DNA of 64,000 nt. It comes from Halichondria panicea. Taxonomy: Eukaryota > Porifera > Demospongiae > Suberitida > Halichondriidae. Below the pieces are notes generated by a model. It saw nothing but the letters and a program-made list of their open reading frames with translations. It was not told where the DNA came from and did no database searches. Of this stretch, positions 1 through 64,000 are shown one piece after another. Position numbers and translations under genes: made by a program. The stretch is taken from contig NC_087390.1 of NCBI RefSeq assembly GCF_963675165.1, positions 2,928,001 through 2,992,000 on the forward strand, in the 5' to 3' direction. How positions within the stretch are numbered: position 1 is the first letter of the stretch; the number at the start of each line of letters is the position of its first letter.

Positions 1-439
1 ATACACACGATCCTTACCAGAACGCAGATCGCAAAGGGTCAAATTTTCTGCTGATTTGGCTCATTCGCAAAGGTTTTTCACCCGCAAAATATTCTAGTAA
101 TAATTATGGTAGCTAGCTCACATACAAGGAAGGCTAGGGGCTACATTTGGCGAAATGAATTTAGCTACGTCCTTGGCACAAACTACCCACACCAAATCAC
201 GATGATTGAATAATGGGCCTTAATTGTATTGTACAAACTTTTGCGGAAAGACCGTAAATTTAATTTTCACGGAATAGCTAGCCTTTTGCAGTATGCATGC
301 ATGCATGCATTTAAATTCGTGGATATATTTAATCTAACTGCGAACATTAAATTTATACCCTCGAAATATACCCACTATACGGTAGTGTCAGAGCAATTGC
401 CCACTGTGCATGCTGTAATGGTTGACTATGATATATGAT
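1..439. repeat. Degenerate palindromic-transposon relics
   Basis: No coding exon is visible. The stretch carries phrases shared with the small palindromic elements described at 440-649 and 61391-61556: 'ccctcgaaatataccc' near 359-374 followed by 'ctatacggtag' at 375-385, and 'cttaccagaacg' at 13-24, which recurs near 530. I read it as old, diverged copies of the same element family. The upstream exons of the sugar transporter are not recognisable here and probably lie before the window. Confidence 0.4.
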
Positions 440-649
440 TACCATATAGCGGGTAATTTTCGTGGGGTAAATTATTCGTTATTTTCGTGGGCAAGCTGAC
501 CTCCACGAAATGTTAACGTAGGCGTGGCTTACCAGAACGTATGAATGCAGTGCAGGCAACGAGACTAAACGAAATTTTTACTCACGAAAACCACCGTTTC
601 TCGAGTTGAACAAATTTTTTACCCCACGAAAATTACCCGCTATACGGTA
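440..649. repeat. MITE-like element, 'CTATACGGTA' family
   Basis: About 210 bp with near-perfect terminal inverted repeats. The left end reads 'accatatagcgggtaatttt' and the right end is its complement, finishing '...attacccgctatacggta'. There is no open reading frame. A copy with matching ends and interior lies at 57260-57457 (shared internal phrases 'gggcaagctgacctcca' and 'gaatgcagtgcaggcaa'). It fits a non-autonomous DNA transposon. The outer bases TA...TA could be a TA target duplication, which is inference. Confidence 0.75.
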
Positions 650-710
650 TAAGGTTTGCATTATTGGGTGTACATTACATGTAGGTCAACTGTACCCTGA
701 TTCACTATAG

Positions 711-1532
711 TACATGCCACGCCCCCTCTCAGGTGCTATTCCCTGGCTGATGGTCTCGGAGATGTTCCTACAAGAGAGCCGTGCTGTGGCTGTCACCATA
801 GCAACCATTGTGAACTGGTTGGCAAACTTTGTAGTTGGTCTCGCCTTTCCCTACATCCTGGTATGTGAGCTACACTATCTTGTAGACATTTGTAAAGATA
901 GCGCTAAATTTTAAGCAAGAAACACAAGGCTTTAATTGGTTTTGGCCCTCTAAGATATTTGATCTAAGCATACTACCATGTTAAGCCTCTTTAGGAGCGA
1001 AACAACTGGAGGTCAATTTTGTGATCCCTCCATTCTCTGTCAACAAACTTGAAATGTAATGTCCTGTTGACACATTCTTCTCTCTCTGTTTCCATAGAAA
1101 TACCTTTACCCGTATGGCACTGGCCTGTTCATTGTCAGCTGTGCACTGATCTGGTTGTTCCTCTACTTCTTCCTCCCTGAGACCAAGGGCCGCTACGTGG
1201 AGGACATTACACAGGTGGGTGTGGTTGTGTGTAACTAGGTTACGTGTAGAGATTACGGGACAGTGTGTGCTTACATAACTTGAATGTCAATGTACTTTGA
1301 TACGTACATGTTAGAACAGTTTGTGTTCGCTGGAATATTACAAGTACAATCACGCATGTGTGTGTGACGTGTTTTGAAGTGCACGTTTACACTTTCTGTC
1401 CTACAGGAGTTCAAGATAAAGACTGGAGAGGTTGCCGATAGCAACAGGAGCCGAGCAAGGTCAGAGTCAGGTGGTCTGTTAGTGACTGACGCTCAACTAG
1501 TAAACTCTGCGACTCCTGTACACAAAACTTGA
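711..1532 (+). CDS. GLUT/SLC2-family sugar transporter, C-terminal three exons
   Basis: Partial gene with exons 711-860, 1098-1214 and 1407-1532, all joined in phase 0 with GT-AG introns, encoding the last 130 residues. The first exon holds IPWLMVSEMF, matching the membrane segment 10 signature of glucose transporters (usually GPGPIPWF.VAELF), then NWLANFVVGLAFPYI as segment 11. The second exon carries segment 12 and ends with LPETKGRYVEDI, the PETKG signature that closes the family. The usual Gly-Pro-Gly before IPW is replaced by PLSGA. The hydrophilic Ser/Arg-rich tail ends in VHKT. The protein should sit in the plasma or an internal membrane and move hexoses or related polyols by facilitated transport. 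Substrate and exact SLC2 member cannot be decided from this part. Confidence 0.88.
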
Positions 1533-3708
1533 CGAGTGTTGATTTAAAATCCCATTGATCATTATTTTGGTGGCCTAGCTATCTTAGCAGTTTGTGTCCA
1601 TTGACTCCGCCATATATATTTTAATTGCTGTTTTGACTCAATCATAATTATATACTTGTTTGTGTTTGTTGAGCATGACATTGATATTGTGTTGTCACTT
1701 AAGCGTCATAGCTACGTCTATTATACTGATTAGCATGCTTTTAAGTGTAGATGTCTGTGAAAGAACAATTGATTTACAACATTTTCACAATGTGTGTTGT
1801 CTTCTGTTTAGCAGCAGCTGCTGATGTCATCAAAACAGTAGAAAATAGCTTTTCAGTGTTATCTCAGCAATGGAATAAGCATAGAGGATGTTCTTGGTAT
1901 CAAAATGTAGCCCATTTATCTGTAAACTTACTAGATCTACAGTCATACATTTGAAAGCTAATCTATTAATTCTTTAGCAGTTATTACTCTAACCAAAAGT
2001 GTACCTGAAAACCAGTAAATCCTGAATTATATACACTGTGAACTTTATCTAAGTCTTATATAGATAAAGATTATCATTATTATTATTAAGATTATATTAT
2101 TATTATCTTAGATAAAGATTATTAAGTCTTAGACTAAGACCCATAAAGGATAGCCAGGAAACCTAAACCATTCAACAATTATCTTATGAAGTCTGAGACC
2201 TTAGCTGTTAAGGTTGGTGTTTTCAGTATTACTCTAACCGATAACAATTTGCTGTTGTTCTATTAATCCCCCCAAACCCCCCACCTCATGTTTTCATGGA
2301 CTTTTTTTGTAGCTTATTCATTCACCTACACAATGGTGCTGAAAGGTTCCATATCAACATTCACACATTTGTGGTAATCTACTCTCTAAGCTGGATGCAC
2401 TGTAGTACGTATAGGAAGGAAAGGGATATAGTGTGTATGTGTGTGCGTGCATATGTGGAGGGGACTTAGGGGGTAATTGTGTGTGTTTGTGGATGGGAGT
2501 TAGTGGGTACATTGTGTACCTTCTTCTGTTGGGGGGTTAGCGGCACATCGCCTCAGCCTCAAACCTGCAGTAGTGTCCATATTTTCTTTTCTAGGTTATG
2601 TTGTGCTGTTGAGATTATGTATATAAAGTTTGGTACTGCAAAACTATCTTCATTCTCTGGACATAATAATAAACATGTACCTAATTAAATATTCATAAAC
2701 ATTGTTTCCCATAACCTTAAAACGTTCATGATTATGAAATGAGAGATACAAAGATAGAAAAGGCTAAATAAACTATCTGTCCAGCCAGTTTCTTGATGTG
2801 GCCTTTCCCTGTAGAGATAAAACAGTTTTAACATACGTGAATTATTGCTAAACACAGGCAAACCCACTGCCAATCCTATGTAAAACCTATTGGTTTTACT
2901 AATAATACAGGTATTATTCAGACTGTTGAAATAGGGGTTTCGATACATCTTCACTATGCTTGTTATGCCTCCAGTAGTGGGCCGGGTCGTCTGTCTCTAA
3001 TTGTCCAGTCTCTAATTGTCCAGTCTCTAAGTCAGCTTCTTTGTGACAACAAGAGCAATTACCATCACCATTGTTGGAGGAAGCAATACACAAACGGATT
3101 AACAAGCCAATTCAATGCATGGGAATTAAAGATGATCATGACTGACAAGTCTGCCAGTCTACACATGGAGTCTGAGACTAGAAGTATGGTGAATAGCACT
3201 TCCTCAGCTTCTCAGCTCAGTAATTATAAATGTCAAAAGTACCTGGACAGCGCTGCAGGTCTGACCGAACACCAAAGAGGATTATGTTCCCCTCTCCCTC
3301 TAAATTTAGTGTCGGGGTGGAATGTCTGGCTTATATTTAGCGATTCTTTTACAGCAACACTTTCAAAGTTAATGTTAAGGGTTTTCGATGCCTGCATGCA
3401 ACGGCTCTGTGTATACACTTACGGTTTTTGTCTGAGCCAAATCAGTATTTCGAAGCTGGTGCTATGAGAATTCCGTTTAGTCACCGACCTGTGTTTTCAC
3501 TCATTGAATTTCTCAACAAACAGTTCCCAGACGATCCTATTGAACTGATGGATTTCAAGTATCTGATGAAATAAAGGGGAACCGAGTTTTTGTATCAACT
3601 ATACCGGCCCAAAAGTACGCAGCATCCAACGATGAGATAGATTTATATTATGTATATCGAATGTTTACACATTGTGGTGTATACGTCATAATATTGGTTA
3701 ATTCCAGG

Positions 3709-4078
3709 TCTGCTTAGGAAGCAAAATTCAAAAGCAAAAATGTGCCCCTGAAAAAGATGACCCGAAGGAATTTACTGAGACTTCGAACGGTGGGGCTGCT
3801 GCTTATGTTTCTCGGAAGAAAATCTGGGAGGGGAGAAAAAGATCATGAATCCCGATGAGCTTGACATTGTCAACTGGAAATGCCGTGGACAACCCATGAC
3901 TATCAACACTGTGCTGGCCTGGGCACGGGTCTGGAATGTGTCCATCAACAACGATACCATCCCTTACATTGATTGGACAGAGTATGCCAAAAACGCTGAC
4001 ATACGGGTAATTGTTTCAGGTAAATTATCTCTTTCAGTATCTAAAGTGTATAATAATGGCAAGCCTTTTGTAATATAG
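3709..4078 (+). pseudogene. Unidentified decayed coding fragment
   Basis: Two adjacent open stretches in different frames have protein-like composition. The first (from 3709) follows a possible acceptor 'attccag', contains KCAPEKDDPKEFTE and stops near 3847. The second starts at the ATG at 3845, runs to 4078 and includes MNPDELDIVNWKCRG and NDTIPYIDWTEYAK. The balanced, Trp-containing composition differs from the surrounding AT-rich noise, which suggests one old gene broken by a frameshift. I do not recognise the family, and a chance origin is possible. Confidence 0.22.
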
Positions 4079-4131
4079 GGAGTCAAAACTAAGAAACCAT
4101 GACTTCTAAGAATTATAACAACTCCTTCTAT

Positions 4132-4199
4132 ACAAGGAGTTGTTTTAAGGAGTCGTCTCTTTAAGGAGTCGTTCTTTAAGGAGTCGTAAGGAGTCGTAC
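4132..4199. repeat. Short tandem repeat 'aaggagtcgt'
   Basis: Five or so imperfect copies of a roughly 10-base word ('aaggagttgt', 'aaggagtcgt') separated by short T-rich linkers. It lies in non-coding DNA before the beta-helix gene. No function is evident. Confidence 0.6.
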
Positions 4200-4847
4200 G
4201 CATTCGGGCTAGTGATAATATTATCATATACGTAATTGCAGCTATAATTATATGTATAATTCGATACATGCCTGGTGGGTAACAGGTAAGATCTACCAGG
4301 CATATCATTAAGGTTACGTAATAGAGTCTCCTGTTCATTGCCAATGAGTTGTCATGTGAAGGTTTCAAAGCAATTAAGTCACTTTTTTGGTGGTGCACGT
4401 GATCCTGAAAATTAACCAAAGGAGCAATAAAATCTGACAGAGCAGTTTGAGCGGTAAATCCAGTCAAAATTATTATTTGATACGGTGGCTCACATAAATT
4501 ATGTTGTCCACAAAGGGAGTGAAATCATGTGCCTTATATGCTTGTTTCAGTATATGAACGGTTGTGCCGTAAACAGGCTATATATGTATCATAATTATAG
4601 TAATAGCACAATTAGTAATTGTTGCTTCTTGTAGCAATCATGCACCTGCATGCATGTGAATAGACCATTATAAAAATGATGAGCACATGACATGCATGAT
4701 AGTTCAAGAGAAAAGTACAAGGATTTCTATGTAAGTTTTACATGTTGTAAGTGCATGATTGAATTATTCAATTTCAATCATGCATGGTTTAATACAAGAC
4801 TATACATGTATTGTGAGATAAGTGCATTTATCTACATGCAGGACAAA

Positions 4848-7800
4848 ATGCTTGTGTATATAGCAAGTATCACCCTTGTTTTTTTTCTGAAAGACTCGTC
4901 GTGTTTGGATATCTATGTTAATCCAGTAAATGGCTCCAACAGTGCAACATGTGCATTTTCTAACAGTGCTAGCAATCCGTGTCAAAGCTTACAGTGGGTA
5001 CTTCAACAAAAGTATCGCAAAAATGGAACCCTGTATCACTTGTCTGATTCTGGTACTCATTTCTTGAATTCCAGTGTAGCAACATTCCAAGATTTTGATT
5101 CTATTTCGTTTATTGGATATGAGGGTGTGCCTACTGTAGAGTGTAGTGAAAACATTGGATTAGCTTTCGAAAGGATGACAAATATCAATTTCACAAATGT
5201 ATCATTTTTAAATTGTTCAGCTATTCGAAAAAGCACGAGCAAAAATTATGGTGACAATTCCACTGGTAGACAGCAATTCCGAGTTGCCCTTTACTTTTAT
5301 GCCTGTCAAAACATCTCAATGAATGGAGTTAATGTTAGCTATAGCATGAATGCCACTGGTGTAGTGGTGTACGACACTGTTGGAGTTAACTCATTTGTCA
5401 ATTCTATCTTCTCAAATAACAACGCCAGCAATGGTGGGGGTGGTTTCTACTTAGAGTTTACTTACTGTATTCCAGGAGACACCAGCTGTGAAAACAATGT
5501 TACTTCTTATACAAGCATGAACAAAGATTGTGTATACACATTCGACAATTGTTCATTTATTAAGAATCAAGCAAATTCTACTGATGAACTCTCTACACAC
5601 TTGATTCCATATCGAGCTGACCATGTTGCATTTGGTAGGGGAGGAGGTTTGTCGATCTACATGACAGGGAATGCTACCAACAACAAAGTCTACATAAGCA
5701 ACTCTCACATCACTGACAATTCCGCAGTTTGGGGGGGTGGACTATTTGTAGAGTTTGATGATGACACTTCAAACAACAGTGTGATTGTATCGAGATCCAT
5801 AATAGAGGGAAATGAATGCTACTTTGATATTACTTCTGGTACCGGAGGAGGAGGTATACGTATTGCGTACTACCTGTTTCAAATGGATACACAAACTATT
5901 GGAAATCAAGTGCTAGTAGACGACTGTAACCTTACTAACAATGCTGCTCTGAACGGTGGAGGAATTTCTATAACTGTTACAGCTCAGAACAATCAAAAGA
6001 TGGGACCTATTGGCATCGTAAATACAGAGTTTGAAGCAAACATCGCCAAACTTGGATCTGCATTGAACATTGACAGATTTTTGCCGGTGACAGAAGGTTT
6101 TATGCTCACAGTGGTCCTCTGTGATTGTCAATTTATACGCAACACAGCAGAATACACAAAATACCTACAAGAAAAACAGGGCTCTATTTACAACGCTTAC
6201 TCTGTTGGAATCGGTGCAGTTTACACCAATCAAGTACCAGTGGTTTTCAAACACAATGTACTGTTTGACAGTAATGTAGGATCTGCTCTTGCTGCAGTAG
6301 GAACATCACTGGATTTCACAAATTGTCGTGGTACATTCACTAAAAACATAGGGAGCAATGGGGCGGCCATTAGCCTTCTGGGAGTTGCCTACATAAGAGT
6401 TAGTGATAACACGATATTGATATTCTCCAAAAACAATGCTAGAATCAATGGGGGAGCAATCTATAACCTGGATGTCAATAAAGAAACGCTTGCTAGCTAC
6501 GAGAATTGCTTCATTCGACATATTAATCCTTTATTGAGTCCTATTAAATGGAATTCCACGTTCAATTTTTCTGCAAATTTTGATCAGGGTGGCACTCGTC
6601 CGAGTGCAATTCACACAACATCAATTCTCCCTTGCACGTGGTCTGGAAGAATTCAAAGTAGTAATGTCACAACAGCATTTTGCTGGAATGCCAACTGGCA
6701 CTATTTTCCCACATCAACATCATGTAAAACACAAATACACTCTGATGTTTCTCAAATTGTTGTAAACTACACATCCAAGACACAACACAATCCTTATGTT
6801 GTTGCTTTCCCTGGCGAAAAGTTTAATATGCCAATTGTCATGCGAGATGACCTTTCGGAAGATGTAGGCAATCAGACATTATTCAGCATTTCAGTTAATT
6901 CATACAAAAAAAAACGGACAGCACAGTATTTCTGGGGAGGAGATAGCAATGTAAACTTGACGACGAGCATAAAAAATTATAATATGGCAACCCTTTTATT
7001 GGATTCGATTGGGCCTGCATCCTGGCACGTTAACGTGTTAATAAAGTTACTTCCTTGTCCTCCAGGATTCACACTGCATGGTAATGAGTGTGTGTGCGTA
7101 GAAGGTAGCTACTCTGGAACTGTTACATGTGGTAAGAACACCCAAAAAGCTTTTCTTAAAGAGGATAATTGGATAGGAAACATGCCCATTCGAAACGAGA
7201 CTCATTATGTTGTCTCCTTTTGTCCACCGAGATTTTGCTCAAAAAACACGTCAATTCCGTTGCCAACATCATCAGAAGACGACCTTGATCATGCAGTCTG
7301 CGGCCCACGCAACCGAACAGGCACATTGTGTGGAGAATGCTTGCCCGGCTTTGCAGTGACAGTAAACACATTTACATTTGATTGTATCAACTGTACGGAT
7401 GAAGATATAGGTATAAACACCATCAAGTACATTGCTGCTGTGTACATTCCATTGACAGCCTTCTTCACAGCCATTATCTTCTTAAACATACGACTTACTA
7501 GTGCTCCTGCAAATGCATTCATTCTCTACAGCCAGGTAATTGCCAGCACATTTGATTTAAGTGCAGATGGACAGATTCCAATTTCTAATAGCGCTTTGCG
7601 AGGCTACAAGGTATCATATGGCATTTTCAATTTGCAGTTTGTTGAAAGGCTTATTCCACCTCTTTGTTTAGGGCAAACAATTGCGCTTGATACTTTGATG
7701 TTAGATTATTTAGTAGCTATATTTCCACTTATTATGATTGGAGTTGTTCTGATATGTTTCAAGATCAAGGAATGTTGTCAATTTCGGTGTGGAAAGAAGA

Positions 7801-8882
7801 TATACCAGTCTCAAAGGAACAGACGCCAAATGATCATGTGCAAATCTCAATGGAATGTGAACAAGGCACTACTACCTGCATTTGGTGCTTTCGTTTTACT
7901 CTCATACAACAAGTTTAGCATGACATCATCGTACATTATGAACACCAAAAGTCCTCTTAACGAAAACGGACACTCAGTTGGACTTTCTCACGTATACTAC
8001 GCAGGTAATTTTAATTACAATGATTCATTGTATCAGAAAAAATATTTTCTTCCAGCTTGTGCTTTCTTCTTAATTTTTGTCGTCATGCCTCCTTTGTTTC
8101 TACTTCATTGGCCAATGCGAATTTTCGAGTGGTACCTCAGTAAGGTAAATTGTGTGTGGAGACGATACCCATCTGATAAAATTCACATTCTATTGGATAT
8201 ATTTCAAGGGTGCTACAAAAATAACATGAGATTCTTTGCTGGTCTTTATTTCTTATTCCGTCTTTTCATAAACATATCATACATGGTAACACCGACCTGG
8301 TCTAGTCAATACCTGATACAACAGATAGCATGTGCTATAATGGTCACTTTGATTGCAGTATGCCAGCCTTACAACGAGGAAAACAAGATTTTCAACACAA
8401 TCGATATCCTTATATTCACAAACCTCGGATTTCTAAACGCTCTGAGTTTTTATCTCTATTCTTTGACGCAGTTAAACCCAGATGCATTCACCCTTTGGCC
8501 TGGTGCTTTGATTTGCCAATACATCCTTGTCTTTCTTCCAATGGTTTATATGATAACATACGTTATCTGGTATTTGATCAAGCCCTACAAGAAGCAAATT
8601 ATTCTGAAGCTTGTACCCATGCTTCTCAGGAGCCGAAGTAGCCCATTGACGTACATAGGGGCAGATGGTACAACCAAGGTAACAAGAATGTCTGTTTCCC
8701 AAGCCCATACTAACATTAAAGAGGATGAAGCATTGCTTAAGAGAGCAGAAGAAGAGAATCGATATCGACCTCCTAGTGCCAGTCCATTGTCGAGTGAGAA
8801 GAACTCAAATTCCCGCTCAACAACTACTCCTAGCTATGGTTCGACTAGAGAAACCACAAGAGTTAGTGAACCTACCTATTAA
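4848..8882 (+). CDS. Large beta-helix ectodomain protein with about eight C-terminal TM helices
   Basis: One uninterrupted reading frame. I chose the ATG at 4848 (1344 aa) because it has A at -3 and opens a signal peptide (MLVYIASITLVFFL, cleavage after about residue 20); the frame is also open back to 4692. Residues about 60-590 form a right-handed beta-helix-like region, with repeated short strands ending in GGG motifs (NGGGGFYL, GRGGGLSIY, WGGGLFVEF, LNGGGISI, NGGAIYN) and many N-x-S/T sites, resembling polymorphic-outer-membrane-type repeats. A Cys-rich block follows (PCPPGFTLHGNECVC, TGTLCGECLPGFAV). From about residue 855 some eight hydrophobic helices occur (for example KYIAAVYIPLTAFFTAIIF and YLVAIFPLIMIGVVLICF). 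The Ser/Thr-rich cytoplasmic tail ends in PTY. It is probably a cell-surface receptor or channel-like protein. The helix set recalls TRP-like or polytopic receptor modules, but I cannot name a family. The lack of introns is unusual beside its neighbours. Confidence 0.85.
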   Translation: MLVYIASITLVFFLKDSSCLDIYVNPVNGSNSATCAFSNSASNPCQSLQWVLQQKYRKNGTLYHLSDSGTHFLNSSVATFQDFDSISFIGYEGVPTVECSENIGLAFERMTNINFTNVSFLNCSAIRKSTSKNYGDNSTGRQQFRVALYFYACQNISMNGVNVSYSMNATGVVVYDTVGVNSFVNSIFSNNNASNGGGGFYLEFTYCIPGDTSCENNVTSYTSMNKDCVYTFDNCSFIKNQANSTDELSTHLIPYRADHVAFGRGGGLSIYMTGNATNNKVYISNSHITDNSAVWGGGLFVEFDDDTSNNSVIVSRSIIEGNECYFDITSGTGGGGIRIAYYLFQMDTQTIGNQVLVDDCNLTNNAALNGGGISITVTAQNNQKMGPIGIVNTEFEANIAKLGSALNIDRFLPVTEGFMLTVVLCDCQFIRNTAEYTKYLQEKQGSIYNAYSVGIGAVYTNQVPVVFKHNVLFDSNVGSALAAVGTSLDFTNCRGTFTKNIGSNGAAISLLGVAYIRVSDNTILIFSKNNARINGGAIYNLDVNKETLASYENCFIRHINPLLSPIKWNSTFNFSANFDQGGTRPSAIHTTSILPCTWSGRIQSSNVTTAFCWNANWHYFPTSTSCKTQIHSDVSQIVVNYTSKTQHNPYVVAFPGEKFNMPIVMRDDLSEDVGNQTLFSISVNSYKKKRTAQYFWGGDSNVNLTTSIKNYNMATLLLDSIGPASWHVNVLIKLLPCPPGFTLHGNECVCVEGSYSGTVTCGKNTQKAFLKEDNWIGNMPIRNETHYVVSFCPPRFCSKNTSIPLPTSSEDDLDHAVCGPRNRTGTLCGECLPGFAVTVNTFTFDCINCTDEDIGINTIKYIAAVYIPLTAFFTAIIFLNIRLTSAPANAFILYSQVIASTFDLSADGQIPISNSALRGYKVSYGIFNLQFVERLIPPLCLGQTIALDTLMLDYLVAIFPLIMIGVVLICFKIKECCQFRCGKKIYQSQRNRRQMIMCKSQWNVNKALLPAFGAFVLLSYNKFSMTSSYIMNTKSPLNENGHSVGLSHVYYAGNFNYNDSLYQKKYFLPACAFFLIFVVMPPLFLLHWPMRIFEWYLSKVNCVWRRYPSDKIHILLDIFQGCYKNNMRFFAGLYFLFRLFINISYMVTPTWSSQYLIQQIACAIMVTLIAVCQPYNEENKIFNTIDILIFTNLGFLNALSFYLYSLTQLNPDAFTLWPGALICQYILVFLPMVYMITYVIWYLIKPYKKQIILKLVPMLLRSRSSPLTYIGADGTTKVTRMSVSQAHTNIKEDEALLKRAEEENRYRPPSASPLSSEKNSNSRSTTTPSYGSTRETTRVSEPTY

Positions 8883-9125
8883 TGCACAAGAGCAACAAGA
8901 CAAGTATTAATTGATTCGACTCCACTTTGATTAGAGTATAATATACTTAATGCGTGCACATTATTTAAGCGATATTTTTGTTTATTAACTCTAGGCACCT
9001 TACTCTAAACTGTACCACACACAATTAGCTTCCACAATTACCAGAGACTCAGTACTCTCCCCATTGTCTCCTATAATTACGGTGTTTTGTGTGTATAGCT
9101 AAGGCATTACTGCATATTGTGCAAT

Positions 9126-9434
9126 TTTATTATTTACCCGAGGTGCGGCGCGGAGCCACAGGTTGTAGTAGTAGTTTGTCTGCATGCATGTCTGTCGTTC
9201 TGTGTATTCTGAGTCAGCTCACCTAGATGCGATAGCGCTGTGTTTGTACCATAAGAAAGCTGGAATTGTAACAAAGTCCCTCCTGGCATACCCAATTTTA
9301 ATAAAATTATACTCTCAACAATTCATAGAAAAATATGCGATGACGGGAGTGGCAGTGCACACAAGACATAAAATTATACTCTCAAACAAAGCATATAGGT
9401 AGGTGGCAGCAGTGCACACAAACAGATCGAGTAG
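9126..9434. repeat. Diverged transposon copy plus internal tandem repeat
   Basis: The left part ('ttatttacccgaggtgcggc', then 'gctcacctagatgcgatagc') matches, with substitutions, the left part of the element inside pseudogene G (27365-27642: 'ttattacctgaggccgtgcc', 'actcacctggatgacatagc'). The right part contains two copies of a roughly 70-base unit that begins 'ataaaattatactctcaa' (about 9301 and 9370) and ends 'gtgcacacaa'. It is probably an old DNA-transposon relic. I see no complementary right terminus. Confidence 0.45.
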
Positions 9435-11694
9435 ATAAACAAAATTTATGTTAGTAGTCATATTTTATAACGGCTAGATGACATTGTCACCACAGAATCT
9501 TGCAATATTTCCCTTCGGGTCCTCAGCAATGTCAGCTCTATGGATAGCGGGAGACTTTATAGGGAGCTGTCAACAAGTCCTCCAGTTGTGGACTGTTCTT
9601 CACTCCACAAGCATGTCTGTGAAACACTTAGTGACACTGTTGGGCTTTCCTGAATTTTACAATAATTATTATTTTGTCAAAGGATGTACGTTCTATATAC
9701 ATGTACATCGGTTGAATGAAAAGTTTGGAGTCAGATATAGATGAAAAAGGGATAGCTTGCTTAGCATACTCATAGAAGTATTCTTTAATGCGTTTTATTA
9801 TTACCATGGACATAATTGATTAAAAATTTGCTAAAATTAGTACCCATTTATATAGTGACATTAAGGAACACGAAATTCACAAAAACAGTGGAAATTTTAG
9901 CCGTAAATGTTTTCGTTATACGGTATTTAAATGAGCGAGAATAAATTATATGACGACTACCAGTACTGCATCCGATCAAGTAGTTCATAACCTCTTATGA
10001 CCTCCTGAGCATGCCCAGTGTATAGTGGAACTCCTGCGTGTTTATAGACTCCCTGGCTATAGTATTAAATAAGTGCCTTCACAATCTCAATTAAGGCAGC
10101 CTATCAGCACGTAATGGAGTTGTGTATTGGAGGATCCTTCGATCTCTACACGTCATTTGTCTGCAGCTTTCCACAAACCCGTACGTGGCTTGAGCACTGT
10201 ACAATGTTGTACACTGCATGTAGATCTAGGTTGCAATGCTGTACATTAATTATTTTTTATACTCCTATAGCTCAGAGTTTTGTTGACTGGAGTCCTGTGG
10301 TAGCCACAATGTGTAGTCAGCACACACCTTGTAATCTGGCTTTCATCACAGCACTTGTATTCTAAGTGCTATATAGCTAGATACTATAAATATACTCTGA
10401 TAGTAGATTAGTCACTATAGATCTATACCAGTAGTGTATGCACTCATATATACTATAAATTACAGTATCTATGATGCATAATTATATTAAAACTGGCATC
10501 TATAATAATTTTAAAAGAAAATATCAGAAGGTAGCATGCAGCAGAAAGAATAAAGACATAGATAGGGAGCTTTATTTCAGCTACTAATAGCTGCATGGGT
10601 GCATGCTTCTTGAATCTTCATTCATCATGATACAATGTAAATCATTGGCATTGATCATTGTCATTGCCTATTCTATTGATCCATGCACTGCCACAGTTAC
10701 TGAGTGTAGACGGCAGCCTGGACATTACGGTAGTACCAACCTCGTTTCCAATCCATATACAATGTAGACGGATGGGTGTTCAACTGCAGGGCTGGAGCTA
10801 TAGCCTCGATTCCAGGCCTCGAAGAAAAAGGCTGGAACGTGGCAGTGTGTATGTGTTGGCGATTAGGTCCATGCACGGACCTTTCAATGTAAGCATGATT
10901 CTATATATGTACTATGTATATAGCTTGCACAAAATGCACTGTCAATGATCTTTATGTCTCATAAATAAATATCCCCCAAAATGCATGTACTGTACTTGTA
11001 CTGTATGTGTTTGAACATCACCCTACCAGCACAAGATTGGCCGGGAAACCACCAAATATATAGTGTGAAAAACTACCAGCAAAAAAATAAAATGAATGAC
11101 GTTGTAAGTTATAATTGTATACTCGCGCCAAATTTCTTGTTTCTGCACACTTTTTGGTGCTTTCCCTGGCCAATCCTATCATGTTTTTTTAGTCAGTAAT
11201 TATACCCGTGCGTGCATGTGCAATGCACAGCAGGGGTAGAGGGATTAGTGTGTGTGTGTGCATGTGTGTGTGTGTGTGTGTGTGTGTATGCATGCATGTG
11301 TGTGGACACAAAAACAAAAATGAGCTGTTTAGTCAAACTATACACTTTCATGGACTGCAAATAATAGGCTCATAGTTATAGTTGAACTTGTAGGCGATCT
11401 TTGAAGGCGACAATTTTCTAATCGATATAATCGTTAATTGTTTTATAGATTCACGATCATTCCCCAATTATATACGGTAAATCTATCAAAGCTCAACGCA
11501 CGGAGTAAATACTCTATGTCATTGAGCAACTTGTATTTGTTCATGAACATTGTGCTTTCTACATGAATGTATTACTTTTTACATACCTGGATATGTTTCT
11601 ATGCATGCTTTATTGTACAACCTATACTTTTGGCCAAAGGGAGCTTCCCAAGAGAGAGGGCTACCAAATTGTCAACAATGCATGTATATATAAA

Positions 11695-11933
11695 TACCGT
11701 ATAGCGCAAAATTTTCGAGGCACTTATATTTCGTGGAAGGGCCTCTAAAAGCATTTTGTTGCACAATGTTCGTGGAATGATTGCTTACCGTAAGCCACGC
11801 CTTATAAATTTTGCACGTTATAGCAAATAATTCTAATTGAAGAACAATTTTCGGGACTTAATTTTCGTGTAGGATTGCTAACCCCACGAAATCAGCGAAA
11901 ATTAAGCCCCTCGAAATTTCGCGCTATATGGTA
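11695..11933. repeat. MITE-like element, related subfamily
   Basis: About 239 bp with terminal inverted repeats: left 'taccgtatagcgcaaaattt', right '...aaatttcgcgctatatggta'. The terminal words match the elements at 440-649 and 57260-57457, but the interior differs, so this is a second subfamily. Internal sub-palindromes 'cccacgaaatcagcgaaaat' and 'attttcgtgtagg' suggest hairpin potential. It has no coding capacity. Confidence 0.7.
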
Positions 11934-11996
11934 TAGATCTTCTAATTATATAAATTATAATATAAATCTCTGGCTCTATATATAGATCTGATTGTG

Positions 11997-12144
11997 GAGC
12001 AGCCCCATAGTCATAGGTGACTTCCAGTGCAGACACCTATATAACCTAGCCCTCGTTCCCAGTTGAGTTGTCTCTAGCTAGGCCGCCAACTCAACTTCGT
12101 AAAAAAAACGGCCTGGGACCGAGGCTACCTATGACCCTGCTCTC
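11997..12144. repeat. Nested fold-back element
   Basis: A roughly 150 bp near-palindrome. The outer arms are 'agccccatagtcataggt' and 'acctatgaccctgct'. The inner arms are 'tagccctcgttcccag' (12048) and 'ctgggaccgaggcta' (ends 12127), and inside these lie 'agttgagttg' and 'caactcaact'. The inner-arm word recurs at 10801-10817 and 39208-39227 as 'GCCTGGAATCGAGGCTA', so this is a dispersed fold-back or MITE family. Confidence 0.6.
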
Positions 12145-12629
12145 TCTGCTTAGACACTTATAATAAAATGTAGATCTAGTTTAGATTGTATACATAATAA
12201 ATGGGGTCAAAAGTATAGACTGTTATAGATCTAGCCTTGGCTTCAGCACAATGGCCAATATAATTATGCTCTTTAAAGTCTGCTCTCTATCAACTCTTAC
12301 ATCACTGCATGATCTCCACTGAAACGTGTAGAATTAATATGGAGTCCGAGAGATAGGTAATCCGTGTAGATATAGTTGAGGTAGGTATAGATACAGTTGA
12401 TGCACTGGCACTATTATTTTATTGAGCAACATGATATTGTGTTTTCTACATGAATTAATTGCCTCTTACATAGCTACGTTTCTATAACGGCATGCTCTCT
12501 TAGTACATACTGAAGTACATCACGTGTACCATAAGGTTAACATAATTATGCTTCACTTCGATTACTATAAAACTCATACACACTAAAGGCTTGCATTAGC
12601 TTGTGGTAGTGCATGGTGTCTCAACAGCC

Positions 12630-14392
12630 ATGACTGAAAAGTTGCTTTCGATCTGTCTCTTGGTCATTGCAATAGTTTCATTGACCGTTGGACAACAAGG
12701 TAGACAATTAATGTGTTATAAAAACCGTATTTTATTGTCTGTACAGTTTACCTGACACTGGGATCTGGCCCTGTCATCACCACTGACAATACGAATATCC
12801 TCATTACTACCATTGGAGAGGATGCTCTGGGTGGTCTTCCTTCTCTCACCTGTCACACTGACCTCACTGGCTGCTGTAGAAGTAATGCTGACAACAATGG
12901 TAATGGAGGGCTGGGACAGTGGGCGTATCCTGATGGGAGTGTGATACTGGGCAATGGTTATGGACAGCAGTTCTACAGGATAAGGAATGCACCTCAGCTT
13001 ATCAGACTAAATCGTAGAGAATCTAACAATCCCCTCACTCCAACCGGGTCGTACTGTTGTACCGTACCAACTACTGGAGGAGAAATGACCCTTTGTGTCA
13101 ACCTGGGTAAGTGTGATGATCGTTAGATGATCGTTGTGTTAAATGGAATACGTCAATGCAGTTGTGTGCTTGTCCCTTCCTCCTCTGACTAATGGGATGC
13201 TCTCCTACTCTGACCAAACACAAGGTCAGGGCACTGTGGCTACTTACAGCTGTAACCATGGTCGCAATCTTGATGGAGACGCCACCAGGACTTGTGATAG
13301 TAATGGAGTATGGAGTGGATCAGTTCCAATCTGTCAATGTATGTTCCAGTTCATAGTATCATATAACTTAAGAGAGTCATGAACTACCCCCCCCCCCCAT
13401 GCATGCATGGCTACCATTATTCCAGTCACATGTTCTGATGATCTCCCGATCATTACCAATGGAGGCGTAACCTATGCTGGTGGGTCCACTAACAACAGAC
13501 CATTGGGTGCTACTGCTATGTACATCTGTTTCCGTCCCTACCGCCTGGTTGGAGTGTCAGTGAGGACCTGTGAAAGTAATGGAACCTGGAGCTCATCAAC
13601 AGCTCCGGTGTGTCAGCGTGAGTGGAATAGAGTGTGGACTATATGTGTTTTCAGGCTATTCCCTGCATGCATGCAGGTATAATATGCTCTGATTTATCCT
13701 TACCAACAAGCGGGATGATCACCTACAGTGATGGATCCACTAATAACAGACCAGTCAACAGCAGCGCTACACACAGCTGTAATGCTGGTTACACTCTCAC
13801 TGGAGGAGACACAAGGTTTTGTCTTCATGACGGGACCTGGAGTGAATCAGCTTCAGTGTGTCAGCGTAAGTGGAATAGAATATGGTTTATAATCATATTT
13901 GTTTAATTATAAAATGAACATGTACACAGCACAAACAATAATACAGCTAAAGTTTGGACCAACAAGTCATTGCCTCCACTGGAATGTAAGTTATTTTAAT
14001 CACTCAATATACCTATTGTGATAAGTTGGCAGGAAGGTAAAGCTGCAACCATAAGTGGAAACATGCGACAGACAATTTATGAAGTCATAGCAAGAAGCAA
14101 CAAAGACATCCCACTGGCCAATATCGATGGTGGTGTGTTCAGTTGCCGCACATCTCAAAACTACACAACATTCCGAACCACGATTGACGGAACAGCAAAT
14201 ACGAATTCATTGAGAGCAGCTGCCGTTATCCAGGAGTGGGTGGAGTCTGGACCTGTGATGAGGGTGGAGTGGTATCTGGTGGATGTTATCGGTGGCAAGT
14301 GCCCAGTTGTCATTGACTCCCTGAGTGAGGAAGAATGTATAGAGAACCAGTGTATGGAGAGTTGCTTGGCTGTGTGCAGGGCGAGGGGGTAG
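12630..14392 (+). CDS. Gene A: secreted Ig-like + 3 sushi protein (intact)
   Basis: Seven exons: 12630-12699, 12747-13106, 13162-13338, 13426-13617, 13677-13865, 13930-13985 and 14033-14392, giving 467 aa. The order is a signal peptide (MTEKLLSICLLVIAIVSLTVG), an Ig-like domain (residues about 24-143; LTCHTDLTGCC, GQWAYPDG, PTGSYCC in the place of the usual DxGxYxC), three sushi/CCP domains (about 144-202, 203-266, 267-329, each with four Cys and a GxW), and a 138-residue C-terminal domain (LKFGPTSHCLHW ... CPVVIDSLSEEEC) ending with paired Cys. There is no membrane anchor, so it should be secreted. Sushi and Ig domains bind proteins or glycans; adhesion or recognition is inference. All sushi exons are flanked by phase-1 introns. 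A is the first of seven tandem copies, and its upstream DNA differs from the spacer shared by B-G. Confidence 0.85.
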
Positions 14393-15074
14393 ACATAATA
14401 CTCATAGTGGGACTCAGCTTTATAGCTTTAATTAATGTGGAAAAAGATAACAACAGTGAACACTAAGTCTTACATACTATAGATGTATATAGATGTTAGT
14501 TTTGTGGACAAATTGTGTACAGCGTGCATATGTAGTGGTCTTTGATGAAAACTGTTTCGCCTACGTATCGGATATGAGTGAGCGGAGGGAGTGTGGCCTA
14601 ACCACACCCTAGCAACATAGTTATAAGACACGAAACTATGATTATATTATTTTTACAGGACAGTGCATGCATGATGTATACATGTATAGAAACAATGTTT
14701 TCTGCATACTTAACTTGTAGCTACATAATGAAAATTGTGAAGAACTAGCTCTGTCTGACCATAATTATATTGATATGATCAGACTATAATCAAGCAGGCT
14801 AAACCTTTATCCTTAAACAGACGTACATGTGTATGTAGTGTCTGTGAGTGCATGACGTACTGTATGTATAGGCTATATACATGTATAATTGTCTGTGCAT
14901 GTGTTTACATAGCTAATGGGTATCGCATTTCAGTTAAAAGCCCCATACTACAATTAATGTTACGCTAGATCTATGTATACTGTATGTGAACGTCATAAGG
15001 TGGTCATTTGCTGTCTCGATCCCATACGCTACAAAGCTTGCATTAATTTTGTTGTGTGTAAGTGCGTTGTAATT
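14393..15074. promoter_or_regulatory. Array spacer A-B (shared upstream block)
   Basis: Non-coding DNA repeated with little change before genes B, C, D, E and G. Markers are 'gcctacgtatcgg', 'gagtgagcggagggagtg', 'gtgagtgcatgacgtactg', 'catttcagttaaaagcccca' and 'acgctacaaagcttgcatta' just before the ATG. It must contain the 3' end of A and the promoter of B. The last roughly 200 bases before the ATG are best conserved between units, which points to promoter function (inference). Confidence 0.5.
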
Positions 15075-16851
15075 ATGCCTGGAAAGTTTCTATCTGTCTC
15101 TCTCTTGGTCACCACAGTAGTTCAGTTGGTCACTGGACAACAAAGATAATCCCAATGTGTATTGTTGCTATAAATTGTCACCTGATACAGTTTACCTGAC
15201 ACTGGGATCGGGTCCTCGTATCATTACGAACAATGTGGATATCCTCATCACTGACATTGGAGAGGATGCTGATGGTGGTCATCCTTCTCTCACCTGTCAC
15301 ACTGACCTCACTGTCTGCTGTAGAAGTGCTGCTGACAACAATGGTAATGGAGGACTGGGACAGTGGACGTATCCTGATGGGAATTTGATACTAGGCAATG
15401 GTGCCTCAGCGACTGCTGGACAGCAGTTCTACATTAACAGGAATGCACCTCAGCTCATCAGACTAGACCGTAGAGAAACTAATAACCTCTTCTCTCCAAC
15501 CGGATCTTACTGTTGTACTATACCAACTACTGGAGGAGAGATGACCCTCTGTGCCAACCTGGGTAAGTGTGTTGATCGTTATTTTAAATGGAATATGTCA
15601 ATGCAGTTGTGTGCTTGTCCCTTCCTCCTCTGACTAATGGGATGCTCTCCTACTCTGACTCAACACTGGGTGAGAACACTGTGGCCACCTACACCTGTAA
15701 CACTGGTGGCTACACCCTCAATGGAGGCAGCACCAGGACTTGTGGGAATGATGGAGTATGGAGTGGATCAGCTCCAACCTGTCAATGTATGTTCCAGTTC
15801 ATAGTATAATATAACTTAGGAGAGTCATGAACTACCCCCCCCCCCCCCATGCATGCATGGCTATCATTATTCCAGTCACATGTTCTGATGATCTCCCGAT
15901 CATTACCAATGGAGGCGTAACCTATGCTGGTGAGTCCACTAACAACAGACCATTGGGTGCTACTGCTATGTACATCTGTTTCCGTCCCTACCGCCTGGTT
16001 GGAGTGTCAGTGAGGACCTGTGAAAGTAATGGAACCTGGAGCTCATCAACAGCTCCGGTGTGTCAGCGTGAGTGGAATAGAGTGTGGACTATATGTGTTT
16101 TCAGGCTATTCCCTGCATGCATGCAGGTATAATATGCTCTGATTTATCCTTACCAACAAGCGGGATGATCACCTACAGTGATGGATCCACTAACAACAGA
16201 CCAGTCAACAGCAGCGCTACACACAGCTGTAATACTGGTTACACTCTCACTGGAGAAGACACAAGGTTTTGTCTTCATGACGGGACCTGGAGTGGATCAG
16301 CTTCAGTGTGTCAGCGTAAGTGGAATAGAATATGGTTTATATAATCATGAGTGTATCGTTATAAAATGAACATGCATGTACACAGCACAAACAATAATAC
16401 AGCTGAAGTTTGGACCAACAAGTCATTGCCTCCACTGGAATGTAAGTTATTTAAGTAGTCACTCGATATACCTATTGTGATAAGTTGGCAGGAGGGTAAA
16501 GCTGCAACCATAAGTGGAAACATGCGACAGGCAATCTATGAAGTCATAGCAAGAAGCAACAAAGACATCCCACTGGCCAATATCGATGGTGGTGTGTTCA
16601 GTTGCCGCACATCTCAAAACTACACAACATTCCGAACCACGATTGACGGAACAGCAAATACGAATTCATTGAAAGCAGCTGCCGTTATCCAGGAGTGGGT
16701 GGAGTCTGGACCTGTGGTGAGGGTGGAGTGGTATCTGGTGGATGTTATCGGTGGCAAGTGTCCAGTTGTCATTGACTCCCTGAGTGAGGAAGAATGTATA
16801 GAGAACCAGTGTGTGGAGAGTTGCTTGGCTGTGTGCAGGGCAAGGGGGTAG
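15075..16851 (+). CDS. Gene B: Ig-like + 3 sushi protein, exon 1 donor lost
   Basis: Exons by homology: 15075-15143 (signal peptide), 15191-15562 (Ig-like), 15607-15786, 15876-16067 and 16127-16315 (three sushi domains), 16386-16441 and 16492-16851 (C-terminal domain), all phase-compatible from the second exon on. The sister genes end exon 1 'caacaag|gtag', but B reads 'caacaaagataat': about three bases including the GT donor are missing, and the frame meets TAA at 15147-15149. Unless another donor or start is used, the signal peptide is cut off from the rest; an in-frame ATG at 15157 could give a cytosolic form. Every other domain is open and very close to gene A, including near-identical second and third sushi exons. 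It may be a very young pseudogene, or spliced in an unusual way. Confidence 0.6.
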
Positions 16852-17481
16852 ACATAATACTTAGTGGGACTAAGATTAATGTGAAAAGATAACAACAGTG
16901 AACACTATAAGTCTTACGTAGATTGTTAACTTTATGTTTTGTACAAATTGTGTACAGCATGCACATGTAGTGGTCTTTGACGAGAACTGTTCCGCCTACG
17001 TATCGGCAATGAGTGAGCGGAGGGAGTGCACGTGGCCTAACCACACCCTATAACAACATAATTATAAGAGACGAATTATTGTTTTTACAGGACAACAGGG
17101 ATGCATGTAGAAACAATGTTTTTTGCATACTTACTTACTTGCTACATAATGAAAATTGTGAATGTTAAAGAGACCATTGATTATGATCAGACTATAATTA
17201 TGATCAAGCAGGCTAAACCTTTATCCTTAAACAGACGTACATGTGTATGTAGTCTCTGTGAGTGCATGACGTACTGTATGTATATAGGCTATGTACATGT
17301 ATAATTGTCTGTGCATGTGTTTACATAGCTAATGGGTATTGCATTTCAGTTAAAAGTCCATACTACAATTAACGTTACGCTAGATCTATGTATACTGTAT
17401 GTGAACGTCATAAGGGGGTCATTTGCTGTCTCGATCCCATATGCTACAAAGCTTGCATTAATTTTGTCGTGTGCTGTAATT
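16852..17481. promoter_or_regulatory. Array spacer B-C
   Basis: 630 bp copy of the shared upstream block ('gcctacgtatcggcaatgag', 'gcatgacgtactgtatg', 'atgctacaaagcttgcatta'). No open gene. It presumably holds the promoter of unit C. Confidence 0.5.
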
Positions 17482-19526
17482 ATGCCTGGAAAGTTGATAT
17501 TTATCTCTCTATTGGTCACCACAATAGTTCAGTTGATCACTGGACAACAAGGTACATGTACATGTAGATAATCTCCATGTTACTATAAGTTGTCACCTGA
17601 TACAGTTTACCTGACACTGGGATCGGGTCTTCCTATCACTACGAACAATGTGGAGATCCTCATCACTGACATTGGAGAGGATGCTGTGGGTGGTCTTCCT
17701 TCTCTCACCTGTCACACTGACCTCACTACCTGCTGTAGAAGTGGTGACAACAATGGTAATGGAGGACTGGGACAGTGGACGTATTCTGATGGGAGTGTGT
17801 TACTGCAAAATGGTGGCTCAACGAATGTTGGAGATCAATTCTACGTTGTTAGGGGAGCACCTCAGCTTATCAGACTGCATCGTAGAGATTATAACAATCC
17901 CCTCACTCCAACCGGATCCTACTGTTGTACCGCACCAACTGACGGAGGAATAGAAAGGACCCTCTGTGTCAACCTGGGTAAGTGTGATAATCGTTATGTT
18001 AAATGGAATACGTCAATGCAGTTGTGTGCTTCCTCCACTGACTAATGGGATGCTCTCCTACTCCGACTCAACACTGGGTGAGAACACCGTGGCCACCTAC
18101 ATCTGTAACACTGGTGGCTACACCCTCAATGGAGGCAGCACTAGGACTTGTGGGAGTGATGGAGTATGGAGTGGATCAGCTCCAACCTGTCAATGTATGT
18201 TCCAGTTCAGAGTATCATATAACTTAGGAGAGCCATGAACTACCATGCATGCATGGCTACCATCATTCCAGTCACATGTTCTGATGATCTCCCGATCATT
18301 ACCAATGGAGGCATAACCTATGCTGGTGGGTCCACTAACAACAGACCATTGGGTGCTACTGCTATGTACATCTGTTTCCGTCCCTACCGCCTGGTTGGAT
18401 TGTCAATGAGGACTTGTGGTAGTGATGGAATGTGGAGCTCGTCAACAGCTCCAGTATGTCAGCGTGAGTGAAATAGAATGTGGACTACTGCATGTACCTA
18501 TATAGGCTATTCCCATGCATGCAGGTGTATGCTCTGATTTACCCGTACCAACAAACGGGATGATCACCTACAGTGATGGATCCACTAACAACAGACCAGT
18601 CGACACCAGTGCTACACACAGCTGTAATAATGGAACACTCTCTCTGGAGGGGATACAAGGTTCTGTCGTTATGGTGGGATCTGGAGCGGATCAGCTTCCG
18701 TGTGTCAACGTAAGTGAAAGCATTCATGCATGCACTCCTGGTATGGAGTATGATATCAACGTATCATTTTAAAATGAAGAAATGTGTACAGAACTTGATA
18801 AGCTTAACTATTATGGATTTGTTTTGCTCAGTGTGCCTGTCTCTCCCTCCTCTGACTAATGGGATGATCTCCTACTCTGACCAAACACAAGGTGAGGGCA
18901 CTGTGGCTACTTACAGCTGTAACCATGGTCACAATCTTGATGGAGACGCCACCAGGACTTGTGAGAGTAATGGAGTGTGGACTGGGTCAGAGTCAACTTG
19001 TCATCGTGAGCATTATTACCCTAAAATGAACAACTCATAATAAAATATTTACATACAGCACAAACAATAATACAGCTTAAGTTTGGACCAACAAGTCATT
19101 GCCTCAACTGGAATGTAAGTTATATAAGTACTCAGTGTACATAACTATAAATCCATAATTTTGCAGGAGGGTAAAGCTGCAACTATAAGTGGAAACCTGC
19201 GACAGACAGTCTACAAAGTTATAGCTAAAAACAGTGAAGGCATCTCATTGGCCAATATCGATGATGGTGTGTTCAGTTGCCGCACATCTCAAAAGTACAC
19301 AACATTCCGAACCACGATTGATGGAACAGCAAACTAATTCGTCAAGAGCAGCTGCCGTTATCCAGGAGTGGGGGTGGAGTCTGGACCTGTGATGAGGGTG
19401 GAGTGGTATCTGGTCAATGTTATCGGTGGCAAGTGCCCAGTTGTTATTGACTCCTTGAGTGAGGAAGAATGTATAGAGAACCAGTGTGTGGAGAGTTGCT
19501 TGGCTGTGTGCAGGGCGAGGGGGTAG
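17482..19526 (+). pseudogene. Gene C: Ig-like + 4 sushi copy with several lesions
   Basis: Signal exon 17482-17551 and Ig-like exon 17606-17977 are intact. The first sushi exon (18022-18194) lost 7 bases after 'gtgtgctt' and hits a stop. The second (18272-18463) is intact. The third (18525-18709) lacks one base at 'aatggaacactc' (sisters read 'aatggatatactc'). The fourth (18832-19005) is intact. C-terminal exons are 19059-19114 and 19167-19526; the latter lost two bases, giving TAA at 19335-19337, and gained two Gs some 35 bases later, which restores frame too late. Skipping both damaged sushi exons would keep frame, but the C-terminal stop would remain. It is most likely a recent pseudogene; assembly error is possible. 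Confidence 0.75.
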
Positions 19527-20158
19527 ACATAATAATTAGTGGGACTCAGCTTTATAGCTTTAATTAATAACAGTGAACACTAAGTCTTACGTACTATAGA
19601 TGGCTTAAATGTTTTGTGGACAAATTGTGTACAGCGTGCACATGTAGTGGTCTTTGACGAGAACTGTTCCGCCTATACGTATATCGGCAATGAGTGAGCG
19701 GAGGGAGTGTGGCCTAACCACACCCTAGCAACATAGTTATAAGAGACGAAAAACTATTGTTTTTACAGGACAGTGATGTAGAAACAATGTTTTCTGCATA
19801 CTTAACTTGTAGCTACATAATGAAAATTGTGAATATTATCAGACTATCGATTATGATCAGACTATGATCAACCAGGCTAAACCTTTATCCTTAAACAGAC
19901 GTACATGTGTATGTATGTAGTCTGTGTGAGTGCATGACGTACTGCATGTATAGACATGTATAATTGTCTGTGCATGTGTTTACATAGCTAATGGGGTTAT
20001 TCCTTATGCATTTCAGTTAAAAGCCCATGCTACAATAAACGTTACGCTATAGATCTATGTATACTGTATGTGAACGTCATAAGGTGGTCATTTGCTGTCT
20101 AGATCCCATACGCTACAAAGCTTGCATTAATTTTGTCGTGTGCAAGTACGTTGTAATT
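19527..20158. promoter_or_regulatory. Array spacer C-D
   Basis: 632 bp copy of the shared spacer, with the same marker words before the ATG of D ('acgctacaaagcttgcatta'). No gene. Presumed promoter of the intact gene D. Confidence 0.5.
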
Positions 20159-22030
20159 ATGCCTGGAAAGTTGCTATCTATCTCTCTCTTGGTCATCACA
20201 CTAGTTCAGTTGGTCACTGGACAACAAGGTAAACAATCTCTATGTGTAAATGTTGCTATAAATTATATTGTTCACCTGATACAGTTTACCTGACACTGGG
20301 ATCGGGTCCTCCTATCACTACGAACAATGTGGATATATCTATCACTGACATTGGAGAGGATGCTTTTAGTGATGGTCTTCCTTCTCTCACCTGTCACACT
20401 GACCTCACTACCTGCTGTAGAAGTGCTGCTGACAACAATGGTAATGGAGGACTGGGACAGTGGACGTATCCTGATGGGAGTGTGATACTGAACAGTGGTG
20501 CCTCAGCGTATGATGGACAGCACTTCTACATTAACAGGAATGCACCTCAGCTTATCAGACTGGCTCGTAGAGATTATAACAACCCTCTCACTCCAACCGG
20601 GTCCTACTGTTGTACCGTACCAACTACTGGAGGAGATATGACCCTCTGTGCCAACCTGGGTAAGTATGTTGATCGTTATGGTATACGTCCGTGCAGTTTT
20701 TTGCTTGTCCATCATAACTAAATTAAAAGCCATAAACTACGTACGGTACCCCCCATTTTTGCAGCTGGTCCAGCCACATGTTCTGACAATCTCCCCGACA
20801 TTTCTAATGGAGGCGTAACCTATGCTAGTGGGCTCACTAACAACAGACCAGTGGGTGCTACTGCCAGGTACAGCTGTTTTGGTCCCTACAGTCTTGTTGG
20901 AGTGTCAGTGAGGACCTGTCAGAGTGATGGAACCTGGAGCTCGTCACCAGCTCCAGTGTGTCAGCGTGAGTGAAATAGAATGTGGACTAGAGTCTACTGC
21001 ATGTACCTATATAAGCTATTCCCATGCATGCAGGTGTATGCTCTGATTTACCCTTACCAACAAATGGGATGGTCACCTACAGTGATGGATCCTTTAACTA
21101 CAGACCAGTTGGCACCAGTGCTACACACAGCTGTAATAATGGATATACTCTCTCTGGAGGAGACACAAGGTTCTGTCGTTATGGTGGGATCTGGAGTGAA
21201 TCAGCTTCAGTGTGTCAACGTAAGTGGAAGCATTCATGCATGCACTCCTGGTATGGAGTATGATATCATTCTATCCAATTGTTGAATGTATCATTTGAAA
21301 TGTGTACAGAACTTGCTATTATGGATTTGTTTTGCTCAGTGTGCCTGTCTCTCCCTCCTCTGACTAATGGGATGATCTCCTACTCTGACCAAGGTCAGGG
21401 CACTGTGGCTACTTATAGCTGTAACCATGGTCACAATCTTGATGGAGACGCCACCAGGACTTGTGAGAGTAATGGAGTGTGGACTGGGTCAGAGTCAACT
21501 TGTCACCGTGAGCATTATTACCCTAAAATGAACAACTCATAATAACTTATTTACGTACAGCACAAACAATAATACAGCTTAAGTTTGGACCAACAAGTCA
21601 TTGCCTTAACTGGAATGTAAGTTATATAAGTAATAATGCACTCAGTGTACATAACTATAAATCTTTGCAGGAGGGTAAAGCTGCAACTATAAGTGGAAAC
21701 CTGCGACAGATGGTCTACAAAGTTATAGCTAAAAACAGCGAAGGCATCTCATTGGCCAATATCGATGATGGTGTGTTCAGTTGCCGCACATCTCAAAACT
21801 ACACAATATTTCGAACCACAATTGACGGAACAGCAAATACGAATTCATCGAGAGCAGCTGCCGTTATCCAGGAGTGGGTGGAGTCTGGACCTGTGATGAG
21901 GGTGGAGTGGTATCTGGTAGATGTTATCAGTGGCAAGTGTCCAGTTGTCATTGACTCCTTGAGTGAGGAAGAATGTATAGAGAACCAGTGTGTGGAGAGT
22001 TGCTTGGCTGTGTGCAGGGCGAGGGGGTAG
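20159..22030 (+). CDS. Gene D: secreted Ig-like + 3 sushi protein (intact)
   Basis: Seven exons: 20159-20228, 20285-20659, 20765-20965, 21034-21219, 21340-21507, 21561-21616 and 21671-22030, giving 471 aa in one continuous frame. The signal peptide MPGKLLSISLLVITLVQLVTG ends before GQQ. The Ig-like domain has LTCHTDLTTCC, GQWTYPDG and PTGSYCC. Three sushi domains follow, equivalent to types 2, 3 and 4 of the array; the type 1 exon found in A, B, C and F is absent and its place is held by unrelated intron DNA. The C-terminal domain is of the same kind as in A but closer to that of C (NSEGISLANIDDGVF). The protein is presumably secreted. With A this is the only copy with no visible lesion. Confidence 0.86.
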
Positions 22031-22687
22031 ACATAATAATTAGTGGGACTCAGCTTTATAGCTTTAATTAATAACAGTGAACACTAAGTCTTACGTACTA
22101 TAGATGGCTTAAATGTTTTGTGGACAAATTGTGTACAGCGTGCACATGTAGTGGTCTTTGACGAAAACTGTTCCGCCTATACGTATCGGCAATGAGTGAG
22201 CGGAGGGAGTGTGGCCTAACCACACCCTAGCAACATAGTTATAGGAGACGAATTTATTATATTGTTTTTACAGGACAACAGTGATGCATGTAGAAAATGT
22301 TTTCTGCATACTTAACTTGTAGCTACATAATGAAAATTGTGAATGTTAAAGAACTCTATCAGACCATCGATTATGATCAGACTATAATCAACCAGGCTAA
22401 ACCTTTATCCTTAGACATACAGACGTACATGTGTATGTAGTCTATGTGAGTGCATGACGTACTGTATGTATAGGCTATATACATGTATAATTGTCTGTGC
22501 ATGTGTTTACATAGCTAATGGGGTCATTCCTATTGCATTTCAGTTAAAAAAGCCCATACTAAAATTAACGTTACGCTAGATCCATGTATATACTGTATGT
22601 GAACGTCATAAGTGGGTCATTTGCTGTCTCGATCCCATACGCTACAAAGCTTGCATTAATTTTGTCGTGTGCAAGTGCGTTGTAATT
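22031..22687. promoter_or_regulatory. Array spacer D-E
   Basis: 657 bp copy of the shared spacer, strongly similar to the C-D spacer. It retains the conserved block next to the gene although the downstream start codon is mutated to ACG. Confidence 0.45.
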
Positions 22688-23859
22688 ACGCCTGGAAAGT
22701 TTCTATCTCTCTCTCTCTTGGTCACCACAGTAGTTCAGTTGGTCACTGGACAACAAGGTAGATAATCCCAATATGTATTGTTGCTATAAATTGTCACCTG
22801 ATACAGTTTACCTGACACTGGGATCGGGTCCTCGTATCACTGCGAACAATGTGGATATCCTCATCACTGACATTGGAGAGGATGCTACTGGTGGACATCC
22901 TTCTCTCACCTGTCACACTGACCTCACTGTCTGCTGTAGAAGTGATGCTGACAACAATGGTAATGGAGGACTGGGAACAGTGGACTTATCCAAATGGGAA
23001 TTTGATACTATAGGCAATGGTGCCTCATATGCTGCTGGAGAGCAGTTCTACATTAACAGGAATGCACCTCAGGTCATCAGACTGCATCGTAGAGATTATA
23101 ACAACCCCCTCACTCCAACCGGGTCCTACTGTTGTACTGTACCAACTACTGGAGGAGAGACGACCCTTTGTGTCAATCTAGGTACTAATTGTGTCTGTTG
23201 ATCCCGATGTACATGCAACGACAATTCAATTATGCAGTGATTAAGTGTGTAACTCTCTCACTGACCAATGGGCCTACTCTGATCCCAGACTGGGTGAGGG
23301 CGCCGTGGCTACTCACAGCTACAACCATAACTACGTTCTGATTGGAGACACCACACGTACATGTCAGTTTGACAGCAGATGGACTTTGTCTGCCCCATAC
23401 TGTGCTGGTAAGGTATAACAATAATGCAAATTAATGCTACATTATTCACTCCACAGACCAAGCCTTGGTTCAGCTAAAGTTTGGACCAACAGACTACTGT
23501 TTACATTGGAGTGTGTGTTAGTGCATGTGTACGAATGAAAGAAGACAGTGCAAATCATGGTCTACCATTCTCCCATTATATGGGGACTTTCAAAGGTCAA
23601 TAAGAGAAGCAATGCGGAAAGCCATCCAAGAAGCTGTCTTAACCGAGGGAAACCAAACCTTTCCCCTGGAGCACATCTCGGAGGGAGTCTTCAGTTGCTA
23701 TGGCAGCAGAAACCACACCACCTACCGTGCCACCATCACAGGGACAGACAGGCTGAATGCTAACAAGGTTCTTTCTATGTCAACAAGTGGGTGGAGTCAA
23801 CAGTGCTGTCTCTATTCACAATTTTACTACAAGCTAGTAGATCTAGTACATTGAAAATC
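22688..23859 (+). pseudogene. Gene E: truncated Ig-like/sushi copy
   Basis: The start codon is changed to ACG (22688-22690; sisters have ATG CCT GGA AAG). The Ig-like exon 22807-23181 has one extra base ('gggaacagtgg') and two more about 35 bases later, so 12-13 residues are misread before the frame returns (GTVDLSKWEF in place of GQWTYPNG). A single sushi exon (23238-23407) lost 7 bases and one Cys. C-terminal pieces at 23457-23512 and about 23578-23800 are diverged (VFSCYGSRNHTTYRATITGT), frameshifted near 23776-23790 and cut short. The reading after the break runs straight into the ATG of F with no spacer, so the 3' end of E and a whole spacer were deleted. Nonfunctional as annotated. Confidence 0.75.
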
Positions 23860-25926
23860 ATGCCTGGAAAGTTGCTTTCTACCACTCTCTTGTTTACCAC
23901 AATAGTTCAATTGGCCACTGGACAACAAGGTATAATCCCAATGTGTAACTGATAATTATTGCTATAAATGTTATTGTCACTGATACAGTTAACCTGACTC
24001 TGGGATCTGGTCTTAACATCACTACTAACAATACTGAGATCCTCATCACTGGCATTGGCATTGGCATTGGAGAATATTTTGGAGGATATTATGGTTATCT
24101 TCCCTCTCTCACCTGTCACACTGACCTTGTGACCTGCTGTAGAAATAGTGACAACAATGGTAATGGGGGACTGGGACAGTGGACGTATCCTAATGGGGGT
24201 GTGATACTGCAAAATGGTGGCTCATTGAGTGCTGGACATCAATTCTACGTTGTAAGGGGAGCACCTCAGCTCATCAGACTAAATCGTAGAGATTATAACA
24301 ATCCCCTCACTCCAACCGGATCCTACTGTTGTACCGTACCAACTACTGGAGGAGTGATGACCCTATGTGCCAACCTGGGTAAGTGTGTTGATTGTTATTT
24401 TAATGGTATACGTCAATGCAGTTGTGTGCTTGTCCCTTCCTCCTCTGACTAATGGGATGCTCTCCTACTCTCTCAACACTGGGTGAGAACACCGTGGCCA
24501 CCTACACCTGTAACACTGGTGGCTACACCCTCAATGGAGGCAGCACCAGGACTTGTAGGAGTGATGGAGTATGGAGTGGATCAGCTCCAACCTGTCAATG
24601 TATGTTCCAGTTCATATAACATAATTATAACTTAGGAAAGCCATGAACTACTCCCCCCCCATGCATGCATGGCTACCACCATTCCAGTCACATGTTCTGA
24701 TGATCTCCCGATCATTACCAATGGAGGCATAACCTATGCTAGTGGGTCCACTAACAACAGACCAGTGGGTGCTACTGCCACGTACGACTGTTTTGGTCCC
24801 TACAGTCTTGTTGGAGTGTCAGTGAGGACCTGTCGGACTGATGGAACCTGGAGCTCGTCACCAGCTCCAGTGTGTCAGCGTGAGTGAAATAGAATGTGGA
24901 CTACTGCATGTACCTATATAAGCTATTCCCGTGCATGCAGGTGTATGCTCTGATTTACCCTTACCAACAAACGGGATGATCACCTACAGTGATGGATCCT
25001 TTAACTACAGACCAGTCGGCACCAGTGCTACACACAGCTGTAATAATGTATACACTCTCTCTGGAGGGGACACAAGGTTCTGTCTTTATGGTGGGATCTG
25101 GAACGGATCAGCTTCCGTGTGTCAACGTAAGTGAAAGCATTCATGCACTCTTGGTATGGAGTATGATATCATTCTTATCATTTTAAAATGAAGAAATGTA
25201 CAGAACTTGATAAGCTGGATTTGTTTTGCTCAGTGTGCCTGTCTCTCCCTTCTCTGACTAATGGGATGATCTCCTACTCTGACCAAACACAAGGTGAGGG
25301 CACGGTGGCTACTTACAGCTGTAACCATGGTCACAATCTTGATGGAGACGCCACTAGGACTTGTGAGAGTAATGGAGTGTGGACTGGGTCAGAGTCAAGT
25401 TGTCATCGTGAGCATTATTACCCTAAAATGAACAACTCATAATAAATTATTTAAATACAGCACAAACAATAATACAGCTGAAGTTTGGACCAACAAGCCA
25501 TTGCCTCCACTGGAATGTAAGTTATTTAAGTAATCACTCAATATACCTATTGTGATAAGTTGGCAGGAAGGTAAAGCTGCAACCATAAGTGGAAACATGC
25601 GACAGACAATTTATGAAGTCATAGCAAGAAGCAACAAAGACATCCCACTTGCCAATATCGATGGTGGTGTGTTCAGTTGCCGCACGTCTCAAAACTACAC
25701 AACATTCCGAACCACAATTGACGGAACAGCAAATACGAATTCATCGAGAGCAGCTGCCGTTATCCAGGAGTGGGTGGAGTCTGGACCTGTGATGAGAGTG
25801 GAGTGGTATCTGGTCGATGTTATCGGTGGCAAGTGTCCAGTTGTCATTGACTCCTTGAGTGAGGAAGAATGTATAGAGAACCAGTGTGTGGAGAGTTGCT
25901 TGGCTGTGTGCAGGGCGAGGGGGTAG
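23860..25926 (+). CDS. Gene F: Ig-like + 3-4 sushi protein, first sushi exon frameshifted
   Basis: Exons: 23860-23929 (signal peptide MPGKLLSTTLLFTTIVQLATG), 23989-24378 (Ig-like, with an extra GIGIGIGEYFGGYYG stretch), 24422-24599 (sushi 1), 24688-24879, 24941-25126 and 25234-25407 (sushi 2-4), 25461-25516 and 25567-25926 (C-terminal domain). Sushi 1 lacks two bases ('tactctctcaac'; sister B reads 'tactctgactcaac') and would stop at TGA. Because this exon has phase-1 borders on both sides, skipping it gives a clean 475-residue protein with the same domain order as D. The gene begins directly after the broken end of E without the usual spacer, so its promoter situation is odd. Confidence 0.68.
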
Positions 25927-26591
25927 ACATGCATAATAATTAGTGGGACTAAGCTTTATAGCTTTAGATAACAACAGTTAACACTAAGTCTTACGTAGAT
26001 GTATATAGATGATAACTTTATGTTTGTACAAATTGTGTACAGCGTGCACATGTAGTGTCTTTGACGAGAACTGTTCCGCCTATACGTATATCGACAATGA
26101 GTGAGCGGAGGGAGTGTGGCCTAACCATACCCTAGCAACATAGTTATAAGACACGAAACTATGATTATATTATTTTTACAGGACAGTGCATGCATGATGT
26201 ATACATGTATAGAAACAATGTTTTCTGCATACTTAACTTGTAGCTACATAATGAAAATTGTGAAGAACTAGCTCTATCTGACCATGATTATATTGATATG
26301 ATCAGACTATAATCAAGCAGGCTAAACCTTTATCCTTAGACAGACGTACATGTGTATGTATGTAGTCTGTGTGAGTGCATGACGTACTGTATGTATAGGC
26401 TATATACATGTATAATTGTCTGTGCATGTGTTTACATAGCTAATGGGTATCGCATTTCAGTTAAAAGCCCATACTACAATAAACGTTACGCTAGATCTAT
26501 ATGTGAACACATAAGGTGGTCATTTTGCTGTCTCGATCCCATACGCTACAAAGCTTGCATTGATTTTGTTGTGTGCAAGTACGTTGTAATT
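25927..26591. promoter_or_regulatory. Array spacer F-G
   Basis: 665 bp copy of the shared spacer with the same markers, closest to the A-B spacer ('acaggacagtgcatgcatga'). No gene. Confidence 0.45.
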
Positions 26592-28414
26592 ATGCTCATC
26601 ACACTGGTCACTGGACAACAAGGTAGATAATCCCAATGTGTAATGTATTGTTGCTATAAATTGTCACCTGATACAGTTTACTTGACATTGGGATCAGGTC
26701 CTCCTATCACTGCTAACAATACTGAGATCCTCATCACTGCATGGCATTGGAGAGGATGCTGATGGTGGTCTTCCCTCTCTCACCTGTCACACTGACCTTA
26801 TGGCCTGCTGTATATAGAAGTGGTGCTGACAACAATGGTATGGGATCACTGGGACAGTGGATGTATCCTGATGGGAGTGTGATACTGGGAAATGGTGCCT
26901 CAGAAGTTGCTGGACAGCAGTTCTACATGATAAAGAATGCACCTCAGCTTGTCAGGCTAAAGCGTAGAGAGACTACCAACCCCCTCACTCCAACCGGGTC
27001 CTACTGTTGTACTGTACCAACTACTGGAGGAGTGGAGATAACTCTCTGTGCTAACCTGGGTAAGTGTGATGATTGTTAACATGGTATACGTTCGTGCAGT
27101 TTTGTGCCTTTCCTCGCTCCCCCCACCAATATTATATAGGGTGATTTCCTACGTATACTCTGACCCAACACTGACTGGGTGAAGGCACTGTGACCACCCA
27201 CAGCTGTAACCGTGGTTACACACTCAATGGAGGCGCCACTAGAATTTGTGGGAGTGATGGATTGTGGTGTTCAGTATCATAACAAAGAACCATAAACCAT
27301 AAGTGCCAACCTCCAAAGAAAAATTTCCAGGACAAAAAAGTTGAGGGGGTTTAGCCCCATTTTTAGTGACACTTGAGGAGATTTATTACCTGAGGCCGTG
27401 CCGCGGCCAGCGGATATAATAGTGTGACATGTGAGTCTACTCACCTGGATGACATAGCACTGCATTTACAGCTTGGATAGCCCTCACACAACAAGTTATT
27501 AGTTTTAATAGTGGCAGCTTTTGATGTTAAAGGCTCGCTGTGGAATAAAAGCGGAGCAAAAGCTAAGAAGCACATGTTACACACAAACAAACTACTATAC
27601 CCGCTGGCCGCGGGTAATAAATCTCCATAAGTTAGTGTCACTACAGCGTAATTTAACTGTATGGTTTGCTGTGACATGTAGCTGTGTGCCTGTCCCTCCC
27701 TCTTCTGACTAATGGGATGATCTCATACTCCGACCCTCCTACACTGGGCGAGAAAACTGTAGCCACCTACAGCTGTAACCGTGGTTACACACTAATTGGG
27801 GACAGCGCCAGGACTTGCGGGAATAATGGATTGTGGACTGGGTCAGAGCCAACTTGTTTTTGTAAGCATTATACCCTAATTAAGTGAACTCAAACACAAT
27901 CACCTTATACCATGCAGCAGCACCAACAATAATACAGCTGAACTTTGGACCAACAAGTCATTGCCTCCACTGGAATGTAAGCTATGATATTGATGTATAA
28001 TCCTCAATTATTAATGTATCATGCCTAATTTTTGCAGGAGGGTAAAGCTGCAACCATAAGTGGTAACCTGCGACAGACAATCTATAAAGTCATATAGCTA
28101 GAAGCAGCGAAGACATCCCATTGGCCAATATCGATATAATATGATGGTGTGTTTAGTTGCCGCATGCACACCTCAAAACTACACAACATTTCGAACCAAA
28201 ATTGACGGAACAGTGCACACGACTTCCTCGAGAGCAGCTGCCGTTGTCCAGGAATGGGTGGAGTCTGGACCTGTGATGAGGGTGGAGTGGTATCTGGTCG
28301 ATGTTATCGGTGGCAAGTGTCCAGTTGTCATTGACTCCATGAGTGAGAAAGAATGTCTGGAGGACCATGCAGTGTGTGGAGAGTTGCTTGGCTGAGTGCA
28401 GGGCGAGGGGGTAA
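26592..28414 (+). pseudogene. Gene G: decayed last copy, interrupted by a transposon
   Basis: The signal exon (26592-26622) is shortened to MLITLVTGQQ, too short to direct secretion. The Ig-like exon (26677-27059) carries two 4-base insertions ('gcat', 'tata') that break frame, though the 3' two thirds still reads GQWMYPDG...PTGSYCC. A degraded sushi exon lies at about 27091-27270. A transposon (27365-27642) follows, then an intact sushi exon (27682-27861; CNRGYTLIG). C-terminal exons are 27921-27976 and 28038 onward; the second has an insertion that gives an in-frame TAG and further small indels. A polyadenylation-like 'aataaa' occurs at 28479. It is clearly a pseudogene and marks the right end of the array. 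Confidence 0.8.
27365..27642. mobile_element. MITE inserted in pseudogene G
   Basis: About 278 bp with inverted ends: left 'agtgacact' ... 'ggagatttattacc' ... 'ccgcggccagcgg', right 'ccgctggccgcgggtaataa' ... 'atctcc' ... 'agtgtcact'. The interior has no frame. It lies between the degraded and the intact sushi exons of G. A diverged relative of its left half lies at 9126-9300. Confidence 0.7.
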
Positions 28415-28648
28415 GGACTGATTGGAACTGATATACATACACGTACAGTGGCTTTAGTATTGAACGGTAGAAACATTTAATAAACTTATAAATGTATAGT
28501 ACATGAAATTATGTTTGCTTATCGATATTGTGGACGTAATTATGTTCATAATTATGAGGATATGAAAGAATTAGACAAAATTTTACAATCTTCAAATCAT
28601 TGTTCAATAAAGCTCTCTGCATGTCAGTCACTATAATGTTTGCCATAG

Positions 28649-31600
28649 TTACGGTGATGTGAAGAAGTAGCTAGGTTTGTCCTCCAGTTGTTTCTTCTGT
28701 TTGTCAGAGAATCTTGCCAGAGCTGCAATGACCGTCACCAAGTGCTGGGTCTGTCTTCCCATCATGTACTCAAACAACACGTTCTTGAAATACTGTGTAT
28801 GTTATGTGGGGGGAGAGGGGGGGGTAATTGAACTGATGAAATCACGGTAAGGTGCAGGTTTAATCAATTGATATCCCACATGTACTTTGACTTTAAGATG
28901 AAATCTATGAAACGTTCAGCAGCTCCATTGTTAATCCGGCCACCCTTGGGACAGTGCAGCTTGGCTAGAATAGCGAGGTGGCTGCATTTCAGAAAATAGC
29001 CACGGCTAAAAAGCGGTCCCCACCTCGAATCTAATGATTAATTTTGCGGTTCTGTCTCGAGGCTAATGAATTATTTTGCTTCCAAATCACACCCACAACG
29101 TCATATTCGGTTGTACTGTATTAAGGTATCTAAAAACCTAGTTTGGGGCAGCCAGTATACGGAATAGCGAGTGGCCGCATTTCAGGGCGAGTTTTGTGTA
29201 GTATACATCTAGCTACAAACCAAATGGCCGGTATAATTATCGTGGGGGCCGTACTTCAGAGAGCCGGAATAGTGAGAGTCTACAGTGGGCCTTAGGAATA
29301 GTGAGAGTCTACAATGGGCCTTAGGAATAGTGAGTCTACAGTGGGCCTTAGGAATAGTGAGAGTCTACAGTGGGCCTTAGGAGTAGTGATAGTCTACAGT
29401 GGGCCTTAGGAATAGTGAGAGTCTACAGTGGGCCTTAGGAATAGTGAGAGTCTACAGTGGGCCTTAGGAATAGTGAGTCTACAGTGGGCCTTAGGAATAG
29501 TGAGAGTCTACAGTGGGCCTTAGGAATAGTGAGAGTCTACAGTGGGCCTTAGGAATAGTGAGAGTCTACAGTGGGCCTTAGGAATAGTGAGTCTACAGTG
29601 GGCCTTAGGAATAGTGAGTCTACAGTGGGCCTTAGGAATAGTGAGAGTCTACAGTGGGCCTTAGGAATAGTGAGAGTCTACAGTGGGCCTTAACTGCTCG
29701 TTGTGAATATTCTGAAAAACATTTTTTTTTATAAAACTGCAAAGCCTATAAACACCTGCTGTTCCCTGTTCCCAGGCAGTCACCCATCTCCTACATTGTA
29801 CAATACAGCTACCAACTTTATGTACATCTACATACACTCACCTCAAACTCGGCTCCGTGAGGCTCTTGTTCCAACACAATATCCTTGGAGGGCGTATCTG
29901 GGGGTGATGAGGGTCGGGTGGGTGTGACCATTCCCCGTGTGGGTGTGGTCATTGTACTAGAACGCTGTAGTGTTTGGTTCTCCCTCAGCAGTTGTTCCCT
30001 CGTGTCCTCGCTGCTCCTCAGGGCTTGCTTGTACTCCTTCACCATACTCTCCAGTCTGGGGAGCAAAGTCACATGACAATCAATGAAATGTACGCCCAAT
30101 TTACGCCTAATAATTTACAGCAATTACTACTGTTTTTGTACTTCACATGCTCGCTCACCTTGTGATGTTTGATTTCTGACCAGACAGTTTCTCTCTCTCA
30201 TCCTCCAGTATCTGTAATCGCCCAACCAGCTCCTGTTTCTCAACCTCGTGTTGTTGCTGTAGTGACTCCAAGCCCGTCCCCTTTGACGTATGCTCAACTA
30301 TCTCTTGCTGATGCTGCGAGCGAATAGCATCCACTTCGACTCTGTGACTGTCTTGTAACGCAAGAAGATGTTTCTCCAACTTAGAGAACTTGTCTTCTTC
30401 TCCTAACAATCTGTCCTTGGCTTCTTGTAGCTCAGAGCGAGATGAATTCAGTACCCTCTTCAAGTCGGCAATCTCAAACGAATATCGTTCTTCCACGTTT
30501 CTGAGTTCTTGCTCATGTTGCTTAGCGACTGAGACTCCCTGTGTTGACAGCTGTGCTTTCTCGACTGAGTACTTCTGTTCTAGTTCCAGTTGCAGCTCTA
30601 GGAGGCGAGAATCGAAGCTTGAACTGTTTTCCTGCAGATTATAATAATACATTGCACTACAGCTTTTCTGTCAGTACATTCGCCATGACAACAGTGTTAC
30701 AAAAGCTTGTACTGTGAATATATATATACACATGCATGTACACATACAGATTGCACTATAGCTATAGTTAAATACACGTCTGACTCAGCAATGTAGACTT
30801 ATGGAACCATCCTTACCTGAAGCTTCTCTTCACACTGCTTCTTCATGGCTACCAATTTAGACTCAGCCTTTTTCTTCACCTCTGCCATCTTCTTCTCACA
30901 CTGCTCCTGTGTTTGAGATAGCTGTGCCTCCAGCTGGCTAACTCGACTAAGTGTGGTGTCCCTCTCTTTGTCTCTGTCTGTCATACTCTGCTCATTACTC
31001 GACCGTAACACCTCGTGCTGACTCTGCAGATCTGACAGCTGCTGTTGTAGAGCTGTAATCTCTGATAGTCGTTGTTTTAGTGCGTCCATTTCTGAGAGTT
31101 GCTGCTTCAGCTGTTCCTGCGTCTGAGACAGCTGTGCCTCCAGCTGGCTAACTCGATCAAGCGCGTTGTCCCTTTCTCTGTTCCTGTCCGTCATACTCTG
31201 CTCATTGCTCGATTGTAACACCTCGTGCTGACTCTGCAGATCTGACAGCTGCTGTTGTAGAGCTGTCATCTCTGATAGTTGTTGCTTTAGTGTGTCCATT
31301 TCTGAGAATTGCTGCTTCAGTTCGGCTAACTTGCTGCTAAGGGTAACATTTTCTTGTATTAGTCGCTGGTGCTCCACGTTAGAGGACACAAGGAGCTCTT
31401 CTAGTTTGGTCTTCCACTCCTCTTCTGTCTCGTTGGCCATTTTTTTGGCTTGTCTGACATCAAGCTTCAGTCTCTTGACAACTTCTTTGTGTTTAACTTC
31501 CACTTCTTCTAGAGTAGCTGTTCGCTCAGTAGTCGCTTGAGTTAGTGATTCTTGAAGCTTGTCTTTCTCTAGTGAGAGGGCAGTGACTTGCTCATTCTTA

Positions 31601-34600
31601 GCCTGTAGCTCAGATTGTAGATTAGACGACAGCAGCTGCAGTTCTTGTAACGAGGTATCGAGGACAGACTTTGCTTGCAGGGATTGCTCAAGCTGAGAAG
31701 AAAGAGATTGTTTTTCATCAGCTAATTCAGTTTCTTTGTTTTCCATAGTCACCCTCAAAGATGTGACTTCAATAGAGCTTGCTTCTTTCAGTGAGGTGAT
31801 ATCCTGCTCTTTGACAGTGAGTAGGTCTTGTAAAGTAGCCATTTTGTCCACTAAAGACAGTTTCTCTTCAGATAATTCGCTAACTTTCTTAGCCAGTTGA
31901 GTTGTCTCATCTTGTAGTCCAGTGCGACTGCTCTCCCCCTCGCTCTCAAGTGATGCTATTTTCTCTCTGAGCTCAGTTTCTTTAGCTTCAAGTTGAGTGG
32001 TAAACTGTCTCTTCAAAGACGCTAACTTTGTTTCAGCTCGCTTCTTCAATTCCAATCTCTTTGTTTCCGCCGTAGCTTCAAACGTCGACATTTTCTTTAA
32101 CAAGCTCTTTAATTCTTCATCCTTTGCTGACAGTGTGCCCTCAAGGCGCTTGACCTCTAGCTGTTGCTCTTGCAGCTGCATCGTGAGAGTTTCAATTTGT
32201 CCGTTGCTTTGTGTAAATTTCTCCTCCAGCTGAGTGACCTTTGAACCCACCTCTCGGTCAAGTTGTGACACCATATCTGCTTGATGCTTCTCTTCCAAGG
32301 CTTGTAACTTGGACGCCTGCACTTGCTTCAGCTGTTGCAACTTCTCCTGGTAAGTTTTCTTGAGGCTAGCAAATGAGTTCAATTTCTCTTCGTGTAAAGT
32401 TTTCAGTTGGGAGTGATTTTCTTGCTCTTCTTTGAGAGAAGTGGTCAGTTCATCAATTTCCCGTTTGTGTGTTGCTTGTAACGATTGAGTAGCCTCAGAA
32501 TGCTCCGATGTCACTTTAGCTAGCTCTTCTTGGTGAGTATTTTGAATTGCTAGCAATTGTCCCTCTTTGTGTTCCAAAGTTGAGTTGATTCGTTCGATTT
32601 CTTCACTGTGAGCTACTTTGAGAGCCTCCATTGCAGTTGTGTGTTCTTGAGTGAGTTTAACGACTGTTTCGTCAGAGCTGCTCATGCTACATTGCAGTTG
32701 TGATTCTTTCTCCTCCAAAACGGACGAAAGACGACTAATCTCTTCATCTAGTTTGTTGTTTAGTGCCTCGAAAGCTGCCGTATGTTCTGCTTTTAGAGTA
32801 GTCACGGTCTCGTTGAGATTAGCCTGGAGTGTTTGCAGTTCATCATCCCTCTCGGCAAGTAGGCTAGTGAGACGGTCGATTTCCACTCTGCGATCTGATT
32901 GGATAGATTCTAGAGCTGTAGAGTGCTCCTGTGTTAGTTTAGCGATTGATTCTTTGTGATTGCCCTCGAGCGATTGAATAGTTATCTCACGATCTTCTTT
33001 GGCTGAGGTCAGCTGATCTTTCTGTGATGATAGCTGATCTTGCAGTTTAGATAAAGTTTCTTTGTGTTTCGATTTCATGTCTTTGACAATCCCACTGTAC
33101 TTGGTTTTAAGAGTGGCCAATTCTTGGTCGTGTTTCTTCGCTACCTCTTTTGTTGAACTTGAGCTATCCTGCATTAGTTGAGAGCTCTTCTGTTGCTCAC
33201 TGTCTAGGGAGTCTCTAAGCAACGCCAGCTGCTCTTCGTAGTCTTGTTTTAACGAGTCTTGTTCGGACATATGCAAATGTTTGAGCTCTTCAAGTACTTT
33301 AGAATGAGAGGCTTCAAACCTTTGCTGCTTGGTAGTTAATGCAGTTTGGTGGTCCAATTTCAGCTGATCAATTTTAGCAGTTTTGGATTTAATTTTACGC
33401 TCCAATTGAGCAATCTGCGTCTCTTTCTCCGATAGTGTAGCAGAGAGTGACTGATTTTGAGCACTTATCTTTTCCCTCATCTTGTTAACTTCTTCACCGG
33501 CTGTCTTCTTTGTTGCCTCCACTGTCACTTGGCTCTCCTCAGAAAGTCGTCTCAACTCTATATCTTTCTCAGCGAGAGTGCTTTGCAAATGTTCCATTTC
33601 TTGTTGGTGAGCAATTTCAGATGTTTTTGCTTTTTCCTCGAGACAAGCCATTTTTTCATTAAATTCTTCAATCTCAGTCTTGAATTGGTGCTCGCCTTGT
33701 CGGAGTTTTTCAATGTTTTTCATATGAATTTCGTCCATTTCCTGCTGGTGTGCAGTGACAGTTGTAGCCTGGAGTGATTCAAGCTTAGCAATCTCACCCT
33801 CTAGTTGGGTACACTTATCTTGCAGCTGCTGTGAGGCTTCCCGCGAGTTTGTCAGCTGCTCTCGGAGGTCGTTTGTGACTTGTGTTAGCTGTTGATTCTT
33901 ACCAGACGCCAGAGCCTCTAACTCGGCTTTTAGACCATCGAGAGTTTCTTTGTGCTCTGATTTGGTAGACTCCATTTTTGAGGCTAGTTCATCTTTCTCT
34001 TTTAACACTTCTTGGTAGCCAGAGTTCAACTTTTCAAGCTCCAATACTGCACCTTCTTGTTGCGATCTCATTTCCTTCATCTTAGAATCTGTATCTACTC
34101 TCATTTTTTCCACCTGTTCTTCATGTTTTTTGACTTCTGCTTCACGCTCTTCAATCACTGAACCTAATGCATCTTTATGTTTATCGATCTGTTCTTGCAG
34201 TTTCAAATTGTGTTCACTCTCAAGTTGAGTTCTGAGTGTCTCCATGGCAGCGGAATGTGCCAGCTGTAGCTCGGACATCTTGTCCTGCCATTCTGCGGCC
34301 AATCTCTCACTGTCTGCACCGCCCTCCCCCCTTAATCTCGTGACCTCCTCTGCGTGAGCGGTCCTCAAAGATTCTAGTTCAGATTGATGACTGTTTCTTA
34401 TCGAATCAAGTTCTCCTTCGTGGGTAGTTTTCCAAGTCTCTAATTCACTATGATGTGTGCTTTTCAATGTCTCTAGTTCATTCTGGTAGGTACCTTGAAG
34501 TGCTTCTAGTTCTTCTTTACGATCCTTTGCTAACGTTTCCATATCTTGTTTGTGGGTAGCTGTCAATGCGTCAAGATCACCTTGGTGTGTGGTTCTTAGC

Positions 34601-35292
34601 GTCTCCGTGTCTCCTCTATGAGTGCCGTGTGCCGACTCTAATTGGTTCTCATGGGTACGTTGCAATGTCTCTATTTCTTGCCGATGAGTGGCCGTCAATG
34701 TATCCAGCTGGCTCTGGAAATCAGTCTTAACATCGGTCACGGTCTGTTCATTGGTTGCTGTTAGTTTCTCAAGCTCCGCCTCTCTAGCCTGCAATAGTTC
34801 ATTTGTTTCTTGAACTTTCTTTTCTAGTTTATCTTTCGTTTCTTGAGTAGTTTTCAACTGTTCCCTGAACTGTAAAGCTTTTGTCTTCATTTTGTCGAGC
34901 ATGGTGGAGAGCTGGGTCACCTTCTCTTGCTGTTGGCTCATCTCTACTTGGTGAGTTTCTATCATCGTCTCTTTGCTCTTGGCTTCTTTGGCAACGTCTG
35001 TTTCTTTCTGCGAGAGAGTTTCGTCTCTTTCTTGCATTGTCTTTTGTAGACTGGATACCGTTTCCTTGGAAACTTCAATTTCTTTCATTAGTTCCACTAT
35101 TTTAGTTTGGAGATCGGAGTTTTGGTTTCGTAATTGACTAACAATTGTTGTATGTTTAGTACTGAGTTCTTTAAGTTTTGCCGATAGTGTGGCCTCCTTT
35201 GAAGTGGGTGTGGTTTCTTCTTGACTGGGTGTGGCTTCGGATTTGGTTGGAGTGGAAGATTGTTTCATTTCATTTTCCGATAGTGTCTGTGC

Positions 35293-35345
<53 letters not shown>

Positions 35346-35346
35346 C

Positions 35347-35387
<41 letters not shown>

Positions 35388-38300
35388 CTCTGTGTGTGTG
35401 TCTGAAAGGGTAAAGGTATAAATCCATTTCCTTGTCTACATGCATGTACACATGTAGCTTTTAGGTTCAATTATGCATACACTGTGTGTGCGAGTGTGCA
35501 TGCATACAGTACATATACAGTGTACATGTATATAGTCTACATGTATATAGTCCATAGCTAAAATAAGATTGTGAAGGCATTAACAGTTAAATTCAGATAT
35601 CAATTGATCTTCTGTGCATAATGTTTCCTTAAGTACTCGCATTAATTTTGTGTGTGTATTGCTAAGCAACAAAAGTTTATTTAGACAATATCGCAAGCCA
35701 AATAAGACCAATTAACAAGTTCAAGAATGCAGTACCATAGAAACATGTACACTATACGTACAGTAATATTGAGTCACTATGACAAACTCACACTGTAGAA
35801 GCTTTAGCAAGCACAACCTTAGAGTAACATGTACTATCAAATGTTTGTTTTTAATGTTTGTTTTAACACAAAGCAAACTGCTGCTGGAACGAACTACCAT
35901 AGAAACACAACTGTGACTTACAATGTCAACACTTTCTGTTCTTGCTTGCTCCAACACTTTAGTTTGTTCGACTTGTTTCTTTAGTTCATCGGCCAACATG
36001 CTCTGTGAATGTGTGTGTGTGGGGAGATGTGAGGGGTGTGTGGGGTGAGGGTGTGTGGAGTGAAGAGGGTGTGTGTGTGTGGGGGGGGGGGAAGATGTGA
36101 AGGGTGGTGTGGGGTGAGGGTGTGAGAGGTGTGTTGTGTGTGGGGTGAGGAGGAGGGTGTGTGGGGTGAGGAGGAGGGTGTAAGAGTGTGTGAGGGGTGT
36201 GTAGGGTGAGGATGTGAGAGGTGTGTGGGGGAGGAGAGTGTGTGTGGATGTGGGGGGAGGAGAATGTGTGTGTGGGGTGAGGAAGGTGTGTGTAGGTGTG
36301 GGGGGAGGAGGGTGTGTGTGTGGGGGGAGGAGGGTGTGTGTGTGGGGGGAGGAAGGTGTGTGTGGGTGTGGGGTGAGGGTGTGTGTGTGTGTGTGTGGGG
36401 TGAGGGTGTGTGTGTGTGTGTGGGGTGAGGGTGTGAGAGGTGTGTGTGGGGTGTGTGGGGAGGGAGGGTGTGAGTTGTGTACAGATGTAGATGTGGTGTA
36501 GCTAAGCAATGAATTAGGTTAGGCTGAGGTTTCAAAGGACCTTTATGCACCAGGGAATACTCATACTCTCACAACCACTACCATAATTATCTCAACAACA
36601 GGAAGAGTTACAATTATGTAAGCTAATTATCAAAGGATGTTCAACTGTTTGGTGATTAAAGATCCCATGTAAACTACAAGCCAGAAACAGCTGGTAGTGG
36701 ATGTGGGGTGGGATATGCTGGGCTGGGAGGTTATAGCCCAAGGGCTCGTGGTACATGTACATGCACACACTGTGGTCTTCAGCACCTTTTCAGATTGTAG
36801 CTGTTGTATCTTTTCTTTGGTTAATTTGAGAGCACTCTTGTACTTTCCCAGGGACGTCTCCAACCCAGTCACCTGGAAGGGGGGGGATGAATAACAACCC
36901 GTTACGGTAATACATTTGACCAATCAAAAATTATTATTATTATTAATGTAGAGGCAATGTGTTATCGCTACAGCAACAAAGCTGGTTCTTCTCATGAAAT
37001 CATAAATACTCAACATATGGTATGCTTCCTGTAAATTAACTCTAAATCTCAATAGAAAAGCAACCATACATACCATACAGTGTAATTCATTCATCAAAGA
37101 GGAATCATCTATAAAACCATAGGCCACAGGAAGTGTGGTCAATGATATCAGATGCCACTAGAAACAGTACATGTAATTGAAGAAGATAATGTAATGAGCA
37201 CAATTATAGGTAGCCAGCCACAAAGATACAATAATTTTACAGCATATAAGCATGTAAAATGCACTACGGTCAGTACAAGTACATGTACATGTGTAGGCAT
37301 GTGTAGGAGGTTAGGGCACTGACACTAACTGGAAATGGTAACAGTATTCCGTAAATGTTTCGAACAAATAATTTAATAACAGATTTGGATTAAGTACGTA
37401 CTAAACTCTTGATACGTACTACATGTAGCTGCATGTACGCAGAACTATGTTTACTTTAATCGGACAATCCAATTAAGCACTGGGTATACAAGTATCAGCA
37501 CGAGTCTGCTCCTCATAGGAGGCCCATGTTGGCAAGCTCATTTCTACCTAAATCATAAATGACAAAACCAAAACTTTTACATCATAGTGGCGTGATCACA
37601 ACTGCATGTCACTTAAAATCAATTCCCACAAGCTCTAAGGCCAGTGCACTTATACACATGACATAACCCCCCAACAAGCAGCAAGCTTTTAGATCAATAG
37701 TCCGCAACCACACAACATGACCGCAGATTAAGTACATTATGGCAGCTACTGTAACCCGATCCAGAAACAGAAGCCTGGCTAGTAGCTTATAGAGGCCCTA
37801 TCCAAACAGTGCTCAGGATGGAGCCATTAGGTAGCCACTTAGAGTAGCCAACACACAGACAATGATGTCTTCAAGGAAAAGAAAAAGAATCACTGCTTGG
37901 GGATGTGGTTTGAATGATAAATAGTAATATGAAAACTTAGCACTCTGGGAAATGTCGGCTCGAAACCGTAGGAGTGTAATGCGATACCACGGGAACTAGG
38001 ACACACAACGGCTCATAAAATGATACCATGGGAACTAGGACACACACTGACTAATCATGGAGGTGCTCGTATTACTAATTTAAAGGAGACGGTGGGCAAG
38101 TGAGGGGGGAAACAATAAAGGTATACTCCATTACCGGCTTGATAACCATCCTTGGGACAATCTCAACATCCATTAAAATAATGGAAAGTTTATCAACATT
38201 CCCAAATCATGTTTCGGCTATTCCATTAAAAAATATCCGAGAGTAGAAAACATAAAGTCTAGCTGTTGCAACTAATAGTCAGATATGGTTTGTACCTTTT

Positions 38301-41300
38301 GTTTGAGTTGCTGTAGCTCCTCGTCACCAGGTGGTGAGGGGTCACCACTGTGGGGGTCTGTCACACGCTCCTTTAACAGACGAATCTGCATGTGGGTGGG
38401 TGTGTGCAGGGGGAGGGGAGAGGAGGAGTAGGGTAAAGTTACAATAATGTGTTTAGGGAAGCTAACGGACGTACGTAGTTCGGGGGTGGATTAAAGAACA
38501 TGCGTACTTCACAAGCAAATAGCACAAATGAAGCGTGTCCGCCCCATACAATAAATAACCCCCACCTAACAACTACAAAGGGCTATAATTAAAGGGTCGT
38601 CCTCCAGTGAGCAGGTGTTCTCGTGACGACAGTGTGGGGCACACAAACAGTGTGTCAGACGATGTCAATAATTCCATTCATTCACACGGTTTATGACATA
38701 ATACAAGCTTAGCAAACGTGACAAAGAAGTCTCCTAATTGAGAAGTGGACCAACAAACTCCACTGACTAATAGATTTATTATCAATTACAGGAAGCTAGG
38801 GAAAACTGAATTCACACACAGCTATAGTGTTACGTACAGCTTGCAGGATAAACTTTTATTGTGCGCTAGCCACAACAATTGATTACAGTTCAGACTATTG
38901 CTCAGACTATAGACTCGTAAATATAGGGGGTCCTCAACTTAAAATGAAAACAAATTTAAAGGCTATAATCCAGCCATAGCTGGCTGGGACAATAATCATC
39001 ATGAGATGAAGAAAAACTCAACCAGTTCAATGCTAGTATGCAGCCATGCAGCCAGCACAGGGGAAGGGCTTGTCGTTCAGATGTAGTTTTTATCCAAAAA
39101 AATGCAACAAAAAACAACACACACCCAAAACGCATCAATAACTACAGCTTGATCGTACCACACAAATTAGCCTCCTTCACAAGGCCTCAACAAGGACCAT
39201 CTTCAGTGCAGCCTGGAATCGAGGCTACATACTAATATGTGTGTACACCAACATTTATTCCAAGAACAGCTATTTACAACTGTACTGTTGTATCTGATAG
39301 GGTAATGGAATTGCGATAACAGGTAACACAAATTAGCACGCAACTACAACTGTGCTTACAGATTAATTGTCACCAAGGGTGCCAAAGCTCAATAACAACG
39401 ATGTAATGGCTATTTCGGGTACACCCATCACAAGTTAACACAATTCACAGCTGCTCATCTGTTTATGGGTAATGTTTAAAGAGGCAAAACTCGTGTAGAT
39501 AACCAGTACAGGCCAAAAAAGGACATTAGATTCATGGCGAACATGCCATATTCAGAGCTGTACTAACTCAACAATGTTTAAGCTCAGGTCATGAATCTCA
39601 TTAAGCCGCCATGAATAGCCACTAAAGTTGTTTGCTGCCCAGCAACTATTGGTCATAACAGAGGAGATAAGAATTGTGTTTGTGTGCAAAATTTGGTTAT
39701 CAGTGACCATATATCTAGAACTCACACCTTCACATGGACACCACAAAGATCTTTAAGGGGGGTTGTGTAACAGGTCATAATAATGAGTCAACATAATAAC
39801 AAGACCAAAGGGATTTAGGATCAGAACGTGATTACCATAATAGAGTGGAGATGTCACTGCCTAATGCATGTACACTGTATTGTATACACGCGGACAGCCT
39901 CTGATCATGCACCCGCTTCCCACTGACCACACCTCCTACCTGTGTTGCCATGACATTGATTTTCTCATCCTTCTCCTCGAGGTTGAGTTGGAACGCCTCC
40001 TCCATGTGAGCCTTGGCTGCCTGGTCCAGTGACTGTACTTCCTTCATCTCTTCTAGTTTACGCTGTGCCCTCCTCTCAGAGTCGGTAGACGTTGTCTTGA
40101 AGGACTCGTGCTCTTTTTGGAGACTGCGATAGACTTCCAGCAGCTGTGCATGAGTGTGTGTGTGTGTGAGGGGGAGCGTGTGTGGTGTGTGTGTGTGTGT
40201 GGTGTGTGTGAGAGGGGGCGTGTGTGTGGTGTGTGTGTGTGTGGTGTGTGTGTGTGTGAGGGGGGTATTAATAATACACCACTCAAAAACATACTGAATG
40301 GACAACAAACATTTCTTGAATGCAATGTATCCACTCTCTGAACGAAAGGTTAATTTATTCACGATCGATGATCTCATCCCAGCACATTCATGACAAAGAC
40401 TGTACACAAGAACTGTCAGTGTTTTATACACAAGCTAATGAACAGTTTGCAATCTGCTTAGACACAGTTCCCTTGGAGACAACAAATGCAGAACACAGGA
40501 AACTGCATGTTTAATAACAACTAGGAACTTTCTCAGGGCTGAACAAACGCTAAAATTCTAACCCAATCTTCAAGGCATTCTCAATAGTCGATGTGGCAGA
40601 GCCCTAAAGCTGCAAGCATTCGAAATAAATTTAAAGCCAGCTACAGGAAATAGTAGCGAGAGCATGAATATTCATGCACTCCTGTAGCTACATTGTTCCT
40701 TGTGTACTGAAAACAAAAAACTTGTAGTCCAACATGCCCACAAACAAGCACTTGTTAACTTTAGCCGTGGGATATACATGCAGATCAATTTTAGCAGCTG
40801 GATCTCACTGCCTCAGGCTTCCACAATACAGCCATTACCACATTCAGATTACACAATGAGTTCTATGCCCTGCACAACAGCAGCTGTGCTTGTGCTATCC
40901 CAGCACTTAGTTTGAAAACACTGAGTTAAGCACACCACATGTGCTTACACAGTAAGACAGGTCAACACATCTCTAGTAAGCACTCAAATATACCCTGGGG
41001 ACAGCACAGTGCTTGCATAGTTACGCAATATATAGGGAATTTCACTTAATAAGAACAGTGTACATGCATAGAATTGACTAGTGAATAACTTAAATCCTAC
41101 TATTACTTCAGATTCTATACATACACACACGCTATATACTTCTCACCTCACTAAACCGTCCCTTGTAACGCAATGCCGTCTGTCGTTGTTTCTTGACAGC
41201 TGCCACCAGCTCATCGTGTGAGACAGTGTCCAGAGTGGAGTAGTCTGTGTCGTCCTGAATGGGTGGGCGTGGCTCAGATGATGGGGCGGGGCTGGTTCCA

Positions 41301-44300
41301 TCCTGCAGGCGTGTATTTGAAGAATGAACATACTATAGGGTGTTATACAGGATTTTGAAGTAGAGGGAGGAAATAAGAAAAGTAACTAGAAAATTTTGCT
41401 AAAAATCAATACCCTGTTTGTATGTAAAATTGCCAGCTGTGGACCCCAACTAGTACCTGAATGTAAATTTTAGGGGAGGGGGGGGGAATTGGAGCTAGGG
41501 GGGATATTCCCCCTTTCCCCTGTATGACACCCTGATATTACATGTGCATTGCATATAAACTTTCCATCAGCAAATTAGACAGTACACACACTGCATTGTT
41601 TATTGATCTTTTTTCAATGGCCCAGGAAACATTGCAGATAAACATTGTCCTTAAAAAAAACCAGCTGTAGGATTTCCATCCTTCCACTAGGAGGATGTGT
41701 GGATCCTTTGTATTGTGTTGGATTCATGCAGATGCCACAAATAGTGGGCTAATGGTGACCCCTAGGAGACCTACTTCCTGAGGGTACAGGATATGTGAAA
41801 ACTCACAGGAGCAAATAATACCAACATAATGTACACAGTCATGTGCATTGGCTTTGTGTGCATGTGCATTGGTTTTGTGTGCATGCCCTTCCTTGATTAT
41901 TCTAATGTTGCAGCATAAACCAACTTTTCACATGCCCAGCACAATTTCATCAGTCTATGGCCTAACCACCACTCAGATAAGGTTATTGATAGGATGGCAG
42001 TTATGCACAGAGGTTACAAATGCATGGCTTCACATAAAACTTGCACTGAAAAGCAGAAAAGCGGAAAAGCATTCAGCATTGGTGGTCCTAGCCAGCAAGT
42101 AGTCTACGTCATAGGATGAATAGCCCATGGTACTCTTGAATAGTGCAAAGAAGGAAATTCCTCTTATTCAGTATTTCAAAGACTATAGTTATAGGAAGCA
42201 AGGTTGAAGGAATCCATTACCAGGAGTTTCATTACCTGGTACCACCGTGGTACCGTGGTACCATGCACTATACATGTGCAGTTTCTAGTGAAGAGCTTCT
42301 CTAGATATCGTATGCCATGTATTGTGAGGGCAGATGTAACTAAAGAGTATCTTGTTACTAGGTTGGTATAATTATGAACTGAATTAGCCATTGGTTCAAG
42401 GTCACATGAGAAACATAATGAGGCTTCTAAGAGGTTTAGTTGGCAACCAACAGATACTACATTGAATATGATCTAGAGAACAACATGTTAATTACTTGAT
42501 CTACACATGCATAATTAATACAATAGGCAATCACTACACTGGCAAGAAGTTCCCACCATCCCCAAGGAAACCTGACATTTACTATGGCTTCATATATCCA
42601 TCTCAAGTCATGATCAGCCTATTATAAATCACCTTTCTTGTGGTTGCCTATAAAAGTACTTTGTTGCTAGGCACCGCTACATTAAAACCACAAGGACATA
42701 CATTGTATGGCTGACCACCATGAACAGAAGCCCCTAAGTCCATTGACCCCTGTTCCTATGAAACTCAGCTCTTGTATAAGACAGGATGTTAATCTATAGT
42801 ATAGTACACAACCTTGCACAATGGGAACGAAAATTGGGACATGGTTTCAGGAAGATGTGTATAGTGAAATCATCGACAATATTATTATCTGTTGTGTATA
42901 TATACAACAGAGATACTGTTACACTTTCACTGTATACAATAGTGTATCCTAGGCAGTGTGTACTGTGTACTGTACGAGCTACGTCAGCCTACGTGCATAC
43001 ACTGTTCCTGACAGCTAGCCAATGATCTTTCCCAGGGTGTGGATCTGAATCACCTGGCTGCACATTCTACAATTACATCAGACGGTAGTCTATCATATAC
43101 ATGTATGGGGAACCATTGGACGAATGCACAAACAAAGATGGACTTTTTATCCAGAACCAAGTTATTGACGTAAACATGTAACTTGGTGCAAGTGATTACA
43201 GCTAGGCTTCAGGTTGAGTAGCGTAATACACATTTAATGCTTGACTTGGTACAAGTAATTACAGAGAGGATATGCTTGGCCGTAAACAGATGTTTAGCTC
43301 ATATTCGGCAGAACAAAAAAGGCATTTCAAATAATGGGCTATAGGTGTATTAAATTTCACTTACACACATATGTAGGTCATCTAGCATGTAGAAACAAAA
43401 GCAACATCTATCATGCGATTTCAACCACTTAAGGAACTATTATGTCATCAAGATCACATCACTTGGTTTAAACACACTGTTAAATGGAGTCAAAAGGTCG
43501 CTACCGTGTGTATATGGCTACTGACCTTTGCTAAGATACACAGAACAGTGGGCAAGATTCTCATAGCAAAACACACAGACTAGCACAGGTGGGCCACGCC
43601 AGTTACTGACAGCAACAGATCATGGAATGCTGCAAACAAAAACACAACAGATTCTAAAGATACCTTCAAAACTGCTTGTGTAGAGCTTAGAGCAGACAAA
43701 ATACACACAGTTTAAAGTGAAAGCTAAGCGTCCATTAGCTATATACCGGTACGTAAAAAGAGATGGGTAGCTCTGCAACATTATACAGGGCTTGTAAAGA
43801 GCTTGTAAAGGGCTTGTAATAGCTCAGCAAAAGCTTGTTACCTGCACAAGTGCTTGTAAACACCTGTACCATTGTACAGGTGTTGTACAGGCCAAAACAT
43901 GTTCAATTAATTAATGTTCTAAAATACAAGTAGAGCGTGGGAATAATTCATCTTCAGACCTCAGCTGCACATGGCAGCAGCAATTATTAGCAAAGAGGAT
44001 AATTAGATAAGCGATTGACTCAGCTCTAAGGTTTGAGCAGGTGGCCTTGTAAGAGCAGCTAGGCTTCCTAAGCTAACCACCATCTCCAAGCAATACATCC
44101 AGACACAATGGGCATGTAGTAAATACTACTTAGGACCACTTAAAAACGTGAAAACATACACAAGTACGTATCGAATTATTGTATAAGTGGTAGGGAACAG
44201 ATAGTATATAAACATCTTCTCCCAGTTCCCATAGATTCCAACACAGGTGCCCAATGTTGTGTCTCAGTGGGTGCAATAAAGACAGGGATTTAGCCAGCAT

Positions 44301-45231
44301 TATTACAGATTCCATAATTATACTTCCTAGTAACGTAGGACTGCTTAATAGTAACTTAAAGTAATCCACTCTAACGACCACTCTAACGATGTACACGTAC
44401 TAGCGCCCCATTTTGCATAAAGTACAAGTCAGTATGATTTTACAAGATGTTAAGTGTGAGCTCATGTACCTTTGGTTCGGCTCCTTGCCACACCTTCCTG
44501 AGCCGACTGAACATGCCTCCAGTGGGTGTGGGGGTCAATGGGGTGACCCCCTCGTTAGTGGTAGGCTCATTCTCAGCTTCATTACTTGCAGGGGGCGGTA
44601 TAGACACAATCAGAGTTTTAGGTTTATCCATGTTGGGTAATTCGGATATTTTGGAGACATCATGTGATGCTTCAGTAGATTCAGGGGTAGTAGTTGTAGT
44701 TGGCTCAGCGGTAGCTTCTTTGGGCATCGGATTAACATCTTTGTGCGGTACATCTTGAGACTCCGTACTCTTGGATTTTAAGACTGAGGCTTCTTCTGGT
44801 AGAGAGGCCTCAGTGGAGGGGGGTGGGGTGGGTGTGGGGTGGGTAGGAGTGTCAGCGCTACCTTCATCCTGACCGAGGAGTGTAAGTGGGGGGAGACGTA
44901 AAGGCCGTATTAGTAGTGTGTTTTGATAGAGCATATGCATCAACAGCAGTTATGCACGTATATCTATTAGTTCAATGTACGTACATCAGCTTGTACTTGT
45001 ACACGTACACAGTATGTACACAGTACTGTACACGTGCACAGTATGTACATAGTATAGTACTGTATACAGTACAGTACAGTACAGTAACATTGTGTACATC
45101 CACCCACGCAATGTGACTACCACGCCCTCTCCAATCAAGGGACCGAATATTCTTACTTCTTGATGAGTCCCTTTGGGGCTGGGAGACTTTGCTTTCTCTT
45201 CGATAGTCTTTTGTTTCAGCTTAGCAAACAT
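28649..45231 (-). CDS. GOLGA4: Golgin-245/p230 (GRIP-domain trans-Golgi tether), complete
   Basis: Eleven exons, in transcript order: 45231-45157, 44868-44470, 41302-41147, 40143-39940, 38385-38296, 36872-36786, 36002-35922, 35292-30817, 30631-30159, 30055-29842 and 28792-28649, giving 2132 aa (human about 2230). It starts MFAKLKQKTIEEKA, the N-terminal motif of golgin-245/golgin-97 that binds TBC1D23 and captures endosome-derived vesicles. A Pro/Thr-rich linker follows, then DELVAAVKKQ...YKGRFSE and LEEKDEKINVMATQ, which align with human GOLGA4. A single 4476-base exon encodes most of the long coiled coil (heptads rich in E, K, Q and L). The C-terminus is the GRIP domain (FEYFKNVLFEYMMGR, with the Arl1-binding Tyr) and ends YFFTSP, like vertebrates. 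The protein tethers vesicles at the trans-Golgi. Exon joins are phase-consistent throughout. Confidence 0.95.
28793..29841. other. GOLGA4 last intron
   Basis: 1049 bp intron just before the GRIP-completing exon. It contains two copies of a 'gaatagcgag...tgcatttcag' phrase (about 28969 and 29162) and then the 15-copy minisatellite at 29266-29692. No other exon is apparent. Confidence 0.6.
29266..29692. repeat. 15-copy minisatellite, 29/27-base unit
   Basis: Fifteen head-to-tail units reading 'ggaatagtgagagtctacag' plus 'tgggcctta'. Eleven are 29 bases and four (units 3, 8, 12, 13) are 27 bases, lacking one 'ag' of 'gagag'. Only units 2 and 5 carry substitutions. Near-identity implies recent expansion or homogenisation. 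It lies within the last intron of GOLGA4. Confidence 0.95.
35296..35402. repeat. (GT)n microsatellite at a GOLGA4 acceptor
   Basis: Two long GT runs split by 'gaacggt' at about 35342-35348. On the transcript strand it is a (CA)n tract that ends a few bases before the acceptor of the 4.5 kb coiled-coil exon (35292), in the place of a normal polypyrimidine tract. Confidence 0.9.
36006..36480. repeat. GT/GGGGAG-rich simple-sequence block in a GOLGA4 intron
   Basis: About 475 bp of GT and 'ggggtgagg' repeats directly upstream (in transcript sense) of the 36002-35922 exon. The transcript strand is C/A-rich. Long apparent reading frames on both strands here (Thr-His-Pro or Gly-Val-Cys repeats) are artefacts of the repeat. 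Confidence 0.85.
36873..39939. other. GOLGA4 introns around exon 38296-38385
   Basis: Apart from the 30-codon exon these roughly 3 kb are non-coding. Visible items are a two-copy repeat 'gataccacgggaactaggac' (about 37983 and 38022) and the dispersed word 'gcctggaatcgaggcta' at 39211-39227, shared with the fold-back family near 12.05 kb. No other gene is seen. Confidence 0.5.
40144..41146. other. GOLGA4 intron
   Basis: 1 kb intron. Its transcript-sense 3' end is a CA-rich tract (40149-40260 on the + strand as GT) abutting the acceptor of the 40143-39940 exon. The remainder shows nothing recognisable. Confidence 0.5.
41303..44469. other. Large GOLGA4 intron
   Basis: 3.2 kb intron without a recognisable exon. 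It contains a nested GGTACC palindrome ('ggtaccaccgtggtacc', about 42238-42263), a cluster of 'agcttgtaa' words (43788-43858) and a short palindrome around 'cctgtaccattgtacagg' (about 43862). Confidence 0.5.
44983..45090. repeat. GTAC-rich palindromic simple repeat in GOLGA4 intron 1
   Basis: About 100 bp of overlapping GTAC/AGTACTGTAC words, ending in four tandem 'acagt' units. It is self-complementary throughout and lies about 70 bp inside the first intron, close to exon 1. Confidence 0.7.
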
Positions 45232-45816
45232 GCTGGCCTCCGTAGAGTCTTGTGCAGATCAGTTAGCTGTGGATAAACCACGTTTCCTTGGGACTGAAAA
45301 ACTGAAAAACTTGTAAATAGATAAGTGATCATGAATATCTTTAGCAAAATTAATTTTGCTATGTTCATTGCTAGAGATAACAGTGAAGTACTTTGTTATG
45401 CTTTTTTCAGCTTCACTCTCTCTTTGCATATACAGTATAGTAGATCTACATAATAATTATTTAGTTTACAATTTGACATAGTTTTCAGGTGTTGAATTAA
45501 TTCTTTTCGCCTTGTACGTGTGAACATACAACTTGTCAATAATGCAGTGATAAACAGCATCACACACTATATAATGAGGTTAACAGAAAAACACAGAAAT
45601 GAGACACAAACTGACAGTAAATACACAAATCACAGATTTCCATCCTCTGAAAGATGATTATTAAATAACACAAAAAAATAATGAATTGAAGTGCCAAAAC
45701 AATTGTGCAGCTAAATGATACCAGTGTTTGACCTGTAATTGTCCGTGATTAAAAGCGAGCTTGAAACGTTTTCTGTCTGTCATGTATAGAAGGGGACTAA
45801 AGTGGAGGGGGATGAT
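45232..45816. promoter_or_regulatory. Intergenic CDK5R1-GOLGA4 (presumed GOLGA4 promoter)
   Basis: 585 bp between the stop of the CDK5 activator gene and the start of GOLGA4, both on the - strand. AT-rich, with no exon or clear core-promoter motif that I can defend. It must hold the 3'UTR of the first and the promoter/5'UTR of the second gene. Confidence 0.4.
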
Positions 45817-46716
45817 TTATATTGAGGTGACTCTTTTTAGTGATGTGAGTACATCGCTGTAGTACGATCGATCTCTGTTTAATCTGAGCATGTTGCTTGA
45901 GGCACTTAGACTGACTGATGTGCACTTGTCCCAGAATGCTGCTCTGTCTTGCTTCACTAGAAATGGTCGAAGTGGATAGCTGATTTCGTTAGCATTGTAG
46001 GTGTACGATACATACAAGCACATCAGTACCAGTTCCTTCACGTCAGTGAGTGTGTATAGTTCATATCCTTGTCTGATAGCCGAAGCGATGAGCATGTAGG
46101 AAAATACGACATGTGATTCGAGGAGAAATGAATTGATTGTCCATCCATTCAGCTGAAGAGCTCGATCTGCACATCGCACCCACATGGCGACTTCATTCGG
46201 GGTAGGCACATGGTGAAGATGTTGACAATGGCTCTGAACGTAGGCTCCAAGGTTGTGAAGCAGATCAGAGAGAGTCCATTTTCTTTCTGATACTCGGGTA
46301 GCAGCCACTATGTGTTGAGGGAGTCCTTTAGTTTGCTTCTGAGGTTGTACCTTGTTCGGTAATAATAGTTCAGGTCTTGGGGAAGGAGCAGCTGTATGTG
46401 TTGTGACTTTCTGCTCAGCTAGTTTTGTCTCAGGTGCTGGAGAGCTGGTCTTAGTTTCTGAAGCTGGTGGGCTCATTTTGAAGGAGTTCTTGATAGGCTC
46501 TGTATCCTTGGTCACAGTTTGAGTAACTTTGTCCTTCTTTCTACTAATCTTCCAGCGAGATGCAGCATTGGTAATGCGACGCATATCTTCAGCTAGTTTT
46601 GTTTTGACGTCGGATGCCATCGACTTGGACTTCTTCGGTGCCTTGGTTTGTGTTGCAGAATAGAGCACGTCCTTGTTTCTGCTGTGAAGGATATGCATGC
46701 TTAGTTGAGAACCCAT
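45817..46716 (-). CDS. CDK5R1: CDK5 activator, p35/p39 type
   Basis: Single exon, 299 aa. The frame is open further upstream, but the ATG at 46716 gives MGSQLS, matching the N-myristoylation consensus MGxxxS that anchors vertebrate p35 to membranes, so I chose it. A basic, Ser/Thr/Pro-rich linker (about 20-150) resembles the variable p10 part. Residues about 155-299 form the cyclin-fold CDK5-binding domain: LSDLLHNLGAYVQSHC, LQLNGWTINSFLLESHVVF, LMCLYVSYTYNANEISYPL and RPFLVKQDRAAFWDKC, then MLRLNRDRSYYSDV, all close to p35. The length agrees with p35 (307 aa), and vertebrate CDK5R1 is also intronless in its coding region. It should bind and activate CDK5 without being a true cyclin. The kinase gene is not in this window. 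Confidence 0.93.
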   Translation of the reverse strand: MGSQLSMHILHSRNKDVLYSATQTKAPKKSKSMASDVKTKLAEDMRRITNAASRWKISRKKDKVTQTVTKDTEPIKNSFKMSPPASETKTSSPAPETKLAEQKVTTHTAAPSPRPELLLPNKVQPQKQTKGLPQHIVAATRVSERKWTLSDLLHNLGAYVQSHCQHLHHVPTPNEVAMWVRCADRALQLNGWTINSFLLESHVVFSYMLIASAIRQGYELYTLTDVKELVLMCLYVSYTYNANEISYPLRPFLVKQDRAAFWDKCTSVSLSASSNMLRLNRDRSYYSDVLTSLKRVTSI

Positions 46717-47496
46717 TCTTGACACTTGAGGAGATGTGTAAATTGTTCTTGCAAATAAGAGAGGTGGTAATTCGTGACTTTCTTGAGATAAGAATAGTTG
46801 CAACTTGCAGCCTGTTAACAGCAGTTTGCACTAGAACACCTGTAGTGGTGAGTAGAAACTTTTACTCTTTGCAACTAATATTGTTGTATTTGTATACTGT
46901 AAACTTCTTGCAGGCTCATATTTATAGCTTACAGATATCATGAATATCATTAGTAAACAGGAAACCCACAGATCGATGTTGTTGCTAGGATAATGTATAG
47001 ATATTGGTAACTGTGCAACGAAGGAAGTATACCTTGTATGATCACAATGCCCAGCCATCTTACCAATTCAATAATTATTATATATGCTCTCTACCGTCTT
47101 AAGCGAGAATGATCAATGATCGATCTTATACTTAGTCTATAGCTATGTCGGACAAGCGACTAATTATTTAGAAGTATATGCATCGCTGAGCCAAATTAAA
47201 ATTAGCGGTACAATATGATCCTTTGAACCCAGAGGCCCAAGTTGATTCATCATTAATTTTAGTGTATTTAATTTGTGTATTAACATTTTACGGTCTGCAA
47301 AAAATATATAATATAATAATTATAATGTATAAATAATGAATGTACATGAAATGCATATCAACTATTATATATCACATTCTATGAAAAATATATACATCTG
47401 TGTTAATAAACAACATGAAAAAAAGGTGCAAGAAAAACAACTGGTAGAATTGATTCAGTCAAAACTCTAGAAATAGAAAAAATAATGTGTAGTCCT
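46717..47496. promoter_or_regulatory. Intergenic MYO1D-CDK5R1
   Basis: 780 bp between the MYO1D stop and the CDK5R1 start, both - strand. It holds the myosin 3'UTR and the presumed CDK5R1 promoter/5'UTR; the frame extends to 46803 with no convincing earlier start. The 47280-47420 part is very AT-rich. No other gene. Confidence 0.4.
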
Positions 47497-50400
47497 CTAA
47501 AACCCGCTAGTGGGCCAAGTCAGGATAAGGTGGTGAGCATTGTTCTTTCTGAGGACGGGTCGGGCCACTCGGTCTTCTTGGAAGTGTAGCTCCTTCTGTT
47601 TAGAGCCAACGTTGAACACGAGAGGGTTGGCAACGATCACCTCAAGGCGTTTGCCGTATTTCCTAGGAGAAAAAATTAAAATCATTAATAACAGAGCTAC
47701 ATGTACAATAACATATAACATAGAAAGTGAAATCGGTAAAATCGGTGTGATAGAAAACCAAATTTGAATAGACCCTAAGGACCACCATTACATAATCATA
47801 TACTGTCCCTACAAACACATTACTAGCTATTAAAAGTTGCACTAGCCTACACAAATTACTACATCCAAAAGCCATATAGCAAAGATTTAATGACTTAAAC
47901 TATTTAGGTTGGATTACAAATCAACAATTTGTTCTCATGGCTAATAAACTGTGTAATTCATACAAAGAGTGCCTCACCCAAAAATAGAGGCATACACATC
48001 CCAGTAGCGTGACTTGTTAATACTATAATTTCATTTTGTTAACGAGAAAGCCGATATCACTTATTGTAATTGGGTTTGTACGGATTCTAAAGCTAGTAAG
48101 GTTAATTTTTGTTATTCTGACATTACACTCTGTGAACGTTGTGTGAGAAAAAGACAGAAAAGGACCGACAAAAACTAAATGAAAACTGAGAACCATAACA
48201 ATAAAATACGAGATTAATTGACAATTGATTGAACTGCTACAACAAATGGACGCTGGATCAATAACTACCACCCCCACACACAATCCCTCCTCTCACTATT
48301 TCACAGATGCTGTTGGCAATTACACTGAGCCCAACTTAGTTTAGCCAAAACAAGGGATAGCCCATAAAGAGATCAATCACTTTGTGACAAACTGAATTAT
48401 TGTCAGTGTTTCACCTAGAACAGAAGACCACCAATTACCACAGGAGGGTGTGGCTAATATATGGGGCTTTTGATGTGGCTTTTGATCTATAGGGATCAAG
48501 TCTCTCAACACACTGCTTCCATACAACCTGGCCACAAACACAAAACAAGGTTAGTTAGCTAAGACACAGAACTCACAACACTGCATGCAACTACTTCCTT
48601 GCTGGGGAGGTTGTTGTACCAAAACTGAGTGAAAAGCAAAATTCCCTCTGGTTGAATTATTGGCCAACCATTTCAGTTTCAAACAATATGAAAAGGGACA
48701 GACAGTCTTTCAAACAATATGAAAAGGGGCAGACGGTCAATCATGTCACTAGAGGAATCAGGCAAATGTTTTGGCACAACTGCGTTGATTTTTAGTTCCT
48801 ATGTTATTTTAGAAACAGTTGGCTCAGTTGGCTTAGTTTCACAGTAAAGCATATCTTAGCGGAATGTACGTGTACACTTCTGAGGAACATCTGTGAGATG
48901 CTAGCGGCACAGGTGGGCAGTAATAACTGGGTGAAATTACATAGTCTGTAACACAGATATAATGATAGCCCTTGGGTGCAAGTCATCTACAAAGTCATTG
49001 TAAGGATAGCACCATGCATGTAGACTATCATGTTAGTAAGGCAATACATGTAAATATTCCTGGATCACGTGCAATTAATCTACAAAGTCATAGTCATTGT
49101 AAGCTATATATAGCTACATGTAGAATATTATACATTTCTAATAACGCAATAATACATGTAAATATTTAAGCCTGGTATTGCGATGACATGTACATGTAGT
49201 AGTACAGATACTATAGACACACAATTTAATACGAAGTGAGTATTTAAATGTACAATTTAAAGACCCTATTTAATTTAACTTGCACAACGTACGTGCCGTG
49301 CATGTTTCAATACAAGCTTATCATGATAATGATTGTGTGTATTGAGCAATAGCACTATGTGCAGTGTTTTCTCAACAGGCAAAGTGCACAGAAGCCGTAA
49401 TATCAAAACTATCGTCAATAGGAGATCACAAAACAGTACACAATTCCAATAGTCAGAGCGGATAATACACTGGAAATTTATCAACCATGTACTCTAAGTT
49501 TTCAAAATAAGCGTTATTCCCAAAACCAGTCATTATATTAGTTATATCAGAATTACTGGCCGGCATGGACTTACAGCAGTACACAGATAAACACACAGCA
49601 CATGACAGAAACTTTCAACCTAAGGTTTATCTAAAATCTGTCAAAAGGTTTTCAAAGTTGACCTTTCAGGAAGGACAACATGCGTACTCATCTAGACCGT
49701 ACATCACCATTAATTTTAGTATATATATAGCACAGGGCACAGGCAGTTCTAATGAAAGGGAGCATTCCTTTGATCTGCAAACATCAATAACAACAGGATG
49801 ACACACTGCCTTCCCAATGACGTTAGTGCTTACCACCATACTGCAATAGGAGCAAGCAAAGGAACTCATCAACTGAAAAGGGAAGTACTATTGTGACAGG
49901 TGGGAAGTTAGCTAACATTAGGTAAGCAGGTTATCACAAGCTTGTCATAGGCCACAAAGGACTCTTGAATCAGATAAGCAAAGGTGCAATGTCAGTTTCA
50001 TCACAACAGTCCCAATTTCCCTGCACCTGGTGCTAATCATGCAGTTAAGCAGGACATTGCAAGTCAACTAACCATAATATTGAGCCATGTACATATGTAT
50101 ATAGGGGCACATGCACCAAAACATTGCAACATTTCCATTTCCACTGTATTCTATTCTGAGGAAAGCATGACAACACCATTTACATGTACATGCAGTTTCA
50201 TTTCACTAGCTACACCAATAAGCATCATTGAAGGCCCTAGTGGTTTTTACATATACTGTTCTCAATATGGCTGTTCACACAGGAGTCAATCACATAATTT
50301 CATAAAGGACAAAAGAGCCATCACTTAATTTGGGGATTTCTATTAGAAAGATTGGACACAACTACAAGTGGAAAGCAAGTACATATTCAACAATGTCAAC

Positions 50401-53400
50401 AAGTATTTAGTTCCCGGTACCTAGTAACCATCTGGGCTATGCTCACTCCCCCAGTAAACTAGTAAACTGCTGCCAAAAAAGCAACACTGAAAGGAACCAC
50501 GTAGGCTGGTACAATAACATGTAACTCACAATACACAATAATTATTTATGTACATTACTCGGTCAGGCATATCAAAGCTCGTTACATCACAAATGTCTAA
50601 CAATTTAATACTAGGGCCTGGGGGAAGGGTTGTTTTGGCTGGAGTGTCATGGCTCTATTGGAGAGGTCATACAGGCTAGTGGAGGGGGACAGTGCTGAAA
50701 CATAACAGTTATCTATCAGCTAACACTTCTTACGTAGGCACGGACTCTCACTAGCAAACACACTACAGTATGTGTACCTAACCCCCCCGCACACAAACAC
50801 ATGCACCGTTAAAACACACACACACACACACACACACACATCTCTACACAGTTACACTAATACACACATATAAACGATCAATTAAGCTTCTCAGCAAGGC
50901 CAAGGCAGAGCTATGAACAGAGATTCAAGCCAATTCAACTCTCAATGCTAATTAATGTAGGTATGTGCATGTATGGTAACTACATCTCTCTCACCTTTGA
51001 CAGATCTGACAGAGGACTGCTAGCAGCTCGGCGACTCTGTTCTCTTTTAGTGGGTTCACAATGTAGAAGACGAGGTCCTTGCGATTCTCAAAGTGAATTA
51101 TCATCCCTTGATCGAGGGAGGGGCTAACACTGATCCCTGTTATCGTGGTGAGGAGGAGAGGGGACTTCTTGCGTTGGAACTGTTTACGAGGATCAAGTTT
51201 GAAGATTTCTATGTCTGTGATCAGTAGAGCTCTTTCTTGGACCTTCCCACGCTTGTTGATCTGTGTGTGTGTATGAGGTGAGGGGGAAGGCCGTGATGTA
51301 TGTGAGGTCCATGACAGGGTTGGGGTGCATAGTGTGTGTGTGTGTGTGTAGGGTCCTGACGGAGTACATAGTGTGTGTGTGTGTAGGGTCCTGACGGGGT
51401 ACATAGTATGTGTGTGTAGATGAGAGGATGCAGCTGTATCAATGTAGATGTACCTATGAATGAGTGTAGGTAGTTCAAACCAGCATGGTGTACATTTATC
51501 TAAGTTGAAAGTTCACATCAATATTAAAGATTTTTCACCACATGAAAGCATTGTTTACAGTCAACTTCCCACATCAAAGGAAACCAGTACATACTTGTTT
51601 AGCTCACTCCCGATACACACCAGCTGACAAGAGGCCTCTAAACATTACATCATTACACTAGACATTTGTAGCAATGGTACAAGTGTAACTGTATACCTTA
51701 GTGAGCACATGTTTGTAAGAGCACTGAAAACATTCCATATGTATATGTGCATACGCTCAAAAACAAGTCTCCATCTATAGGTCAACAACAGCTGCAACAG
51801 TGCTGGCTCTTTTGAGTCAATTCCGTTCAAAAGGAGATAAAAGATGTTCTATTTACCCCTTTACTGATGGAGCTCAGTTAACAAAAAATTGTTGTCGTTA
51901 AATTTCAATTTAGTCTTTGACGAGATTTAAATTGCTTTCTTTGTTGTACCTATAGAAACGTCACCGGCAACAAAGAAATATTGATTAAGCTTTGCTAGAT
52001 AAAGTTCCAGTCGCTAAAAGAATGCTTTCATTGTTGTTTGTTGCATGTACAAGGCTTGCAATTAGACCTGGAATAGCTGACCGATTACTGCAAAACACAC
52101 ACCATTAGAGGGAAATTGATCTAAAAAGCAATCTTTCCAGGCACTTACCCAGAGGAAACTAACCACACACCCCCACCCACAAAGCGGACTAATAGCACAG
52201 TGTACGCAAGTGCTGAGAGAATATTTATAGAGATACATATATGATATTTCATCCGAGGGGGGGCCATTAAGAAATTTTACAGTGCATTAGGTTACCCGAT
52301 GAGAGGTGACGTCTTCACACAATACAATTAAGCCATTAGTAACTATCTCAACTGAAATTTCTTCAGCGATAGATCTTTACAACAAAAAATCCACCAATCC
52401 CACAACTATACTTTCAAAAAATTCAAAACAACTCGAGGCCCTTATTCAAAGGGGTATACCACACACATACAAGAATGCTCACACATGCAAGAGCAGGCCA
52501 TTAACTAGTACATGCATGTACAGTGTAAGTCCATTAACTTTGGTGAATACATGTAGCTCCACCACACTTTCTAAGGCTGTACCTGGGTGTGTGCCCACCA
52601 CATATATTCTACCAAACCACACACTGGCTGCTGTCTAAGAGCTACACAGCCACTTTTCACATAGAGACTAGTCTAGAAGATTGAGGCCTAATGTTGTTAG
52701 GGCAATGTTTGGCTGTGTTTAGAACAGATGGTATTACCATTAGAATACATCATCTTGAGGTCTGCTACATAACTTAACATCTTAGCTTTACACATAATAA
52801 CGTTTGGATGTGAAACTTGTACATGTACACAACTGGGGTTGTGCTTTCAGAATCCCATAATTTCAGTCTGGGTGTGGCATGAAATATCTGACCAGGGAGG
52901 CTACTATCAGAGGCTATTAGTATCATATCTTAGCTTTACACATAATGAAATTTGGATGTGAAGTACATGTACACAACTGAGGTTGTGTGTTCAGAATCCC
53001 ATAATTCCAGTCTGGGTGTGGCATGAAATATCTGATGAGGGCGGCTACTATCAGAGGCTAATTAGTATCATTAGCAGTCATTTGATGTTGGCTGACCTAA
53101 GCTTATAGAGAGACTATCAAATAGCAACCATTCTACTCAAATTACAAAAGTCCATCACTCCCTCATACACCAATACAAATATATACAGTACTATGTTCAC
53201 GTACAGTACAGGAGATATGGATATACTCTCAGTCCATATATACACATACAACCACGGGGAATCAACTATGAAATCAGGGAAATTTGAAACCATTCACAGT
53301 CGTAAAACAGGGATTGTACAGACAACTTCTAAAGGCTGGTATGCATTCTTAAGGATTATGCGTGGATATATCTCGGCGGACGTGTTCTCGCCATAGTGCT

Positions 53401-56400
53401 ATAGCAAGGAATGCTGAGTATGAGTTATGCTAGGACAGTCAGGAGTGGTGGGAAATAATTAAGAGCAGCTGGCATTTGTTTCTTGTCTGAAATAACAGCT
53501 CATCTCACACATCTTGTAGACCCATTAACATACCTCTCTCTCAAGCTTTCAGAAAACCAGCAATTAGAACACAGAATTGATACACAGACAGTACAGTACA
53601 CAACAGTACTACTGTACATACATGTACTACAGTCATGTTTACTACTTAAGTAAAGCATTTTTGAAGTTCCTTGGTCTATAATCATGATTTTCTGAAAGCT
53701 TGGAGTGAGATGTACATCCTTTTTTCCATGTGGTCATGGTTTTTTTTTATCTAAATAAGAAATTACTGTCCATTGAGTTTTTTTTAGCATAATTACTAAA
53801 AAAGCCGACTCAAAATACAAGAGATATCCAACGTTAACTGAAGCATATCTTTGAACAGGCCAACATAAGTAACACGAATCCCGCTGGTTCAATCGTACTA
53901 ATTTTCTAAAAGCTTAGCTTAATTTATGGATTAGTAAGTGAATATCCCGGGGCTACTTATCGAAACTAACAAGTTACCTTCATGGTAGCGCAGGAGAAGA
54001 GGACTTTCTCAAAGGTGTGAGAGCGTCGTAGGTGTGTGAGGGAGGTCTCAAACGCCTGGTGGTTGGAGTTCTCGGTCTGTGAGGGTATCAAATAGTGCAT
54101 GGTACGTGACAACGACCACATCAAAGGATGGGCATGTAGGAAATGACAACATCAAAGGCACATCATTATACATTAGTGAAGGAATAGGGACTCAATCGAT
54201 GGAAAAACACATTACATCATTGGACTGTGCATCCACACTCACACCCACCCACACACTACTCATACTCACACCCACACACACTACTCATACCCACACCCAC
54301 ACACATACTCACACCCACACACACTACTCACACTCACTACTCATACTCACACCCACACACACTACTCACACCCACACCCACACCACTCACCGACATGTTG
54401 AGGTAGCTGCCGCTCCACTTTCTATTGTAGCCCCAGTTGGGTCTGCGTTGCTCGAGTGCTCCGAACGCCACTGCCTTGAGCTGCACCTCGGGGCGATCTC
54501 GCACAGGGATACGAAGGAGGATCACCTTGGCACGCCACCTGAGAACACAGAGGAGAGCATGAGTGCGTGAGTGTAACAAACATGTATGCAAAACAGTTGA
54601 ACCAGTAGAGGTTTGCATGACTTAATTATTACACAGTAATTAAATCAAAGCGGCACTCAAATATAGGTGCCAATTAGACATTGCACTCCAATTTTTCTGG
54701 AACATGTAGTCTTAATTGCAAACGTAATTATTTTTAGTAGCGCTTTGATTACTGTAATACGTGGTGGTGTAAAACCGTGTGATTATATACGATAGAGTAA
54801 TAGAGCGTGTGGAGAGTTGTGGGTTGTCAAGTGTACGAGTACGTATAGCTGCAAGACATAGCAGAGCTAGCGGAGGTACTCGTAGACAGACAGTCATCCA
54901 TTGTTACGGATAACCCACTGCCAGCTATTAAAAGCAGCACACACACACACACACACCACACATATAGGCCCTTACAGCAATGCCAGAAAGTGGGGGAGAG
55001 AGATAGAGCGAACATTTATGGCTACTATTTTGTACACACTCATTGAGAAATAATTAACTCAAAGTAAACAAAATAATTACAAAGCAAGTCACTAGTAGCT
55101 ACCTACTTAGAATGTAAACAGAACAGAGTAAAGGGATTATTATAATTTCCGGAGGTACATGTATAAACACTCAAAAAGTTGTTTGTCAATCAGTATACCT
55201 GCAATAAAAGCTGTGCTTATTAGCAAATTGATACCGTCCAAATTCACTACAACAGGTGGTCTCCATTGGCACACTCGATAGCTTGAGGGCAATAACAGAG
55301 GGCGGCCATTAACTGATACTAATTAAATTAGCTATAAGCCTTTTTTGTTTGTTTTTGTTGATGGTAAATGTTACCACCAGCTGTACAGATATGCTCCAAT
55401 GCACAATATTGTCAGTAGATTGCTATCACTAGTATCCTGTGTACATGTGATCACACCTAGTGTTTCGCGCTGCACTAAGCAAAGCCTTGTAAAGTGAATA
55501 CTTGAAATCAGTAAGATTACTGACAAGCCTATTGAAGAGGATATATGATCGTGAGGATCAATTCATTTCAGTTTAACATTCCAGCATTTTTTTGGTGAAA
55601 AGAATTTAAGGTATGGCTACTGCAAGGAATTTAGAGCACACACTGTATTTCTCGCACACTACACTTTGTTGAAATACTGAGAATGTGAAGGCAAGCAACA
55701 CTGGGTTTTGTTTACAGTACGTATAGCAGCACGTTTTAAGAAGAAATGGGTAAATAATTATAACCGACAGCCAGACATGGTTACGCAACACAGGGGCAAA
55801 GAAACGTGTCCACCCACCCAATGTTATGGGGAGTGTGCAACAAAATCTGGTCATTGAAAGCACTGCCTCAGGACACTAGTAACATGAGCTCCATAACATT
55901 TTGTCTGAGTCCCCTAGTTACACTAGTGAGAGTAGGTGACCAGCTACAAACAACTGTCTGGTGGTGGTACAGTGATAGCTAGAGAGTGGTTGAATCCCAC
56001 ATTCTTCAAAGGAAGAATTGAATTTACATTTTGAGCAAATTTGATTTGATTAGGAGTTTTAAATGTGGGAACTGTAGCTCCCTACCAAAAACATTACTCA
56101 TAATCCATCCCATACCCTTCCCAAAAACACTACTCATAATCCATCCCATACCCTTCAATGAAGATCAAATTAGTAAAAGGATATGTAAAGAGAGGCCACC
56201 TAGTGAAGCTGCTCCAGAGACAACTCTAGAGACAGCAGCCTAAAGGGAGTCCCAGGCTGGACCACAGTGTGAGTTAGAGTGACTCAATTGAGGCCACTAG
56301 CTTACACAGAGACACTCTCAAAGGACATTCTCAGGATAATGGAGATAGTGTACTACCAACTAGCCCAGAGGAATGTTGTTGATCAGTGAGGGAAAATCTA

Positions 56401-57000
56401 CTGTTTCCTAGAGTACTCTTATCAGGCAACTCCACAGCTGTCCCTATATACACAGGAGGGAGGGGTTGGACAAGTGTGAACCCTTGTGTAACAAAATTGA
56501 ATTCTTAAATTAGCCTCACTTTTTCTCCAATAGAGCATATTTTGCGTGGGAAATCATCTAGAAAGGAGGTTTTGTGTACCACAACTGAAGCTATCCTTGA
56601 GATTGTAAGCACTTCCAATAGGTTTGTGAGCTACTACTACTAGTCACACAGACTGCATGAATGTCTGGAGCTAAGAGAGATTCTACTGCCGATATGACTC
56701 TCATTATCAGCTTACAGCATGCCGGTACTTCAAAGAGTACTGGGAAGCTACACTTCTGCTTTCAGACTTCTCTGAATATCTAGTAACGAGTAATTTAGTC
56801 GACACATCGAACTGAAATGTAAAAAAAATTGCTTGACTCAGCAATATTCAATATTTGGGCTCGTGTGATGTTGTCCGGTCCTACACAATGCTCACACTAT
56901 TTTAACCTTCGTATAAAAGAGCAAGTATTTTGTTGGATTATTAATTTTGTTGTAATAATACAGTGTCCACAAACAACTTACAGTGTGTATAATTATAATA

Positions 57001-57074
<74 letters not shown>

Positions 57075-60000
57075 ACCTGGCGTGTATCTGCATGGCATAG
57101 GCAATGAATGTGTGGAGGACTTGAGGGGGGGTGGGCCACTCTACACTCTTACCAAGGTCCGGCATCTCCCGAACACGTCTGCAGAGAAACAATACGCAAT
57201 GATAATTATAACAAAATGAGCAGTACGTATCATTATATATATACGATAAAGTACGTACAGTGGGTAATTTTCGGGGGCGGGGGTAAAATATTCATTATTT
57301 TCGTGGGCAAGCTGACCTCCACAACAATTTTTCCCCATGAAAACATAGGTGTGGTTTACCTGAATGCAGTGCAGGCAATGAACATTTTACTCGCACAAAT
57401 CACTGTGTTCGAGTTGAACGAATTTTTTAACCCATGAAAATTACCCGCTATACGGTAAAACATGTAACTAAGGCATGTACTATTCCAGGAACATACATAG
57501 GAAATAGTTACTCCTGCAGATATTTAAAATACCTCGTTAACAAGCTATATACACCTGTAAGTATACACATGCAAGTATATACGTACAGTTTATATTAACA
57601 GCTTAAACAAGTTTCGAGATTTGTACAATAACATAACGCCACCCACGCAATCCCGTGTATTACACAGCTGTCAACAAGCACCAGCGTCAGCAGTACGTGC
57701 TAAAATGGAATCTACATGTATAATAATAACAATTTCACAACTCATGACCAGCACAACAGCGTGTACTACATGTATTATATACATCCTTGTTAGAATATCC
57801 CAATAGTCACAAGGTGAGGAAATGACCCACCATACTGCAGCATTATCATAAGGTGCTTATCGTATATAGTACATAGAACGTGACATGTTGTCACTTCATG
57901 AATCAGTAAAATCTGACTTCACCAAAGGTTCCCAAAATAAGCACGCTGCTGCTGTTTATTCGGCCATTATAATTATGCACTGATCATGATTCCATAAAGC
58001 TACCAATAGAGGAAAACAAGCAGGAAACACATACACAGGTGTTTGCACAGTCAAACAACAGGATTTGGTAAAGCCCAATAACAAACAAAAGGGTACAGTA
58101 ACACACATGATTATTACATCATAGAAATATACTGTACATGCACATGTACATGTAGATGACATGCTCAATGGCTTCACACCTGACATGGTATGTTTACCAG
58201 CACCATATAATAATATCAATTAACTACTTCCAAATGCAGGTGCTATACATGGATGGGGACTAACTTTAAAGGAAATATCTCATTAACTAGAACAGAGAGT
58301 GTGTAACATGTGCTTTGTGTGTACGTCCTTCCGACATGGGCGACAGTTAACAAGCCGTGCATGGTTTGGTTTACTAGGAATACCTTTTGATATAAGATAC
58401 GAAATTACAACCTAACTAGGCAAGCTACGTGAGTAGATGTGAACACAGTATGTAACAAGGAACGTGTACGTGCTGGTGAGCTGGGTGTGCCATACATGTA
58501 CATGTACATGTACATGCATGTGCACACTTGGTTGCAGACTTGCTGACAAACATGCACCTACATTAACTGTTCATGGAATGTGAACAGAAAAGAGCGAAGT
58601 AAGCTATTTGTACGTGAATAGAAACCTCCGTCTTTAGGTTGTCCTTTTCGGTAGTTCCTTTGTATAAAAGAGAGGTGACACATGCACCTACACATTAACT
58701 GTTTATGTGAACAGAAGAGTGAAATTACTAGGCACAAGCTATTTGTACGTGAATAGACATGATTTATTATTCCACACTACAAATTCATTGTATAGAATTT
58801 AAAAACACAATTTCCAAAGAATTAAGCAGTTGATAACACTATACAGTGCCCAATCAAACACAACACTGACAGACAGTGGAGAATGCACGTACATGCACGT
58901 ACGCACAACACATGCACATACATGTACATGTACATGCATGTACGCATTCCCCGTTCACCTGGTAATTACCCGAGGTGTTTAAAACAATAAGGAAATGACC
59001 TTTCAACATTACAGCTAGGTGGTTATTATAAACCCAGAAGTGCAACTTACTTGAACAGAGACGTGATTCCAAGCAGGAATGACTTCAGTTTGTATCGTCT
59101 GTAGTAGGCGACGATGGTGGCTATGGCTTTGACCCTCTTCAGGCGGAGTCGAACCATCATCCCACGAGTGAACTATATGTGTGGAGGGGGAGGGGTGACA
59201 CACGCACAATAGAGGGAGAGGGGGAGGGGTTACACACGTACAATAGAGGGAGAGGGAGGGGGGAACATGCAATGGGAATCGTGTGGGGGGACATGTGATA
59301 ATTCCAGGAATAAGAGATTAATTTGTACAAGAGAATGTATCCAATTTCAGTAACAACACAGGAAGCAATCAATAATTCCCTTATTCTACCACCCATGCAT
59401 TTTGGAGTGAATCCAATTCTTCTGCATATTCGCAAACGTTTATTTTCGTCCCTAGAAAGGTTTCGCTAGCAAAACATTGTTACAGCTCGGTACAGTATGT
59501 CTTAATTAATTAAGATCAAGAGGGTTTGTATGTAAATAAACGACCTACGTACATGTAGGTGATATAATTAACTCACTTTCTGAATGATAAGTACCACTTT
59601 CGGCAGTTTGTCCAGTCTCACTCTCTCCAGCTGAGTCAGCGTTTGTGGTGACCGGATGAATATCTTTGTTTTTCCATATGCAGTGTCCTCGAAAAGTTTG
59701 ATGTTCCGAATGATGAGTTCGCACGCCTTACGGGCGGAGCCAGTGTACGAGGGCCAAGTATCAGAGCATGTCACCTTGTACCTAGAAAGAGGGGGGGGGG
59801 GTGATTTTCACACAGCAGCAGTTGAAAAAAGGGGACTGTATTAAGTTCGGTAAAATGGAAATACTATCTTACCTCTGAGCGAATCTTTCGTAGGGTTGTC
59901 TGTTGGCAAAGCCCGCCCTCCTCACCCGAACGTTCTCCATTAGTCCGAGGTAGCTGACTTGATGGTGACATCTCTTGTCATCAAAGCCTCGAGAGGACTT

Positions 60001-63000
60001 GATGTCGTTGGGCTTGATGCAGCGGACGTAGTACGGGTCCTTCGTCTTGAGATTGTCCACCAACGCTATCATAGACTCCTGGACAGTGTCATGTGATCAG
60101 AGGGGTTAGCCACGTGACAGCAAAGACAAGCCATGTGGACAAGGACGAATGCATATAGTACAATAAGAAGGTTTGGAATGGAAATAGATTAGGGAGTCGC
60201 ATACCGTTTATCTTCTAATTTATCAAACACTTTTAATTATCTCGGGCACTTTTCGTTGATACAGCGGACACTCTGGTGCTTTAATTTTACATTTGTCTGA
60301 CAATACCGAGATACATTCCAAGCGAGAGTACTGCAAGTTAGAGTTTTAGATAGCTAGAGTAGCTAGTGCAACTATTCAGTCGCACACCATTCTATTAAAC
60401 TTACATGTAGCTATCTATTAAACTTAGCGAGCTTTTATTCCGGACACTTAGCAAGCTCTATAAAAATCTGTTCCAATTATACTCGGACAATTTTCAAAAT
60501 CTTAAAACTATTATACGGTATTGTCATTGATAATGATACTGTTTATTTTGCCCTACATAGAACACCAGAAGAAATTCAACTTAATGTTTGTACCCTACTG
60601 ATTCCTATATATCTTGTGTACCCCCCTCCTCCTCCAGCTGTATGACTGGATGGTGGTGAATAAGATAGCAGTGATGGATGTGCTCAGAGAACAAGACAAA
60701 GAGAGGTGATTCACACATACAATCTAATGTTTCTATAATAATTTCCTCTGGGTGAGGATTAAAACATGTTTAGCTGACTCAGCATTAATAAACCTAACAT
60801 GGTAGGGGAGTAGATGCTCAGTGTATAGCATATTACTAATCACATAGGATATGTAACACTCAATGACATGGATTATATCTCAGCAATTCTCTGATGCATA
60901 ATTAGAGTATTAGTCAGCCACCAATGGTTTTGTTACCTTAAATCTTGAACCTGCCGATTTTGGTCTCTTGGTAACCTCGGTAACGGCCTGAGCGCCCTCG
61001 GGCCATTGCTCCTTCAATAGAGCATGATCACTGTGTGTTCGTGTGTGTGAGGGGTAGGAAGTTATGATTGTGGGTAATTGCTTTGTCTGGACAATCAGGC
61101 TCTAAGTCCAAGCGCTCAGTCAGGACTTCGCCCACAAATATACAGAGGGACATTTTTAGAGGCCACAAAATGGACTCCACAAAACACAATAAACAATTAT
61201 TAGGAAGGTTTCTTGAGGCCCTATACATTAATTTTGCATAAGTAGCCATATACATGCACCATATAGCGGGTAACAGAGGGCTACGAGGCGGGAGGTTGGT
61301 GGGTAGTGAGACTTCAGACTTGAAACGCAGACCCACTCTGCCTTTGTTTGGTTTTCTACACTCACAAGCACTTTGTACATGTTTGTTGCAGGTCTATTTC
61401 GAGGGTATAAATGTTCGCGGTTCTCGCTGATTAAGCATCATAATTTTATACTTGAGCACGAATTTAATATAATCGCAGTGCAGTTGCTATTCCGCGAAAA
61501 TTAAATCTGCGAAAGTTTATACCCTCGAAATATACCCTGCAAATATACTCGCTATACATGTACGTACAGCACACACTTGGCTCACCTGTTGTAGAGGAGT
61601 CTCTTGAAGTCCTGGTAGATAGGGTCCTTGTTCTTGTCAATGAACCCAGTCACGTTGTACCTGTAGGGCGGACGAAAGAGGGAGGGGGGGGGGGGGGCAA
61701 AACAAGTTAATAAAATAAAGATTGCATAATTTACTAAGGTAATACGTCAAACTCATGAGCAGGACTTTTCTGCCATTTAACATTTACCCCCACAGTCTAC
61801 ATGTAAGTCACATGTTATTATATAGAATGTATACACACATGTATATGATCGTATTGCCACGTATACGTAGCTGGTTATTTCAAAATTTAGTTGCCTCAAA
61901 AATTGGTTTACTTCCGGTTGAAAGACCGCTCTACTATAGGGGTGTGGTTATTTGAACTCTCTCCTCGAAAATAAAACCAGTGAAATGTTTAGAGCAATCT
62001 GCGAAAATGTAGTGCCTCGAATATAATCCGCCGCTATACGGTAGTTAAAATCCAATTGACAGACATAGCCCTGGGGTAGCAACCCATGCATTGCATTGCC
62101 CCCCACAACCGTCGCTAACAAACCTCACCCTGCCCTGCAGCCCACCAATTAAAACCCAATATCAACAAATCAATTAAGATACAGATTGTGAAAACCTGCA
62201 AAGCTTTTGAGGTGGACTGCCCATGCCAGACTTTAAGGCTCTCAATGGGCCAGAAAATTTCCTCTAAGGTGGCCATAATTGATGCTTAATGAACCCAACC
62301 CTGAAACACACCAAGAACACACACTTCCAACACACTGCCGCTTCTTTCACTATAAACAAGTATATAAACATTATCATACTTTTTCGAAATAAGGCTCCCC
62401 CCTTCTAATTACGCGCCACCTAGACCCGTAATAATTATAGTATCACATAATTTTTTTTCTTGTTTGCATACACTCAATCTAGTCTCGCAAATTTAAAAAA
62501 AGCGGCGCATTATTTGGAAGAATAACGGTACTTTATACACATACAGTTAGTGTGTATCATCTAGCCCCTCCCGCCCCCTCCTCCGCTTACGTTACGTTCC
62601 CAGCGTAGTGTTTGATCTGGAAATGCTCGTCCCTCTCCAAGTCCTTGTTGGTCGGGTCCAGCTGACGACTCGTGTAGTGGGCGTGGACTTTGTACCTCTC
62701 GTCCATTGCATGCAGGAAATGCTACACAGGGTGGTGGGTACAAGCATTCGTACAAATCAGTTACACCGCTATAGTGCTGAGGTATTTAAACGAAAACCAT
62801 GTAATAACAAAATATCCAGGAATCCTTAACGTTAGTTTAATTTCCTACTACTCTTCACCTACAAAACAGAGCTCTCGTGAATTCATGCTCATAGTTGGAC
62901 TTCACCATGGTTACAAGTTCCACCTACCTTGTCAGTGACGGTGCCCACAAGGAAGCAGGCTTCGTCCAGTAGAGCAATCACTCCCGTCTGCTTCACTTCC

Positions 63001-63275
63001 ATCAGGTCACAGATAATCTTGTTGTTGAAGTAGTCGATCTTTGAAAAGTAAGAAACAATTAATAGAGAAAACAATAAGGACGCTTAGATCACGCTTAGAT
63101 CAAATAATACTGAATCCATTTTCATGAACATGAATATAATTATACTGATGTTGGTCTTACCTGTACCCACTCTATACCCTCCCGTTGGTACTCCTCCTGC
63201 TCCAGTTTGAGCACCAGCTCAATGAACAGCTGCTGCAGCTTCTCGTTGCAATAGTTGATGCACAGCTGCTCAAAA
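47497..63275 (-). CDS. MYO1D: Class I myosin, MYO1D-type (motor C-half, IQ, TH1 tail); 5' partial
   Basis: Thirteen exons in transcript order: 63275-63161, 63038-62928, 62721-62591, 61660-61586, 61030-60937, 60078-59873, 59781-59577, 59172-59051, 57178-57077, 54538-54391, 54076-53978, 51260-50995 and 47662-47497. All phases agree and give 612 aa. The motor part has [71 protein letters not shown] and [19 protein letters not shown]; converter and lever have [12 protein letters not shown] and the IQ-type [16 protein letters not shown] plus YYRRYKLKS. The tail ([13 protein letters not shown] ... FSCATMK ... [14 protein letters not shown]) is the basic lipid-binding TH1 domain and follows human MYO1D closely, ending SGF versus human SGFIL. 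P-loop, switch I and the N-terminal motor are beyond the window. It is an actin-based membrane motor. Confidence 0.94.
47663..50994. other. Large MYO1D intron (last)
   Basis: 3.3 kb without a recognisable exon. It contains a two-copy tandem 'tttcaaacaatatgaaaagg' (about 48676 and 48708), a (CA)n run near 50815-50840 and many ATGTACAT-type palindromic words. Short open frames show no domains. Confidence 0.5.
51261..53977. other. MYO1D intron with simple and tandem repeats
   Basis: 2.7 kb. Just upstream of the exon acceptor at 51260 (transcript sense) lie CA-rich DNA and a 2-3 copy unit 'gtgtagggtcctgacgg' (51343-51420). The 148-base tandem duplication at 52779-53073 is listed separately. No exon seen. 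Confidence 0.5.
52779..53073. repeat. Two-copy 148-base tandem duplication
   Basis: Copies at 52779-52926 and 52927-53073 share 'cttagctttacacataat', 'cagaatcccataat', 'gtctgggtgtggcatgaaat' and 'ggctactatcagaggcta', with scattered differences. It lies in a MYO1D intron and is non-coding. Confidence 0.85.
54077..54390. repeat. CACAC-rich short MYO1D intron
   Basis: 314 bp intron of which about half (54235-54390) is 'cacacccacacacactact' type repeat. It directly abuts the donor of the 54538-54391 exon; in transcript sense it is GU-rich right after the 5' splice site. Confidence 0.8.
54539..57076. other. MYO1D intron
   Basis: 2.5 kb without a recognisable exon. A two-copy tandem 'cattactcataatccatccc' lies at about 56090-56153. 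A (GT)n run of about 35 repeats (57003-57071) abuts the donor of the 57178-57077 exon. Confidence 0.5.
57003..57071. repeat. (GT)n microsatellite next to a MYO1D donor
   Basis: Pure GT run of about 69 bases. On the transcript strand the intron begins GTCAGCACACAC..., so the (CA)n starts about five bases after the 5' splice site. Confidence 0.95.
57179..59050. other. MYO1D intron with a MITE
   Basis: 1.9 kb intron with the MITE at 57260-57457, ACATGTACATGT palindromic runs (58495-58522, 58875-58936) and a two-copy repeat of roughly 75 bases ending 'agctatttgtacgtgaatag' (about 58549-58622 and 58679-58758). No exon. Confidence 0.55.
57260..57457. repeat. MITE-like element, 'CTATACGGTA' family
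   Basis: About 198 bp; left end 'gtgggtaattttcggggg', right end 'gaaaattacccgctatacgg'. The interior matches the copy at 440-649 ('gggcaagctgacctcca', 'atgcagtgcaggcaa', 'tgttcgagttgaacgaattt'), which makes them two members of one subfamily 57 kb apart, here inside a MYO1D intron. Confidence 0.75.
60079..60936. other. MYO1D intron with a possible + strand exon
   Basis: 858 bp. AT-rich, with a 'ttatacggta' word near 60510 that may be a relic of the MITE family. A short + strand exon-like segment at 60638-60705 is listed separately. Confidence 0.45.
60638..60705 (+). other. Exon-like segment on the strand opposite MYO1D
   Basis: A pyrimidine tract 'ccccctcctcctccag' is followed by a 68-base open segment that reads [20 protein letters not shown] and then KE, ending at a possible donor 'gag|gtgatt'. 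The composition is protein-like and higher in GC than its flanks. There is no neighbouring exon on this strand that I can find, so it may be a gene fragment or coincidence. Confidence 0.22.
61031..62590. other. MYO1D introns with further transposon relics
   Basis: Apart from the exon at 61586-61660 this holds two relics of the 'CTATACGGTA' group: 61391-61556 (ends 'tatttcgagggtataa' and 'ttataccctcgaaata') and about 61927-62043 (ending 'gccgctatacggtag'). A 'catatagcgggtaac' word lies at about 61260. No other exon. Confidence 0.5.
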
Positions 63276-63474
63276 CTGAACGGAAGGGAATACAATGTAA
63301 TAATACAGTGGACTTAGTACTGGATTTGTGACAAATAGATATGTTAACCCTTTACCAGAACTATTTCTACAGACTGTTTGTGAAATATCGGTGTGTTGAT
63401 CTTTTACCAGACACTCTGAAATTGCTCACCCACACATACATGAAATGTTACTAGACAGTGTGATGATCTTTACC
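63276..63474. other. MYO1D intron up to the gap
   Basis: Non-coding sequence upstream (transcript sense) of the first visible myosin exon. The two related phrases 'tttaccagaactattt' and 'ttttaccagacactct' hint at a short tandem repeat running into the assembly gap. Confidence 0.4.
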
Positions 63475-63674
63475 NNNNNNNNNNNNNNNNNNNNNNNNNN
63501 NNNNNNNNNNNNNNNNNNNNNNNNNNNNNNNNNNNNNNNNNNNNNNNNNNNNNNNNNNNNNNNNNNNNNNNNNNNNNNNNNNNNNNNNNNNNNNNNNNNN
63601 NNNNNNNNNNNNNNNNNNNNNNNNNNNNNNNNNNNNNNNNNNNNNNNNNNNNNNNNNNNNNNNNNNNNNNNNNN
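63475..63674. other. Assembly gap (200 N)
   Basis: Exactly 200 N, a usual placeholder size, so the true distance is unknown. Reading frames that cross it are meaningless. Confidence 0.99.
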
Positions 63675-64000
63675 CATGCATGCAGAGTGAGACATACATT
63701 ACTGTCATAGGAACAAAGACGAGCAGGGCCTCTTCACAACACAAGTAAACCATAGAGCCTTGCTCTACGTACATAGGGCTGAGATAGAGGTAATAAAACA
63801 CACATGGAAAAAAGAACAAGTGTGTCCACAGGTGGCTGACTACCATGCATCCTCCACAATTTCTTGCTCTTCGATTTGCAGTTTATTCTCAACTTCGCCA
63901 GGAAAAGTTCTTGATAACAAAGTGCATGGGCTGCGGCTGCTGCTTGTATTCTCAGTAGTATATGCTCAGCCTATATGAATGCATGCATGCATGTGCTGTG
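63675..64000. other. No recognisable exon
   Basis: 326 bp beyond the gap. I searched the - strand for the next upstream myosin motor exon and did not find one. A 'gcatgcatgcatg' run lies at the end. Confidence 0.4.

Follow-up and report, generated by a model that had tools for sequence, protein, structure and literature searches.

The available excerpts of a 2025 review (PMC12065747) describe the FcoR/fester genes of Botryllus as a large family, arranged in a cluster and encoding type I receptors in which a signal peptide and a variable Ig domain are followed by sushi domains, further Ig, a transmembrane segment and a tail with possible core Y-x-x-I/L/V motifs. The same excerpts report ITAM/ITIM-type motifs in the Alr candidates of Hydractinia, and state that the candidate allorecognition proteins are not conserved across sponges, cnidarians and ascidians. 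For sponges, the authors of a study of graft responses in Amphimedon deduce that a polymorphic genetic system lies behind these, in a text that nowhere uses the words immunoglobulin, sushi, receptor or Ig-like (PMC5450542). Which genes serve self/non-self discrimination in sponges is still an open question. No description of a family such as the one presented here was found in titles and abstract openings, a coverage outside which most subscription papers fall.

The window analysed is a stretch of 64,000 nucleotides from the sponge Halichondria panicea. Seven head-to-tail units were found on its + strand at 12630-28413, as the original prediction had proposed. Seven copies of a 166-base stretch within the Ig-like exon (family D7) occur in the window, and blastn comparison between units gave identities of 74-91% with a longest match of 3758 columns. 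A shared plan of signal, Ig-like, sushi and one C-terminal domain had been proposed for all copies; it could be traced in units A, B, C, D and F, while E and G are decayed. The sushi content varies as predicted, with su1-su3 in A and B, su2-su4 in D and su1-su4 in C and F. Assembly duplication of a single gene was rejected because the copies show 9-26% divergence and unlike sets of exons. Seven working genes were also rejected, since C, E and G are broken, a sushi exon of F is frameshifted and B is missing a splice donor.

Only A and D, among the seven units, are intact with GT/AG at each junction, the gene joins being inferred from DNA rather than from RNA. Unit A (12630..14392, + strand) encodes 467 aa with no internal stop and comprises a signal exon (12630-12699), an Ig-like exon (12747-13106), sushi 1, a su1/su4 chimera (13162-13338), sushi 2 (13426-13617), sushi 3 (13677-13865) and a C-terminal domain in two exons (13930-13985 and 14033-14392). 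Unit D (20159..22030, + strand) encodes 468 aa, an Ig-like domain with su2, su3, su4 and the C-terminal domain, from exons at 20159-20228, 20285-20659, 20774-20965, 21034-21219, 21340-21507, 21561-21616 and 21671-22030. The damaged units lie on the same strand. Unit B (15075..16851) has all its domain exons open and has lost the GT donor of the signal exon, and is predicted to be inactive. Unit C (17482..19526, su1-su4) is broken by a 7-base gap in su1, a su3 of 188 nt and a stop in the C-terminal exon. Units E (22688..23773) and G (26592..28413) are pseudogenes. In E the start codon reads ACG, the sushi has decayed and what is left of the C-terminal part is divergent and truncated; in G the signal exon is shortened, stops are numerous and there is an insertion at ∼27280-27650. 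In unit F (23860..25926) su1 (24422-24601) is frameshifted by a 2-base gap and the remaining exons are open; skipping su1 gives a complete in-phase message of 475 aa with canonical splicing.

Units A and B are 99.5% identical in su2 and 97.9% in su3, near-identical as predicted, whereas their Ig-like exons are only 83.6% identical. Sushi 1 of A contains a putative gene-conversion tract at approximately 13215..13310 (+ strand), of su4 type between su1-type flanks. The three 30-base segments from 13220 agree with every su4 copy at 28 or 29 positions and with every su1 copy at 20-24; the pattern is reversed in the flanks, and the segment 13190-13219 is compatible with both types. The mosaic identity and the chimeric exon support gene conversion in the array; the recent duplication and birth-and-death that had been read from the sequence originally are supported as well.

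The number of broken copies raises the question of whether the array is a dispersed duplicate of a larger family that is being lost and has no present role. Units B, C, E and G, and F in part, are what would be expected of such a relic. However, A and D are intact, and their pN/pS of 0.52 (interval 0.38-0.73; a fraction of 0.0005 of 2000 bootstraps reaches 1) indicates that both are constrained, the value for the C-terminal exon across the array being 0.30 and that for the Ig-like exon 0.73. A decaying relic is considered quite unlikely. The dN/dS comparison suggested with the original prediction, run here as pN/pS, thus bore out constraint between A and D and gave a value above 1 in no pooled set. 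A high pN/pS is also expected under relaxed constraint.

The A and D proteins can be placed as Sushi (CCP) domain proteins on the basis of the Pfam Sushi model (PF00084), which scored above its cut-off of 20.7 with 90.5 bits (9e-26) for A and 92.4 bits (2.3e-26) for D, with three Sushi stretches in each; for D the scan used a model joined by hand, which exceeds the final 468 aa by three residues. The label 'Ig-like' is based on hallmark residues, the columns C36, W59, G101, Y103 and C104 being invariant in 9/9 family sequences. No Pfam Ig model matched the window Ig-like exon, I-set giving a weak match in two of the nine aligned family sequences (best 0.066), and a PDB profile search with the exon returned four weak matches (best E 0.091) with no Ig among them. 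The C-terminal domain had no Pfam match in the window proteins, and the SEA model matched neither these nor three relatives. AlphaFold2 gave low confidence for the Ig-like exon (six window sequences, mean pLDDT 42.7) and for the C-terminal exon (five sequences, pLDDT 42.6), the helix-strand order of the latter being no more than compatible with SEA. Structure prediction, also suggested originally, thus produced no confident fold, and for this reason no fold is claimed for either exon.

The A and D proteins are probably secreted. No transmembrane segment was found in A, D or the F model, and after the signal the hydropathy of A and D reaches at most 1.6 (19-residue Kyte-Doolittle). The gap between A and B contains no hydrophobic ORF; between D and E there is one (2.32), within the region upstream of E. 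At ten distant loci with the C-terminal domain that were read, the domain leads into a transmembrane helix within one ORF in four (L032, L036, L037 and L038); the other six have no transmembrane segment in the same ORF, L035 having a hydrophobic ORF 1.2 kb further on. The domain would thus stand directly outside the membrane in some distant relatives. The window protein should be released because its frame stops directly after this domain.

The bulk of the family lies on contig C4, another chromosome of the same animal. In the one assembly analysed, matches to the Ig-like exon numbered 132 on C4, 10 on C1, seven in the window array and one on C5 (150 scored of 304 candidates); no relative was confirmed among bacterial or archaeal contigs (129 pattern hits) or viral contigs (34). 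Elsewhere in the genome, 77 cathepsin L-like matches were seen; the catalytic Cys is kept in all three ORFs read, so none of these three is a silicatein. COX1 is seen as a single short piece on C1 with two TGA codons.

Within 30 kb of C4, all seven complete units lead to a transmembrane exon and a tail exon, six of them via a second Ig-like exon, and 39 of the 42 tail-exon matches are on C4. The tail contains the tyrosine motifs YETV, YEEI and YSTV, the first two just three residues apart. An ITIM follows the pattern [SIVL]xYxx[IVL] and an ITAM is defined by spacing; inspected by eye, the C4 tail has no canonical ITIM or ITAM, position -2 being A (YETV, YEEI) or N (YSTV). In another C4 stretch (L076) the order is Ig-like, eight sushi-like frames, second Ig-like, transmembrane segment, I-set and two PTP domains, with Pfam values of 2.4e-28 for PTP and 4.6e-11 for I-set. 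Among the 65 closer C4 Ig-like copies, 23 are paired downstream with a tail, 13 with PTP and six with a window-type C-terminal domain, and 23 have no effector assigned; in the one member of this last group that was read, Ig-like and sushi exons are present, and none of the listed frames, all of at least 55 codons, is clearly transmembrane. With strands swapped only 3/65 copies were paired, and none of 1000 circular shifts reached 42 paired copies (most 20). In the upstream direction 36/65 were paired, as expected of tandem arrays, so the counts reflect shared strand and cluster and not order; the order from Ig-sushi to tail or PTP is based on the C4 stretches read. Kinase matches on C4 fall mostly at 2.5-2.8 Mb (129 of 1749 candidates scored), and none of the 65 copies has a listed tyrosine kinase match within 15 kb downstream. 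These C4 genes are likely recognition receptors, and some members look wired to tyrosine signalling.

The candidate recognition role originally proposed for the window genes becomes more plausible given that the same Ig-like exon appears to head transmembrane receptors with tyrosine-motif tails or PTP domains. The array itself would be a side branch in which two genes are clearly intact and whose products are probably secreted, and not the recognition system itself. Another reading is that these proteins have a structural or matrix function, as secreted components of adhesion, and that the variation among copies reflects their tandem arrangement. Sushi and Ig modules are frequent in matrix proteins and the pooled pN/pS is below 1, which would suit such a role; the family tie to receptors that carry phosphatases and conserved signalling tails does not, nor does the faster change of the Ig-like exon than of the tail in one C4 cluster (pN/pS 0.89 versus 0.25). 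A matrix role seems distinctly improbable.

The reading that we would put forward, at roughly even confidence, is that a very large family of Ig-like/sushi receptors, centred on C4, has in the window array a local branch of soluble proteins. The N-terminal Ig-like domain would be the fast-changing tip, predicted to bind ligand, and the phase-1 sushi exons would form a stalk open to lengthening, shortening or exchange. On this view A and D, and perhaps F, would be secreted recognition proteins for microbial or self ligands, which may act as opsonins, or else act on the family's membrane receptors by competing with them or feeding them. The family as a whole may serve immunity or allorecognition. 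Two alternatives are narrower forms of this reading, so that their probabilities overlap with it. One is humoral pathogen recognition only, by complement-like secreted proteins that coat microbes and have no role between individuals. It would agree with sushi-rich proteins that lack a transmembrane segment and have the Ig-like exon as their least constrained part, and sushi and Ig genes of Aplysina aerophoba change expression in response to microbial patterns, according to the accessible part of that study (PMC6208332). However, many members are membrane proteins with tyrosine tails or PTP, which suits cell-cell recognition at least equally well, and a purely humoral role is held to be somewhat doubtful.

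The other narrower form takes the secreted proteins as polymorphic self-labels read by the C4 receptors, a role proposed for fuhc-sec and the FF/FcoR pairs of Botryllus. The overall plan is alike, in that a secreted Ig protein, which in fuhc-sec has a signal and an Ig domain and is part of a recognition system, stands beside type I receptors that combine Ig and sushi domains with tyrosine motifs (PMC12065747, available excerpts). In those excerpts, however, fuhc-sec has two EGF domains in place of the sushi and C-terminal domain of the window genes, and shares a locus with its proposed receptors, whereas the window array and the C4 receptors are unlinked because they occupy different contigs; the lack of a strict ITIM/ITAM in the C4 tail also tells against the self-label, which has poor prospects. 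The Alr family of Hydractinia, a clustered IgSF set of 41 genes (PMC11999971), is comparable with the family centred on C4, by description and not by sequence; no sushi is mentioned for Alr in the excerpts available, and the window genes appear to be secreted. The large, partly sushi-bearing Sushi/SRCR and Ig-TIR repertoires of sponges (PMC8242945, PMC6208332, both in part) differ in being defined by SRCR, NACHT or TIR, none of which Pfam found in the window proteins or the L076 frames, the latter being the whole of the C4 scan. The FcoR receptors remain the closest described design, compared by architecture and not by sequence. The C4 relatives read have a similar domain order to that in the excerpts, with several sushi, one second Ig-like exon and in some cases tandem PTP as differences; the window genes, with neither transmembrane segment nor tail, are not receptors of FcoR type. 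The family is in any case a defined, testable set in which a single ectodomain has a soluble version as well as two candidate routes of signalling. It is unlikely, on present evidence, that C4 carries the animal's polymorphic self/non-self recognition system, whose single, rapidly changing Ig/sushi ectodomain is coupled to tyrosine-motif tails in some genes and to receptor tyrosine phosphatases in others, and whose soluble arm is the window array. If it were, the tail genes and phosphatase genes would give opposing signals from the same ligands, and the family would stand as an independent system on a much larger scale than its counterparts in Botryllus and Hydractinia.

Seven head-to-tail units, the number claimed in the original prediction, were recovered on the + strand at 12630–28413. 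The array contains a 166-base segment of Ig-like exon sequence (family D7) seven times, and unit-to-unit blastn identity is 74–91% with a longest match of 3758 columns. Unit A has seven exons, every junction being GT/AG, with introns of 47–87 bases and a frame of 467 residues. The exons of the other units were modelled by homology to unit A, and unit D also has seven (468 residues). Units A and B contain sushi exon types su1–su3, D contains su2–su4, and C and F contain su1–su4. Ig-like and sushi exons alike have phase-1 boundaries at either end, so gain, loss or skipping of such exons keeps the frame.

The units differ in their state of decay. In B the signal exon is without a GT donor; in C, su1 is interrupted by a 7-base gap, su3 measures 188 bases and the last exon contains a stop; E reads ACG where the start codon would be and has one decayed sushi exon and a divergent C-terminal fragment; G carries many stops and an insertion. 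In unit F, su1 carries a 2-base gap, and its omission gives an open D-type frame of 475 residues. The tally is two intact units (A, D), one plausible unit (F) and four broken units (B, C, E, G). The statement that all copies share the same domains is too strong.

A 1399-codon open frame without a Pfam match at 0.01 lies at 4683–8879 (+), and a minisatellite of 27–29 base units lies directly downstream of the array at 29237–29721. Further on, the neighbours look ordinary: the − strand carries a long coiled-coil-like frame with weak Pfam matches only (30802–35460), a CDK5 activator (45820–46830, Pfam 3.5e-48) and a weak match to a myosin head (59571–59807, 7e-4, under the cut-off). The 200 N at 63475–63674 are an assembly gap.

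Probable secretion of the window proteins was judged from the maximum 19-residue Kyte-Doolittle hydrophobicity. The signal exon is hydrophobic in A (2.11) and D (1.82) and weak in F (1.12), and beyond it no 19-residue stretch reaches 1.6 in the three models. No ORF exceeds 1.9 in the A–B and F–G gaps. Downstream of B, C, D and G there is a single ORF of 2.0–2.3 each; the first three of these fall in the repeated region that precedes the following unit.

The C-terminal domain gave no Pfam match; its predicted order of helices and strands is SEA-compatible, though from a poor model. The closest matches beyond the array number nine, all on contig C4 at 3.10–3.48 Mb, with 36–46% identity. In seven of the nine, which are all those with the frame end read (L015, L016, L017, L018, L020 and those in L072 and L073), the frame stops no more than one residue from ECE/ECV. 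These relatives look secreted too, unless a further exon is spliced on. Among ten distant loci a transmembrane (TM) helix follows the domain in the same ORF in four (L032, L036, L037, L038; 27–30% identical) and is absent from that ORF in six (L024, L025, L026, L027, L030, L035), L035 having a hydrophobic ORF ∼1.2 kb further on.

The predicted gene conversion between copies is supported by runs of identical variable sites, introns included, and by a chimeric exon in A. Units A, B, C, D and F were aligned, E and G being left out, giving 462 variable sites in 2083 ungapped columns. Against 2000 column shuffles the longest runs gave p = 0.0005 for A/B (13485–13740), A/F (13976–14114), C/D and C/F, p = 0.001 for D/F and p between 0.0035 and 0.04 for the remaining five of the ten pairs, values which overstate the case because shuffling columns takes no account of constraint varying from region to region. 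Stretches of high identity span introns and exons alike. In sushi 1 of A, three windows at 13220–13309 match each su4 copy at 28 or 29/30 positions and the su1 copies at 20–24/30. The flanks are su1-type, matching B at 25/26 and 30/30 before and 28/30 after. This su4-type core within su1-type flanks is the clearest case of conversion.

The comparison of substitution rates proposed with the original prediction gave a pN/pS of 0.52 for A against D (bootstrap interval 0.38–0.73, 363 common codons), indicating that the intact pair is constrained, the Ig-like exon least. Pooled window values were 0.73 (Ig-like), 0.61 (su2), 0.57 (su3), 0.23 (su4) and 0.30 (C-terminal exon), and no pooled value exceeded 1. 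The highest single-pair value, 1.43, was for the Ig-like exon of C and D, C being a broken unit. In a C4 cluster at 1.12–1.145 Mb the Ig-like exons gave 0.89 (6 exons) against 0.25 for the tails (8 exons). The variable Ig-like columns are clustered in the sequence (A positions 8–9, 18, 21, 27, 46, 54, 68–78 and 88–92), as would fit a putative binding surface.

The window spans C14:2928001–2992000 in the single assembly analysed (131.5 Mb, 39 contigs). Of the scored matches to the Ig-like exon of A (150 of 304 candidates), 7 are in this array; outside it there are at least 132 on C4, at least 10 on C1 and at least 1 on C5. The 30 kb read at C4 1.115–1.145 Mb contains seven complete units running from Ig-like through sushi and TM exons to a tail exon with the motifs YETV, YEEI and YSTV (YLTV in one), and six of the seven have a second Ig-like exon ahead of the TM. 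A further TM and tail, the eighth, are part of a unit whose start lies beyond the stretch. The tail exon has 42 genome matches: 39 on C4, 1 on C5 and 2 on C1.

Locus L076 (C4:425001–432500) runs from an Ig-like exon through eight sushi-like frames (counted by eye), a second Ig-like exon, TM and I-set to two tyrosine phosphatase (PTP) domains, with Pfam values of 4.6e-11 for I-set and 2.4e-28, 3.7e-20, 6.7e-14 and 4.2e-06 for phosphatase. The I-set sits between the TM frame and the PTP exons. If one gene, this is a predicted receptor PTP with a window-type Ig/sushi ectodomain and an apparently cytoplasmic Ig domain. Phosphatase matches, among those listed, are mostly on C4, with dense PTP exon clusters at 0.33–0.77, 1.27–1.38, 2.09–2.33 and 2.58–2.61 Mb. 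Two Ig-like copies on C4 are repeated ∼40.5 kb apart with near-equal scores (195422/235898 and 198586/239061), which may reflect either recent duplication of the segment or a second haplotype left unmerged. Long I-set exon arrays, many scores being identical, lie at C1 6.38–6.44 Mb and C5 1.99–2.08 Mb, and tyrosine-kinase-like single-frame matches lie in tandem at C10 1.70–1.94 Mb.

Each of the 65 C4 Ig-like copies of at least 60% identity was paired with the closest same-strand element downstream, provided that this lay no more than 15 kb away and ahead of any further copy. This gave 23 with a tail, 13 with a phosphatase, 6 with the C-terminal domain and 23 without an assigned element. Swapping strands paired 3/65, and over 1000 circular shifts the mean was 4.7 with a maximum of 20. 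With the search turned upstream, 36/65 were still paired (19 tail, 12 phosphatase, 5 C-terminal), a result that head-to-tail arrays would predict; the counts thus reflect shared strand and clustering, and exon order is taken from the regions read directly. Among the unpaired copies one region was read, at 0.18 Mb; it has Ig-like and many sushi exons and no clear TM frame among frames of at least 55 codons.

A tree of 32 Ig-like exons, 27 of them from C4/C5 (best matches, or exons in the stretches read) and 5 from the window, with two second-type exons excluded, placed the window exons in one clade with support 0.956. The simplest reading is a single dispersal to C14 and then local duplication. 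The most economical mechanism is that the array may be the soluble arm of a recognition family, with a variable tip, an adjustable stalk and a constrained domain that would be membrane-held in some relatives. Such a soluble product could be an opsonin, a ligand or a competitor of the membrane receptors.

Botryllus FcoR, with 53 loci, is described as having a signal, variable Ig, sushi, two C2 Ig, TM and a tyrosine-motif tail, and the secreted fuhc-sec is its proposed ligand (PMC12065747). The C4 tail read has no strict ITIM/ITAM patterns, and some C4 copies lead to phosphatase domains instead. The C4 genes resemble FcoR in domain order, a likeness of design that does not amount to membership, and the FcoR family with fuhc-sec is the closest described architecture.
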